Below are positions 1 through 52,591 of a stretch of DNA of 52,591 nucleotides, piece after piece (positions within the stretch are counted from its first letter, which is position 1; every line of letters starts with the position of its first letter). Made by a program: the position numbers and the translations under genes. The DNA comes from Alphaproteobacteria bacterium (GTDB taxonomy: Bacteria; Pseudomonadota; Alphaproteobacteria; SMXQ01): positions 1-52,591 of the forward strand of contig JAURLI010000029.1 in the NCBI GenBank assembly GCA_030831315.1, written 5' to 3'. The notes under the pieces are model-generated. The model ran no database searches, was not told where the DNA came from, and saw only the letters and a list, made by a program, of their open reading frames with translations.

Positions 1-26
1 CCCCGCCCCGAACGATCGGCGCCGGA

Positions 27-839
27 TTACTGGCGCTCGCGCACGGCCAGAAGCGTGTAGTCGGGATCGGACATGAAGAATTCCCCGTAAGGACACTGCT
101 TCTTCAGAAGCGCCAGCCGGTTGCCGCCTTCCTTGCCGCGCCCGAAAGGAACGGGGTTGAGCACGGGGTTGATGTCCACCGCCTCTTCCAGATCCGCCTT
201 CAGCTTGTCGATGCTTTCGACCGTAAAGCCGATGTGATCGATCGAGGGCAGAAGGATGTTCTGCTGGACGTAGTTGCGGATATCCCAGGGAATGATCACC
301 AGCGTCACGTGCCCGTCGGTCAAGTAGTGATTGGGATCGCCCGCTGCGGCATTCTGCGGCGTCAGTTCGAAAACATCCGTGTAGAAACGCGCCATCTCGT
401 CGGGGTGAACGGTGCGGATGGCGATGTGGCTGATGTAGCGGCTCTGCGCGTCGCCCGTGTTCTCGGTATAGACATGGGCGAGGTTCTTCGAATCGGCCTG
501 TGACAGATCGAAGACGTTGCCGTCGGGATCGTTCGCCGTCACCGCCGCGAAGGGCCGCGTCGAAGGCCGGTCGATCCAGTGCGCGCCCGGGTACTTCGAC
601 CGCATCCGGTCATAGACCGTTTCCATGCTGGCGACCTGAATGCCGAAATGATCGAGGCCGGCGCCACGGCCCGCCTTGCGCGGGTTGATGTTGAAGCCGA
701 CATAGCCGTCGCCGACCGTGACCGCGCGGCCCGAGCGCAGCTTGGGCGAGGTCTTCATGCCGAAGACGGTTTCGTAGAATTTGCCAAGCAGCGCGTATTT
801 CTCGCTGCAGGCGGCGACGTGATTGATTTTCGCGAACAT
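27..839 (-). CDS. VOC-family protein with two vicinal-oxygen-chelate domains
   Basis: A 270-residue protein of two VOC (glyoxalase/extradiol-dioxygenase fold) modules, about residues 3-115 and 134-265. Each opens with the typical strand-His-helix pattern (NHVA, His7; SHIAI, His138) and has a second His near mid-module (LDHFGIQV, His64; IDHIGFTV, His202). Module 1 ends in DPDGNVFDL, where Asp111 takes the usual Glu ligand position. Module 2 has DPDYTLLAV, with no acidic residue there, so the modules may differ in metal binding. Two-module VOC proteins include ring-cleavage dioxygenases and non-catalytic relatives; the substrate cannot be read from sequence. The hydrolase gene downstream on the same strand and the MFS transporter suggest a small catabolic locus, which is inference. 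Confidence 0.85.
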   Translation of the reverse strand: MFAKINHVAACSEKYALLGKFYETVFGMKTSPKLRSGRAVTVGDGYVGFNINPRKAGRGAGLDHFGIQVASMETVYDRMRSKYPGAHWIDRPSTRPFAAVTANDPDGNVFDLSQADSKNLAHVYTENTGDAQSRYISHIAIRTVHPDEMARFYTDVFELTPQNAAAGDPNHYLTDGHVTLVIIPWDIRNYVQQNILLPSIDHIGFTVESIDKLKADLEEAVDINPVLNPVPFGRGKEGGNRLALLKKQCPYGEFFMSDPDYTLLAVRERQ

Positions 840-935
840 GGCGTCCTCCGTGGATTATTCCCCGCCCGGGTTTTCTTTTCATTCTCGTACCGCCGACCGC
901 GGGCGTCCAGCGCCCAATAGGTCGGACAGCCGGGC

Positions 936-1778
936 CTACGGGACCAAGGCTTTGCGCAGGAAATCGAGGAGTTCCGGGGCCACCGTGACGTTGGGCTCTT
1001 CGTCCACGCGCCGGCGCTTGGGATCGCCCGCCACGAAGGTGAACCAGGAATGGCCGGCACCCGGGATGGGCAAGGCCCGAACATCGGCCCCCTTGTCGCG
1101 CAACAGGGCGAGGAAGCGTTCTGACTGCGGATGCGGCACCCGCGTGTCCTGATCGCCGTAGATGATGAAATATTTTGCCGCAGGCTTGGCCGCAAGGCGC
1201 TGCAGGCGATGATAGGGAGAGAAACTCTCGTACTCGTCCTTCATCTCCCCATAAGGCCTTCCCATCAGGCTGACGACGGGATCGTCGGTGCGCCTGGGCG
1301 GCTGGGTCGTGCGCCACCATTCGGGCAAATCATAGATGCCATAGACGCCGACCACGGTACGGATGAGTTTCGCCGTCCGCTCATCAAGCGACAGCATGGC
1401 GGCCATGTGGCCGCCTGCCGAATCGCCGATGGTGCCGATGCGCGCGGGATCGATGCGAAGCTCCGATGCATGGGCCAGCATCCAGTCGAGCGCGCCGCAG
1501 ACGTCTTCCCAGACCCCGGGCCAGGCCGGGCTGACATCGCTGGTCAGGCGGTAGTTGACCGCGACCACGGCGAAGCCGCGTTCGGCCAGCCACGGGCCCC
1601 AGCTCTGGTATTGCCGTTGCGAGCCGTGCTGCCAGGCGCCGCCATGCAGGCAGAAAAGGGCCGGATGCGGCCCAGCCCCCGCCGGCAGATAGGCATCGAG
1701 ACAAAGATTGCGCCCGGGCCCGCCGCCATAGGGCAGATCGAGCCGGACCTCAACACCGCTTTCGTTTTCCGTCGCCAT
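936..1778 (-). CDS. alpha/beta hydrolase, carboxylesterase/lipase type
   Basis: A 280-residue serine hydrolase of the hormone-sensitive-lipase/BD-FAE-like group. Visible are the oxyanion-hole motif HGGAW (45-49), the nucleophile elbow GDSAGG (Ser120), the acid in GDQDTRV (Asp211) and the catalytic His in GAGHSWF (His243). No signal peptide is seen, so it is probably cytoplasmic. The reading frame is open further upstream to 1919, but that would overlap the divergent transporter gene. The ATG at 1778 follows a G-rich Shine-Dalgarno-like stretch and starts a family-length protein. It probably hydrolyses a small ester. Confidence 0.85.
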   Translation of the reverse strand: MATENESGVEVRLDLPYGGGPGRNLCLDAYLPAGAGPHPALFCLHGGAWQHGSQRQYQSWGPWLAERGFAVVAVNYRLTSDVSPAWPGVWEDVCGALDWMLAHASELRIDPARIGTIGDSAGGHMAAMLSLDERTAKLIRTVVGVYGIYDLPEWWRTTQPPRRTDDPVVSLMGRPYGEMKDEYESFSPYHRLQRLAAKPAAKYFIIYGDQDTRVPHPQSERFLALLRDKGADVRALPIPGAGHSWFTFVAGDPKRRRVDEEPNVTVAPELLDFLRKALVP

Positions 1779-1900
1779 GCAAACCCCCCATGCACCTGAG
1801 CTGCAAGAATAGCGGTCCTGCGGCGAAATCCGAAATGCTACAGTAAACGCCAGTCCCCCAGCCGGTCCCCGCGCCGCAAGAAGCGCGTTCGAGACAAAAG

Positions 1901-3061
1901 ATGAAACTGCCGTCCACACCCCTTCTCGTCCTTTTCGTGCTCATGTTCCTGAAGCAGTTCGGCAACGGCATGGTCTGGTCGATGATCGCCGTTTATGGCG
2001 CCAGCCTCGGCGCGAGTGCCGCGGTCATCGGGCTGATGGTTTCGGCTTTCGGCGGGGCGCGGCTTCTGGTCAATATCCCGGCGGGCTACGCTTCCGAGAA
2101 ATTCGGACGGCGGCGCATGATGAGCCTCGGCTGCATCGCCACGGCAATCGCCTCCTTCGGGGTGGCGGCGACTTCAAGCGTCAGCGCCTTCTTCATCTGC
2201 CTCCTGTTCATGGGCATCGCGTCGTCCACGGTGATCACCTCGGCACTCGCGTCTGTGGCCGATCTCGGCGAGCCGGGGCGGCGGCTGCAGGACATGTCGA
2301 TGTACCAGGGCGCCAATGTCATCGGCACCAGCCTTGGCCCGGCGATGGGCGGGCTGGCGGCCGGGTTCTGGGGAATCGGCGCGGCGTTCTTCGCCAACGG
2401 CATCATCGCGCTGATCGGCGTGCTGGCCTTCGCGCTCATGCCGTGGCCCAAGGCTGCGGAGAAAACGGAAGGCGAGCGGCCGGTGCCGGTACGCCTGACG
2501 ACGCTGGCGAAGGAAGGCTTCTACATCGGCCTGATCTGCTTCAGCCTGTTCTACGTGCGCACGGCGTCAAACTGGATTCTGATGCCGCTGATCGCGCAGA
2601 CGAAGTTCCAGATGAGTCTCTCCACCATCGGCCTGATCCTGACCAGCGGCGCACTCGCCAACCTGAGCGTCCTGTTTTTCACGCCCATGCTCGCACGCAT
2701 CTTCGGCCGCGTGCCGGTGATCGTGTTGTCATGCATCCTGACGCTGGCCGCCTGCGCCGTACTGGCGGTGGGCGACCAGGCGGAACTCATCTGGGTGAGC
2801 GCAATCCTGTTCGGCATCGGCGGCGGCGTGGCGTTTCCCAACATCACGGCCTATGCCGCGGACAAGGCGCCCGCCAACCAGCGCGGCCCGGTCATGGGCC
2901 TGCTGCGCACCGCACAGGACCTGGCGCTGATCCTCGGCCCCTTCGTCACGGGCCTGCTGGCCGATCACCTCGGCCTCGGCTTCCAGGGCGGGCTGTTCGG
3001 CTGCCTCGTGCTGCTGACGCTCGCCACCATCGCCTTCGGCTGGCGGGCGCGCGGCATTTAG
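1901..3061 (+). CDS. MFS transporter
   Basis: A 386-residue inner-membrane protein with about 12 hydrophobic segments in two bundles of six. The MFS signature between TM2 and TM3 is present (GYASEKFGRRR, residues 62-72). It is divergent from the esterase gene and convergent with the MetE-like gene. The hydrophobic N-terminus starts at once after the ATG. The substrate is not identifiable; drug:proton antiporters and organic-acid uptake carriers both look like this. Neighbouring VOC and esterase genes suggest uptake or efflux of an organic compound. Confidence 0.85.
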   Translation: MKLPSTPLLVLFVLMFLKQFGNGMVWSMIAVYGASLGASAAVIGLMVSAFGGARLLVNIPAGYASEKFGRRRMMSLGCIATAIASFGVAATSSVSAFFICLLFMGIASSTVITSALASVADLGEPGRRLQDMSMYQGANVIGTSLGPAMGGLAAGFWGIGAAFFANGIIALIGVLAFALMPWPKAAEKTEGERPVPVRLTTLAKEGFYIGLICFSLFYVRTASNWILMPLIAQTKFQMSLSTIGLILTSGALANLSVLFFTPMLARIFGRVPVIVLSCILTLAACAVLAVGDQAELIWVSAILFGIGGGVAFPNITAYAADKAPANQRGPVMGLLRTAQDLALILGPFVTGLLADHLGLGFQGGLFGCLVLLTLATIAFGWRARGI

Positions 3062-3070
3062 CCGGAACGA

Positions 3071-4215
3071 CTAATTCTGCCAGACCTTGCGCGCCGTCTC
3101 GACCATGACCTCGAGCTTGCGCTTCTGGTCGTCGGGGCTGACGAGGTTGCCGATGACGTCCGACGCAAAACCGCACTGCGGGCTGAGCGCCAGCTGGTCG
3201 AGCGGGATGTACTTGGCGGCTTCGTCGATGCGTGCCCGCAGGTCATCGACCTTTTCAAGGGTCGGCGTCTTGGTCGTGATCAGGCCGAGCACGACCATCT
3301 TGCCCTTCGGCACGAAACGCAGCGGCGCGAAGCTGCCGGCGCGCGGCGTGTCGTATTCGAGCAGGAAACGGTCGTGTGGGAGCTCGTTGAACAGCCGCTC
3401 GGCGATAGCATCATAGGTGCCCTCGCGGTGCCACATGCTGCGCTGGTTGCCGGGCAGAGATGGATACCGAAGGTTACGCCGGGGAAGCCCTTGACCACAT
3501 CGGCCTCGGCCTTGAGCGAGCGGGCAAAGTTCTGCATCGGATCTTCGCCGCGCTTGCGCATCTCCTCCATCGACGGCTCATCGACATAGGCCGTGAAGCC
3601 CGGCGCGTCGATATGCACGTACCTGCACCCCGCATCGACGAGGCTGCTGACGATGGTGCGCTCGATGGCGACGACGTCGGCGAGGAAGTCGTCCATGCCC
3701 TTGTAGACGGCGGTGGAGTTTTCATAGGCGAAGCGCTGGGAAATGCGGTCGGGGCCGATCAGCGAGACCTTGGCAGGCGTCTTGGCGATTTTCGACACCG
3801 CCTTGTATTCGTCGAGCGGGATGTTGCGCACCAGCTTCAGGCGGCTGACCACCGGGCGGCGGTGGGACACCGCGGTGCCGTGGCCGCCCAGTTCCGGAAT
3901 TTCCCAGCGCTGGCCGGGGGCCGAGCCCTCGACGCGGCGTTCATAGGTGCGAAGGGTGGTGGCCGCGGCATCGAAGCCCTCGACCGCGGAGCCGAAGCTT
4001 TCCTGGAAATTGAGGCGGCGCATCTCGCCGTCGGTCAGCACGTCGAGGCCGACCGATTCTTGCAGGGCCACGGCCTCGGCCACGGCGCGCTCTTCGAGCG
4101 CCTTGAATTCGGCGGCCGAAAGCTTGCCTTCGTCGAGCTTTTCGCGGCCCTCCTTCAGGTAAGCGGGGCGCAGCAAGCTGCCGACGACGTCGGTGCGGAT
4201 CTTGTTAAGCGACAT
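3071..4215 (-). pseudogene. cobalamin-independent methionine synthase (MetE C-terminal-like) family gene, frameshifted
   Basis: Two overlapping frames together make one ~381-residue protein of the UroD/MetE-like family. The N-terminal frame (from ATG 4215) begins with IRTVVGSLLRP-type sequence and runs well to GIHLC, then becomes nonsense. The continuation MWHREGTYDAIAERLF is in another frame and ends at 3071. Around 3450-3456 the minus strand reads TGCCCGGCAACCAG where one extra base (TGC CGC GGC AAC CAG) would give HLCRGNQRSMWHREG. All four zinc ligands of the MetE fold are kept across the break: His and Cys of HLC, Glu of LLEYD and Cys of SPQCGF. It is therefore either a very recent pseudogene or a one-base sequence error. 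Family members without the N-terminal MetE half often act in methyl transfer other than main methionine synthesis. Confidence 0.8.
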
Positions 4216-4795
4216 GAACTCTTATCTCCCTGCCTGAATGGGGTTTTGCCGGTTTCGGCAGACCATAAATGATCTTTCCGAAAATCGGGATTTTTGTTGG
4301 GCGCAATTCGGGCCGAATAAGGCGGGAAGGAAATGGCGGCGGAGATCGGCTTCGGACCCAGCCGGGAGCGCGGGCGGGAAGGAAATGGCGGTGCTGCCAG
4401 TCCGGGGCGAACCGCTCTCCGGCCAAATTCCCTGATAACAGGGAAAATACAGGGAATTTTGCCAAAAACGGTGGCTAGCCGCTGGGTTTGGCCCTCATTA
4501 TCCGAAGATTTCAAGAGCTTGTCACTGAAGTCCCTACAAACTTATCAAGGAATTCTAGGCGGACCCATGAGCAGCGTCGGCTTTGTATTCTGCGGTGCCC
4601 TCTTAGTTTAGCGCCGAAGGGCAGACAGTGCCTAATTAGAAAAGCTTTGAAGTCATCTTCACTGCGTAGATGCCATCGCTTTTGTCAAGTTGGCATGTTA
4701 GCTTTCGCGGGTAACGATAACCCATGCGATTAGCTGCTTAATTATTGGTTACGCCGGCCCGATGCCACTTTTACCGAACGTCAGTTAAGCGCAGA
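4216..4795. other. non-coding flank with small repeats, gene-free
   Basis: About 580 bp with no convincing gene; short open frames here show neither domains nor ribosome-binding sites. It holds a duplicated 19-bp block (GGCGGGAAGGAAATGGCGG) near 4321 and 4373 and a nested inverted repeat at 4425-4459 (annotated separately). Composition drops from the GC-rich host level to AT-richer DNA near 4490, which marks the left limit of accessory DNA. Confidence 0.5.
4425..4459. repeat. nested inverted repeat AAATTCCCTG / CAGGGAATTT
   Basis: A perfect 10-bp outer inverted repeat (4425-4434 with 4450-4459) encloses a second CAGGGAA at 4439-4445 that can pair with the same left arm (TTCCCTG-ATAA-CAGGGAA). 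Two alternative hairpins compete for one arm. It lies just before the composition change at the edge of accessory DNA. It could be a dispersed palindromic repeat or a recombination scar; no function is known to me. Confidence 0.55.
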
Positions 4796-4876
4796 TGATA
4801 GAGCCGGTTTTGAACCTACGACTTTCAGGTTATGAACTCGTCCCAGGCTGGTTTCTCCCAACTACGCCAAACTCCA
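4796..4876 (-). pseudogene. degenerate tRNA-Met(CAU)-like relic
   Basis: Read on the minus strand, 81 nt resemble a bacterial initiator-type tRNA: a CCAGCCTGG block, an anticodon-loop-like TTCATAA with anticodon CAU, then GTCGTAGGTTCAAAACC, close to the variable loop and T arm of initiator tRNA. The ends TGGAGTT and GGCTCTA pair as a 7-bp acceptor-like stem only with several G-U pairs. The 3' end reads TCA instead of CCA and the anticodon stem is weak. I take it as a decayed tRNA or tRNA fragment brought by an old integration, not a working gene. Confidence 0.4.
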
Positions 4877-4920
4877 GGGGGTAATTTTTTTGCATGCCTT
4901 CTTGCATTCCGGCTAGCAAT

Positions 4921-7361
4921 TTACTTCCTCGCACCCGCGCGCCGACGCATAGCAAGAGCCTCAACAGTTAGCTTGCCCTGGCGAACGACACGATCTTTTA
5001 ATTGGACGGAAGCGAAAGGAAGAATCTCGCATTTCTCTATGCTAGCAACAAAGCTCTGAAGCACGCCCAATCTGCGATCCAGAGCAATTGTCGGCCCAGA
5101 CAATTTTTTTAAAAACTCGATTAAAGGTTCTGCCACGCAGTCAAAGCGAAATTTATTATAGTCGCGGTTCACCTTTCTAAAAAAGTCAATGATCGGCTTA
5201 TCCATATCGAGGTGATTAGCCATTTCAATAATTTTGAAGCCGTTCGAACGACAGTATCCAAGAGTTCTATCGATATTAGCTGGGGTTTCATAACCTATAA
5301 ATGCTTCTACGCAGCATTGAAATGCTTTCTGATAAAAATCTAAGGCGTCAGTGTAGTTTGTTTTTTCTTCTCCTTTCGCTTTAGAGTGGTAGGCCCAGCC
5401 TTTACGCCCCCAAAACTCCGCTTTCATAGCCGGTTTATAGGTCTTTCCAGTTATAACTGCATCGCAAATTTTCAGTAAGTTATCATATCCATATCCAGAA
5501 TGACGCTCCATATTCGCCCAGGCGCGCATAAAATCAGCGCTTTCGTAATTCATCTTTAGGCAATCTTCAAAATCCTCTCTTGCTTCTGAAATCTTCGGAG
5601 GTACCTGCTGCGAAGCTACGTAGCCGCGTATCGCTCGGAATCGCGGATGTTCAGTTACATCCGGACTAAAACTGCCGCTAAAGCGCGACCATGCATCTTG
5701 AGTACGGTCCCGCCAGAGGTCATCACGGACGAGTCGTTCTAGGGCCGCTATTTCTTTATTCTCTGGCTGTTTTCCACGAACGTAAGACTTAGCTCGCTCT
5801 CGCAAAGACGGATAAAATTCAAGGCTCTTAGATTTTTGAGAAAGGAATTTCCGTGTTACTGGGTTTAACGAATACTCAGTCTCACCATCAGACTTATTAC
5901 TTACAGTTAAAAATATCTCGTATACAGCGCCGATAGAATCAGAGACGTCGCTTGGGTCATGTCGCACAATGACTTCTATGTCTTTCTGTTCGACTGGTTT
6001 CCCCAACAGTTCTAAAGTAGCGAGTAGATACCGAGCCTTATTATTTGCCGGCAATGCGTCGTATTCTCTCTGAAAAAGATACTCTCTTGCGGATGCACCC
6101 CCATGAGAATTAAACGAATCAAGTGCCCTTTTATATGATCCAGTGGTACGGCGAAGGGCTATTATAGTCTCGATAATAAGTGGTATGCCCTGAGAGATGG
6201 TAAATAGTTCACTATCAATAAATTTCGTTTCCGGCACCGGTAGTTTAAACTGCTCGCAACAACGTTTGACAAATTCAATGTACTCGTCCTCTTTCCGGAG
6301 CCCTCTGACCTCTATTGCATTTTCGAGCGAAGCCGATGGCGCTCCTCTTTGTGTATAGAGCAATCGACTTCCGGTATTGGAGCGAATGACGGACCGATAC
6401 AAGAAATCCAGACCTCCCGATTCTCCCTTGGTTGTTAGGGTGTCAATGTCATCGATGACCAAAAAAATAGAGCTTGTGTTTAATAGCTCTGAAACTCCTT
6501 CTTTTAATTTTTCTAACGGCCAATCATAGATGTTTTCAGATGTGGTATAAGTACAGTGTTTTAGGAGCGCCTGACACAGCCCTTGAAAGTCCTGAAAATC
6601 GTTTTCGAGAAATTTCTCTTGATTTCCTGAAGTCGGATTAAGACGCAATTCTTTTGCGCTTAAGTAGACGATTTGGTGGAACGCATTACTTCCCCGTGTA
6701 CATAAATCTCTGCCCAAACTTTGCAAAATACGGGCAAATTCAAAAGCAATTGTGCTTTTCCCGCTCCCGCCAGGCCCATACAAGAACTTTCTCGGCTCAT
6801 CTTCACGCGCGAGCCAATAGAGTAAATCGCGTAGGACAGAGACTCGTCCGACGAATGTTTTTATGGTGGCCGGATTTGGGGGGAGATTCGCCGGCAAGTA
6901 AATGCTGTTAGAGGTCTCCTCATTTTCACTTTCGTGACGGGGGCCAAAAACAAAGGGAATATCTTTGCTTTGGGCTTCGAGAACCTCGTGCCCACACCGA
7001 AACCATAATGTCTGTGCAGAATAATCTCCAATTGCTTTTTTCGGCACTATTGGGGGAACGTTAACAGGCCTCTTAGGGACCAATAACAGGTCGACTTTTT
7101 CTGCTCTGGATGTCTCGACTTGCCGGAGTTTGCAATCAATTGACTCATCGAAAATTTCCCGCAGTCGCGTGTTTAATCGTTCAATATTAATTATGGTCTT
7201 GTTATGGCCGGCGGTGCGGAGTGTGTCGTGCACCCCGAAAATAATTACTCCTCCATAGGAGTTATAAAATCCGGAGATAAAAAGGACACAAAAAATGGCT
7301 CAATGTCTTTCGGGAAATCTTCTTCTAGGATATAAGATTTTATCAAATCATTCGGGTTCAT
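4921..7361 (-). pseudogene. STAND-class P-loop ATPase with AlbA_2-like N-terminus, frame break near the 5' end
   Basis: The main frame (4921-7233, 770 codons from GTG) has a STAND/NB-ARC-like NTPase: FVGR (127-130), Walker A GPGGSGKST (153-161), Walker B FLVIDDID (257-264), and a GIP motif (349-351) in the helical subdomain, followed by ~400 helical, TPR-like residues. Just upstream in the same frame lies GGVIIFGVHDT, typical of the AlbA_2/Schlafen-like fold, but without a start codon. A well-formed start (ATG 7361, with GGGAG 8-12 nt before it) opens another frame encoding ~32 residues of matching N-terminus and stops at TAA just after the match. A -1 shift around 7262-7285 would join them. 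Either the gene is damaged, or translation restarts at GTG 7233 and the effector domain is lost. STAND proteins with such effectors are often phage-defence sensors. Base composition is far below that of the host genes. Confidence 0.65.
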
Positions 7362-7855
7362 TCAGCTTCTCCCGGTCCAATTGCTTATCAGGTGAAAACA
7401 GATGCTCGCTGATAGGAACCAACGCAATTATGGTACACGGTCGGATCATCACCACCACATTGCGGTAACGATGATTGGCTGTGGGCGGGTTGTGTAAGCC
7501 CGAGATGAATTAGAGCCGCTGCAATCACCAAAAAAGGCTTCACGTTGCTTACCTCTGGATGAGGGGGCCAGTCTTAGAAAATGTTTGTTTCAAACCAAAA
7601 TTTTTTCAAGTCATTTGTCTGCATTCTCACTACCGGCTGGATATGGGGGTCCCATTTCTTGAAGTGGGGAGTGCCCCGGGGTGGGGGTCAGGATGGCCGG
7701 TTTTTTGGGGGTGGGACGCCCTGAAATATGACAGGGCTAGCGATGCGTCAGACGAAGAGACGCCGATATCGGGTTAATTCTAGTGTGGGGCTGGATGTGG
7801 GGCCTGAACGGGCCCTCTTTTTTAATATATTAAGAACAGATACTTACAAAAAAGG
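7362..7855. other. gene-free host-side flank of the integrated element
   Basis: About 490 bp between the STAND gene and the 3' half of the split tRNA-Ser. An open frame of 72 codons at 7559-7777 has no ribosome-binding site, no domain and low-complexity Gly/Trp composition, so I do not call it a gene. G-rich runs occur at 7645-7715. A short hairpin with a T run lies at 7800-7823. Nothing else is recognisable. Confidence 0.5.
7800..7823 (+). terminator. possible intrinsic terminator
   Basis: GGGCC (7800-7804) pairs with GGCCC (7811-7815) and is followed by TCTTTTTT. The shape fits a short intrinsic terminator for plus-strand transcription, but no plus-strand gene is seen just upstream, so its target is unclear. 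Confidence 0.35.
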
Positions 7856-7913
7856 TGGCGGTGGGGGTGGGATTCGAACCCACGGTACCCTTACGGGCAC
7901 AACGGTTTTCGAG
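7856..7913 (-). pseudogene. 3' half of a split tRNA-Ser(CGA) gene
   Basis: On the minus strand this runs from the anticodon loop (CTCGAAA, anticodon CGA) through the long class-II variable arm (TGCCCGTAAGGGTA), a perfect T arm (GTGGG-TTCGAAT-CCCAC), the acceptor 3' strand CCCCACC, discriminator G and an encoded CCA, then CCTTTTTT. The 5' half is absent here. It lies at 19720-19761, whose acceptor strand GGTGGGG pairs perfectly with CCCCACC. The two halves joined through the shared core give exactly 90 nt. The gene is therefore cut in its anticodon loop by the element between them and cannot make a tRNA in this state. Confidence 0.9.
7904..7913. other. attachment core, left end of the integrated element
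   Basis: The plus strand reads GGTTTTCGAG (CTCGAAAACC on the tRNA strand). The same 10 bp occur at 19720-19729, and flanking bases differ on both sides. This is the crossover core of the tyrosine integrase within the tRNA-Ser anticodon loop. On the tRNA strand it is bracketed by the inverted repeat ACAACGG / CCGTTGT, the usual layout of core-type integrase binding sites. Confidence 0.85.
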
Positions 7914-7960
7914 GGCGCCGTTGTTCATATAGTATATTGTTTATAATAGTATTTTTTTAT

Positions 7961-7981
7961 TAGTAAGTAGGTTAGTAAGTA
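7961..7981. repeat. integrase arm-type direct repeats, left end
   Basis: Two tandem copies of TAGTAAGTA (TAGTAAGTAGG then TTAGTAAGTA) sit ~50 bp inside the left core. The same motif appears twice ~50 bp inside the right core (19647-19670). Short repeats at both ends at the same distance from the core are what arm-binding domains of tyrosine integrases recognise. Confidence 0.6.
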
Positions 7982-8010
7982 TGTTGAGACCGTTTTATAC
8001 CACCAACCGA

Positions 8011-8025
8011 GGTGTCAGTGACACC
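8011..8025. promoter_or_regulatory. palindrome GGTGTCA-G-TGACACC, operator candidate 1
   Basis: Perfect 7+7 inverted repeat with one central base. It shares the TGTCA/TGACA half-sites with four other palindromes in the element (8205, 15873, 17449, 19607). It lies in the gene-free left end and is probably a regulator binding site. Confidence 0.5.
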
Positions 8026-8204
8026 AAAACGCTCTCGCAAAAAAAGTAAAAAAACTCGTCTGCTAAGTTATCGGAAAATATAGCGTGTTTATAAGCCATT
8101 GTTTTATAGTCCAGATTATCCCTATATTTCGGAAGATATTTGGAATATACTGAATTCATAATCGTTATTTGGGGTTTCGTCTAGTATTCGGCTTCGGCGA
8201 AAAA

Positions 8205-8218
8205 TTGTCAGCTGACAA
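8205..8218. promoter_or_regulatory. palindrome TTGTCAGCTGACAA, operator candidate 2
   Basis: Perfect 14-bp palindrome whose sequence is also the centre of the 18-bp palindrome upstream of the integrase. No gene starts nearby; the next start is the HUH protein at 8580. Confidence 0.5.
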
Positions 8219-8448
8219 CTTTTTCCCCCCTTAGCCCAACCCCGCTCCCTCTGCCAAGTCTTCATCCCGACGACTTGCCAGCTGCCAAGCCCAGAACTGG
8301 GTGAGGCGGAACAGCCCCTCTCGTCTCATGTGAGCCAAAAGGGGCAAAGTCACTCCATCGCTAACGGTGCTGTGATTTCGCGGTGCGCCCATGGTGGGCT
8401 CGCCGTTCTTTCTTTTCGCTCTTTGTCATTGTGAAACTTTAGATGTGT

Positions 8449-8486
8449 GGGGCGGAAACTTGTGTTCGAACCAAGTGTTCCGCCCC
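8449..8486. repeat. long hairpin, GGGGCGGAA / TTCCGCCCC
   Basis: A perfect 9-bp outer stem (8449-8457 with 8478-8486) and, after a small internal loop, a 4-bp inner stem (CTTG / CAAG) around a GTTCGAAC loop. No T run follows, so it is not a clear terminator. Position ~95 bp before the HUH-protein gene makes an origin hairpin or an RNA structure in its leader the likeliest uses. Confidence 0.5.
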
Positions 8487-8579
8487 TCTCATCCTTCACT
8501 AAAAAATATTTTTAGTTAGCGCCTAGAACGCATGAGTAACGCTTATAAATAACTTCATAAGGATTTTAGGATTTTGAGT

Positions 8580-9107
8580 ATGGATAGAGCCGAACGCGAA
8601 CTACGAAACGAACTGTCAAACTGGGTATCGTCACGCCTGTCGTGCGACAAGGCTTTCGTGTTCGCCACCCTGACTATGAAGCAGGGTATCAAGCATCCTA
8701 ATGGCTTCTGGGAAAGGCTCGACGAAATCAAGGCGGACCAAAACGCCGAGTGGTTCTGTCGCGCCCTGAACAAAAGAGTGTTCGGAAATAGATACCGCAG
8801 AGGCGAAGAAAAGTTAGAGATTTTCGACGGTGGTCATGCGCCAGATGGTGATTGTCAGCGTTTCCATCGCCACATGGCTATAGAACTTCCTCAGCGCCTA
8901 ACCTTATTTGGGTTCGGAAGTCTCATTAGTAGGCTATGGCGTGCTTCGAAGTTTGGTTATCGGATTATGGATGTTCAGTTGGCGGATAACCCATCCGCCG
9001 TTGTTCAGTATGGGCTGAAGTTAGGTGTCGACGCCTTGAACGTCTCAGCGTTGGCTATTTGTAATGATGGAAACGAGAAAGCAGAGCAGCGCCAACCAAC
9101 GCTGTAA
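8580..9107 (+). CDS. putative HUH-superfamily replication/nicking endonuclease
   Basis: A ~175-residue protein I assign tentatively to small rolling-circle-type Rep endonucleases. Three motifs appear in the family order: FATLTMKQ (28-35, like Rep motif 1 FxTLT), HRH with hydrophobic neighbours (96-98, the HUH metal site) and VVQYGLKLG (catalytic-Tyr candidate Tyr144, with a Lys three residues on). A TTG 6 nt upstream is an alternative start; the ATG at 8580 sits ~9 nt after TAGGA. There is no helicase domain, as in many plasmid, filamentous-phage and satellite Reps. In an integrated element it would nick and replicate the excised circle or start its mobilisation. The hairpin-rich region upstream is the natural place for its target. 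Homology is inferred from motifs only. Confidence 0.55.
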   Translation: MDRAERELRNELSNWVSSRLSCDKAFVFATLTMKQGIKHPNGFWERLDEIKADQNAEWFCRALNKRVFGNRYRRGEEKLEIFDGGHAPDGDCQRFHRHMAIELPQRLTLFGFGSLISRLWRASKFGYRIMDVQLADNPSAVVQYGLKLGVDALNVSALAICNDGNEKAEQRQPTL

Positions 9108-9449
9108 GTCCTTCGCGTTTCGACTACGCCGATACAGGTTAGGCGTGGGTGAATAGGGTAAAGCATACCGACAAGACTGTTTCCAGCCTTGACGGCGCAG
9201 CTGTATCCGCCAGCCAGCCACTCATCCTTCTCTAGTCTCTCAAGCAAAGGTTCGGAGTTCGAGGTGTGTCTGAACTAAATCAAATCCATCTAACCCAATC
9301 TAATCCATCAGGTTACGAGCGTCAGCGAGTTGCGAGCGAAGCGAGCAGAGTTAGAACCCGTTGGGCATTGCCAGACTTCGTCTTCAGCCTCAGCTATGTT
9401 AGCTTGATAAAATAAAGAACCCTTCAGGTGTCATTTCTGCGAGGCAAAA
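9108..9449. other. gene-free spacer in the element
   Basis: About 340 bp. A minus-strand open frame (9005-9247) overlaps the HUH gene antisense and looks like a shadow. Short imperfect repeats of the type ATCYAAYCCA occur at 9275-9310 and GCGAG-type repeats at 9318-9345. I see no promoter or RNA gene that I could support. Confidence 0.4.
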
Positions 9450-10010
9450 ATGAATACGGATGGAATATTCGTACCGATTTTTTTAGCTGGTCTTCTTCTT
9501 TTCTGGATTTTCGACATCAATGGCAGCGAAAAGTCCGCAAACATCTACAAAATCGACTGTCAGGTCGTAAAGAAAAGCGACGGGTCATTTTCGTATGAGG
9601 ATTGTGAGTACCCAAGCAATAGAAGTTATAAGCTGCGCGTCAACCGCGCAGAGGTGGTTGTACAGCCTCAAGGTTTCGTTTTCGGTATTACTGCTCTGCG
9701 AAACTGCTCGATATATGATGAGAAGAACTGGCTTTGCGCTGACAGAAACTACTCTCGCAACCTAATTGGCATGGTTGATGGGGTTGCTTTAGCCAGCAAG
9801 GTTGGCGATAAAAAATGGAACATATCGATTGGTAGATGGACCTACTACTACATAAATATTGCGAACTTCTTCAAATATCAGCCTCGCGATATTCCGAGGT
9901 TTTTTATCGATAACCAGTTTTTCTGTTCTGAAGTTACTCAAGCTAATCAGTCAAACTTTTGGGCAGACCGAAAAGCTGCTTGTTTCAGCCTAGAGGGGTC
10001 GCTGCGTTAG
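9450..10010 (+). CDS. hypothetical membrane-anchored protein
   Basis: A 186-residue protein with one N-terminal hydrophobic segment (about residues 6-22, IFVPIFLAGLLLFWIF) and a polar, Tyr/Asn-rich remainder with several Cys (Cys37, 52, 86, 96), suggesting an exported domain with disulfides. A GAGGC ribosome-binding site precedes the ATG. I do not recognise the family. AT-rich codon use matches the element rather than the host. Confidence 0.65.
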   Translation: MNTDGIFVPIFLAGLLLFWIFDINGSEKSANIYKIDCQVVKKSDGSFSYEDCEYPSNRSYKLRVNRAEVVVQPQGFVFGITALRNCSIYDEKNWLCADRNYSRNLIGMVDGVALASKVGDKKWNISIGRWTYYYINIANFFKYQPRDIPRFFIDNQFFCSEVTQANQSNFWADRKAACFSLEGSLR

Positions 10011-10016
10011 AAAGCA

Positions 10017-10271
10017 CTAAGCACTAGTAGACGGATATTGATACCCAGCCTTTGTGCTGTTCGCTCTTAGCTGCTTGTCGGCGACAGTGCCGCATTGCTC
10101 GCACTTAAACCATGCTCGCGTAAAGTCTACGTCACCTCTACCTTCAGCAACCCAGCGATTAGCCTCAACGTCGCGCCACTGCCGACAACCCGAGCAATAC
10201 AGGCTTAGGGTCATGTCGTTGGGTATCAGGTCAGCAATGGTGCTGATTGTGGTTGGTGTTTTGGTGGGCAT
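10017..10271 (-). CDS. small zinc-ribbon protein
   Basis: An 84-residue protein with two CxxC knuckles, Cys26-Cys29 (YCSGCRQW) and Cys57-Cys60 (KCEQCG), the layout of a zinc ribbon. GGGAA precedes the ATG. It is convergent with the membrane-anchored gene, whose stop lies 6 bp away. Such proteins bind nucleic acid or act as adaptors; nothing here decides which. Confidence 0.65.
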   Translation of the reverse strand: MPTKTPTTISTIADLIPNDMTLSLYCSGCRQWRDVEANRWVAEGRGDVDFTRAWFKCEQCGTVADKQLRANSTKAGYQYPSTSA

Positions 10272-10408
10272 TTCCCATAGCCTCTATGTGTCCAACTACG
10301 TTTTATATTAGGCAGACAAAGATGTTTCGGGGGACCCGAACTCAGCAAAAATCCCCGCGCATATTTTCGGCTCAAAACTAAACAAGCCGCAGGGTTCAGG
10401 CTTTCCGC

Positions 10409-11497
10409 TTACTCCAAGACAAGTTCGTGGCGTGTGTTATCCATCGACCATGACTTGAACTTGCCGAGGAAACTCTGACCCAACAACAGACTGCCTTCTA
10501 CGCCAGCCACACTGCCGCGCACATTGCGTACTGTTTTGTTGCCGACCTTGAGCGAGCGGATGATGAATAGGCGCGAATCTATTGTGCGCCCATCCGCCAG
10601 TCTGTAGCGCTGCTTTCCGATAAAGTCTTTGTCGGTGATGGTTCCAGTGCGCATAAGCGTGATGACGACATCTGCGGGAACCATAACGTCTGATGCGCCG
10701 CTATCTACGGTGAAGTTTAGAGTAAGCGTTCCATTGATGAGAACTGGAACCGCGTATGTGCCGCCTTCTTTGACCAGCTTTACGCGAGTTCCCGCCATGC
10801 TCGGCGGTGGGCTTTTGCCGAAATATGTGCCTGCTACCCAGTAGCCTTGATAGGTTACTCGACCGCTCGCGTCGAACTCCTTACCGAAACCATAGCGCTT
10901 ACCATCGCGCCAATCGCCGACGTACTTCCTACCATCTGCAGATGTATAAGTTCCCTGCCCATTGCGCTTAGCGTCCCGCCACTCGCCGACGTACTTGCTC
11001 CCACTTGTGTATTCGAGAGTTCCCTGCCCATAGAACTTACCATCGTGCCACTCGCCGACGTATTTGGGACCATTTGGTGAGGTATAAGTTCCCTGCCCAT
11101 TGCGCTTACCATCGCGGAACCCGCCGACGTACTTACGTCCATCTGGGAATGTAAGGGTTCCCCGCCCATTGGGCTGATCGTTACGGAACTCGCCGACGTA
11201 CTTCGTACCATCTGCCCATGTATAAGTTCCCCATCCGTTATGCTCACTATCGCGGTGCTCGCCGACGTACTTCTCTCCATTTTTATGTGTAGAAGTTCCC
11301 TGCCCATTAGCCTTACCATCGCGGAACTCGCCGACGTACTTCGTGCCACTTAAGTAGGTGATTTCCCCAAAACAAAGATGCCATCGAACCCATATGCTCG
11401 CTGAACACGGCGGCAGATTTGATTTGGATTGGCTAAATGCGCTTTGGCTTATGCTGATAGCGAGCAGTAAAGCTGCGCCGAAAACAGGAACTCTCAT
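10409..11497 (-). CDS. secreted MORN-repeat protein fused to a retropepsin-like aspartic protease
   Basis: A 362-residue protein. Residues 1-23 (MRVPVFGAALLLAISISQSA..) are a signal peptide, so I start at ATG 11497, preceded by a GGGGGCG stretch, rather than at the longer frame from 11596. Seven MORN units follow at an exact 23-residue period (KYVG or equivalent at 53, 76, 99, 122, 145, 168, 191), each close to YVGEFRDGKANGQGTYT. The C-terminal ~130 residues match the TIGR02281-type clan AA aspartic protease: FTVDSGASDVMVP with active-site DSGA (265-268), and a late LLLGQSFLGKF that fits the family's conserved end. Aspartic proteases of this type work as homodimers. The protein is probably periplasmic or membrane associated. 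Its role in the element is unknown. Confidence 0.8.
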   Translation of the reverse strand: MRVPVFGAALLLAISISQSAFSQSKSNLPPCSASIWVRWHLCFGEITYLSGTKYVGEFRDGKANGQGTSTHKNGEKYVGEHRDSEHNGWGTYTWADGTKYVGEFRNDQPNGRGTLTFPDGRKYVGGFRDGKRNGQGTYTSPNGPKYVGEWHDGKFYGQGTLEYTSGSKYVGEWRDAKRNGQGTYTSADGRKYVGDWRDGKRYGFGKEFDASGRVTYQGYWVAGTYFGKSPPPSMAGTRVKLVKEGGTYAVPVLINGTLTLNFTVDSGASDVMVPADVVITLMRTGTITDKDFIGKQRYRLADGRTIDSRLFIIRSLKVGNKTVRNVRGSVAGVEGSLLLGQSFLGKFKSWSMDNTRHELVLE

Positions 11498-11745
11498 ATC
11501 GCGCCCCCACAAGTAGACACCCAAGTCTACTGCTTCTTGATGAAGCCGCAAGCCGCCGCAAGTAGCCAAACAAAAGCCGCATAAAAAAATGAGCAATCTC
11601 GCAGTTCTGCGCCTTGCCGACGGCTAAATAAACGTGCCTCGCCTTTATCCGTATTTTTCTTTCGGGTGTTACTCCTTCCGTCAGAAATCTTCCAGAAAAC
11701 GGTTATGGGCGAGGTGTCTTCTTCATCTAAAACTGAGGTTCAAAA

Positions 11746-11922
11746 ATGCCAAGTATCATCGAAAATGCCCATGCTTCACTTTCTTTAAGAATGCCTAGAG
11801 AGCTTGATGAGCTAGCTCGACAAGCAGCAAAAAGACAGGGGATGGGTCTTAGCAGCTTCGTTCGCTCCAGTATCATCAAGGAGCTAAACCGCATTTCGGC
11901 AAATGAGTATCAGCCAGCATGA
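11746..11922 (+). CDS. ribbon-helix-helix (CopG/Arc-like) DNA-binding protein
   Basis: A 58-residue protein not in most gene-length cut-offs. ASLSLRMPRELDELAR gives the beta ribbon plus first helix, and GLSSFVRSSIIKEL the second helix with its capping turn, the RHH fold. It overlaps the next gene by ATGA (11919-11922), so translation is probably coupled. RHH proteins bind short palindromes as dimers. This is one candidate to bind the TGTCAG/CTGACA palindromes of the element; it could also be an antitoxin-like autoregulator. Confidence 0.8.
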   Translation: MPSIIENAHASLSLRMPRELDELARQAAKRQGMGLSSFVRSSIIKELNRISANEYQPA

Positions 11923-12125
11923 GCTATCCGCATATGTCGAGCCGTAAAGACATCTATGAGGCTGCTGACGCCATCAAAAAGTCGGGGGAGGTTCGCATGC
12001 TGGAACTCGACCCCGATATCAAATCTGATGTGATGGAATATCGTCTGCGTGAGTTCTTGTCCGATATGAAGATGCGTCTTCGTTCCAAGAAACGGATCCA
12101 GCTGATTGGCATCACGATAAGATGA
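11919..12125 (+). CDS. small hypothetical protein, middle gene of RHH operon
   Basis: A 68-residue charged protein (MSYPHMSSRKDIYEAADAIK..) with no family I recognise. Predicted mostly helical with a basic C-terminus (MRLRSKKRIQ). Its start overlaps the RHH gene stop and its own stop overlaps the next start (ATGA at 12122-12125), so the three genes form a tightly coupled unit. Confidence 0.65.
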   Translation: MSYPHMSSRKDIYEAADAIKKSGEVRMLELDPDIKSDVMEYRLREFLSDMKMRLRSKKRIQLIGITIR

Positions 12126-12388
12126 GAAGCTTCTGCGAGTTCGTCATCGTTGATTGCTCCGAGATGGGGCTGACTTTGAACGAGGCTACCCTACAGTCAC
12201 TCACCTTAGCTGGAGCAGCGGCGTATCTGTTGCGTCAGTCGTCAGTGGTAAAGCAGCGCATCCAGCAAGCCAAAAACGCTCGGTTCATCGAAGACAAGCT
12301 AGACAACTTGGGTGATGCGATTGAGGCTCTATCATCGAAGATGACGGCTGGTTCGGCTATAAGTTGGGCAGTAGCAAAGCGTCTGTAG
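12122..12388 (+). CDS. small hypothetical protein, last gene of RHH operon
   Basis: An 88-residue helical protein; residues 22-38 (LNEATLQSLTLAGAAAY) are moderately hydrophobic, then a charged stretch resembling a coiled coil (SVVKQRIQQAKNARFIEDK). The family is unknown. Coupling to the RHH gene suggests a regulator-partner set such as toxin-antitoxin or a mobilisation accessory, neither demonstrated. Confidence 0.6.
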   Translation: MRSFCEFVIVDCSEMGLTLNEATLQSLTLAGAAAYLLRQSSVVKQRIQQAKNARFIEDKLDNLGDAIEALSSKMTAGSAISWAVAKRL

Positions 12389-12600
12389 GGCTCTCGCTGG
12401 GTACTAAATCGGGTACCACAAATCGCTAGTATGAGGGGCTACAGAAGCCCCCTCGACGCTCTCGAGAGCCTCCAAAGCAAAAAACCTCCTCCGCAGCCAC
12501 CCTAGACGCATCTTTTTTACCATAAGTCTCTGATATATAGAGCTTTTATGCTTATTTTGAGCTATCTTTAGGTATGGATAAGCCAATAAGGAGCTCGGAT
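12389..12600. other. intergenic region with GC hairpin
   Basis: A stem GGGGCT (12435-12440) / AGCCCC (12446-12451) lies 45 bp after the RHH operon and could end its transcript, though no T run follows. The rest, AT-rich (12511-12575), would hold the promoter of the next gene. Confidence 0.35.
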
Positions 12601-12834
12601 ATGTCAGAGGCTGTCGTTTGCTATTTTGACCAACTCACCCACTCCCAGAAAACCAAGGTAGGGCTTGCCCGAGCCGTGCGGGAAGGCAAGAAACTGGGAA
12701 GGAAAACCAATGTCACCCCAGGCACTCGCGCTACCGTGCTGGAACTTCGCAGGCATGGCTACGGTATCAAGAAGATAGCATCGATGTTGCGAATTGGTGT
12801 CGGCACTACCAGTGCCATCGTCAAGGCTGCTTAG
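12601..12834 (+). CDS. stand-alone resolvase-C-terminal-like helix-turn-helix protein
   Basis: A 77-residue protein resembling only the tail of serine resolvases: linker helix KVGLARAVREGKKLGRK and a Hin-type HTH (TRATVLELRRHGYGIKKIASMLRIGVGTTSAIVKA). The catalytic N-domain is absent. The ATG at 12601 has AAGGAG 8 nt upstream, while the upstream ATG at 12574 has no comparable site, so this is a deliberate small gene rather than a random remnant. It could be a regulator of the element or a truncated recombinase. It is convergent with the hypermodification gene, 3 bp apart. Confidence 0.7.
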   Translation: MSEAVVCYFDQLTHSQKTKVGLARAVREGKKLGRKTNVTPGTRATVLELRRHGYGIKKIASMLRIGVGTTSAIVKAA

Positions 12835-12837
12835 AAC

Positions 12838-15800
12838 CTATCTGTGCTCCACTTCCCATTTGCCTTTGTGTTCCCCACTGGTTCGCAGCCGCGCACGGCA
12901 ATATTTCGGATAAAGCGCAGCCATATATTTTGCTGCCAGCTCAATCGTCTTTAGGTTCCGCTGGAACTCCATGCCCCCCGTCACGCCACCACTACCCGAA
13001 TAGTATTTGGTTTTGACCGTGACGTAGTCGAGGCGGACGACGCGCCCATCTTTGATGAAGTGAAGAATGCTGCGCTCGTTGTCTTCCTTATCGCCAATGA
13101 GCAAACCATTTTTTCCGACTGGCACGCCCGAATGAACGATGCTCAGGTCTTTAGAGTGGCGTATGACGACGCCATAAAAACTGCCGATGATGTAATAGTT
13201 CCCAATCGATACTTTTTCCGTGCCGACTTTCCCGAGAAAATCTGCAAGGTCTTCATCGTAATCCCTAATCCCGTCCTTATATTCCGCGGCATCGGGGTTG
13301 GGCTTGATTGCGCCAGAAGCCCAGCCAGCGTTGCCTACAGCGTTGATGCCCCAGAGATAAGCGTTGCTCTCCCGCGCCGCGTTGAAGCCGCGATAAATCA
13401 CTTGTTCAAAGAGATTGGTGCTTTCCTTGAACTTACCGCCAGCGAACTCGTCACCACCCAAAACTTTGATGCTTTCTATATCGTCATCCATAAAAACAAC
13501 AGGTGTTCCTTCTTTATAGTAGTGCTCGGCGAAAGTACGCACCTCGCGCACCCCTGGCGTTGCGATGACAAGGTTTTTGTATGGGAGTTCTGCCTCAGCG
13601 ATTGTTTTTTCGTATTCGGCATATTGTTTTTTATCTGCGACGAAAATCGTCACTTTGTGCGGCGGAACTTGATGCCTCGCTAGAGTTTTGAGTGACTTTT
13701 CGACAATCAGCTCGCTTCTATCCTTAGAAGGTATGGCAACTTGCCAGCCTCGGATGTTGAACTTTGGTCGCGGCGACTTTGGTGGATACGCTTGGTCAAA
13801 CTTATGCTTGGAAGCCAAAGCAGTCTTTAGATAGGAAACGACCGAATACCGTGTGCCTGTTGTTTCCGACGCGGTGACGCCGTGAACCTGATTAGAGTTC
13901 GCAACGAACACATCACCATCACCTATCTTGAAGGCGCAACGCCAGCGCGGCAGCACGAAATATCCGCCCCGATATTCACCTTCCTCAAACGCAGTGATTG
14001 TCGTGAGCCCAGCGTTTTCGTCATCGCTGTCTGTATGGTAGCTCATCGTTGGCAAATCATCAGGCGTGTAGCGCTGAATAGACATTGTTGTAAAAACGCT
14101 ATCACCGAGCCTGACGGATTTTGCTATCCAACCCTTTAGATAAGCACTCTGCTTGCGCCAATCATCAAAAGCCAACCGTCGGTAAGCGGCATTGGCGCGT
14201 TCATTGAACGCAGCCCAGAAAGGGCTGTCGTAGCGTTTTTTATCTCGGGCGATATCGCTCAGCTTGATACGATTGCGCCCTTTTTTTGCGGGACTTTTAT
14301 CGTCGCGATACCAACCGACCATTATGCTTGGTATTTGCTTTCCTCTAAAGCGGTCGAACTCACCATCCTTTTTGCGGACCGCCATAGCACGCTTGTGCTT
14401 TTTGACGACGACGTTTTTCGCACCCCGATTTTCTATTTCTGCTGCGATTTCTTCGTCAGTATATGGCGGTGCTGCTGAGATGCGCTGGTCGGACCAGTCG
14501 CTTTTTGCTGAAATGATTTTCGATAACTCGCGGATAGCTTCGTTGCGTTTTTCTTCGGTAAAAACCTTGCGTCTAATGGCGCCGATAATCGGTTTAGCCC
14601 CGATGTCATCGTCATAGGGACCATAGACGATGAAGTCTTCGTTGATTTCGTTCGCGTCGAACAGGTAGTCGAAGTCGCGTTCCGTGGGCGTTTCCCCTTT
14701 ACGCTTTTTATCCGCCGCAATGCCCCTATCAACATCAACATTATAGGTGCGCAGTTCGGCGCGTTTATCACGCAGGGTTTCAACGAGTTCTATCTTGCCA
14801 ACCAGCCCCTTTTTGTTCTTCGGGATTTTTAGTTTGCGAGTAAGCACAGGAATAAGGGTGCTTTTTGCCAACGCAGCTGTGACGCAAGGCGGAATGGCTT
14901 CAGACAATAGCCCATGGAAATCGACGGATGAGCCTATGGTTCCCCATTCCTTGGGAATAGCAAACAAGGCGCACAGTTCAGTGACCGAAAGAATACGGCG
15001 GTTTTTCGGATGAACAACCGCATAACGCGCAGTGTCAGGCACGACATCATTTTCGCCAGCAACGGCAAGGGGCTTTTTGTAGGTGGTTGTTTTCCGTTCC
15101 CGTGTCGTTAGCGTTCTTATTTGCGACTTGGGATTAGCAGCAGGGAGCAAGCCTATCGCAGCGCGTAGGGCATTGTTCTTCGATGTCTGGCTATACCAGA
15201 AGTCTTCATCATCGCGGTTTTTGACTAAACCGCTGGTGGCTTCGGCAAAGGTTCTTGCTTGCCGCGCCCTCGGGAACACATACCGCATGGCTTCATCGGT
15301 TGTGATGCCGTTCGCCTCAGCTATATCGCAGCGCAAAGCTACGATGAGCGTCATGCTCCGTCTAACAGGGCTCCCGTAGTCAGCCGCATCAATGGTGCTG
15401 TAGTTCGCGTAATAGCGGCGGATGGTTTTATTACGCAGGCTGGTAAAGCGCAGGAAGTCGATGAACCCTTCAAACTTCCAGCGGTTCTTGGTGGCGCAGA
15501 TTTCGGGTGGCGCATAGGCAACCACGATTTTAGGAGCCAGCCTTCGGGCAATCCCAAAGAGGTCAAACAGGTTTTCTTCATGCCCCTTGTGCTTTGGCGC
15601 AGCCCCAGTGGCATTTATTTCCAGTATGTCGAGTGCGCCTGAGCCCCTGAGCTTTAGGGCAGCGAGCAACTCATCCATGCCTTTTTGCTTGCGGTTGTCG
15701 AAGCTGACAGCTGGGCTTTCGGCAGCGGCAAGCCCAAGATTTTTAGCCAAGCATTCGCGGGCAAGGGGCTTGGGTTCGATGGCGTAGCGAGGCTCGATAC

Positions 15801-15879
15801 CCTGAGAACTATAGGAAATCAGGTGGGCGCCACACCCAGGATTTATCGCTAACAGGGTATGTTTGAAGCGGGTTGTCAT
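12838..15879 (-). CDS. three-domain DNA hypermodification fusion: degenerate C5-methyltransferase fold, TET/JBP dioxygenase, TET-associated-type glycosyltransferase
   Basis: About 1013 residues from ATG 15879 (a TTG at 15906 would add 9). (1) Residues ~8-340 follow the cytosine-C5 methyltransferase order: motif I-like INPGCG (12-17), motif II Glu in AIEPKP, motif IV-like DILEINATG (84-92) without the catalytic PPC, motif VIII-like DAADYGSPVRRSMTLIV (164-180), motif IX/X-like SVTELCALFAIP and SEAIPP (326-331). Without the Cys it should not methylate and may serve in DNA binding or base flipping. (2) About 550-690 is a 2-oxoglutarate/Fe(II) dioxygenase: YHTDSD (His615, Asp617), GGYFVLP, GDGDVFVANSNQVHG (His666), GTRYSVV (Arg677), closest in pattern to TET/JBP. 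(3) About 705-1013 looks like the TET-associated glycosyltransferase: AIPSKDRSELIVEKSLKTL, then VVFMDDDI with acidic triad 798-800. Likely role: oxidise a base methyl group and glycosylate the hydroxymethyl. Substrate base and sugar are unknown. Confidence 0.75.
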   Translation of the reverse strand: MTTRFKHTLLAINPGCGAHLISYSSQGIEPRYAIEPKPLARECLAKNLGLAAAESPAVSFDNRKQKGMDELLAALKLRGSGALDILEINATGAAPKHKGHEENLFDLFGIARRLAPKIVVAYAPPEICATKNRWKFEGFIDFLRFTSLRNKTIRRYYANYSTIDAADYGSPVRRSMTLIVALRCDIAEANGITTDEAMRYVFPRARQARTFAEATSGLVKNRDDEDFWYSQTSKNNALRAAIGLLPAANPKSQIRTLTTRERKTTTYKKPLAVAGENDVVPDTARYAVVHPKNRRILSVTELCALFAIPKEWGTIGSSVDFHGLLSEAIPPCVTAALAKSTLIPVLTRKLKIPKNKKGLVGKIELVETLRDKRAELRTYNVDVDRGIAADKKRKGETPTERDFDYLFDANEINEDFIVYGPYDDDIGAKPIIGAIRRKVFTEEKRNEAIRELSKIISAKSDWSDQRISAAPPYTDEEIAAEIENRGAKNVVVKKHKRAMAVRKKDGEFDRFRGKQIPSIMVGWYRDDKSPAKKGRNRIKLSDIARDKKRYDSPFWAAFNERANAAYRRLAFDDWRKQSAYLKGWIAKSVRLGDSVFTTMSIQRYTPDDLPTMSYHTDSDDENAGLTTITAFEEGEYRGGYFVLPRWRCAFKIGDGDVFVANSNQVHGVTASETTGTRYSVVSYLKTALASKHKFDQAYPPKSPRPKFNIRGWQVAIPSKDRSELIVEKSLKTLARHQVPPHKVTIFVADKKQYAEYEKTIAEAELPYKNLVIATPGVREVRTFAEHYYKEGTPVVFMDDDIESIKVLGGDEFAGGKFKESTNLFEQVIYRGFNAARESNAYLWGINAVGNAGWASGAIKPNPDAAEYKDGIRDYDEDLADFLGKVGTEKVSIGNYYIIGSFYGVVIRHSKDLSIVHSGVPVGKNGLLIGDKEDNERSILHFIKDGRVVRLDYVTVKTKYYSGSGGVTGGMEFQRNLKTIELAAKYMAALYPKYCRARLRTSGEHKGKWEVEHR

Positions 15880-15886
15880 CTGACAA
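15873..15886. promoter_or_regulatory. palindrome TTGTCA-TC-TGACAA over the fusion-gene start, operator candidate 3
   Basis: Six-base arms with two central bases. It covers the ATG (15877-15879, minus strand) of the hypermodification gene and lies ~80 bp from the divergent gene's start. A bound dimer here would block transcription elongation or initiation of the fusion gene, and the paired RNA would also mask its start codon. Confidence 0.5.
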
Positions 15887-15958
15887 TATTCCGTCTTTTG
15901 CCCCAACCTGAACAGGGGTTAGCATATGGCAAAATCGTATTGGTTCTAGGGGGAAAAC

Positions 15959-16996
15959 ATGGCGAAGTCGAACATAGTCAAAGCCGACAAACTGCTGGCT
16001 GAGATTGTGGAGTTGGTCAAAACCAGCTCCATGTCAGTTTTACAAACTTGCCAGAAGTTCGCGCTGGCTTGGGGTCAGTATAAGAGTGAGGCTTGGAGCA
16101 ATGCTGAGTTCGCTGACTTTGCTCGCAAGTTGTATAAGGCTCGCTGTGCGCCAAACCCAAATGGCAATCTGCTTATTCTAAACGATGAAGGCGCATACGA
16201 CCTCAATGCCAATGCTACTTGGAAATATATGGTTCTGGCGGGCGAAGCCGAAATCTTCCAAGACAAGGATGTAGTCAAAGAACTGCGTGTTCAATCGCCA
16301 CGAACCCTTTACGAAATCGCGCTCTTTGCGAAAGCCAACGAAAAACACGGGAAAAACCCTAAGAGCGAGGTTCTAAAACTTCTGAGGTCAGCGGTTTCGG
16401 AGGCAGACGACGATAAAAACGATATTTGTCTCACGCGTGCCCATGTGAAGGCTGCGCGGGATGCTCTCAATGCAAAAATGTCATCCAGCCAAGCGTCAAC
16501 CCCAGCCAAGGGAAAACCCCGAGTTCAGGGGGGGAAGCGAGAGGCAATCTCGGCATTGTTGGAACGCGAACACCAGAGCAGAAATCTGCTGATGACGCCT
16601 GATGATAAGTTTTTCGATGATGTCGAGAACTCGACGGCTGCTGATTTTGAACAAAGGGGGTTTGGGCGTTTGCTCAGCCCACAGGGTAGCCTTCACATCG
16701 TCGCTCCAGCTGAGCGATTGAGTTCTGCGCTGAAGCTCTACCAGTGGATGGGCAAGGAAAAACCCAACCTGCTTTGTATCGCCGCCAAAGAACCTACAGG
16801 GCGAGTTTTCCCATTAGCTGATGCCCAGCTACTTTTGACGGATAAGAATGTGAGCATCGCCGAAGCAGCCACGGCTGAAGACGCTGGTGATGCGGTAGAG
16901 GTTGCTCAAGCCCTCGTAAAAGACGAGGGCGGCGAGAACCTTCACCTGTTCGGCGATGAGGAAGCTGACGGCTGGGTGACCTGCGAAGGCGAATAA
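15959..16996 (+). CDS. hypothetical protein divergent from the hypermodification gene
   Basis: A 345-residue, acidic, mainly helical soluble protein I cannot assign. Residues 1-180 are helix-rich and charged, followed by a flexible Ser/Pro/Gly stretch near 181-200 (SSSQASTPAKGKPRVQGGKR), then a mixed domain (~201-320) and an acidic tail. AGGGGGAAA precedes the ATG. It shares the ~80-bp divergent control region with the hypermodification gene, so it may be a partner of that system (targeting, protection or regulation), on position only. Confidence 0.65.
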   Translation: MAKSNIVKADKLLAEIVELVKTSSMSVLQTCQKFALAWGQYKSEAWSNAEFADFARKLYKARCAPNPNGNLLILNDEGAYDLNANATWKYMVLAGEAEIFQDKDVVKELRVQSPRTLYEIALFAKANEKHGKNPKSEVLKLLRSAVSEADDDKNDICLTRAHVKAARDALNAKMSSSQASTPAKGKPRVQGGKREAISALLEREHQSRNLLMTPDDKFFDDVENSTAADFEQRGFGRLLSPQGSLHIVAPAERLSSALKLYQWMGKEKPNLLCIAAKEPTGRVFPLADAQLLLTDKNVSIAEAATAEDAGDAVEVAQALVKDEGGENLHLFGDEEADGWVTCEGE

Positions 16997-17028
16997 ACTG
17001 ATAGAAGTTTGAGTGTTGGAGGTGGTCA

Positions 17029-17388
17029 ATGGCGGAAATGACAAATCGGAAAAGTATTTTGATGTGGAGTTACGCCTATTTTTTATTTGCTTTTATGGAG
17101 GCAGCTTTTTTTAGCGATGACGTAGGCTATAGAGCGGGGGGGTGGTTCGGATTTCTCGTCAGTTTTATTTTTCTTCTTATTTTTTTTATTGCTCCGCTAT
17201 TGCTGGCATTCATTGCTCTCAAAATGACCAAAAAAGAACACGCGGCGCTAAAGGCTCTCTCTTTTACTCGATGGGTGGCATTCCCCGTCGCGCTTCTAAC
17301 CACTTTTGTTTCGGGCTATGGGCATTGTAGATACATTGGCAAAAGCGTTGCTGAGTCTTGTCTCTGCTTGTTTTCGCTTTGGTTCTAG
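17029..17388 (+). CDS. small integral membrane protein
   Basis: A 119-residue protein with about three or four hydrophobic segments (roughly 12-28, 43-68, 82-98, 105-119) and basic loops (KMTKKEHAALK). GGAGGTG lies 8 nt before the ATG. It follows the 345-residue gene by 32 bp on the same strand and may share its transcript. No family is recognised. Confidence 0.65.
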   Translation: MAEMTNRKSILMWSYAYFLFAFMEAAFFSDDVGYRAGGWFGFLVSFIFLLIFFIAPLLLAFIALKMTKKEHAALKALSFTRWVAFPVALLTTFVSGYGHCRYIGKSVAESCLCLFSLWF

Positions 17389-17448
17389 CTCTGAGGATAA
17401 CGCTAGGGTAGGAAACGCCTTCAAGCTATCCGCGCCTGAGCCTAAAAA

Positions 17449-17463
17449 GTGTCAGCCTGACAC
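17449..17463. promoter_or_regulatory. palindrome GTGTCAG-C-CTGACAC, operator candidate 4
   Basis: Perfect 7+7 inverted repeat with one central base, ~130 bp upstream of the serine resolvase start and ~60 bp after the membrane-protein stop. No T run follows, so it is better read as a protein-binding site than a terminator. Confidence 0.5.
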
Positions 17464-17594
17464 CCAAACCGCCCCTTATCTTTTCTCCCCTAAAATCTCC
17501 CGATAAAAAGTGAGGGTTTTCCTAGTCACAGCATCCCCTGTGAGGCATTATTCTAGGGTAAAACCTAAGATAAGTGTCTGATAGGATTGGGAAA

Positions 17595-18170
17595 ATGAGG
17601 GTAGCCATATATGTGCGTGTTTCAACCAGCCAGCAGAACGATGAGGCTCAATACGAGGAACTCGTCGCCCTTTGCCAGCGTTCTGGCTGGGAAGTAGCCG
17701 ACACCTACCGCGAGAAGATTAGCGGAACCAAAGGCTCAGATGAGCGCGAAGAACTGAAGCGGCTTTTGCGGGATGCTCGGCTGCGTCGGTTCAGCAAAGT
17801 AGTGGTTTGGAGTGTCGATAGGCTGGGGCGTTCCATGAAGCACCTCATTACGGTGCTATCCGAACTCAAAGACTTGAACATCGCTGTGTTCAGCTTCAAG
17901 CAAGGAATTGACACCGAAACGGCTATGGGTTCGATGCTGTTTCAGTTCGTCGGCATCTTCGCGGAGTTCGAAAACGAGATGCGCAAGGAACGCCAGCGCA
18001 TAGGTATCGCCAAGGCTAAGGCAAAAGGCGTTTATGGCGGTAGGAAGGCAACGCCAGAGCACAAGTTAGAGGCTATCCGTCAGCTAAGAGCCGACGGCGT
18101 GGCGATACTGAAGATATGCGAGCAGGTAAAGGTGGCGCCTAGAACAGTCTATCGCGCGTTGGGGGTTTAG
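17595..18170 (+). CDS. serine recombinase of the resolvase/invertase type
   Basis: A 191-residue small serine recombinase. The nucleophile is in YVRVSTSQQ (Ser10); SVDRLGRS, the E-helix region (FVGIFAEFENEMRKERQRIG) and a C-terminal Hin-like HTH (EAIRQLRADGVAILKICEQ..RTVYRAL) follow. Length matches Tn3-type resolvases. I start at ATG 17595, 5-12 nt after AGGATTGG; a GTG at 17574 would add 7 residues. In such elements it resolves multimers of the circular form or inverts a segment. No transposase is present. Confidence 0.92.
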   Translation: MRVAIYVRVSTSQQNDEAQYEELVALCQRSGWEVADTYREKISGTKGSDEREELKRLLRDARLRRFSKVVVWSVDRLGRSMKHLITVLSELKDLNIAVFSFKQGIDTETAMGSMLFQFVGIFAEFENEMRKERQRIGIAKAKAKGVYGGRKATPEHKLEAIRQLRADGVAILKICEQVKVAPRTVYRALGV

Positions 18171-18220
18171 CGCCGAAAACTATATTTTTATTGGGTTTTT
18201 GGGCGGAAAATATAACTTGG

Positions 18221-18248
18221 CTTGCCGATTTAGGGCGAAACCTATAAA
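18221..18248 (+). promoter_or_regulatory. promoter of the element-borne tRNA-Ser
   Basis: CTTGCC (18221-18226), a 16-bp spacer and TATAAA (18243-18248), ending 12 bp before the tRNA 5' end. The -35 of CTTG type is common in alphaproteobacteria. Its presence argues that the carried tRNA is transcribed on its own. Confidence 0.55.
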
Positions 18249-18260
18249 AACCGCACGCAC

Positions 18261-18350
18261 GGACAGGTGACCGAGTGGTTTAAGGTGCTGGTCTCGAAAA
18301 CCAGTGTGCCCGTAAGGGTACCGAGAGTTCGAATCTCTCCCTGTCCGCCA
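18261..18350 (+). tRNA. intact tRNA-Ser(CGA) carried by the element
   Basis: A 90-nt class-II tRNA with encoded CCA. Acceptor GGACAGG / CCTGTCC, D arm CCGAGTGG.., anticodon stem CTGGT-CTCGAAA-ACCAG with anticodon CGA (reads UCG), long variable arm TGCCCGTAAGGGTA, T arm GAGAG-TTCGAAT-CTCTC, discriminator G. All stems pair. The variable arm and anticodon loop are identical to those of the split tRNA-Ser(CGA) whose halves flank the element, while acceptor and T stems differ, so it is a related but separate gene, not a copy made on integration. It ends 4 bp from the integrase stop codon. It likely supplies the tRNA lost when the element inserted. It also contains the CTCGAAAACC core and could serve as a further insertion site. 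Confidence 0.95.
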
Positions 18351-18353
18351 AAT

Positions 18354-19571
18354 CTATAACTCTTTCGCCCAGTTCGTTTGTAGCTGCTTAGCAAAGGCTG
18401 GCAGTTGCGGCGACAAGTGCGACAGGTAAAACTTTTCCAGCATATCGACTGAAGTTCTGGCGTTCTTTGCTAAGCCGAACAGGTCAGTTCCATTCGTTTT
18501 GATGATTTGGAAGCACAGCGCGGAGTGGCGCAAGCTGTACATCGTGTGCTTCTGACCAAAACGGTCTTCACTCAATCCCGCCTCATCGCATACAAGGCGG
18601 AACATACGAGAGACACGGTCACTGACGTAACTCTCTCTGTCTTTGATGTCGTTGAAGAACAGGTAATCATTTGGACCGTCATGTCGCTTGAGGATGTTCT
18701 TCCTATAAATGGCGGCAGCAACATCTGTGGTTACACTGTCCAAGAAGCCTTTTGACCTTGCGGTTTTTGGGTTTGGTACAGACAAAAGCAACTGGGGAGG
18801 GCTGATACCACTAACCTCCCGAACATGCTTATTCTGTAGAAACTTCCATTCGCTTGGGCGAAGGAAGCTATGAACCATAAAAACTATGAAGTCATACATT
18901 TCCCCAAAGTCGAACTTAATATCTTCTGGTGGGGCATCTCTCAGTTTTCGGCAAGCAGCCAAAAGCCTACGATACTCAGTAAAATCGAACCAAGGGCGAG
19001 GATGCGAAACACCCCTTATTGAGGGCAACGAAGGCAGATGAGAAATAACACCTTCACGCTCAGCTTCTTTCAGCACCTTGCGGATGAGCACTACATATTT
19101 TTTTAGAGTAGATGCCGATAGCGACCTATCTGAACTAAGCGTGTCGATAAAATCATCTACAATGTTGTAGTCGATTTTGCTGACATGAAGGCTGCCAAGC
19201 GCTGGCAAGACATCTAACCGCAACTTCGCGGCATCTTGCTCGAGCATCCCTTTTGCCAAGTCGCCTCGCCTTATGAGCCGCTGCTGCGAACTCTTTAGCT
19301 TTTCCGCGAACGCACCGAAGGTTTGAGCGCCCTTTAGGCGGAAATCTCGCTTCTCTAATAGGCGCTCCTCGTACCAGTTTTTGGCAAAATCAACCGCGTC
19401 GGCGTATTGCTCACAGCCTGTCGATTTCTTCACACCCGAACTGGGACCGCCCTTCATATAGAGGCGGACTTGCCAGTACTTAGACGCTGGAATGCGGAAT
19501 AGCTTCAGCGCCCTTGGGTACCCCGAGATTTCCCTAACATCGTAGGGGTTCATTCTTGTGGTTTTTGTCAT
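18354..19571 (-). CDS. tyrosine recombinase (integrase) of the element
   Basis: A ~405-residue phage-type integrase. N-terminal arm-binding region (~1-75), SAM-like core-binding domain (~80-185), catalytic domain (~195-405). Active-site candidates: Arg238 (SFLRPSEW), Lys269 (NPKT), Arg348 (YSLRHS), Tyr382 (EKFYLSHLS). The usual first His of HxxR is Tyr345, and the second His/Trp position reads Asn370 (LAKNARTSVDML), changes tolerated in some integrases. The start at ATG 19571 follows GGTGGGGTG; the longer frame to 19643 would run through the palindromic operator. It lies at the right end of the element, reading inward, with att core and arm repeats upstream. It should catalyse insertion in, and excision from, the tRNA-Ser anticodon loop. 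Confidence 0.93.
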   Translation of the reverse strand: MTKTTRMNPYDVREISGYPRALKLFRIPASKYWQVRLYMKGGPSSGVKKSTGCEQYADAVDFAKNWYEERLLEKRDFRLKGAQTFGAFAEKLKSSQQRLIRRGDLAKGMLEQDAAKLRLDVLPALGSLHVSKIDYNIVDDFIDTLSSDRSLSASTLKKYVVLIRKVLKEAEREGVISHLPSLPSIRGVSHPRPWFDFTEYRRLLAACRKLRDAPPEDIKFDFGEMYDFIVFMVHSFLRPSEWKFLQNKHVREVSGISPPQLLLSVPNPKTARSKGFLDSVTTDVAAAIYRKNILKRHDGPNDYLFFNDIKDRESYVSDRVSRMFRLVCDEAGLSEDRFGQKHTMYSLRHSALCFQIIKTNGTDLFGLAKNARTSVDMLEKFYLSHLSPQLPAFAKQLQTNWAKEL

Positions 19572-19606
19572 CACCCCACCCACAAGGCGCCCTGAGCCCT
19601 GCCTCG

Positions 19607-19624
19607 TTTTGTCAGCTGACAAAA
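19607..19624. promoter_or_regulatory. 18-bp palindrome TTTTGTCAGCTGACAAAA, operator candidate 5
   Basis: Perfect 18-bp palindrome 36 bp upstream of the integrase start, the longest of the five. It is placed to control integrase expression, including read-through from the host tRNA promoter at the right junction. Confidence 0.6.
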
Positions 19625-19646
19625 ATATAGCAGCAGCAGGCAAAAA

Positions 19647-19670
19647 AGTAAGTAGGTAGTAAGTAGGTAT
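19647..19670. repeat. integrase arm-type direct repeats, right end
   Basis: AGTAAGTAGGT and AGTAAGTAGGT in tandem (19647-19657 and 19658-19668). They match the pair at 7961-7981 and lie a similar distance inside the core. Together they mark both ends of the element. Confidence 0.6.
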
Positions 19671-19719
19671 GAGAAGATATATTTTTAGCGTTTTTCCGCC
19701 AATTTTTTATCTGGACGGG

Positions 19720-19729
19720 GGTTTTCGAG
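19720..19729. other. attachment core, right end of the integrated element
   Basis: GGTTTTCGAG on the plus strand, identical to 7904-7913. To the right continues the tRNA-Ser 5' half, and to the left element DNA. The distance between the cores gives an element of about 11.8 kb. Confidence 0.85.
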
Positions 19730-19761
19730 ACCGCCCCGATCGACCGCTCCGGCACCCCACC
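19720..19761 (-). pseudogene. 5' half of the split tRNA-Ser(CGA) gene
   Basis: The minus strand from 19761: acceptor GGTGGGG, TG, D arm CCGGAGCGGTCGATCGG, anticodon-stem 5' strand GCGGT, loop CTCGAAA, then ACC, after which the sequence leaves the tRNA into element DNA. The acceptor and anticodon strands pair with the half at 7856-7913. Here the promoter is kept, so a truncated tRNA leader would be transcribed into the element. Confidence 0.9.
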
Positions 19762-19775
19762 GTCGGGGCCTCCCC

Positions 19776-19781
19776 TATATA
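19776..19781 (-). promoter_or_regulatory. -10 box of the split tRNA-Ser gene
   Basis: TATATA on the minus strand, 14 bp before the tRNA 5' end. No clear -35 is seen. Since the tRNA is cut 42 nt in, transcription would continue toward the integrase gene, whose start is ~150 bp inside on the same strand. Confidence 0.45.
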
Positions 19782-19998
19782 AAGGCGGGGCGGCCCTGGT
19801 CTTCGACGCCCGGCCTTTTAAACCCGAAGGGTTAATATTAGGTGGCGGGCGCAACGGGAGCCGGAAACTAGCCTAGGCCCCCGCCCCTTGCAAGGCCCGG
19901 AATCCGGGGCGCCCCGCCGTTTTTGCCGGGCCGGCCCCGGGACGGGGGCGGCCCGCCGGCCCCGGCGCCGAAAGCGGCGGAAAACCGGGCAAAAACCG

Positions 19999-20026
19999 TT
20001 GACAGGTGCGCGTCCAGCGCTATATT
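19999..20026 (+). promoter_or_regulatory. sigma-70 promoter of rplU-rpmA
   Basis: TTGACA (19999-20004), 16-bp spacer, TATATT (20021-20026), ~55 bp before the rplU start. A near-consensus pair fits a strongly expressed ribosomal-protein operon. Confidence 0.75.
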
Positions 20027-20081
20027 CCGCGCTTCCGGCGGCTGGGCCGCCTTCCTGTATTTGCAAGAGCGAGAGAGCGTC

Positions 20082-20564
20082 ATGTACGCCGTCATCCGCA
20101 CGGGCGGAAAACAATACAAGGTTGCCGAGAACGACGTCCTTGCGGTCGAGAAGATCGAAGGCGAAGCCGGCAGCGAGCTGACCTTCTCCGAGGTCCTGGC
20201 GCTTCACAACGGTTCGCAGGCCAAGATCGGCGCGCCGCTGGTCGATGGTGCGCAGGTGATCGCCGACGTGCTGGAACAGCGCAAGGGCGAGAAGATCATC
20301 ATCTTCAAGAAGAAGCGGCGCCAGAACTACCGCCGCAAGAACGGCCACCGCCAGCTCGAGACCGTGGTGCGCATCACCGCCATCCTCGATGCCGGCCAGG
20401 CGCGCCCCGAACGCAAGGCCGCCGCCGAAAAGCCGAAGGCTGCGCCGAAGGCGAAGAAGGCCCCGGCCAAGAAGGCCGCGCCGAAGCGCGCCGCACCGAA
20501 GTCCGCCGCCAAGAAGAAGCCGGCGAAGAAGGCCGCGGCCAAAAAGTCCGCGAAGAAGGAGTAG
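20082..20564 (+). CDS. rplU: 50S ribosomal protein bL21 with Lys/Ala-rich tail
   Basis: Residues 1-~104 are bL21 ([20 protein letters not shown] at the start, then [20 protein letters not shown]). The usual bacterial protein stops about there. This one has ~55 extra residues of Lys/Ala/Pro repeats ([16 protein letters not shown]), a disordered histone-H1-like tail. Start at ATG 20082 after GAGAGAG. It binds 23S rRNA in the large subunit. It is followed 6 bp later by rpmA, the standard pair. The tail could add rRNA or DNA contacts; its role is unknown. Confidence 0.97.
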
Positions 20565-20570
20565 TCGTCC

Positions 20571-20828
20571 ATGGCTCACAAAAAAGCAGGCGGTTCATCC
20601 CGTAACGGTCGCGACTCCGCGGGCCGTCGCCTCGGCGTGAAGAAGTTCGGCGGCCAGCAGGTCATCGCCGGCAACATCATCGTCCGCCAGCGCGGCACCA
20701 AGTTCCATCCGGGCCCCAACGTCGGCATCGGCAAGGACCACACGCTGTTCGCCCTGATCGACGGCGAAGTGCGCTTCGCCCGCAAGGAACGCGGGCGTGC
20801 CTTCGTGTCGGTGGAGCCGCGCGACTGA
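20571..20828 (+). CDS. rpmA: 50S ribosomal protein bL27
   Basis: 85 residues, [20 protein letters not shown] at the start, the canonical bL27 N-terminus that reaches the peptidyl-transferase centre; no cleavable N-terminal extension of the Firmicutes type. Full length, co-transcribed with rplU, followed by a strong terminator. Confidence 0.98.
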
Positions 20829-20853
20829 CGACGCGACGCCATTTCCGAATCTG

Positions 20854-20887
20854 AAAAAGGGGAATGGCGATCATTCCCCTTTTTCTT
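20854..20887 (+). terminator. intrinsic terminator after rplU-rpmA
   Basis: AAAAAGGGGAATG (20854-20866) pairs perfectly with CATTCCCCTTTTT (20872-20884) around a 5-nt loop and ends in a T run. It separates the ribosomal operon from obgE. Confidence 0.9.
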
Positions 20888-20918
20888 TGGCACCCTTCTT
20901 TAACGGTCACCGACGACG

Positions 20919-21971
20919 ATGCAATTTCTCGATGAAGCCAAGATCTACGCCAAGGCGGGCGACGGCGGCAGCGGCAGTGCCAGCTTCCGGCGCGAGAAGT
21001 TCATCGAGTTCGGCGGCCCCGACGGCGGCAACGGCGGACGCGGCGGCTCCGTCATCGCGGTCGCGGTCGACGGCCTCAATACCCTGATCGATTTCCGCTT
21101 CCGCCAGCACTTCGTCGCCAAGAACGGCCGCGGCGGATCGGGGCGCAACAAGACCGGCGCCGATGCCGAAGACATCGTGCTGGAAGTTCCCGCCGGCACC
21201 CTGATCCTGGCCGAGGACAAGGAAACCGTTCTCGCCGATCTCGCTACCGTCGGCAGTCGTTACGTCATCGCCAAGGGCGGCGACGGCGGTTTCGGCAACT
21301 CCCATTTCAAGAGCTCCACCAACCAGGCGCCCCGGCGCGCCGATCCCGGCTGGCCCGGCGGCGAATGCTGGATCTGGCTGCGCCTCAAGGTGCTGGCCGA
21401 CGTCGGCCTGGTCGGCCTGCCCAACGCGGGCAAGTCGACGCTGCTGGCCGCAAGCTCGCGTGCGCGCCCCAAGATCGCCGACTATCCCTTCACCACCCTG
21501 TCGCCACAGCTGGGCGTCGTCTACATCGACGACAGCGAATTCGTCATGGCCGACATTCCCGGCCTGATCGAGGGCGCCCATGAAGGCGTCGGGCTGGGCA
21601 CGCGCTTCCTCGGCCATGTCGAGCGCTGCGGCGTGCTGCTGCATCTGGTCGACGGCACCCAGGACGATATCGCCGCCACCTATCGCACGGTACGGCGCGA
21701 GCTTGCCGAATACGGCGAGGGGCTGGCCGAGAAACCGGAAATTCCCGTACTGACCAAATGCGACGCGATGGACGAGGAAGAAGTCGTCGCGCGCGCCAAG
21801 AAGCTCGCCCGCGCGGCCAAGTGCAAGCTGGCCGAGGTCCACCGCATTTCCGGCGTCACCGGTGCCGGCGTGACCGAGTTGATGCGCGCGGCATTCACCC
21901 ATGTAAAAGCCAAGCGCGCCCGCGATGCGGAGGCTGCCGGCATCGCACCCGCCGATGGGGAATGGCGATGA
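20919..21971 (+). CDS. obgE: Obg/CgtA GTPase
   Basis: 350 residues. N-terminal glycine-rich Obg fold (1-~158; [31 protein letters not shown]) and a G domain (~160-335) with P-loop GLPNAGKST, switch/G3 [11 protein letters not shown] and G4 TKCD. The extra C-terminal OCT domain of some Obgs is absent. It binds late 50S precursors and links ribosome assembly to nutrient state. It overlaps proB by ATGA (21968-21971). Confidence 0.97.
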
Positions 21972-23098
21972 CCCAATCGATTTCCGCCTCGAAGCGCCTG
22001 GTGGTCAAGATCGGCTCGGCCCTGCTCGCCGACGAACGCAAGGGACAGGTGCGCACGCGCTGGCTGGGCGCTTTGGCGCGCGACGTCGCCCAGCTGAAAG
22101 CGCGCGGGACACAGGTCGTGCTGGTATCGTCGGGCGCGGTCGCCATCGGACGCGGGCTTCTCGGCCTCGACCGGCCGAAGCTCAGGCTCGACGAAAAGCA
22201 GGCCGCCGCCGCCGCGGGCCAGATCAAGCTGGCCCACGCCTACCAGGCCGCACTTGCGCGGCATGATGTTTCCGTCGCGCAAGTGCTGGTGACGCTGGAA
22301 GATACCGAGGAACGGCGGCGCTATCTCAACGCGCGCTCGACCATCGAAACCCTGCTCAGGCTCGGTGCCATGCCGGTGATCAACGAAAACGACACCGTCG
22401 CCACCAACGAAATCCGCTACGGCGACAACGATCGCCTCGCCGCCCGCGTCGCCGCCATGATCAGCGCCGACACGCTGGCGCTGTTTTCCACCATCGACGG
22501 TCTTTACACCGCCGATCCGGGCAGCGATCCGGACGCCCAATTCATTCCCGAAGTGCGCAAGCTCACGCCCCAGATCATGGCCATGGCGGGCGACGCGCCG
22601 CCGGGCTATTCGTCGGGCGGAATGGTAACCAAGCTTGAAGCTGCGCGCGTGGCGCTCGGCGCGGGCTGCCGCATGGTCATCGCCGATGGCCGCAAGGCGC
22701 ACGTGCTGCGCGATCTCGACAAGGCGGCGCGCAAGACATGGTTCGTGCCCGAAGGCAGCCCGCGCGCCGCGCGCAAGCACTGGATCGAGGCGTCGCTGAA
22801 GCCGACCGGTACGCTCACCGTTGATGACGGCGCGCTCAAGGCGCTGCGCGGCGGCAAGAGCCTGCTGCCCGCCGGCGTGACCAAGGTGGAAGGCCGTTTC
22901 GACCGCGGCGATGCCGTCATCGTGCGCGACCGCGCCGGGCGCGAAGTGGCGCGCGGCCTGATCGCCTATGCCGATGCCGAAGCGCGCCTGCTTGCCGGGC
23001 ATAAAAGCCGTGAAATACAGGAACTTCTGGGCTACCGTGGCCGCGACGAGATGATCCACCGCGACGACCTTGTCGTGCACGACGGCAAGGACACCTGA
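21968..23098 (+). CDS. proB: glutamate 5-kinase
   Basis: 376 residues. Amino-acid-kinase domain (~8-260; [36 protein letters not shown]) and a C-terminal PUA domain (~280-365), the two-domain E. coli-type architecture. First step of proline synthesis: glutamate to glutamyl-5-phosphate. The start at 21968 overlaps the obgE stop and sits 6 nt after GGGGA; an in-frame ATG at 21962 is the alternative. proA follows 14 bp later. Confidence 0.96.
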
Positions 23099-23112
23099 GG
23101 GATGATGCGGCC

Positions 23113-24396
23113 ATGACCGTCGCCGAAGCCAATCGCGAAACCGACCTGCACGCCGCCATGCTGAAACTGGGCGAAGCGGCGCGCGCCGCCGCCCATGTGC
23201 TGGCGCAGGCCGACGCGGCGACGAAGAACCGGGCGCTTGCCGCCGCCGCCGCCGCCATCCGCGACGACCGCGATGCCATCATTGCCGCAAATGCCCGCGA
23301 CCTTGCCGCGGCCAAGGCCGACGGTGCCACCAGCGCCTTCCTCGACCGGCTGATGCTCGATGCCGGGCGCATCGAGGCCATGGCCCGGGGCGTCGAAGAC
23401 GTGGCGAAGCTGAAGGATCCGGTGGGCGAGGTCATCGCCGACTGGACGCGACCCAACGGGCTGCGCATCACCCGCGTGCGGGTGCCGCTCGGCGTCATCG
23501 GCGTCATCTACGAATCGCGGCCCAACGTGACGGCCGATGCCGCGGCGCTGTGCCTGAAATCGGGCAATGCCGTGATCCTGCGCGGCGGCTCGGAAAGCTT
23601 TCATTCGTCGCGCGCCATCCTGGCCGCCCTTCACCGCGGCCTTGTCGCGGCGGGCCTGCCCGAGGCCTGCGCCCAGACCGTGCCCACCGCCGACCGCGCC
23701 GCGGTCGGTGAAATGCTGCGCATGACCGGGCTTATCGACATCATCGTGCCGCGCGGCGGCAAGTCGCTGATCGAACGCGTCTCGGCGGAAAGCCGCATCC
23801 CGGTGATCAAGCATCTCGACGGCATCTGCCATGTCTATATCGACGCGAGCGCGAATATCGACATGGCGCGCAAGGTGACGGTGAACGCCAAGATGCGGCG
23901 TCCCGGCATCTGCGGTGCCGCCGAAACATTGCTGGTCGACCGTAAGGTAGCCAAGACCAATTTGCTGCCCGTGCTCGACGACCTGATCAAGGCGGGCTGC
24001 GAGGTGCGCGGCGATGGGGAAGTCTGCGCCGCGGAACCGCGCGCCAAAAAGGCGAGCGAGGCCGACTGGGGCACCGAATACCTCGACGCCATCATCTCGG
24101 TGAAGATGGTGGACGGCGTCGACGGCGCCATCGCGCATATCGAGAAATACGGCTCCCATCACACCGATTCGATCATTGCCGACGAGGCGGCGGTAGCGGA
24201 GAAGTTCCTCAATACCCTCGACAGCGCGATCCTGATGCACAACGCCTCGACCCAGTTCGCCGACGGCGGCGAATTCGGGATGGGGGCCGAAATCGGCATC
24301 TCCACCGACAAGCTGCATGCGCGCGGCCCCGTCGGCGTCGAACAGCTGACCAGTTACAAGTATGTCGTCCACGGTTCCGGCCAGACGCGGCCCTGA
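23113..24396 (+). CDS. proA: gamma-glutamyl phosphate reductase
   Basis: 427 residues of the aldehyde-dehydrogenase superfamily. Visible are the cofactor region [28 protein letters not shown], and the catalytic-Cys segment [15 protein letters not shown], plus the C-terminal [16 protein letters not shown]. It makes glutamate-5-semialdehyde with NADPH, the second proline step, probably in complex with ProB encoded just upstream. Confidence 0.97.
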
Positions 24397-24462
24397 CCCC
24401 ATGCCCAAGGCCCAGCCCTGACCACCCGACCCGTCATCGCCGCCGAAGCGGCCCGGCACCGC

Positions 24463-25062
24463 GTGGCTTCCGCCCGCCGTCCGGGCGCGCGCATCGGCAT
24501 TCTCGGCGGCTCCTTCAATCCCGCCCACAAGGGCCATCTGCACATTTCCCGCCTTGCCATCCGCGAGCTCGACCTCGACGAGCTGTGGTGGATGGTCTCG
24601 CCGCAGAACCCGCTCAAATCCGAAGACGACATGGCGCCCTTCGCCGAACGCTTCACCTCCGCCCGCGCGATGGCGCGCCATCCGAAGATCATCGTCACGG
24701 ACATCGAGGTGCGGCTCGGCACCCGCTATACGTGGCAGACCTTGCGCGCGCTCAAATCCGCCTTCCCGCGTGCCGATTTCGTCTGGGTGATGGGCGCCGA
24801 CAATCTCGGCCAGATTCCGCGCTGGCAGAACTGGAAGCTGATCTTCCGGGCCGTTCCCATTGCGGTTTTCGACCGCGCCACCTATTCTTTCAAGGCGCTG
24901 GCGAGCAAGGCGGCGCACCGGTTTGCGCGCTTCCGCGTGCGCCCGCGCAACGCCGCCACCATCGTCGGCCACAGGCCGCCCGCCTGGGTCTATTTCCATT
25001 CTCTTCTGCATCCGGCATCCGCCACCCAGATTCGCCAGATGCGCAAACGCGGAAAGGCATGA
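24463..25062 (+). CDS. nadD: nicotinate-nucleotide adenylyltransferase
   Basis: 199 residues from GTG 24463. Nucleotidyltransferase motif GGSFNPAHKGHLHIS (GxFxPxHxGH type, ~15-29), WVMGADNL, and the C-terminal SATQIR corresponding to ISSTxIR. It makes NaAD from NaMN and ATP in NAD synthesis. It sits between proA and rsfS as in many alphaproteobacteria. The exact start is unsure because upstream sequence stays open. Confidence 0.93.
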   Translation: MASARRPGARIGILGGSFNPAHKGHLHISRLAIRELDLDELWWMVSPQNPLKSEDDMAPFAERFTSARAMARHPKIIVTDIEVRLGTRYTWQTLRALKSAFPRADFVWVMGADNLGQIPRWQNWKLIFRAVPIAVFDRATYSFKALASKAAHRFARFRVRPRNAATIVGHRPPAWVYFHSLLHPASATQIRQMRKRGKA

Positions 25063-25069
25063 CCCTCTC

Positions 25070-25687
25070 TTGAAAAAACCCGCAGCCAAGAAGTCCTCCA
25101 GGAAATCTTCCGCCAAGAAGGCGGTGAAGAAGAAGGCCCCCGCCAAAAAGGCTTCGGCCAAGAAATCGCCTGCCAAGAAAGCGGCGAAGAAGAAGGCGCC
25201 CGCAAAAAAGGCCCCGGCCAAAAAGGCATCGCCGAAGAAGGCATCCCTGAAGAAAGTTGGGCCCAAGAAGGCCGTGCCGAAGAAGCGTGCGGGCCGCAAG
25301 GCGTCGGTCAAGGTGGCGGCAGAAAGTCCGGCGCAGAAGGCGCTCGCCATGATCACCAAGATTCTCGACGACGATCAGGCCGACAATGTCGCCGTGATCG
25401 ATCTTGCCGGGAAAAGCGTGATGGCCGATTACCTGGTCATCGCGTCGGGCCGCAACCCGCGCCACATCGGCGCCATGGCCCAGCACCTGCGCGACAAGAT
25501 CAAGTCCGCCGCCGGCGTATCGCCCCCGGTCGAAGGCCTGAACAGCGCCGAATGGGTGCTGGTCGATCAGGGCGACGTGGTCGTGCACCTGTTCCGTCCG
25601 GAAACGCGCCAGCTCTACAATCTTGAAAAGATGTGGGGTGCCGCCATTGCCCCCGATGACGAGGATGCCGATCCCCGCCGCCTCTAG
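25070..25687 (+). CDS. rsfS: ribosome silencing factor RsfS with Lys/Ala-rich N-terminal extension
   Basis: The RsfS/Iojap domain occupies the C-terminal ~115 residues (LAMITKILDDDQADNVAVID, MADYLVIASGRNPRHIGAMA, NSAEWVLVDQGDVVVHLF). It binds uL14 and blocks subunit joining under starvation. Starting at TTG 25070, ~85 residues of [13 protein letters not shown]-type repeats precede it; the family normally begins near residue 85. Starts further in (GTG ~25314, ATG 25350) would give a normal-length protein, so the extension needs proof, but the repeat frame is open, has strong amino-acid bias and starts just after nadD, which supports it. Confidence 0.9.
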   Translation: MKKPAAKKSSRKSSAKKAVKKKAPAKKASAKKSPAKKAAKKKAPAKKAPAKKASPKKASLKKVGPKKAVPKKRAGRKASVKVAAESPAQKALAMITKILDDDQADNVAVIDLAGKSVMADYLVIASGRNPRHIGAMAQHLRDKIKSAAGVSPPVEGLNSAEWVLVDQGDVVVHLFRPETRQLYNLEKMWGAAIAPDDEDADPRRL

Positions 25688-25702
25688 GCCCGGGGGCCCG
25701 CG

Positions 25703-26179
25703 GTGAAAACCGTCATCGTCGCGGTCGGGCGGTTTCGCGCCTCGGCCGAGCGCGCGCTCTACGATGAATACGCCAAGCGCCTGCGTCCCGCCCCCGAACT
25801 GATCGAGGTCGAGGAAAAGAAGAAACTCGCGCCCCGCGAACGCGTCGCCCGCGAGGCGGAATTGCTGCTGGCCCGCGTTCCCAAAGGCGCGCACCTGATC
25901 GCGCTGGATGAAACGGGGAAGGCGATGTCGAGTGCCGTCCTCGCCCGCCATCTCGGGCGCCAGCGCGATGCCGGGACCGAAGCGGTCTGCTTCGTGATCG
26001 GCGGCGCCGACGGGCTTGCGGCCAGCGTCCTCGAAGCCGCCCATGCGGTGCTGTCGCTCGGCGCCATGACCTGGCCGCACATGCTGGTGCGCACCATGCT
26101 GGCCGAACAGATCTACCGCGCGGAATCGATCCTGGCCGGCCATCCCTATCACCGCGAAGGCCCGCCGCCCGGGCGCTGA
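25703..26179 (+). CDS. rlmH: 23S rRNA (pseudouridine1915-N3)-methyltransferase
   Basis: 158 residues, SPOUT fold. FVIGGADGL with the AdoMet-binding knot, LSLGAMTWPHMLVR and the C-terminal AEQIYRAESILAGHPYHRE are diagnostic. It starts at GTG 25703, 16 bp after rsfS, the usual partner. Acts on helix 69 of the 70S ribosome. Confidence 0.97.
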   Translation: MKTVIVAVGRFRASAERALYDEYAKRLRPAPELIEVEEKKKLAPRERVAREAELLLARVPKGAHLIALDETGKAMSSAVLARHLGRQRDAGTEAVCFVIGGADGLAASVLEAAHAVLSLGAMTWPHMLVRTMLAEQIYRAESILAGHPYHREGPPPGR

Positions 26180-26326
26180 CCGCGCGGCGGAGGCGTGAGC
26201 CGTCCGTGTTTGAGCCGCCTGTGCTTGAGCCAAGTCTCCGAACGCGCTAGGTTCCGGGCAACCTTCGGCCGCCCGCGGGCGCCCGGAAAATCCCCGTTTT
26301 CCAGTACCCGGAGTAGAGCGTCAGCG

Positions 26327-27901
26327 ATGACCAGCCCCGCCCAGAACCGTCCCCGCCCCGTTGTCCTTTGCGTCCTCGATGGCTGGGGCGAACGCGCCGA
26401 ATGCGAAGACAACGCCATCTGCTGCGCGGAAGCCCCGGTCTGGCGCCACTTCGTGGATGACCTGCCGATGGCGGTGGTGCAGGCCTCGGCGCTGGACGTC
26501 GGCCTGCCGCCTGGACAGATGGGCAATTCCGAAGTCGGTCACATGAACCTCGGCGCCGGGCGCGTGGTCATGCAGGACATGCCGCGCATCGACGCGGCCA
26601 TCGCCGACGGCAGCCTCGCCGCAAACGCGGTGCTGAACGACGCCATTGCCCGCATGAAGGCCTCGGGCGGGACGCTGCATATCTGCGGGTTGATCTCGCC
26701 GGGCGGCGTGCATTCGCACCAGGACCAGATCGCGGCCCTTGCGCGCATCATCGGCGCGGCAGGGGTGCCCGTCGCCATTCACGCTTACCTTGACGGCCGC
26801 GACACGCCGCCCAAGAGCGCGCTCGGCTATCTCGAGAAATTCGAAGCCGACATCAAGGGCGTGCCGGGGCCGGGCATTGTCACCGTCACCGGGCGCTATT
26901 TCGCCATGGACCGCGACAAGCGCTGGGACCGGGTGGAGCGCGCCTTCCGCGTCATGACGGCGGCCGAAGGCGAGCGCGCGGCCAGCGCCAGAGCCGCGGT
27001 CGAGGCGGCTTACGCGCGCAACGAAACCGACGAGTTCGTCGCCCCCACCGTGATCGGCGGTTTCGCCGGCTTCAAGGACGGAGACGGCCTTCTCATGGGC
27101 AACTTCCGCGCCGACCGCGCGCGCGAAATCCTGCTGTCGCTTCTCGACCCCGGCTTCGACGGCTTTGCCCGCGCGCGGGTGCCGTCCTTCGCCGTCGCCG
27201 TGGCGCTGACCGAATATTCGACGCGCCTCAACGAATTGATGCGGGTGCTGTTCCCGGCCGAGAGCCTCGACCACCTGCTGGGCCAGGTCGTTTCCGAAGC
27301 GGGCCTGCGCCAGCTGCGCATCGCCGAAACCGAGAAATACGCCCACGTCACCTTCTTCTTCAACGGCGGCATCGAGGACCCCTGCAAGGGCGAGGATCGC
27401 ATCCTCGTGCCCTCGCCCCGGGTTGCGACCTACGACCTGCAGCCGGAGATGTCGGCACCGGAAGTGACCGACAAGCTGGTCGAAGCGATCGAATCGGGCA
27501 AATACGATTTCATTCTCGTCAATTACGCCAACGGCGACATGGTCGGCCACACGGGCATCCTGGATGCGGCGGTCAAGGCGGTGGAAACCGTCGATGCCTG
27601 CCTCGGGCGGCTGGAAAAGACCCTCGCCAAGGTGGGGGGCGTCATGCTGGTAACCGCCGATCACGGCAATGCCGAGCTGATGCGCGATTACCAGTTCAAC
27701 CAGCCCCATACCGCGCACACCACCAACGTCGTGCCGCTGATCGTCGTCAATGCGCCGAAATGGGTGGCCGGGGTCAACGGCGGACGCCTCGCCGATCTTG
27801 CGCCGACCGTGCTGGCGTTGATGGGGCTGGAGCAGCCCAAGGAAATGACCGGCACCTCGCTGCTGCGCATCGCCGCCGGACAGGAGCGCGCCTCTGCCTG
27901 A
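26327..27901 (+). CDS. gpmI: 2,3-bisphosphoglycerate-independent phosphoglycerate mutase
   Basis: 524 residues, the Mn-dependent alkaline-phosphatase-fold mutase. LCVLDGWGE (metal Asp18), MGNSEVGHMNLGAG with phospho-Ser68, DGRDTPP, FFNGGIE and the late TADHGNAE metal site are present. It interconverts 3- and 2-phosphoglycerate in glycolysis/gluconeogenesis. The open frame extends upstream, but ATG 26327 gives family length. Confidence 0.97.
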   Translation: MTSPAQNRPRPVVLCVLDGWGERAECEDNAICCAEAPVWRHFVDDLPMAVVQASALDVGLPPGQMGNSEVGHMNLGAGRVVMQDMPRIDAAIADGSLAANAVLNDAIARMKASGGTLHICGLISPGGVHSHQDQIAALARIIGAAGVPVAIHAYLDGRDTPPKSALGYLEKFEADIKGVPGPGIVTVTGRYFAMDRDKRWDRVERAFRVMTAAEGERAASARAAVEAAYARNETDEFVAPTVIGGFAGFKDGDGLLMGNFRADRAREILLSLLDPGFDGFARARVPSFAVAVALTEYSTRLNELMRVLFPAESLDHLLGQVVSEAGLRQLRIAETEKYAHVTFFFNGGIEDPCKGEDRILVPSPRVATYDLQPEMSAPEVTDKLVEAIESGKYDFILVNYANGDMVGHTGILDAAVKAVETVDACLGRLEKTLAKVGGVMLVTADHGNAELMRDYQFNQPHTAHTTNVVPLIVVNAPKWVAGVNGGRLADLAPTVLALMGLEQPKEMTGTSLLRIAAGQERASA

Positions 27902-29174
27902 GCGGCGCCCCGCCAGTCACCGGCCCGCCCGCGGCGGGCGCCTGCTGACGCATGCCCTGCTGGCCCTGGCGCTTCTGGCCGCGCCGCTGGCCGCCCAGGC
28001 CCAGAACGCCGCGCCCGAGCGCAAGGGCAAGCTTGCCGATATCGAGAAAGCCCGCAAGGAAAGCGAGAAGCGCGCCGCCGAGCTTGCGCGCGAGGCCGAA
28101 CGGCTCGAACGCGAGGCCGCCGACACGGCGAAGAAGCTCGTCGCCGCCGCCGCCGAAGCCCGTACCCATGAACAGGTTGTTGCCGAATTGCGCGACCATC
28201 TTTCCGACATTGCCGCCGAGCGCAAGACGCGCAGCGACGGGCTGGCCGGCAGGCGCGCACGGCTCGCCGAACTGCTGGCCGCGCTCGAACGCATCGCGCG
28301 GCATCCGCCTGAAGCGCTGATGGCTTATGCGCGCACCCCGCAGGACACGCTGCGCGCCGCCATGCTGCTGCGCGATACCGTGCCGAAGCTGGAAGCCGAG
28401 GGACGCAAGCTGCGCGAAGAGCTTGAGGCGCTCGCCGGCCTCGAAGAACAGGCCGCCGCGCGCAGCAAGGCCCTTGCCCGCAAGCAGACGAAGCTTGAAC
28501 AGAAGCGCAAATCGTTGGTGGCACTGGTCGAGAAGAAGCGCAGCCTCGCGCGCAGCACCAAGGCCGAGGAAGACAGGGCACAGGCGCGCGCCCGGGCGCT
28601 GGCGCGCGAAGCAAAGGACCTGCGCGAACTGCTCGCCGGGATCGAACGCGAACGAAGGCGCGTTGCCGTCCGGCCACCGCGCGCAAGCACCCGCGATGGC
28701 GCCCGCGACAACGGGCGCGTCGCCGCCCTGCCGCGCCCCGCCGCGCCCGCCATCATGCCGGGCCAGCCGATTTCACGGGCCCGCGGCCGGCTCGCCCGGC
28801 CGGTGATCGGGCGCGTCGCCGTCGCTTTCGGGGCGAAAGAAGAAGCCGGAGCGGCCAAGGGCGTACGTTTCGCGACCGCCCCCGGGGCCCAGGTGATCGC
28901 GCCTTTCGGCGGCGAAATCGTGTTTTCCGGGCCGTTTCGGGGCTATGGGCCTCTCTTGATCATCGATCACGGCGAGGGATATCATAGCCTTCTTGCCGGT
29001 CTCGGCCGGATCGATGCCGCCGTCGGTCAGAAAATCTTGGCCGGGGAACCGGTGGGCATCATGTCCGGCGGCAACGGCCCCGTCAGGCTCTATATGGAAT
29101 TGCGCCGGGGCGGCAAGCCCGTGGACCCCGTGCCATGGCTTGCAGCGCCCCCCAACAGTAAGGTCAGCGGATGA
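27894..29174 (+). CDS. envC: EnvC-like murein hydrolase activator (degenerate LytM)
   Basis: About 426 residues: signal peptide (LLTHALLALALLAAPLAAQA), two long coiled coils (~40-265), and a C-terminal M23/LytM domain (~310-425). The LytM zinc site is lost: FATAPG replaces HxxxD and LYMELR replaces HFExR, as in EnvC activators that switch on amidases at the septum rather than cut peptidoglycan. No ATG/GTG/TTG lies before the signal peptide. CTG 27894 follows AGGAG by 7 nt and overlaps the gpmI stop, so I use it as a rare start. The ctpA start overlaps its stop (ATGA), forming the familiar envC-ctpA pair. Confidence 0.85.
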   Translation: MPERRPASHRPARGGRLLTHALLALALLAAPLAAQAQNAAPERKGKLADIEKARKESEKRAAELAREAERLEREAADTAKKLVAAAAEARTHEQVVAELRDHLSDIAAERKTRSDGLAGRRARLAELLAALERIARHPPEALMAYARTPQDTLRAAMLLRDTVPKLEAEGRKLREELEALAGLEEQAAARSKALARKQTKLEQKRKSLVALVEKKRSLARSTKAEEDRAQARARALAREAKDLRELLAGIERERRRVAVRPPRASTRDGARDNGRVAALPRPAAPAIMPGQPISRARGRLARPVIGRVAVAFGAKEEAGAAKGVRFATAPGAQVIAPFGGEIVFSGPFRGYGPLLIIDHGEGYHSLLAGLGRIDAAVGQKILAGEPVGIMSGGNGPVRLYMELRRGGKPVDPVPWLAAPPNSKVSG

Positions 29175-30472
29175 AAAAGCATGCGTTCCTTGTAGCCTTG
29201 GTTGGCTGCGTCCTCGTTTCTTCCGCCCTCGTGTCCTCCGCCGTGCCCGCACAGGACAAAGAGCGGGAGACCTATCGCCAGCTCGAGCTTTTCGGCTCCG
29301 TCTTCGACCGCGTGCGCTCGGACTATGTCGAGCAGCCGCAAGTCGACGAGATGATCGAAAATGCCATCAACGGCATGCTGACCTCTCTCGATCCCCATTC
29401 GAGCTACATGAACGAAAAGACCTTCCGCGACATGCAGGTGCAGACGCGCGGGGAGTTCGGCGGGCTCGGCATCGAAGTGACGATGGAAGACGGACTGGTC
29501 AAGGTCGTCTCGCCCATCGACGACACGCCTGCGTCGCGCGCCGGCCTTCTGGCAGGCGACCGGATTTCCCACATCGACGGCCAGGCCGTGCGCGGCCTGA
29601 CGCTGCAGCAGGCGGTCGAAAAGATGCGCGGGCGCGTCGGATCGCCCATCAAGCTGACCATCCGCCGCAACGGCAAGCCGCCCTTCGACGTCACCCTGAC
29701 CCGTGCCAACATCAAGATCACGCCGGTGAAGGCGCGCGTGGAGGAAAACGACATCGGCTATATCCGCATCACCTCCTTCAACGAACAGACGACGAGCGGG
29801 CTCGAAAAATCCGTCTCCGATCTCAAGAAGCAGGTAAAGGGCAAGATGGCCGGCATGGTCATCGACCTGCGCAACAATCCGGGCGGCCTGCTCAAGGAAG
29901 CGATCAGCGTGTCGGACGCCTTCCTCGACAAGGGGGAGATCGTGTCCACCCGAGGGCGCAAGAAGGACGACGGCCAGCGCTGGAATGCCCGCAAGGGCGA
30001 CATCAGCGGCGGGCTGCCGATCGTCGTGCTGATCAACGGCGGCTCTGCCTCGGCTTCGGAAATCGTCGCCGGGGCGCTGCAGGACCATCGCCGCGCCATC
30101 GTGCTCGGCACCCAGAGCTTCGGCAAGGGGTCGGTCCAGACGATCATTCCGCTGCCCGGCCACGGCGCGTTGCGTCTGACCACCCAGCGCTACTACACCC
30201 CGTCGGGCCGTTCCATCCAGGCAAAGGGCATCAGCCCCGATATCGTCATCGAGCAATTGCAGCTGACCGCCCTGCCGGACGAAGACCAGCGCCGCGAGAA
30301 AGACCTGCGTGGTGCACTCAGCAATCCCGAGGACGGCAAGGCCCCGGCCAAGCAGCCCGCCGCGCAGAACGGCAAAAACGGCGGCAACGATCAGAAGGTA
30401 ACGGATTACCAGCTCGTCCGTGCCATCGGCGTGTTGCGCGGCATCGCCCTCGACCGGCGCCGGACCGAGTAG
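29171..30472 (+). CDS. ctpA: carboxyl-terminal processing protease, S41 family
   Basis: 433 residues. Signal peptide (1-~27), PDZ domain (~95-185; RGEFGGLGIEV, AGLLAGDRI), S41 catalytic domain with INGGSASASEIVAGAL (Ser ~291-296) and the general-base Lys in FGKGSVQ (Lys319). Periplasmic protease trimming C-termini, often with envelope hydrolases; it follows envC directly. The C-terminal stretch (~345-400) is Lys/Pro-rich and low complexity. Confidence 0.96.
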   Translation: MKKHAFLVALVGCVLVSSALVSSAVPAQDKERETYRQLELFGSVFDRVRSDYVEQPQVDEMIENAINGMLTSLDPHSSYMNEKTFRDMQVQTRGEFGGLGIEVTMEDGLVKVVSPIDDTPASRAGLLAGDRISHIDGQAVRGLTLQQAVEKMRGRVGSPIKLTIRRNGKPPFDVTLTRANIKITPVKARVEENDIGYIRITSFNEQTTSGLEKSVSDLKKQVKGKMAGMVIDLRNNPGGLLKEAISVSDAFLDKGEIVSTRGRKKDDGQRWNARKGDISGGLPIVVLINGGSASASEIVAGALQDHRRAIVLGTQSFGKGSVQTIIPLPGHGALRLTTQRYYTPSGRSIQAKGISPDIVIEQLQLTALPDEDQRREKDLRGALSNPEDGKAPAKQPAAQNGKNGGNDQKVTDYQLVRAIGVLRGIALDRRRTE

Positions 30473-30522
30473 CCGCGTGCACGGCGCCTCGATAACCTCG
30501 CAATACCAGCCGGATCCGGAAC

Positions 30523-31761
30523 GTGTCGTTCGATAATCCAAACAGGCCAGCCGGACGCAAAGGGCTGGGCGCGCTCGCCGCCGCCGTCATCGCGGTCGTG
30601 GCCCTGGTCGCCGGCGTGGTGACTTGGCTCGCGCTTTCCGGACCGCCGCCCAAGGGCGCCGGGTCGCCCGCAGCGGTAACCGTCAAGGTGACCGCGCTGC
30701 CGGCACCTGCGCCCGCGCCTGAAGCGAAGACAGCGGCCCCCCAGGCGCCACAAGCCCCGCAGGCAATGGCCGAAGCGACGCCCGCGCCTGAGGCGACGCC
30801 CGCCCCGGAGCCGAAGGCGGAGATGGCCGCCAAACCCGCCGCGCCCGCCCCTGCTGCAGAAACCGCACCCAAACCTGCAACTCCCGCTGCCCCGCCGCCC
30901 GCCGCCGCACCGAAGGCCCCTGCGGCCAATGTCGCGGCCTTGCCGCGCCCGGCACAGGGCCTTGCCCCGGCCCCCGATCCTGCGCTGATCGAACCCTCGC
31001 ACCTCGGCAAGCTGCCGCGCGTCGCGCCCGATGGACGCAAGGCCTGGCAAACCTATGGCCGGCCCTTCGACGCCAACGACCAGCGCCCGCGCATCGCCAT
31101 CATCATCGGCAATCTCGGCCTGTCGGGCGCCGCCACCGAGACCGCGATCCAGGCCCTGCCGGGCGGTATCACCCTCGCCTTTTCGCCCTACGCGCGCGGC
31201 CTCGACCACTGGATCGCGCTGGCCCGCGCAGCTGGCCATGAAGTCCTGCTCGACCTGCCGATGGAGCCGGTCAACTTCCCTGCCAACGACCCCGGCCCGG
31301 AAACCCTGCTGACCAGCCTGACGGCGGACCAGAACCGCACGCGCCTGCGCACGCTGCTCGGTCGCGTCAGCGGATATGTCGGCGTCGTCAACCACATGGG
31401 GTCGCGCTTCACCACGTCGGCGCCGCACCTGCGCCCGGTACTGATTGAACTGCGCGACCGCGGGTTGATGTTTGTCGATTCGCGCTCGAGCCTGCGTTCC
31501 GTCGCCGCGCGCACCGCGACGGAAGTGCAGCTGCCTCGCGTCATCAACAACCGCTTCATCGATGCCGAAGCCTCGCGCGATGCCATCGACGCCCGCCTTG
31601 CCGAGATCGAGCGCATCGCCCGCGTGTCGGGTTACGCGGTTGCCATCGGCCAGCCGTTCCCGGCGACGCTTGACCGGGTGGGCCGCTGGGTGCGCGACAT
31701 CGAGGACAAGGGATTTGCGCTGGCGCCGGTCACGGCGATGGTCAACGCCCAGCCCGACTGA
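30523..31761 (+). CDS. divergent polysaccharide deacetylase family protein
   Basis: 412 residues from GTG 30523. One N-terminal membrane segment (~16-37), a ~120-residue Ala/Pro-rich linker, and a C-terminal NodB-like TIM-barrel domain of the divergent group (COG2861): PRIAIIIGNLGLSG, LDLPMEP, VVNHMGSRFT, FVDSRSS. It sits after envC-ctpA as in many alphaproteobacteria, pointing to envelope or peptidoglycan work. The substrate is unknown. Confidence 0.88.
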   Translation: MSFDNPNRPAGRKGLGALAAAVIAVVALVAGVVTWLALSGPPPKGAGSPAAVTVKVTALPAPAPAPEAKTAAPQAPQAPQAMAEATPAPEATPAPEPKAEMAAKPAAPAPAAETAPKPATPAAPPPAAAPKAPAANVAALPRPAQGLAPAPDPALIEPSHLGKLPRVAPDGRKAWQTYGRPFDANDQRPRIAIIIGNLGLSGAATETAIQALPGGITLAFSPYARGLDHWIALARAAGHEVLLDLPMEPVNFPANDPGPETLLTSLTADQNRTRLRTLLGRVSGYVGVVNHMGSRFTTSAPHLRPVLIELRDRGLMFVDSRSSLRSVAARTATEVQLPRVINNRFIDAEASRDAIDARLAEIERIARVSGYAVAIGQPFPATLDRVGRWVRDIEDKGFALAPVTAMVNAQPD

Positions 31762-31765
31762 CGAC

Positions 31766-32263
31766 ATGACCGACGCCCCCGATCCGTCCAGCCTACCCTA
31801 CCGCCCCTGCGTCGGCGTGATGCTGTTCAACCGCGACGGGCGCGTGTTCGTGGCACGGCGGATCGACATGGTCTCAGAGGCCTGGCAGATGCCCCAGGGC
31901 GGCATCGACCCGGGCGAGGACCCGGCGGAAGCCGCGTTTCGCGAACTGGGCGAGGAAATCGGCACGCGCGCGGCCGAAATCATGGCCGCGACCGAAGACT
32001 GGCTCGACTACGACCTGCCGGTGGAACTGATCGGCAAACTGTGGCGGGGCCGCTACCGCGGCCAGCGCCAGAAGTGGTTCGCCATGCGCTTTCTGGGCGC
32101 CGACCGCGATATCGACATCGAAACGGAAAAGCCCGAATTCTGCGAGTGGAAATGGGTGGAGCCACCCGAACTTCCGGGCCTGATCGTGCCCTTCAAGCGC
32201 GATCTCTACGCCGAACTTGTCAAGCGCTTCGCCCATCTTGCAGACGAAGCGCGACGCGGCTGA
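31766..32263 (+). CDS. rppH: RNA pyrophosphohydrolase (Nudix)
   Basis: 165 residues. The Nudix box spans 45-67 with the pattern GX5E(51)X7RE(59-60)xxEExG(66), inside QMPQGGIDPGE. YRPCVGVMLFN at the N-terminus and WRGRYRGQRQKWFAMRF are RppH hallmarks. It removes pyrophosphate from 5'-triphosphate mRNA and so starts decay. The ATG at 31766 lies just after the preceding stop. Confidence 0.95.
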   Translation: MTDAPDPSSLPYRPCVGVMLFNRDGRVFVARRIDMVSEAWQMPQGGIDPGEDPAEAAFRELGEEIGTRAAEIMAATEDWLDYDLPVELIGKLWRGRYRGQRQKWFAMRFLGADRDIDIETEKPEFCEWKWVEPPELPGLIVPFKRDLYAELVKRFAHLADEARRG

Positions 32264-32275
32264 AATTTCCGGATA

Positions 32276-33091
32276 TCAGGCAGCGAGACGGGCGAGGCGC
32301 TTCTGGCGCCAGTCCATGAAACGCCATGCGGCACGCGCGGCAACGCGGGCGAACCAGCCTTGGGGGTCGAGGCCCGTCGCCTTGAAGGTCATGGCGATGC
32401 CGCGCTCGATGATGACGGGCCGGTAGTAGCGATAGGCCCGGGCGGCATAGGCATCGGCATTGCGCCGGCGCTCATAAGGCTCGCCATGGCTGTTTCCCGC
32501 GTAATAGGCATAGGCGAGCTCGTCGTCGTCCGATTCCAGCATGCGGCCGACGGCGACGCGCAGGCGCGCCAGCGTCCCCGGCTTTTCCGCCGCGACGTAG
32601 CGCTTGAGGTGGGTATAGAACAGCTTGTAGTGACGGAATTCGTCGCCCGCGATCTTGAGGCAGATCGCCTTGAGCACCGGCTCCTCGGTCGCATGGGCGA
32701 GAGAGGTGTAATAGGAACTGGTTCCGACCTCGACCACGCAGCGCGCCACCAGTTCGCCCGAACGCGAGCCGCGCACCGACGCCGTCGCATCAAGGGGAAT
32801 GCGGTAGCCGTCCTTGAACATGGCGAAACGTTCGGCGAAATCGAAATTGCGATCGGCCAGCTCCGCCCAGCGCCCGAGAACGTCGCCATGCTGAACCTCT
32901 TCTTCCGCCCATTCGTCGGCCGCCGCCGCGAAGGCGTCGTCACCGGGGAACACGTTGCGGAGATAGGATGCGTAATCGGCGGAGTTTTTTTCCACCATCG
33001 CCGCAGCTTTGACCACGCACAGGATATCGGGATCGACCCGCGCGGGGTCGAAGCGGTCCCAGGGGATATCGGCGGATGTCCAATGCTTCAT
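32276..33091 (-). CDS. ferritin-like diiron-fold protein
   Basis: 271 residues, all helical. Paired carboxylate motifs EEEVQHG (~residues 63-69) and DEFRHYKLF (~152-160), with an extra Glu in EVGTSSYY, fit the ExxH-type iron ligands of ferritin-like/acyl-ACP-desaturase-like proteins. I start at ATG 33091, ~6 nt after AGGGAAG; the frame continues to 33109. The reaction is unknown. It lies convergent to rppH and upstream of the ATP synthase genes without an obvious link. Confidence 0.7.
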   Translation of the reverse strand: MKHWTSADIPWDRFDPARVDPDILCVVKAAAMVEKNSADYASYLRNVFPGDDAFAAAADEWAEEEVQHGDVLGRWAELADRNFDFAERFAMFKDGYRIPLDATASVRGSRSGELVARCVVEVGTSSYYTSLAHATEEPVLKAICLKIAGDEFRHYKLFYTHLKRYVAAEKPGTLARLRVAVGRMLESDDDELAYAYYAGNSHGEPYERRRNADAYAARAYRYYRPVIIERGIAMTFKATGLDPQGWFARVAARAAWRFMDWRQKRLARLAA

Positions 33092-33179
33092 GATGGCTTC
33101 CCTGCGCACATTATAAGGGCAAGACGCGGCCCGCTGTCACGCGCGGCCGTGAAGGCACTTGGGAATCCGGGGGAAAAGC

Positions 33180-33581
33180 TCAGGCAGCCGCGGCCAGCAG
33201 GGCTTCGGCGATGCTCACGGCGCGCTGGGCGGCGGCCTTGTCGGCCTCGGTTTCGGCTTCCGCCACCTTGGCGCGGGCCGCAGTCAGGCGGGCTTCCGCC
33301 TTGGCGCGATCGAAATCGGCGAGGTTCACCGCCTCTTCGGCCAGAACCGTGCAGCGATCCGGCGTCACCTCGGCAAAGCCGCCGGCGACGAAGATCCGGC
33401 TGCCCACCTTGCCGCCCTCGTGCACGGCGATGACGCCGGGACGCACCAGGGAAATCAGCGGCGAATGGTTGGGCAGGACGCCGAAGTCACCTTCGGAACC
33501 CGGCACCACGACCATGTCCACCTCGCCCGCGAACAAGAGGCGGGCGGGCGAAACCAGTTCGAATGCGACCTTGTCGGCCAT
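33180..33581 (-). CDS. atpC: ATP synthase F1 subunit epsilon
   Basis: 133 residues. Beta-barrel part (1-~85; FELVSPARLLFAGEVDMVVVPG, GDFGVLPNHSPL) plus two C-terminal helices rich in Ala/Glu. Last gene of atpHAGDC. Couples and inhibits rotation on gamma. It starts 18 bp after atpD. Confidence 0.97.
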   Translation of the reverse strand: MADKVAFELVSPARLLFAGEVDMVVVPGSEGDFGVLPNHSPLISLVRPGVIAVHEGGKVGSRIFVAGGFAEVTPDRCTVLAEEAVNLADFDRAKAEARLTAARAKVAEAETEADKAAAQRAVSIAEALLAAAA

Positions 33582-33599
33582 GAAAGCCTCGCTTTTCGC

Positions 33600-35054
<1,455 letters not shown>

Positions 35055-35951
35055 CTAGACGGCCTCCGCCCCCGATACGATTTCGATCATTTCACGGGTA
35101 ATGGTTGCCTGGCGCGTACGGTTGTAGTTGAGCGTCAGACGGCCGATCATTTCACCGGCGTTACGGGTGGCGTTGTCCATCGCCGCCATGCGTGCGCCCT
35201 GCTCGCCGGCGTAGCTTTCGAGCAGCGACCGGTAGAGCTGGACACCGAGATTGCGCGGCAGAAGATCGGCGAGGATGGCCTCTTCTTCCGGCTCGAACTC
35301 GTAGACGGCCTGCGGCTGTCCGGCCTTGGCCTCATCTTCCGCGGCAGGTGCCGGCGGCGGCGGGAAGGGGATCAGCTGCTGGGCGGTGAATTCCTGGGCG
35401 ATGGCCGACTTGAAACGGTTGTAGACGACCGTGCAGACGTCGAATTCGCCGTCGGCGAACATGCCCGCGACACGGGTGCCGATGGCATCGGCGGCGTCGA
35501 AGCGAATTTCGCGCTTGGTCAGGCCTTCGATGGTGTCGACGATGAGGCTGGCGAAGTCGCGCTTGAGCCCGTCGCGGCCCTTGCGGCCGACGCAGAGGAT
35601 TTTCACCTCCTTGCCTTCGGCCTTGAGCCGGTTGACGAGATTACGCGCACCGCGCACGACCTGGCCGTTGAAGCCGCCGCACAACCCGCGATCGGCGGTC
35701 ACGACGACAAGCAGATGCACGTTGCTGGCGCCGGTTCCCGACAGCAGCTTGGGGGCGCCTGCGCTGCCACCGACGGCGGCAGCGAGAGAGCCGAGCATCC
35801 GCTCCATGCGTTCGGCGTAAGGGCGGGCCGCTTCGGCCTGCTCCTGCGCGCGCTTGAGCTTCGACGCCGCGACCATCTTCATGGCCGCGGTGATCTTCTG
35901 CGTGGACTTCACGCTCGAGATACGGATGCGTAGGTCTTTGAGGCTCGGCAT
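35055..35951 (-). CDS. atpG: ATP synthase F1 subunit gamma
   Basis: 298 residues. N- and C-terminal coiled-coil helices ([37 protein letters not shown]) and the Rossmann-like middle (DRGLCGGFN). A Pro/Ala-rich insert (~201-222, [13 protein letters not shown]) sits in the middle domain, longer than in E. coli. Central rotor shaft. Confidence 0.97.
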
Positions 35952-35960
35952 CGGTGTCTA

Positions 35961-37493
35961 TCAGGCCGCGAAGGTGCGCTTGTATTCGTCGAGGAAGGCG
36001 CGGAGCTTCTCGTCCGTTTCCGGCTTGATCTCGCGATCGGTGCGGATGGCGTCGAGAATGCCCTTGTGCTTCTCGCGCAGCTCCGCCAGCGCGCCGCGCT
36101 CGAAAGCGCCGACGCGGTTGAGCGGGATACCGTCGAGATAGCCTTTCACGCCGATGAAAAGGGAGGCCACCTGCTCTTCGACCTTCATGGGCGAGAACTG
36201 GCCCTGCTTCAGCAGTTCCGTCAGGCGCGAGCCGCGGGCCAGCAGGCGCTGGGTCGAGGCATCGAGGTCGGAGGCGAACTGCGAGAAAGCTTCCATTTCG
36301 CGGTACTGGGCAAGCTCCAGCTTGATCGAGCCGGCAACCTGCTTCATCGCCTTGATCTGCGCGGCGGAACCGACGCGCGAGACCGACAGGCCGACGTTCA
36401 CCGCCGGGCGGATGCCCTTATAAAACAGGCCGGTTTCCAGGAAGATCTGGCCGTCGGTGATCGAGATCACGTTGGTCGGAATGTAGGCCGACACGTCGCC
36501 CGCCTGGGTTTCAATGACCGGCAGCGCCGTCAGCGAACCGGCGCCGTTGGCGTCGTTCATCTTTGCCGCGCGTTCCAGCAGGCGGGAGTGCAGGTAGAAC
36601 ACGTCGCCCGGGAATGCTTCGCGTCCGGGCGGGCGGCGCAGCAGCAGCGACATCTGCCGATAGGCGACGGCGTGCTTCGAAAGGTCGTCATATACGATCA
36701 CGGCATGCATGCCGTTGTCGCGGAAGAACTCGCCCATGGCGCAGCCGGTGTAGGGCGCCAGGAACTGAAGCGGCGCGGGCTCCGACGCGGTGGCGGCAAC
36801 GACGATGGAGTACTTCATCGCGCCCTGTTCCTCGAGCGTCTTGACGATCTGCGCAACCGTCGAGCGCTTCTGGCCGACGGCGACGTAAATGCAGTAGAGC
36901 TTCTTCGATTCGTCGTCGCCTTCGTTCAGCGGCTTCTGGTTGATGAAGGTGTCGAGCGCGATTGCCGTCTTGCCGGTCTGGCGGTCGCCGATGATCAGTT
37001 CGCGCTGGCCGCGGCCGACGGGGATCAGGCTGTCGATGGCCTTGAGGCCGGTCTGCATCGGCTCATGCACCGACTTGCGCGGAATGATGCCGGGCGCCTT
37101 GACCTCGACGCGCGAGCGCGTGACATCGGTCAGCGGGCCCTTGCCATCGATCGGATTGCCGAGCGCGTCCACGACGCGGCCGAGCAGGCCCCGGCCCACC
37201 GGCACGTCGACGATGTCGCCGGTACGCTTGACCGTGTCGCCTTCCTTGATGCCTCGGTCTTCGCCGAAGATCACGATGCCGACGTTGTCGTTTTCGAGGT
37301 TCAGCGCCATACCTTTGACGCCGCCCGGGAATTCGACCATTTCGCCGGCCTGAACCTTGTCGAGGCCGTAGACGCGGGCGATACCGTCACCTACCGACAG
37401 GACCTGGCCCACCTCGGCGACTTCGGCCTCGGCGCCGAAATTGGCGATCTGTTCCTTGAGAATTGCGGAAATCTCCGCCGGCCGGATGTCCAT
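35961..37493 (-). CDS. atpA: ATP synthase F1 subunit alpha
   Basis: 510 residues. P-loop GDRQTGKTA (~169-177), the visual hallmark [20 protein letters not shown], and C-terminal helical domain. Non-catalytic nucleotide-binding subunit. The ATG at 37493 shares one base with the atpH stop; a TTG codon before it is in frame but unlikely to be used. Confidence 0.98.
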
Positions 37494-38053
37494 CAACCGA
37501 TCCCTTTCATGGAAAACCTGAGTTTCTGAAGCTTGGTAGCAATCGAGGCGTCCACCATCTTGGAGCCGACCCGGACCTTGAGGCCGCCGATGATGGCGGC
37601 ATCGACCCGGGGCTCGAGCGCCACCTTGGCGCCGAGCGCGGCCGCGAGCGCATCACGCACGCGGTCGAGGTATGCAGGCTTGAGCGCCATCGCGGAGACG
37701 ACTTCGGCCGTCACCTCGCCGCGGCGGCGGGCAAGCTCGGCAAGAAAGGCGGAAATGACGTCGCGGACCAGGCCGAGACGGCGATTCTTCGCCAAAGTGC
37801 CGAGAAACTTGAGGGTGAGCTGGTGAAAGCCAGTCTTTTCGGCGAGCGCAGTAATGGCCGCGGCCTGGGCGTCGCGGCTCAGCACCGGCGAGGCGACAAG
37901 GCGCGCGAGCTCGGGGCTCTGTTCGCACATGGCGCGCAGGTTGCGCAGGTCGTCCGCGACACGGTCCAGTGCCTTGTCGGCATCGGCGAGCTCGTAAAAA
38001 GCGCTCGCATACCGACCGGCAACGCCGCCCGCGTCCTTTGACTGGGATGGCAC
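37493..38053 (-). CDS. atpH: ATP synthase F1 subunit delta
   Basis: 186 residues. N-terminal helical bundle ([17 protein letters not shown].., [14 protein letters not shown]) and C-terminal [19 protein letters not shown], the OSCP/delta pattern. Peripheral stalk subunit and first gene of the operon; the F0 genes are elsewhere, the usual alphaproteobacterial arrangement. Confidence 0.97.
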
Positions 38054-38150
38054 TCGAATCTGCTCCCGAAAAACTGGATGCGCCCGCTAAAAGCGGCGCA
38101 ACCCGATGACAGGCAAAGAAAAAACGACAACGAAGGCGGGCAAGGCCCGC

Positions 38151-38174
38151 CGCGCCCCCCTCGGGGCGCGCTTT
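38151..38174 (+). terminator. possible hairpin between priA and atpH
   Basis: CGCGCCCC (38151-38158) pairs with GGGGCGCG (38163-38170), followed by CTTTT. As a plus-strand terminator it has no plus-strand gene to end; on the minus strand it lies between priA and atpH without a T run directly after it. I keep it only as a structured spacer in the 208-bp region that should also contain the atp promoter. Confidence 0.3.
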
Positions 38175-38261
38175 TCGTACCATACGACATGGGGCGTTGC
38201 AACCAGCGAAGGAGGGAATCGGGCGGGAATTTTTTTCCGCTCGATCAAGGGGTTAAGAGGG

Positions 38262-40493
38262 TCAGAGAAAGCTCATCGGATCGACGTCGACCTGCACCCG
38301 CACGCCCTTGCCCGGACGCACTTCGGCGAGCCAGCCGCGCACCGCTCCTTGCAGGTTGAAACCGCGCGGGGCCTTGACCAGGAACCGCCGCCGGTGACGG
38401 CCACGGAGCAGGCTGAGGGCGGCAGGCGCCGGGCCGAGAATCGTCAGTCCCTCGTCCGTGGGGCGCACCCGTCCGAGCGCGCGCGCCGTGGCGTCAACCT
38501 CCCGCATGTCGGGGCCCGAGACGATGACGGCGGCAAGCCGGCCGTAGGGCGGCATGTGGGCGCGCTCGCGCTCGCGCATCTCGGTCCCAAGAAATTCCTC
38601 GCGGGCACCTCGCGCCAGCGCCGCCATCACCGGGTGTTCCGGCATGAAGGTCTGCAGCAGCACCTTGCCCGGACGCTCGGCTCGCCCCGCCCGCCCCGCT
38701 ACCTGGGTCAGCAGCTGGTGCGTGCGTTCAGCCGCGCGCAAGTCGCCGCCAGTCAGCCCGAGATCGGCATCGATCACGCCGACCAGCGTCAGCAGCGGAA
38801 AGTGATGGCCCTTGGCGATGACCTGGGTGCCGACCAGCACATCGACGCGATGCTCGGTGACGGCGGCGACCAGCTCGCGGATGGCGGCGGGCCCGGTCAG
38901 GGTGTCGGAAGCCATGATGCGCAGGCGCGCATCGGGGTAATAACGCGCCACCTCCTCGGCGACGCGCTCGACGCCGGGGCCGCAGGCGGCCCACGCGCCT
39001 TCGGCGCCGCAATTGGCGCAGTTGGGCGGCAGGCCGAGGCCGTAGCCGCAGTGATGGCAGACAAGGCGATGGCTGGCGCGATGTTCGACCAGCCAGGCCG
39101 AGCAATTGGGACATTCGAGCCGGTGGCCGCAGCCCCGGCACAGCGTCAGCGGCGCATAGCCGCGCCGGTTGAGGAACAGAAGCGCCTGTTCACCCGCCGC
39201 CAAAGTTTCGGCAAGAGCCGCATCGAGCGGCGGCGCCAGCCAGCGCCCGCGCGCAGGCGGCGTGGCGCGAAGGTCGACCAGGGTTATCTCAGGCAGTTCG
39301 GCGGCACCGATGCGGTCGGGCAGATGAACGCGGCGGTAACGGCCCCATTCGACATTGGCAACGGTTTCGAGCGACGGCGTTGCCGAAGCCAGCACGACAG
39401 GAATCGCGCCGAGGTGCCCGCGCAGCACCGCCATGTCGCGGGCGTTATAGGCGACGCCTTCATCTTGCTTGTAGGAACCGTCGTGTTCTTCATCGACGAC
39501 GATCAGGCCCAGTTTATGAAAGGGTAAAAACAGGGCCGAGCGCGCACCAACCACGACGCGGGCCGAGCCGTCGGCGACGGCGCGCCAGGTGTCGCGCCGC
39601 ACGGCGGTACTCAATTCCGAATGCCAGGCAGCGGGTGCCACGCCGAAGCGCGCCTCGAAGCGTTCCAGCCACTGGGCCGACAGCGCGATTTCCGGCAGCA
39701 GGACCAGCGCCTGGCGCCCATGCCGCAGGGCCTCGGCGATGGCCTCGAAATAGACCTCGGTCTTGCCCGACCCGGTGACGCCGTCGAGCACGATGGTGGC
39801 GTAGGATTCGGCGGCAATGGCCGCGCACAGATCCGCCGCCGCAGCTTTCTGGTCCGCCGTCAGCGTTGGCCCGGGGCGGTCTGCATCGGGCACGGCAAAA
39901 CGGGCGGGCGGCGCAAGCCCCGTGCGTACCAGCGCGCCCGCGTCCGCCAGACCCGCGATCACCTGCGCGCTGACACCGGTTTCGGCACGGATATCGGCAG
40001 CGGTACGCGGCGGGCCTTCGGCCAGCAGGTGCAATACCTGTTCGCGCCTGGGCGTCATGCGGAAACCTTCGGGTGGCTGCCAGCCCGCGGCCGCGGCAAA
40101 GGCCGGGATCGCCGCTTGCGGCTCAAGTGCCGCGGGTACGCTCATCGCCATCTTGAGCACCGCGCCCGGCGCCGACACCGTGTAATTGGCAACCCAGTCG
40201 ACGAAGCGCCGCGTTACGGCGGCCATCGGCGGCGCATCGATGACATCGATGATGGTCTTGAGTTTTTCCGGCGGCGGCGGCGCACCGTCGGGCACGTCAT
40301 CCCAGACAACCCCAATACGTTCGCGCGCACCAAGCGGCACCCGCACGAAAGTGCCGGGCGCCGGGGCCGCGCCCGTGCTGCGGTAATCGAGCGCCCCCGG
40401 CAGGGCCAGCGGCAACAGGACGCGCACGCGCGAATTTTCGCGCGTTTGCGCGGCGGCTTCGTCAGGATCGGAACTGGTGCGGGGTGGTGCCAT
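38262..40493 (-). CDS. priA: primosomal protein N', replication restart helicase PriA
   Basis: 743 residues. N-terminal 3'-DNA-binding and winged-helix regions (~20-200), then SF2 helicase: Walker [18 protein letters not shown] in [11 protein letters not shown], zinc-binding Cys pairs ([30 protein letters not shown]), and [12 protein letters not shown] in the second lobe. It reloads the replisome at stalled forks. It lies upstream of the atp operon on the same strand with a 208-bp gap. Confidence 0.97.
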
Positions 40494-40590
40494 CGGCTAC
40501 ACTTTAATCGCAGCGCCGGAACGGAGCCAAGGGAACCCGCTCCACGCGCGCCGAATTCGAACCTAATTCAACCTTGCCCCGGGACGACCC

Positions 40591-41277
40591 ATGAAATTCT
40601 TCATCGACACAGCCGACCTTTCCGAAATCCGCGCCCTGGCGCCGACCGGCCTGATCGACGGCGCGACCACCAACCCTTCCCTTGTCGCCAAGTCGGGCGG
40701 CAAGTTCGAAGACGTCATCGCGGAAATCTGCTCGATCATTCCGGGCCCCGTCTCGGCTGAAGTTACGGCGCTGGACGCGGCGACGATGATCGAAGAAGGC
40801 AAGTACCTCTCCAAGATCGCCAGCAACGTCACCGTCAAGGTGCCGCTCAATGCCGAAGGGCTCAGGGCCTGCAAGGCGCTGTCGGGCGAAGGCATCCCGG
40901 TCAACGTCACGCTGTGCTTCTCGGCCGGCCAGGCGATCCTCGCCGCCAAGGCCGGCGCCACCTTCGTGTCGCCCTTCGTCGGCCGGCTCGACGATATCGG
41001 CCTGAACGGCATGGACCTGATCCGCGACATCTGCGCCATCTACAATGCCCAGCCCGCCTTCAAGACCGAGGTGCTGGTGGCCTCCATCCGCGGCGTCAAC
41101 CACGTGATCGATGCGGCCAAGATGGGGGCCCATGTCGCCACCATGCCGCCCGGCGTGCTGCGCGCGCTCTACCAGCACCCGCTGACCGACAAGGGCCTCG
41201 CCGCGTTCATGGCGGATTGGGAAAAGACCGGCCAGAAACTGCCCGCGGGCAAGACCAAGCCGCAGGCCGCCGAGTGA
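40591..41277 (+). CDS. fsa: fructose-6-phosphate aldolase / small transaldolase
   Basis: 228 residues, the short TalC/FSA-type class-I aldolase. [16 protein letters not shown] at the start, [13 protein letters not shown], Schiff-base Lys83 in NVTVKVPL, and [10 protein letters not shown]. Decameric family that acts as transaldolase in the pentose-phosphate pathway or as F6P aldolase; sequence reading alone cannot separate them. Divergent from priA. The next gene starts inside its stop codon (GTGA). Confidence 0.92.
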
Positions 41278-42038
41278 GCGAGGCGCGGCCAAGGCGACCC
41301 GCGGGCGCGCGCGCAAAGGACGGCGCAGGGCCGCCCGAAAAGGCCGCTACCCGCCCGCCCGCCAAGGCCGACATCCGCGCCTTTCTTGCGGAAAACCCCC
41401 ATTACCTGACCGACCATCCCGAAGTCTTGGCCGCGGTTACGCCGCGCCCGCGCCATGCGGGCGAGCGCGTCACCGACCTGCAGGGATTTCTGATCGCGCG
41501 CCTGCGCGACGAAAGCACGAAGCTCGATGCCCGCCAGCGCGAACTGCTGGCCACCGTGCGGGCCAATGCCGCCTCTCAGGGCCGCATCCACGGCGCCGTG
41601 CTGTCGATCCTCGAAGCACGAAGCTTCGAGGAAATGATCGAGATCGTCACCACCGACCTTGCCGTCCGGCTCGACATCGACATCGCCGTGCTGGCTGTTG
41701 AACAGGCGGGCACCTTCGACCGCAAATCGGCGGCGGGCATCCGGCTGCTGCCTGAAGGCGCTGTCGACATGATCCTGGGCGAAGAGCGCGACGTCCTGCT
41801 GCGCACGGTTCCGACCGGCGAAAAGGCGATTTACGGCTCCGGTTCAGGCCTTGTGCAATCGGAAGCGCTATTGCGCCTGCGCGCGAGCCCCGAGGCGCCG
41901 ACCGGCATCCTCGCACTCGCCTCGCGCGACCCGGCGCGCTTCGATCCGGGCCAGGGCACCGAGCTTCTCGCCTTTCTCGGGCGCGTCATCGAGTTGTGCA
42001 TCCGCACATGGCTGGACCTGCCAAGATCCGCGAAGTGA
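41274..42038 (+). CDS. DUF484 family protein
   Basis: 254 residues from GTG 41274. After a basic, disordered ~35 residues comes [22 protein letters not shown], the DUF484 opening, then a coiled region and a GAF-like domain ([20 protein letters not shown].., [19 protein letters not shown]). It is nearly always next to xerC, as here, overlapping it by 31 bp. Function unknown; a link to chromosome-dimer resolution is only suggested by position. Confidence 0.9.
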
Positions 42039-42970
42039 CCGGGCGGCTTCCGCTCGAAGCGCCGCTGGTCGCGGCGATCGAAGCGTGGCAGGCGTGGCTC
42101 GCCCATGAACGCCGCGCCTCGGTCCATACCCTTGACGCCTATGGCCATGACTTGGCCGATTTCCTCGAATTCATGGTCGAGCACCGCGGCGGGCCGCTCG
42201 GCCCCGCCACCCTCGCCGATCTGCGCCTTGCCGATTTCCGCGCCTGGCTTGCCGCGCGCAACAATCGTGGCCTCAAACGCACATCGACCGCGCGCGCCCT
42301 TTCCACCGTGCGCGGCTTTTTCCGCCGCCTCGAGAAAACCGGGGTCGCCAGCAACGGTGCGATTTCGGTGCTGCGCACACCGAAGCTGCCGAAATCCATT
42401 CCGAAGGCCCTGTCGGAAGACGAGGCCTTCTCCGCGATCGCGGCGGTGGCCGAAATGGCTGACGAACCGTGGGTCGCCAAACGCGATGCGGCCATCCTGA
42501 CGCTGCTTTACGGCGGGGGCCTGCGCATCGGTGAAGCGCTCGGCCTTGATCGACGCGACGTGCCCGCCGGGCCGGCGCTGCGCGTCGTCGGCAAGGGCAA
42601 CAAGGAACGCCTGGTGCCGCTGTTGCCGGTGGTGATGGAAGCCATCAAGGACTACCTGGAAGCCTGCCCGCACAAGCCTGCCCCGGACGGGCCGCTGTTC
42701 GTCGGCAAGCGCGGCGGTCGATTGTCGCCCTCGCAGGTGCAGGCGACGCTGCGCAAGGTGCGCCGCGCGCTGGGCCTGCCCGAGACGGCGACACCGCACG
42801 CGCTGCGCCATTCCTTCGCCACGCATCTTTTGGCGGGCGGCGGCGATTTGCGCACGATCCAGGAACTGCTCGGCCACGCGTCGCTGTCCACGACCCAGCG
42901 TTACACGGCCGTCGATACCGCGCGCATCATCGAGGTCTATCGCGCCGCGCATCCGCGCGCGCGTGGCTAG
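42008..42970 (+). CDS. xerC: site-specific tyrosine recombinase XerC
   Basis: About 320 residues. SAM-like N-domain (~15-105), catalytic domain with Arg in LYGGGLRIGEAL, Lys in GKGNKERLVPL, HxLRH in HALRHSFATHLL and Tyr in HASLSTTQRYT. With XerD it resolves chromosome dimers at dif. All catalytic residues are standard, unlike those in the element's integrase. A GTG at 41996 is the alternative start. Its TAG stop overlaps the opposite-strand gene's stop in CTAG. Confidence 0.93.
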   Translation: MAGPAKIREVTGRLPLEAPLVAAIEAWQAWLAHERRASVHTLDAYGHDLADFLEFMVEHRGGPLGPATLADLRLADFRAWLAARNNRGLKRTSTARALSTVRGFFRRLEKTGVASNGAISVLRTPKLPKSIPKALSEDEAFSAIAAVAEMADEPWVAKRDAAILTLLYGGGLRIGEALGLDRRDVPAGPALRVVGKGNKERLVPLLPVVMEAIKDYLEACPHKPAPDGPLFVGKRGGRLSPSQVQATLRKVRRALGLPETATPHALRHSFATHLLAGGGDLRTIQELLGHASLSTTQRYTAVDTARIIEVYRAAHPRARG

Positions 42971-43368
42971 GGCTTGGGTTCGGCGGGCGGAACGTAGGCG
43001 AGCCTATCGGGCTCGACCGCAAGGCCGAGGTCGTGCGCCCGGCGCAGGCGCCGGCGCATCAGGCGGCTGACCCGGCGCTTTTCCCGGCCCCTCTGGAAAC
43101 CCTCGCGCAGGCGATCGATGAATTCGCCGCGTGCGATCTGGGCGGCACGCAGTTCCGCCTCGCCAAAGGCACGCAGGAACATCGGGTAACGCCGTTTCAG
43201 CGCCATGCGCAGGTGACGAAACCGCGGCTTGGAGCGTGCCAGGAAAACGATGGCGAAGATCAGGAAAGCGACGCTGGGAACCAGCGGCACGACAATATCG
43301 ATCACGCCGAGGACGGCGAAAATCCATCCCAGAATCAGGGAAATGCGGCGTTGGCGGGAGGTGTTCAC
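42967..43368 (-). CDS. small two-helix membrane protein, paralogue of the next gene
   Basis: 133 residues. Two membrane segments (~8-25 and 27-46) with a short turn, then a basic helical tail (KRRYPMFLRAFGEAELRAAQ..). It shares with the 89-residue gene at 43441 the order GWIF-VLG, P..., PRFR, YP, EA..RAA. Resembles the family of small transmembrane proteins near DUF454; function unknown. Confidence 0.75.
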   Translation of the reverse strand: MNTSRQRRISLILGWIFAVLGVIDIVVPLVPSVAFLIFAIVFLARSKPRFRHLRMALKRRYPMFLRAFGEAELRAAQIARGEFIDRLREGFQRGREKRRVSRLMRRRLRRAHDLGLAVEPDRLAYVPPAEPKP

Positions 43369-43440
43369 GCTGGCTCCGGCGCGGGAATCGCGAGGGCAGC
43401 ATTATGGCCGCAAGGGCTTAAGGCTTCCTTAGGGGGACCG

Positions 43441-43710
43441 TCAGGGTTTTTTCCTGCGGAAAAACTGGCCCTTCGCCAGTTCGGCGGCGCGCGCTTCGGC
43501 CTTGTCCATCATGTCGGCGTATTTCGGATAATGCAGGCGCAGCTTGCGCTTGAGTAGGCGAAAGCGTGGCTGCGCCTTGGCCAGCAGGACCAGCGCGATC
43601 AGCAGAAACAGCACACCCTGCAGAATCGGCAGGAACAGGCCCAGGATCCCGAGCACAAAAAAGATCCACCCGCCGACGAGGTAGAGCCGACGCTTGGCCT
43701 TGATGGTCAT
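43441..43710 (-). CDS. small two-helix membrane protein, paralogue of the previous gene
   Basis: 89 residues. Membrane segments ~8-24 and 26-45 (GGWIFFVLGILGLFLPILQG), PRFRLLKRKLRLHYPKYADM and a basic end (FFRRKKP). It is a shorter tandem duplicate of 42967-43368, lacking its C-terminal tail. It lies 10 bp from the lpd stop on the same strand and may be co-transcribed with the suc cluster. Confidence 0.75.
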   Translation of the reverse strand: MTIKAKRRLYLVGGWIFFVLGILGLFLPILQGVLFLLIALVLLAKAQPRFRLLKRKLRLHYPKYADMMDKAEARAAELAKGQFFRRKKP

Positions 43711-43719
43711 GGATGGGTC

Positions 43720-45132
43720 CTAGATGTGGATGGGCCGGCCGTCAACCGCGAGCGCCGCTTCCTTGACCGCTTCGTTGAGGGTCGGATGGGCGTGGCAGGT
43801 GCGGGCGATGTCTTCGGCGGAAGCGCCGAATTCGATGGCGAGCGCCAGCTCGGCGATCAGCGTCCCGGCGTCGGGGCCGACGATATGCACGCCGAGCACG
43901 CGATCGGTCTTTGCATCGGCCAGCACCTTGACGAAACCGTCGGTGTCGCCGTTGGCGCGCGCGCGTGAATTGGCGCTCATCGGGAACTTGCCGGCACGGT
44001 AGGCGATGCCCGCTTTCTTCAGCTCTTCCTCGGTCTTGCCGACGGCAGCAGCCTCGGGGTGGGTATAGACCACGCCCGGAATGGCATCGTAATTCACATG
44101 ACCCGACTGGCCCGCGATGATTTCGGCGCAAACGACGCCTTCGTCTTCGGCCTTATGCGCCAGCATCGGTCCGATGATGACGTCGCCGATGGCGTAGATG
44201 CCGGGAACATTGGTGCGGAAATGCGCATCGGTCTTGATGCGGCCGCGCTCGTCCATTTCGACGCCCGCCGATTTGAGGCCGAGGCCGTGGGTATAAGGCA
44301 CCCGGCCGACCGCAACCAGCACGACATCGCAGGTGATGTCCTCGCCGTCGCCACCCTTGGCGGGCGCGACTCGGAGCGCAACGCCCTTGTCCGAGGACTT
44401 GGCCGTCAGCACCTTGGAGCCGAGGCGGAACTTGAAACCCTGTTTGGTGAGGGAGCGGGTCATCTGCTTCGCCACTTCGCCGTCCATGCCGGGCAGGATG
44501 GTGTCGAGGTATTCGATCACCGTGACCTCGGCACCCAAGCGGCGCCAGACCGAGCCGAGTTCAAGCCCGATCACGCCGCCGCCGATGACGACGAGATGCT
44601 TCGGCACCGCCGCCAGCGCCAGCGCGCCGGTGGACGACACGATGCGCTTTTCGTCGATCTCGACGCCGGGAATGCGCGCAACATCGGAACCGGTGGCAAT
44701 CATGATGCTCTTCGCGGCATAGGTGGCGGCCTTGCCGCCCTCGCCCGTGACCTTGACCGAACCGGCCTTGACGATCTCGGCCTTGCCCTTGAGCCAGGTC
44801 ACCTTGTTCTTCTTGAACAGGAACTCGATGCCCTTTGTCAGATCACCGACGACCTTGTCCTTGTTGGCCAGCATCACGGAAAGATCGAAGCCGACCTTGC
44901 CGGTCTTGATGCCGTGACGCTCAAGCCCGTGGGCCGCCTCTTCGTAAAGGTGCGACGAATTGAGCAGCGCCTTCGATGGGATGCAGCCGACGTTGAGGCA
45001 GGTGCCGCCCAGGGTCTCGCGCTTTTCCACGCAGGCCGTCTTGAGGCCAAGCTGTGCCGCGCGGATCGCGGCGACGTAGCCGCCCGGGCCCGCGCCGATG
45101 ACGATCAGGTCGAAGGAAGTTTCGTCGGCCAT
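43720..45132 (-). CDS. lpd: dihydrolipoyl dehydrogenase (E3)
   Basis: 470 residues. FAD site [12 protein letters not shown] (11-22), redox disulfide [13 protein letters not shown] (Cys45, Cys50), NAD site [15 protein letters not shown]-binding [17 protein letters not shown] and the C-terminal His-Glu pair in HAHPTLNEA. Regenerates lipoamide of 2-oxoglutarate dehydrogenase; it follows sucB by 13 bp. Confidence 0.97.
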
Positions 45133-45145
45133 TGCGTCCGTCCGT

Positions 45146-46387
45146 TCAGATATCCAGCAGGATGCGCTCGGGCTGCTCGATGCATTCCTTGACGCGCACG
45201 AGGAAAGTCACCGCCTCGCGCCCGTCGACGATGCGGTGATCGTAGCTGAGCGCAAGATTCATCATCGGACGGATCTCGACGGCATCACCCACGGCGATGG
45301 GCCGCTTGACGATGGCATGCATGCCGAGGATGCCCGACTGCGGCGGGTTGAGGATCGGCGTCGACAGGAGCGAACCGTAGATGCCGCCGTTGGTGATGGT
45401 GAAGGTGCCGCCGGTCAGCTCGTCGATGGACAGCTTGCCGTCGCGCCCGCGCTTGGCGAGGTCGCCGATTTCTTTCTCGATTTCGGCAAAGCCCTTGGTA
45501 TCGGCGTCACGGAGCACGGGGACGATCAGCCCCTGTTCGGTGCCGACGGCAACACCCAAGTCGTAATGGTTCTTGTAGATGATCTCGTCGCCGGAAATTT
45601 CCGCGTTCACTTCCGGAACTTCCTTCAACGCCACCACACAGGCCCGGACAAAGAACGACATGAAGCCGAGCTTGATGCCATGCTTCTTGACGAAGCTGTC
45701 CTGCAGGCGGTTGCGAAGGGCCATCACTGCGCTCATGTCCGCCTCGTTGAAGGTGGTGAGCATGGCGGCGGTGTTCTGCGCTTCCTTGAGGCGCTCGGCG
45801 ATACGCCGGCGCAGGCGCGTCATCTTCACGCGCTCTTCGCGCGGGCCAAGCTCGCGCGGGGAGGCCGGGGCTTTTGCGGCCGGGGCGGCGGCGGGGGCTG
45901 GCGCGGCGGCGCCCTTTTCGATGAAGGCCAGCACATCGCCCTTGGTCAGGCGGCCATCCTTGCCGGAAGCGGGAATCTTCGCGGGATCGAGGCCGTTATC
46001 CTCGACCAGCTTGCGCACTGCGGGCGCCAATGCCATGTCGGCTGCGGGGGCCGCTGCTGGCGCGGGCTGGGGTGCGGGCGCAGTAGCGGCTGCGGCAGGC
46101 TTCGGGGCGGGAGCCGGTGCGGCGGCAGCGGGCTTCGCAGCGGCCTTTCCGCCTTCGTCGATGCGCCCGAGAACGGCGCCGACTTCAACCTCGGCCCCGG
46201 CATCGGCGACGATTTCCGACAGCACGCCCGCGGCCTTGGCATTGACCTCGACCGAGACCTTGTCGGTTTCGAGCTCGAGCAACGGCTCGTCCATGGCCAC
46301 CGCTTCGCCCGCGGACTTGAACCACTTGGCGACGGTTGCCTCGGTCACGGATTCGCCGAGGGCGGGAACGACGATGTCCACAGCCAT
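45146..46387 (-). CDS. sucB: 2-oxoglutarate dehydrogenase E2, dihydrolipoyl succinyltransferase
   Basis: 413 residues. One lipoyl domain (1-~78; lipoyl-Lys43 in LETDKVSV), Ala/Pro linker, E3-binding domain (~115-152; [18 protein letters not shown]), catalytic domain with [15 protein letters not shown] near the end. Succinyltransfer to CoA in the TCA cycle. It starts right after the sucA stop. Confidence 0.97.
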
Positions 46388-46388
46388 G

Positions 46389-49412
<3,024 letters not shown>

Positions 49413-49510
49413 CGGCTACAGCGGCCCCTGCCGCCCTTCCCAAAACACCGGCGGACCGCGCAAGGCCTGCGGGTCCCATCATCGGATACCAGAGCAAACC
49501 TAATAAATGC

Positions 49511-50386
49511 TTAGCCTTTCAGGGCCTTGGCAATGGTGCTGCCGAGCGCGGCCGGCGAGGCCGCAACCTTGATCCCGGCGGATTTCATTGCCTCGATCTT
49601 GTCACCGGCACCGCCCTTGCCGCCGGCGATGATCGCGCCGGCATGGCCCATGCGGCGTCCCGGCGGGGCCGTGACGCCGGCGATGAAGCCAACCATCGGC
49701 TTCTTCTTCTTGGCTTTCTTGTAGAAGGCCGCAGCGTCTTCCTCGGCCGAACCGCCGATTTCGCCGATCATGACGATGCCCTTGGTTTCGTCGTCGGCCA
49801 GGAACATTTCAAGGCATTCCACGAAATTTGTGCCGTTCACGGGATCGCCGCCGATGCCGATACAGGTCGACTGGCCGAGCCCGGCGGCCGTCGTCTGGGC
49901 GACGGCTTCGTAGGTCAGGGTGCCCGAACGCGACACGATGCCGACCTTGCCGCGCGAATGGATGTGGCCCGGCATGATGCCGATCTTGCATTCGTCGGGC
50001 GTGATGACGCCCGGGCAGTTGGGACCGATCAGACGGGTCTTGGAATGGGCGAGAGCGCGCTTGACGCGCACCATGTCGAGAACGGGGATGCCCTCGGTGA
50101 TGCACACGACGAGTTCGACTTCGGCGTCGATCGCTTCGAGGATGGCATCGGCCGCGAAGGGCGGCGGCACGTAGATGACGGACGCGTTGGCGCCGGTCTT
50201 TTCCACGGCAGCGGCAACGGTATCGAACACCGGCAGGTCGAGATGCTTGGAGCCGCCCTTGCCCGGGGTGACACCGCCGACCATCTTGGTGCCATAGGCA
50301 ATCGCCTGTTCCGAATGGAACGTGCCCTGGGCCCCGGTAAAGCCTTGGCAGATGACCTTGGTCTTCTTGTTGACCAGAACCGCCAT
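49511..50386 (-). CDS. sucD: succinyl-CoA synthetase subunit alpha
   Basis: 291 residues. CoA-binding Rossmann part (1-~125; [14 protein letters not shown]), GPNCPGVI, and the phospho-His region [16 protein letters not shown]. The start ATG 50386 shares a base with the sucC stop (TAATG). Forms the alpha/beta enzyme with SucC. Confidence 0.98.
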
Positions 50387-51555
50387 TAGCGAGCCTCTTT
50401 CACCTGGGCGACGATCTTTTCCGCGGCATCGGCGAGATTGTCTGCCGACACGATGGCGAGGCCCGATTCGTTCAGGATCTTCTTGCCCAATTCCACGTTG
50501 GTTCCTTCGAGACGGACCACCAACGGAACGTGCAGGCTGACCTCGCGCGCCGCGGCGACGACGCCTTCGGCGATGACGTCGCAACGCATGATGCCGCCGA
50601 AGATGTTGACCAGAATGCCTTCGACATTGGGATCCGACAGGATCAGCTTGAAAGCGGTGGTCACGCGTTCGCGCGTGGCGCCGCCGCCGACATCGAGGAA
50701 GTTGGCGGGCGAGCCGCCGTAAAGCTTGATGATGTCCATCGTCGCCATGGCGAGGCCGGCGCCGTTGACCATGCAACCGATGTTGCCGTCGAGCTTGATG
50801 TAGTTGAGATCGTGCTTGGAGGCCTCGAGCTCGGCCGGGTCTTCTTCGTCCTCGTCGCGCAGTTCCTGGATGTCCTTGTGGCGGAACAGCGAATTGTCGT
50901 CGAAGTTCATCTTGGCATCGAGCGCCAGCACATCGCCGCGCTTGGTGATGACCAGCGGATTGATTTCGGCAAGCGACGCATCGAGCGACATGAAGGCGTT
51001 GTAAAGCGACAGCATGAAGCGCACGGCGTTCTTCACCTGATCGCCCGAAAGGCCCAGGCCGAAGGCGAGGCGGCGCGCATGGAAAGGCTGCATGCCGGTG
51101 GCCGGGTCGATGGCGACCTTGAGAATCTTTTCAGGGGTCTTGGCGGCCACGGTCTCGATTTCGACCCCGCCTTCGGTGGACGCCATCATGGTGACGCGAC
51201 CGGCGGCACGATCGACGAGAATGCCGAGGTAAAGCTCGCGCGCGATGTCGCAGCCTTCCTCGATATAGACGCGCTTGACTTCCTTGCCTTCGGGGCCGGT
51301 CTGGTGCGTGACCAGATTCATGCCAAGCATCTTCTTGGCGCTGTCGCGGACGTCCTTGAGGGACTTCACGACCTTGACGCCGCCGCCCTTGCCACGGCCG
51401 CCTGCGTGAATCTGGGCCTTGACGACCCAGACGGCGCCGCCAAGATCCTTGGCAATGCGTTCTGCTTCTTTCGGCGTATAAGCGACACCGCCCTTGGGGA
51501 CGGCGACACCGAATTTCGCAAGAAGGCTCTTCGCCTGATATTCGTGAATATTCAT
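50386..51555 (-). CDS. sucC: succinyl-CoA synthetase subunit beta
   Basis: 389 residues. [17 protein letters not shown] opening, ATP-grasp domain (~1-235; [16 protein letters not shown]) and CoA-ligase domain ([29 protein letters not shown]). Substrate-level phosphorylation in the TCA cycle. First gene of sucCDAB-lpd here; 148 bp separate it from mdh. Confidence 0.98.
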
Positions 51556-51703
51556 CTTCGGCCGTTACTGCCAGCGATACGGGCCCGGCGCGGAAGTGGT
51601 TCCGTCCGAAAGCATGGTTAATCTATCACCCGAAACGCCTTTCGCAACCGTTAACCCCGGAAAGATGGGATAAAAAACCCCGAATTTCCAAGGTTTTGAC
51701 TGC

Positions 51704-52591
<888 letters not shown>

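Follow-up and report, generated by a model that had tools for sequence, protein, structure and literature searches.

Background

Gene sets that combine a methyltransferase, a TET enzyme and a glycosyltransferase are common in phages (PMC12730594). A TET/JBP domain fused to a TAGT domain was reported earlier in animal GREB1 (PMC6163654). The characterised TAGT family member, that of T2/T6, acts on cytosine that already carries a glucose and attaches another (PMC13216743), so direct sugar transfer to 5hmC by a TAGT is an extrapolation.

Here, we analysed P0001, a fused protein encoded in a window that comprises a whole 52,591-nt stretch of alphaproteobacterial DNA (contig JAURLI010000029.1). A sequence-only reading had held that the fusion looked new; this does not apply to the joining of TET/JBP and TAGT, which is known in GREB1 (PMC6163654). 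As far as checked, the new features are a bacterial fusion of TET and TAGT whose TET motifs are complete, an attached pseudo-methyltransferase and a chromosomal carrier element, and the literature scope of this check leaves out the original TET/TAGT genomics (2013) and phage TET (2021) studies. Phages split 5mC oxidation and glycosylation between proteins, and a single polypeptide would permit direct handover of 5hmC. P0001 could also serve as a one-protein reagent for sugar-marking 5mC, and it brings DNA hypermodification of the phage type to a chromosomal element without recognised virion genes.

Gene structure and feature coordinates

P0001 is encoded by a single stop-free frame of 1022 codons with a TTG start, and an in-frame ATG lies at codon 10 (position 15879, the upper coordinate of the earlier reading). 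Profiles from phage relatives fell consecutively on the protein, with the methyltransferase at residues ~6-367, TET at ~385-710 and TAGT at ~720-1022; these profiles contain P0001 itself and are used for domain boundaries, not as independent proof. The claim that a methyltransferase fold, a TET/JBP domain and a TAGT share one polypeptide was borne out by Pfam, profile and fold searches for the first two and by Pfam and phage relatives for the TAGT. Matches had been expected for all three parts in a fold comparison; those to C5-methyltransferases (residues 1-380) and TET/JBP (366-712) were found, whereas the evidence for the expected TAGT/GT-A match comes from sequence. The feature coordinates are summarized in Table 1.

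GC is low at the second codon position through most of the frame, a pattern that is least pronounced near residues 241-360. The evidence for the methyltransferase-TET junction is the unbroken frame together with this codon-position pattern. An assembly or frameshift artefact at the TET-TAGT junction was rejected because the same junction occurs, as an eroded fusion, in a second, independent alphaproteobacterial genome (OX638326.1). ARAGORN also reported a tRNA-Arg on the opposite strand within the gene (14521-14613, +), which was taken as probably a false positive.

Table 1. Coordinates of P0001, its domains and motifs, and the carrier element in the window.
Feature	Position	Strand	Evidence or remark
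Host tRNA-Ser(CGA), 3' half	7856..7913	-	Split tRNA
Integrated element, ~11.8 kb, 45-53% GC in ~65% GC context	7914..19730	.	Bounded by 10-bp repeat GGTTTTCGAG
Small ORF, 88 aa	12122..12388	+	39% identical homologue beside OX638326.1 fusion
Small helix-turn-helix gene, convergent with P0001 gene	12574..12834	+	75% identical homologue beside OX638326.1 fusion
P0001, fused protein, 1022 aa: pseudo-C5-methyltransferase, TET/JBP dioxygenase, TAGT	12838..15906	-	Frame, Pfam, profiles
TAGT (GT-A) glycosyltransferase, predicted fold, residues 720-1022	12841..13749	-	Pfam, alignment, phage relatives
D807-D809, DDD (DxD-type) motif	13480..13488	-	Alignment
TET/JBP dioxygenase core, residues 497-705	13792..14418	-	Pfam, alignment, Foldseek
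R686, 2-oxoglutarate-binding Arg	13849..13851	-	Alignment
H675, third iron ligand	13882..13884	-	Alignment
D629, aligned with NgTET1 Asp234 / CMD1 Asp350	14020..14022	-	Alignment; PMC7854593
H624-x-D626, iron ligands	14029..14037	-	Alignment
Extension, residues 385-496, resembles N-terminal part of methyltransferase-linked phage TETs	14419..14754	-	Alignment, profile
Predicted C5-methyltransferase fold, residues 14-356, catalytic motifs lost	14839..15867	-	Pfam, alignment, PADLOC, Foldseek
Motif IV site, residues 97-104 INATGAAP	15595..15618	-	TET-linked phage enzymes: GSPPCPPFS
345-aa gene divergent from P0001 gene	15959..16996	+	No family match
Serine resolvase/invertase	17574..18170	+	
Element's own complete tRNA-Ser(CGA)	18261..18350	+	
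Tyrosine integrase	18354..19643	-	
Host tRNA-Ser(CGA), 5' half	19721..19763	-	Split tRNA

Methyltransferase-like domain

The N-terminal domain appears to adopt a C5-methyltransferase fold. Pfam PF00145 (C5-methylase) matched residues 165-349 with 27.7 bits against a cut-off of 22, and the PADLOC DruM2 model (Druantia cytosine methylase) spans residues 24-350 (E 4.7e-11). The AlphaFold model of residues 1-380 has a mean pLDDT of 54 and is poorest in the TRD region. With this low-confidence model, the top Foldseek matches were C5-methyltransferases, 8YF3/CmoX being first (E 1e-11), and further matches included plant MET1/ZMET2, HhaI and DNMT1. When this domain alone was used as query against phages, no match was obtained.

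The catalytic residues are lost. At motif IV, a short loop without Cys (residues 97-108) stands in place of the Pro-Cys; LDIL is followed by E-INATGAAPK in P0001 versus D-GSPPCPPFS in the methyltransferases that neighbour phage TETs, and the catalytic loop is ~19 residues shorter than theirs. The cysteines of the domain lie at positions 25, 52 and 137, with none between 52 and 137 and none at motif IV. In motif VI, ENV has become AYA (AYAPPE) with loss of the Glu; in motif VIII, QKRER (QxRxR) has become VRRSM with loss of the second Arg; and in motif X, Glu336 stands at the position of HhaI Asn304 and CmoX Arg350. By comparison, the Pro-Cys pattern is kept in 97 of the 105 methyltransferase-like frames of related loci, and the two frames longer than 250 aa that lack it both start at a contig edge. 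Judged by these motifs, the domain is probably catalytically degenerate and is best called a pseudo-methyltransferase. The earlier description of P0001 as a three-in-one enzyme is therefore unsupported, since its first domain has neither the catalytic Cys, nor the ENV Glu, nor the second motif-VIII Arg. P0001 reads better as a pseudo-methyltransferase ahead of a predicted oxidise-then-glycosylate enzyme.

The domain does keep G24, G26, E44, D70 and motif IX/X, and the first four suggest that a cofactor-like pocket may persist. The retained GxG, E44, D70 and motif X-like region would suit a self-sufficient writer, whose methyltransferase domain still uses non-canonical chemistry to move a one-carbon unit or another group, as would the best structural neighbour, CmoX, which is homologous to C5-methyltransferases and differs in its cofactor use (PMC12783734). 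However, the missing motif IV cysteine, ENV Glu and second motif-VIII Arg, the shortened loop and Glu336 all count against such chemistry, which we consider very unlikely. Self-sufficient methylation by P0001 was rejected on the motif loss.

TET/JBP and TAGT domains

Pfam PF12851 (Tet_JBP) matched residues 570-694 with 26.3 bits (E 5e-6), below the cut-off of 34.9; this gathering score is a curators' convention and reflects no biological property. Modelled with AlphaFold, residues 366-712 reach a mean pLDDT of 75, and the model's best 25 PDB matches in Foldseek were all of the TET family (CMD1, NgTET1, CcTet and TET2; E 8e-12 to 5e-8). A profile of these TETs against PDB sequences gave TET2 as its top match, although a weak one (E 0.005). 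The agreement between the phage-relative profile (385-710) and the fold search identifies this part as a divergent TET/JBP member.

The complete His-Asp-His-Arg set that the sequence-only reading had claimed is present as H624, D626, H675 and R686. The HxD...H triad and the 2-oxoglutarate Arg thus lie within a double-stranded beta-helix fold of the TET type, according to the alignment and to fold matches that are all TET. Together with the base-stacking Tyr692, these residues are invariant in 165 aligned TETs, save for one gapped row. The position of NgTET1 His297 appears to be Lys694 in P0001, counted from the Arg, and it is unconserved in phage TETs too. In the tree, the P0001 TET fell on a long branch within the phage clade that has adjacent C5-methyltransferases (support 99/93), and a five-residue insertion near residues 614-620 is common to both.

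The TAGT domain narrowly passed Pfam PF20691 over residues 722-815 (27.9 bits versus a cut-off of 27.5). It shares 21-37% identity with phage TAGTs, 37% being that with the Altadena TAGT, and its GT-A fold would follow from the family (PMC13216743). The DDD motif read earlier from the letters is complete, with D807-D809 invariant among six aligned TAGTs, and Pfam and the phage relatives both support the TAGT identity.

Predicted substrate of the oxidation step

We take Asp350 of CMD1, Asn1387 of TET2 and Asp234 of NgTET1 to occupy the HxD+3 position, at which P0001 carries an Asp (D629). These three residues hydrogen-bond N4 of 5mC; the O4 of thymine cannot pair favourably with Asp350 of CMD1, and the D350N variant of CMD1 still does not act on T (PMC7854593). 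When 42 clusters at 80% identity were counted, a neighbouring methyltransferase was found in 13 of the 29 with Asp at HxD+3 and in none of the 13 with Asn, with a p of 0.003 that is indicative only, as clusters at this identity are still related. D629 and the placement in the methyltransferase-linked clade point to 5mC as the predicted substrate of P0001.

Where a phage or plasmid TET carries Asn at HxD+3 (L002, L006, L008 and similar loci), no adjacent C5-methyltransferase was detected, and the substrate of such TETs may differ, thymine being a candidate.

A search of the host genome (assembly 99.2% complete, 89 contigs) yielded no further PF00145 C5-methyltransferase, which leaves either 5mC supplied in trans or thymine as the substrate. 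In the thymine-directed case, the TET domain would make 5-hydroxymethyluracil and the TAGT would glycosylate it into a base-J-like mark, for which JBP and base J are a precedent (PMC12730594). As thymine requires no methyltransferase, this would explain both the dead methyltransferase domain and the missing 5mC makers of the host. Nevertheless, D629 is the cytosine-type residue, even CMD1 D350N did not act on T (PMC7854593), and the nearest TETs form the methyltransferase-linked clade; we regard a thymine-directed enzyme as unlikely. For a 5mC-directed P0001, the dead methyltransferase yields a sharp prediction about where 5mC originates.

Carrier element

The gene lies in an integrated element whose 10-bp boundary repeat, GGTTTTCGAG, sits in the anticodon region of a split tRNA-Ser. 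Rejoining the flanks gave an 89-nt tRNA, for which the ARAGORN anticodon was ambiguous (Ser or Phe); the CGA anticodon was read by eye from the sequence. No virion gene was found among the element ORFs tested with Pfam and PHROGs. The carrier had been described as tRNA-splitting and non-viral, and it does look so, with tRNA-Ser(CGA) halves on either flank.

The 345-aa gene had no family match and no relatives in 288 other genomes, and the element also carries several genes without assigned function. A further element gene (10409-11596, -) encodes MORN repeats and a retropepsin-like aspartyl protease domain. A 177-aa ORF (8574-9107, +) appears by eye rolling-circle Rep-like, with HRH and YGLK motifs, and had no Pfam or PHROGs match. 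Two other alphaproteobacterial genomes (loci L111, L112 and L118) have integrases 56-60% identical to that of the element. Close to the tRNA-bounded element but outside it, in a low-GC stretch at ~4500-7855, a gene at 4921-7233 (-) encodes a 770-aa STAND/NB-ARC-type NTPase, possibly a defence gene or part of a second element.

Occurrence of related proteins

Most phage and viral TETs lie directly beside a C5-methyltransferase or have a TAGT nearby. In the phage, plasmid and viral loci surveyed, no two of the three domains shared a frame; this supports the view that phages keep TET/JBP and glycosyltransferase genes apart. Another fused frame was seen only in an uncultured Alphaproteobacteria MAG (OX638326.1, L105/L108), in which the C-terminal part of a TET is joined to a TAGT with 54% identity to P0001 over residues 653-1012. 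This copy is a truncated remnant without the iron HxD and without the methyltransferase part. An apparent transposase gene lies beside it, and homologues of the window's small helix-turn-helix gene (75% identity) and 88-aa ORF (39%) lie nearby.

Relatives of P0001 were absent from the 40 nearest genomes and from ~400 genomes sampled from the phylum, and one strong relative occurred among 385 genomes sampled from the class; all these collections are samples. Peptide patterns derived from P0001 alone gave no close relatives in genome contigs and viral contigs. The Pfam PF20691 and PF12851 scans, each of ~300 genomes, overlooked the gene of the window itself, which makes their negatives weak evidence.

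The truncated sole other copy beside a transposase gene, the patchy distribution and the lost methyltransferase motifs would also fit an eroding cargo, once a modification cassette of the phage type, that was fused through a deletion and has no current function. This is distinctly unlikely, given that the 1022 codons are stop-free, the TET and TAGT catalytic motifs are all intact, and the loss is limited to the catalytic sites of one domain, as in a pseudoenzyme rather than in random decay.

Proposed function

The explanation that we favour, at about an even chance of being correct, is that P0001 is a DNA hypermodification enzyme of an integrative element. The pseudo-methyltransferase domain would bind DNA and perhaps flip or position the target base, without methylating it. 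The TET domain, as its motifs suggest, would use Fe(II), O2 and 2-oxoglutarate to oxidise the methyl of 5-methylcytosine, giving 5-hydroxymethylcytosine, substrate and order of steps being presumed. The fused TAGT, judging from its family, would put a sugar on the new hydroxyl, possibly before the base is released and oxidised further. The supply of 5mC would be in trans, from the methyltransferase of another host or from a co-resident phage or plasmid, and the modified base would most plausibly guard DNA against restriction. The methyltransferase-TET order of the domains, which is that of the phage genes, was counted for this explanation, as was the eroded relative with its TET-TAGT junction. 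Counted against it were the lack of a known 5mC source in the host cell, the second-sugar chemistry of the characterised TAGT, the low-confidence methyltransferase-fold model and Lys694 at the NgTET1 His297 position. With no other C5-methyltransferase detected in the host genome, shielding of the element DNA would need 5mC from outside or a thymine substrate.

It is also conceivable, though rather improbable, that the pseudo-methyltransferase recognises foreign-methylated sites, where TET-TAGT would turn a methyl mark into a sugar mark within one protein. If true, a mobile element would rewrite the restriction-modification signature of another as its own.

An RNA or protein target is extremely unlikely. 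GREB1 is reported to be an O-GlcNAc transferase acting on protein, in work cited in PMC10446492; against this, the near relatives of P0001 all lie in phage DNA-modification neighbourhoods, and a DNA-methyltransferase fold is attached to P0001.

Comparison with described proteins

Of the solved structures, that of CmoX, the DNA carboxymethyltransferase of phage S-B43 (PDB 8YF3), is nearest to the P0001 N-terminal domain in both sequence and fold. CmoX has Cys98 and, for carboxy-SAM, Arg350, whereas P0001 has no such Cys and carries Glu336. A TET-linked phage methyltransferase (L004:3599-4813) is itself related to CmoX (E 6e-76) and, like its relatives (L010-L050), has Leu at the CmoX Arg350 / HhaI Asn304 position.

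The TET/JBP domain of GREB1 is not known to be active. GREB1 resembles P0001 in the fusion of TET/JBP to TAGT, but it is eukaryotic, has an SFII-helicase-like module and lacks a methyltransferase fold (PMC6163654). The OX638326.1 copy shares the TET-TAGT junction and the neighbouring helix-turn-helix gene with P0001; unlike P0001, it is truncated, the iron HxD and the methyltransferase part being missing.

A TET near a TAGT-family gene, as in P0001, occurs in the Arthrobacter phages Altadena/Lilmac1015, the Prescottella plasmid plas1 and the Caulobacter phage Cr30; in all of these, TET and TAGT are separate genes, which in Cr30 lie a few genes apart. The Arthrobacter and Prescottella TETs carry Asn at HxD+3 and have no adjacent C5-methyltransferase, whereas P0001 carries Asp. 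The phage methyltransferase and TET pairs of the Methylophilales phage Melnitz type (MelnitzEXVC044M_5 and _6) differ from P0001 in being two genes, often overlapping, with an intact Pro-Cys methyltransferase and no fused TAGT. Nevertheless, their order is that of P0001, the TET and its N-terminal extension are homologous to P0001 (29% identity over 460-699), and both carry Asp at HxD+3.
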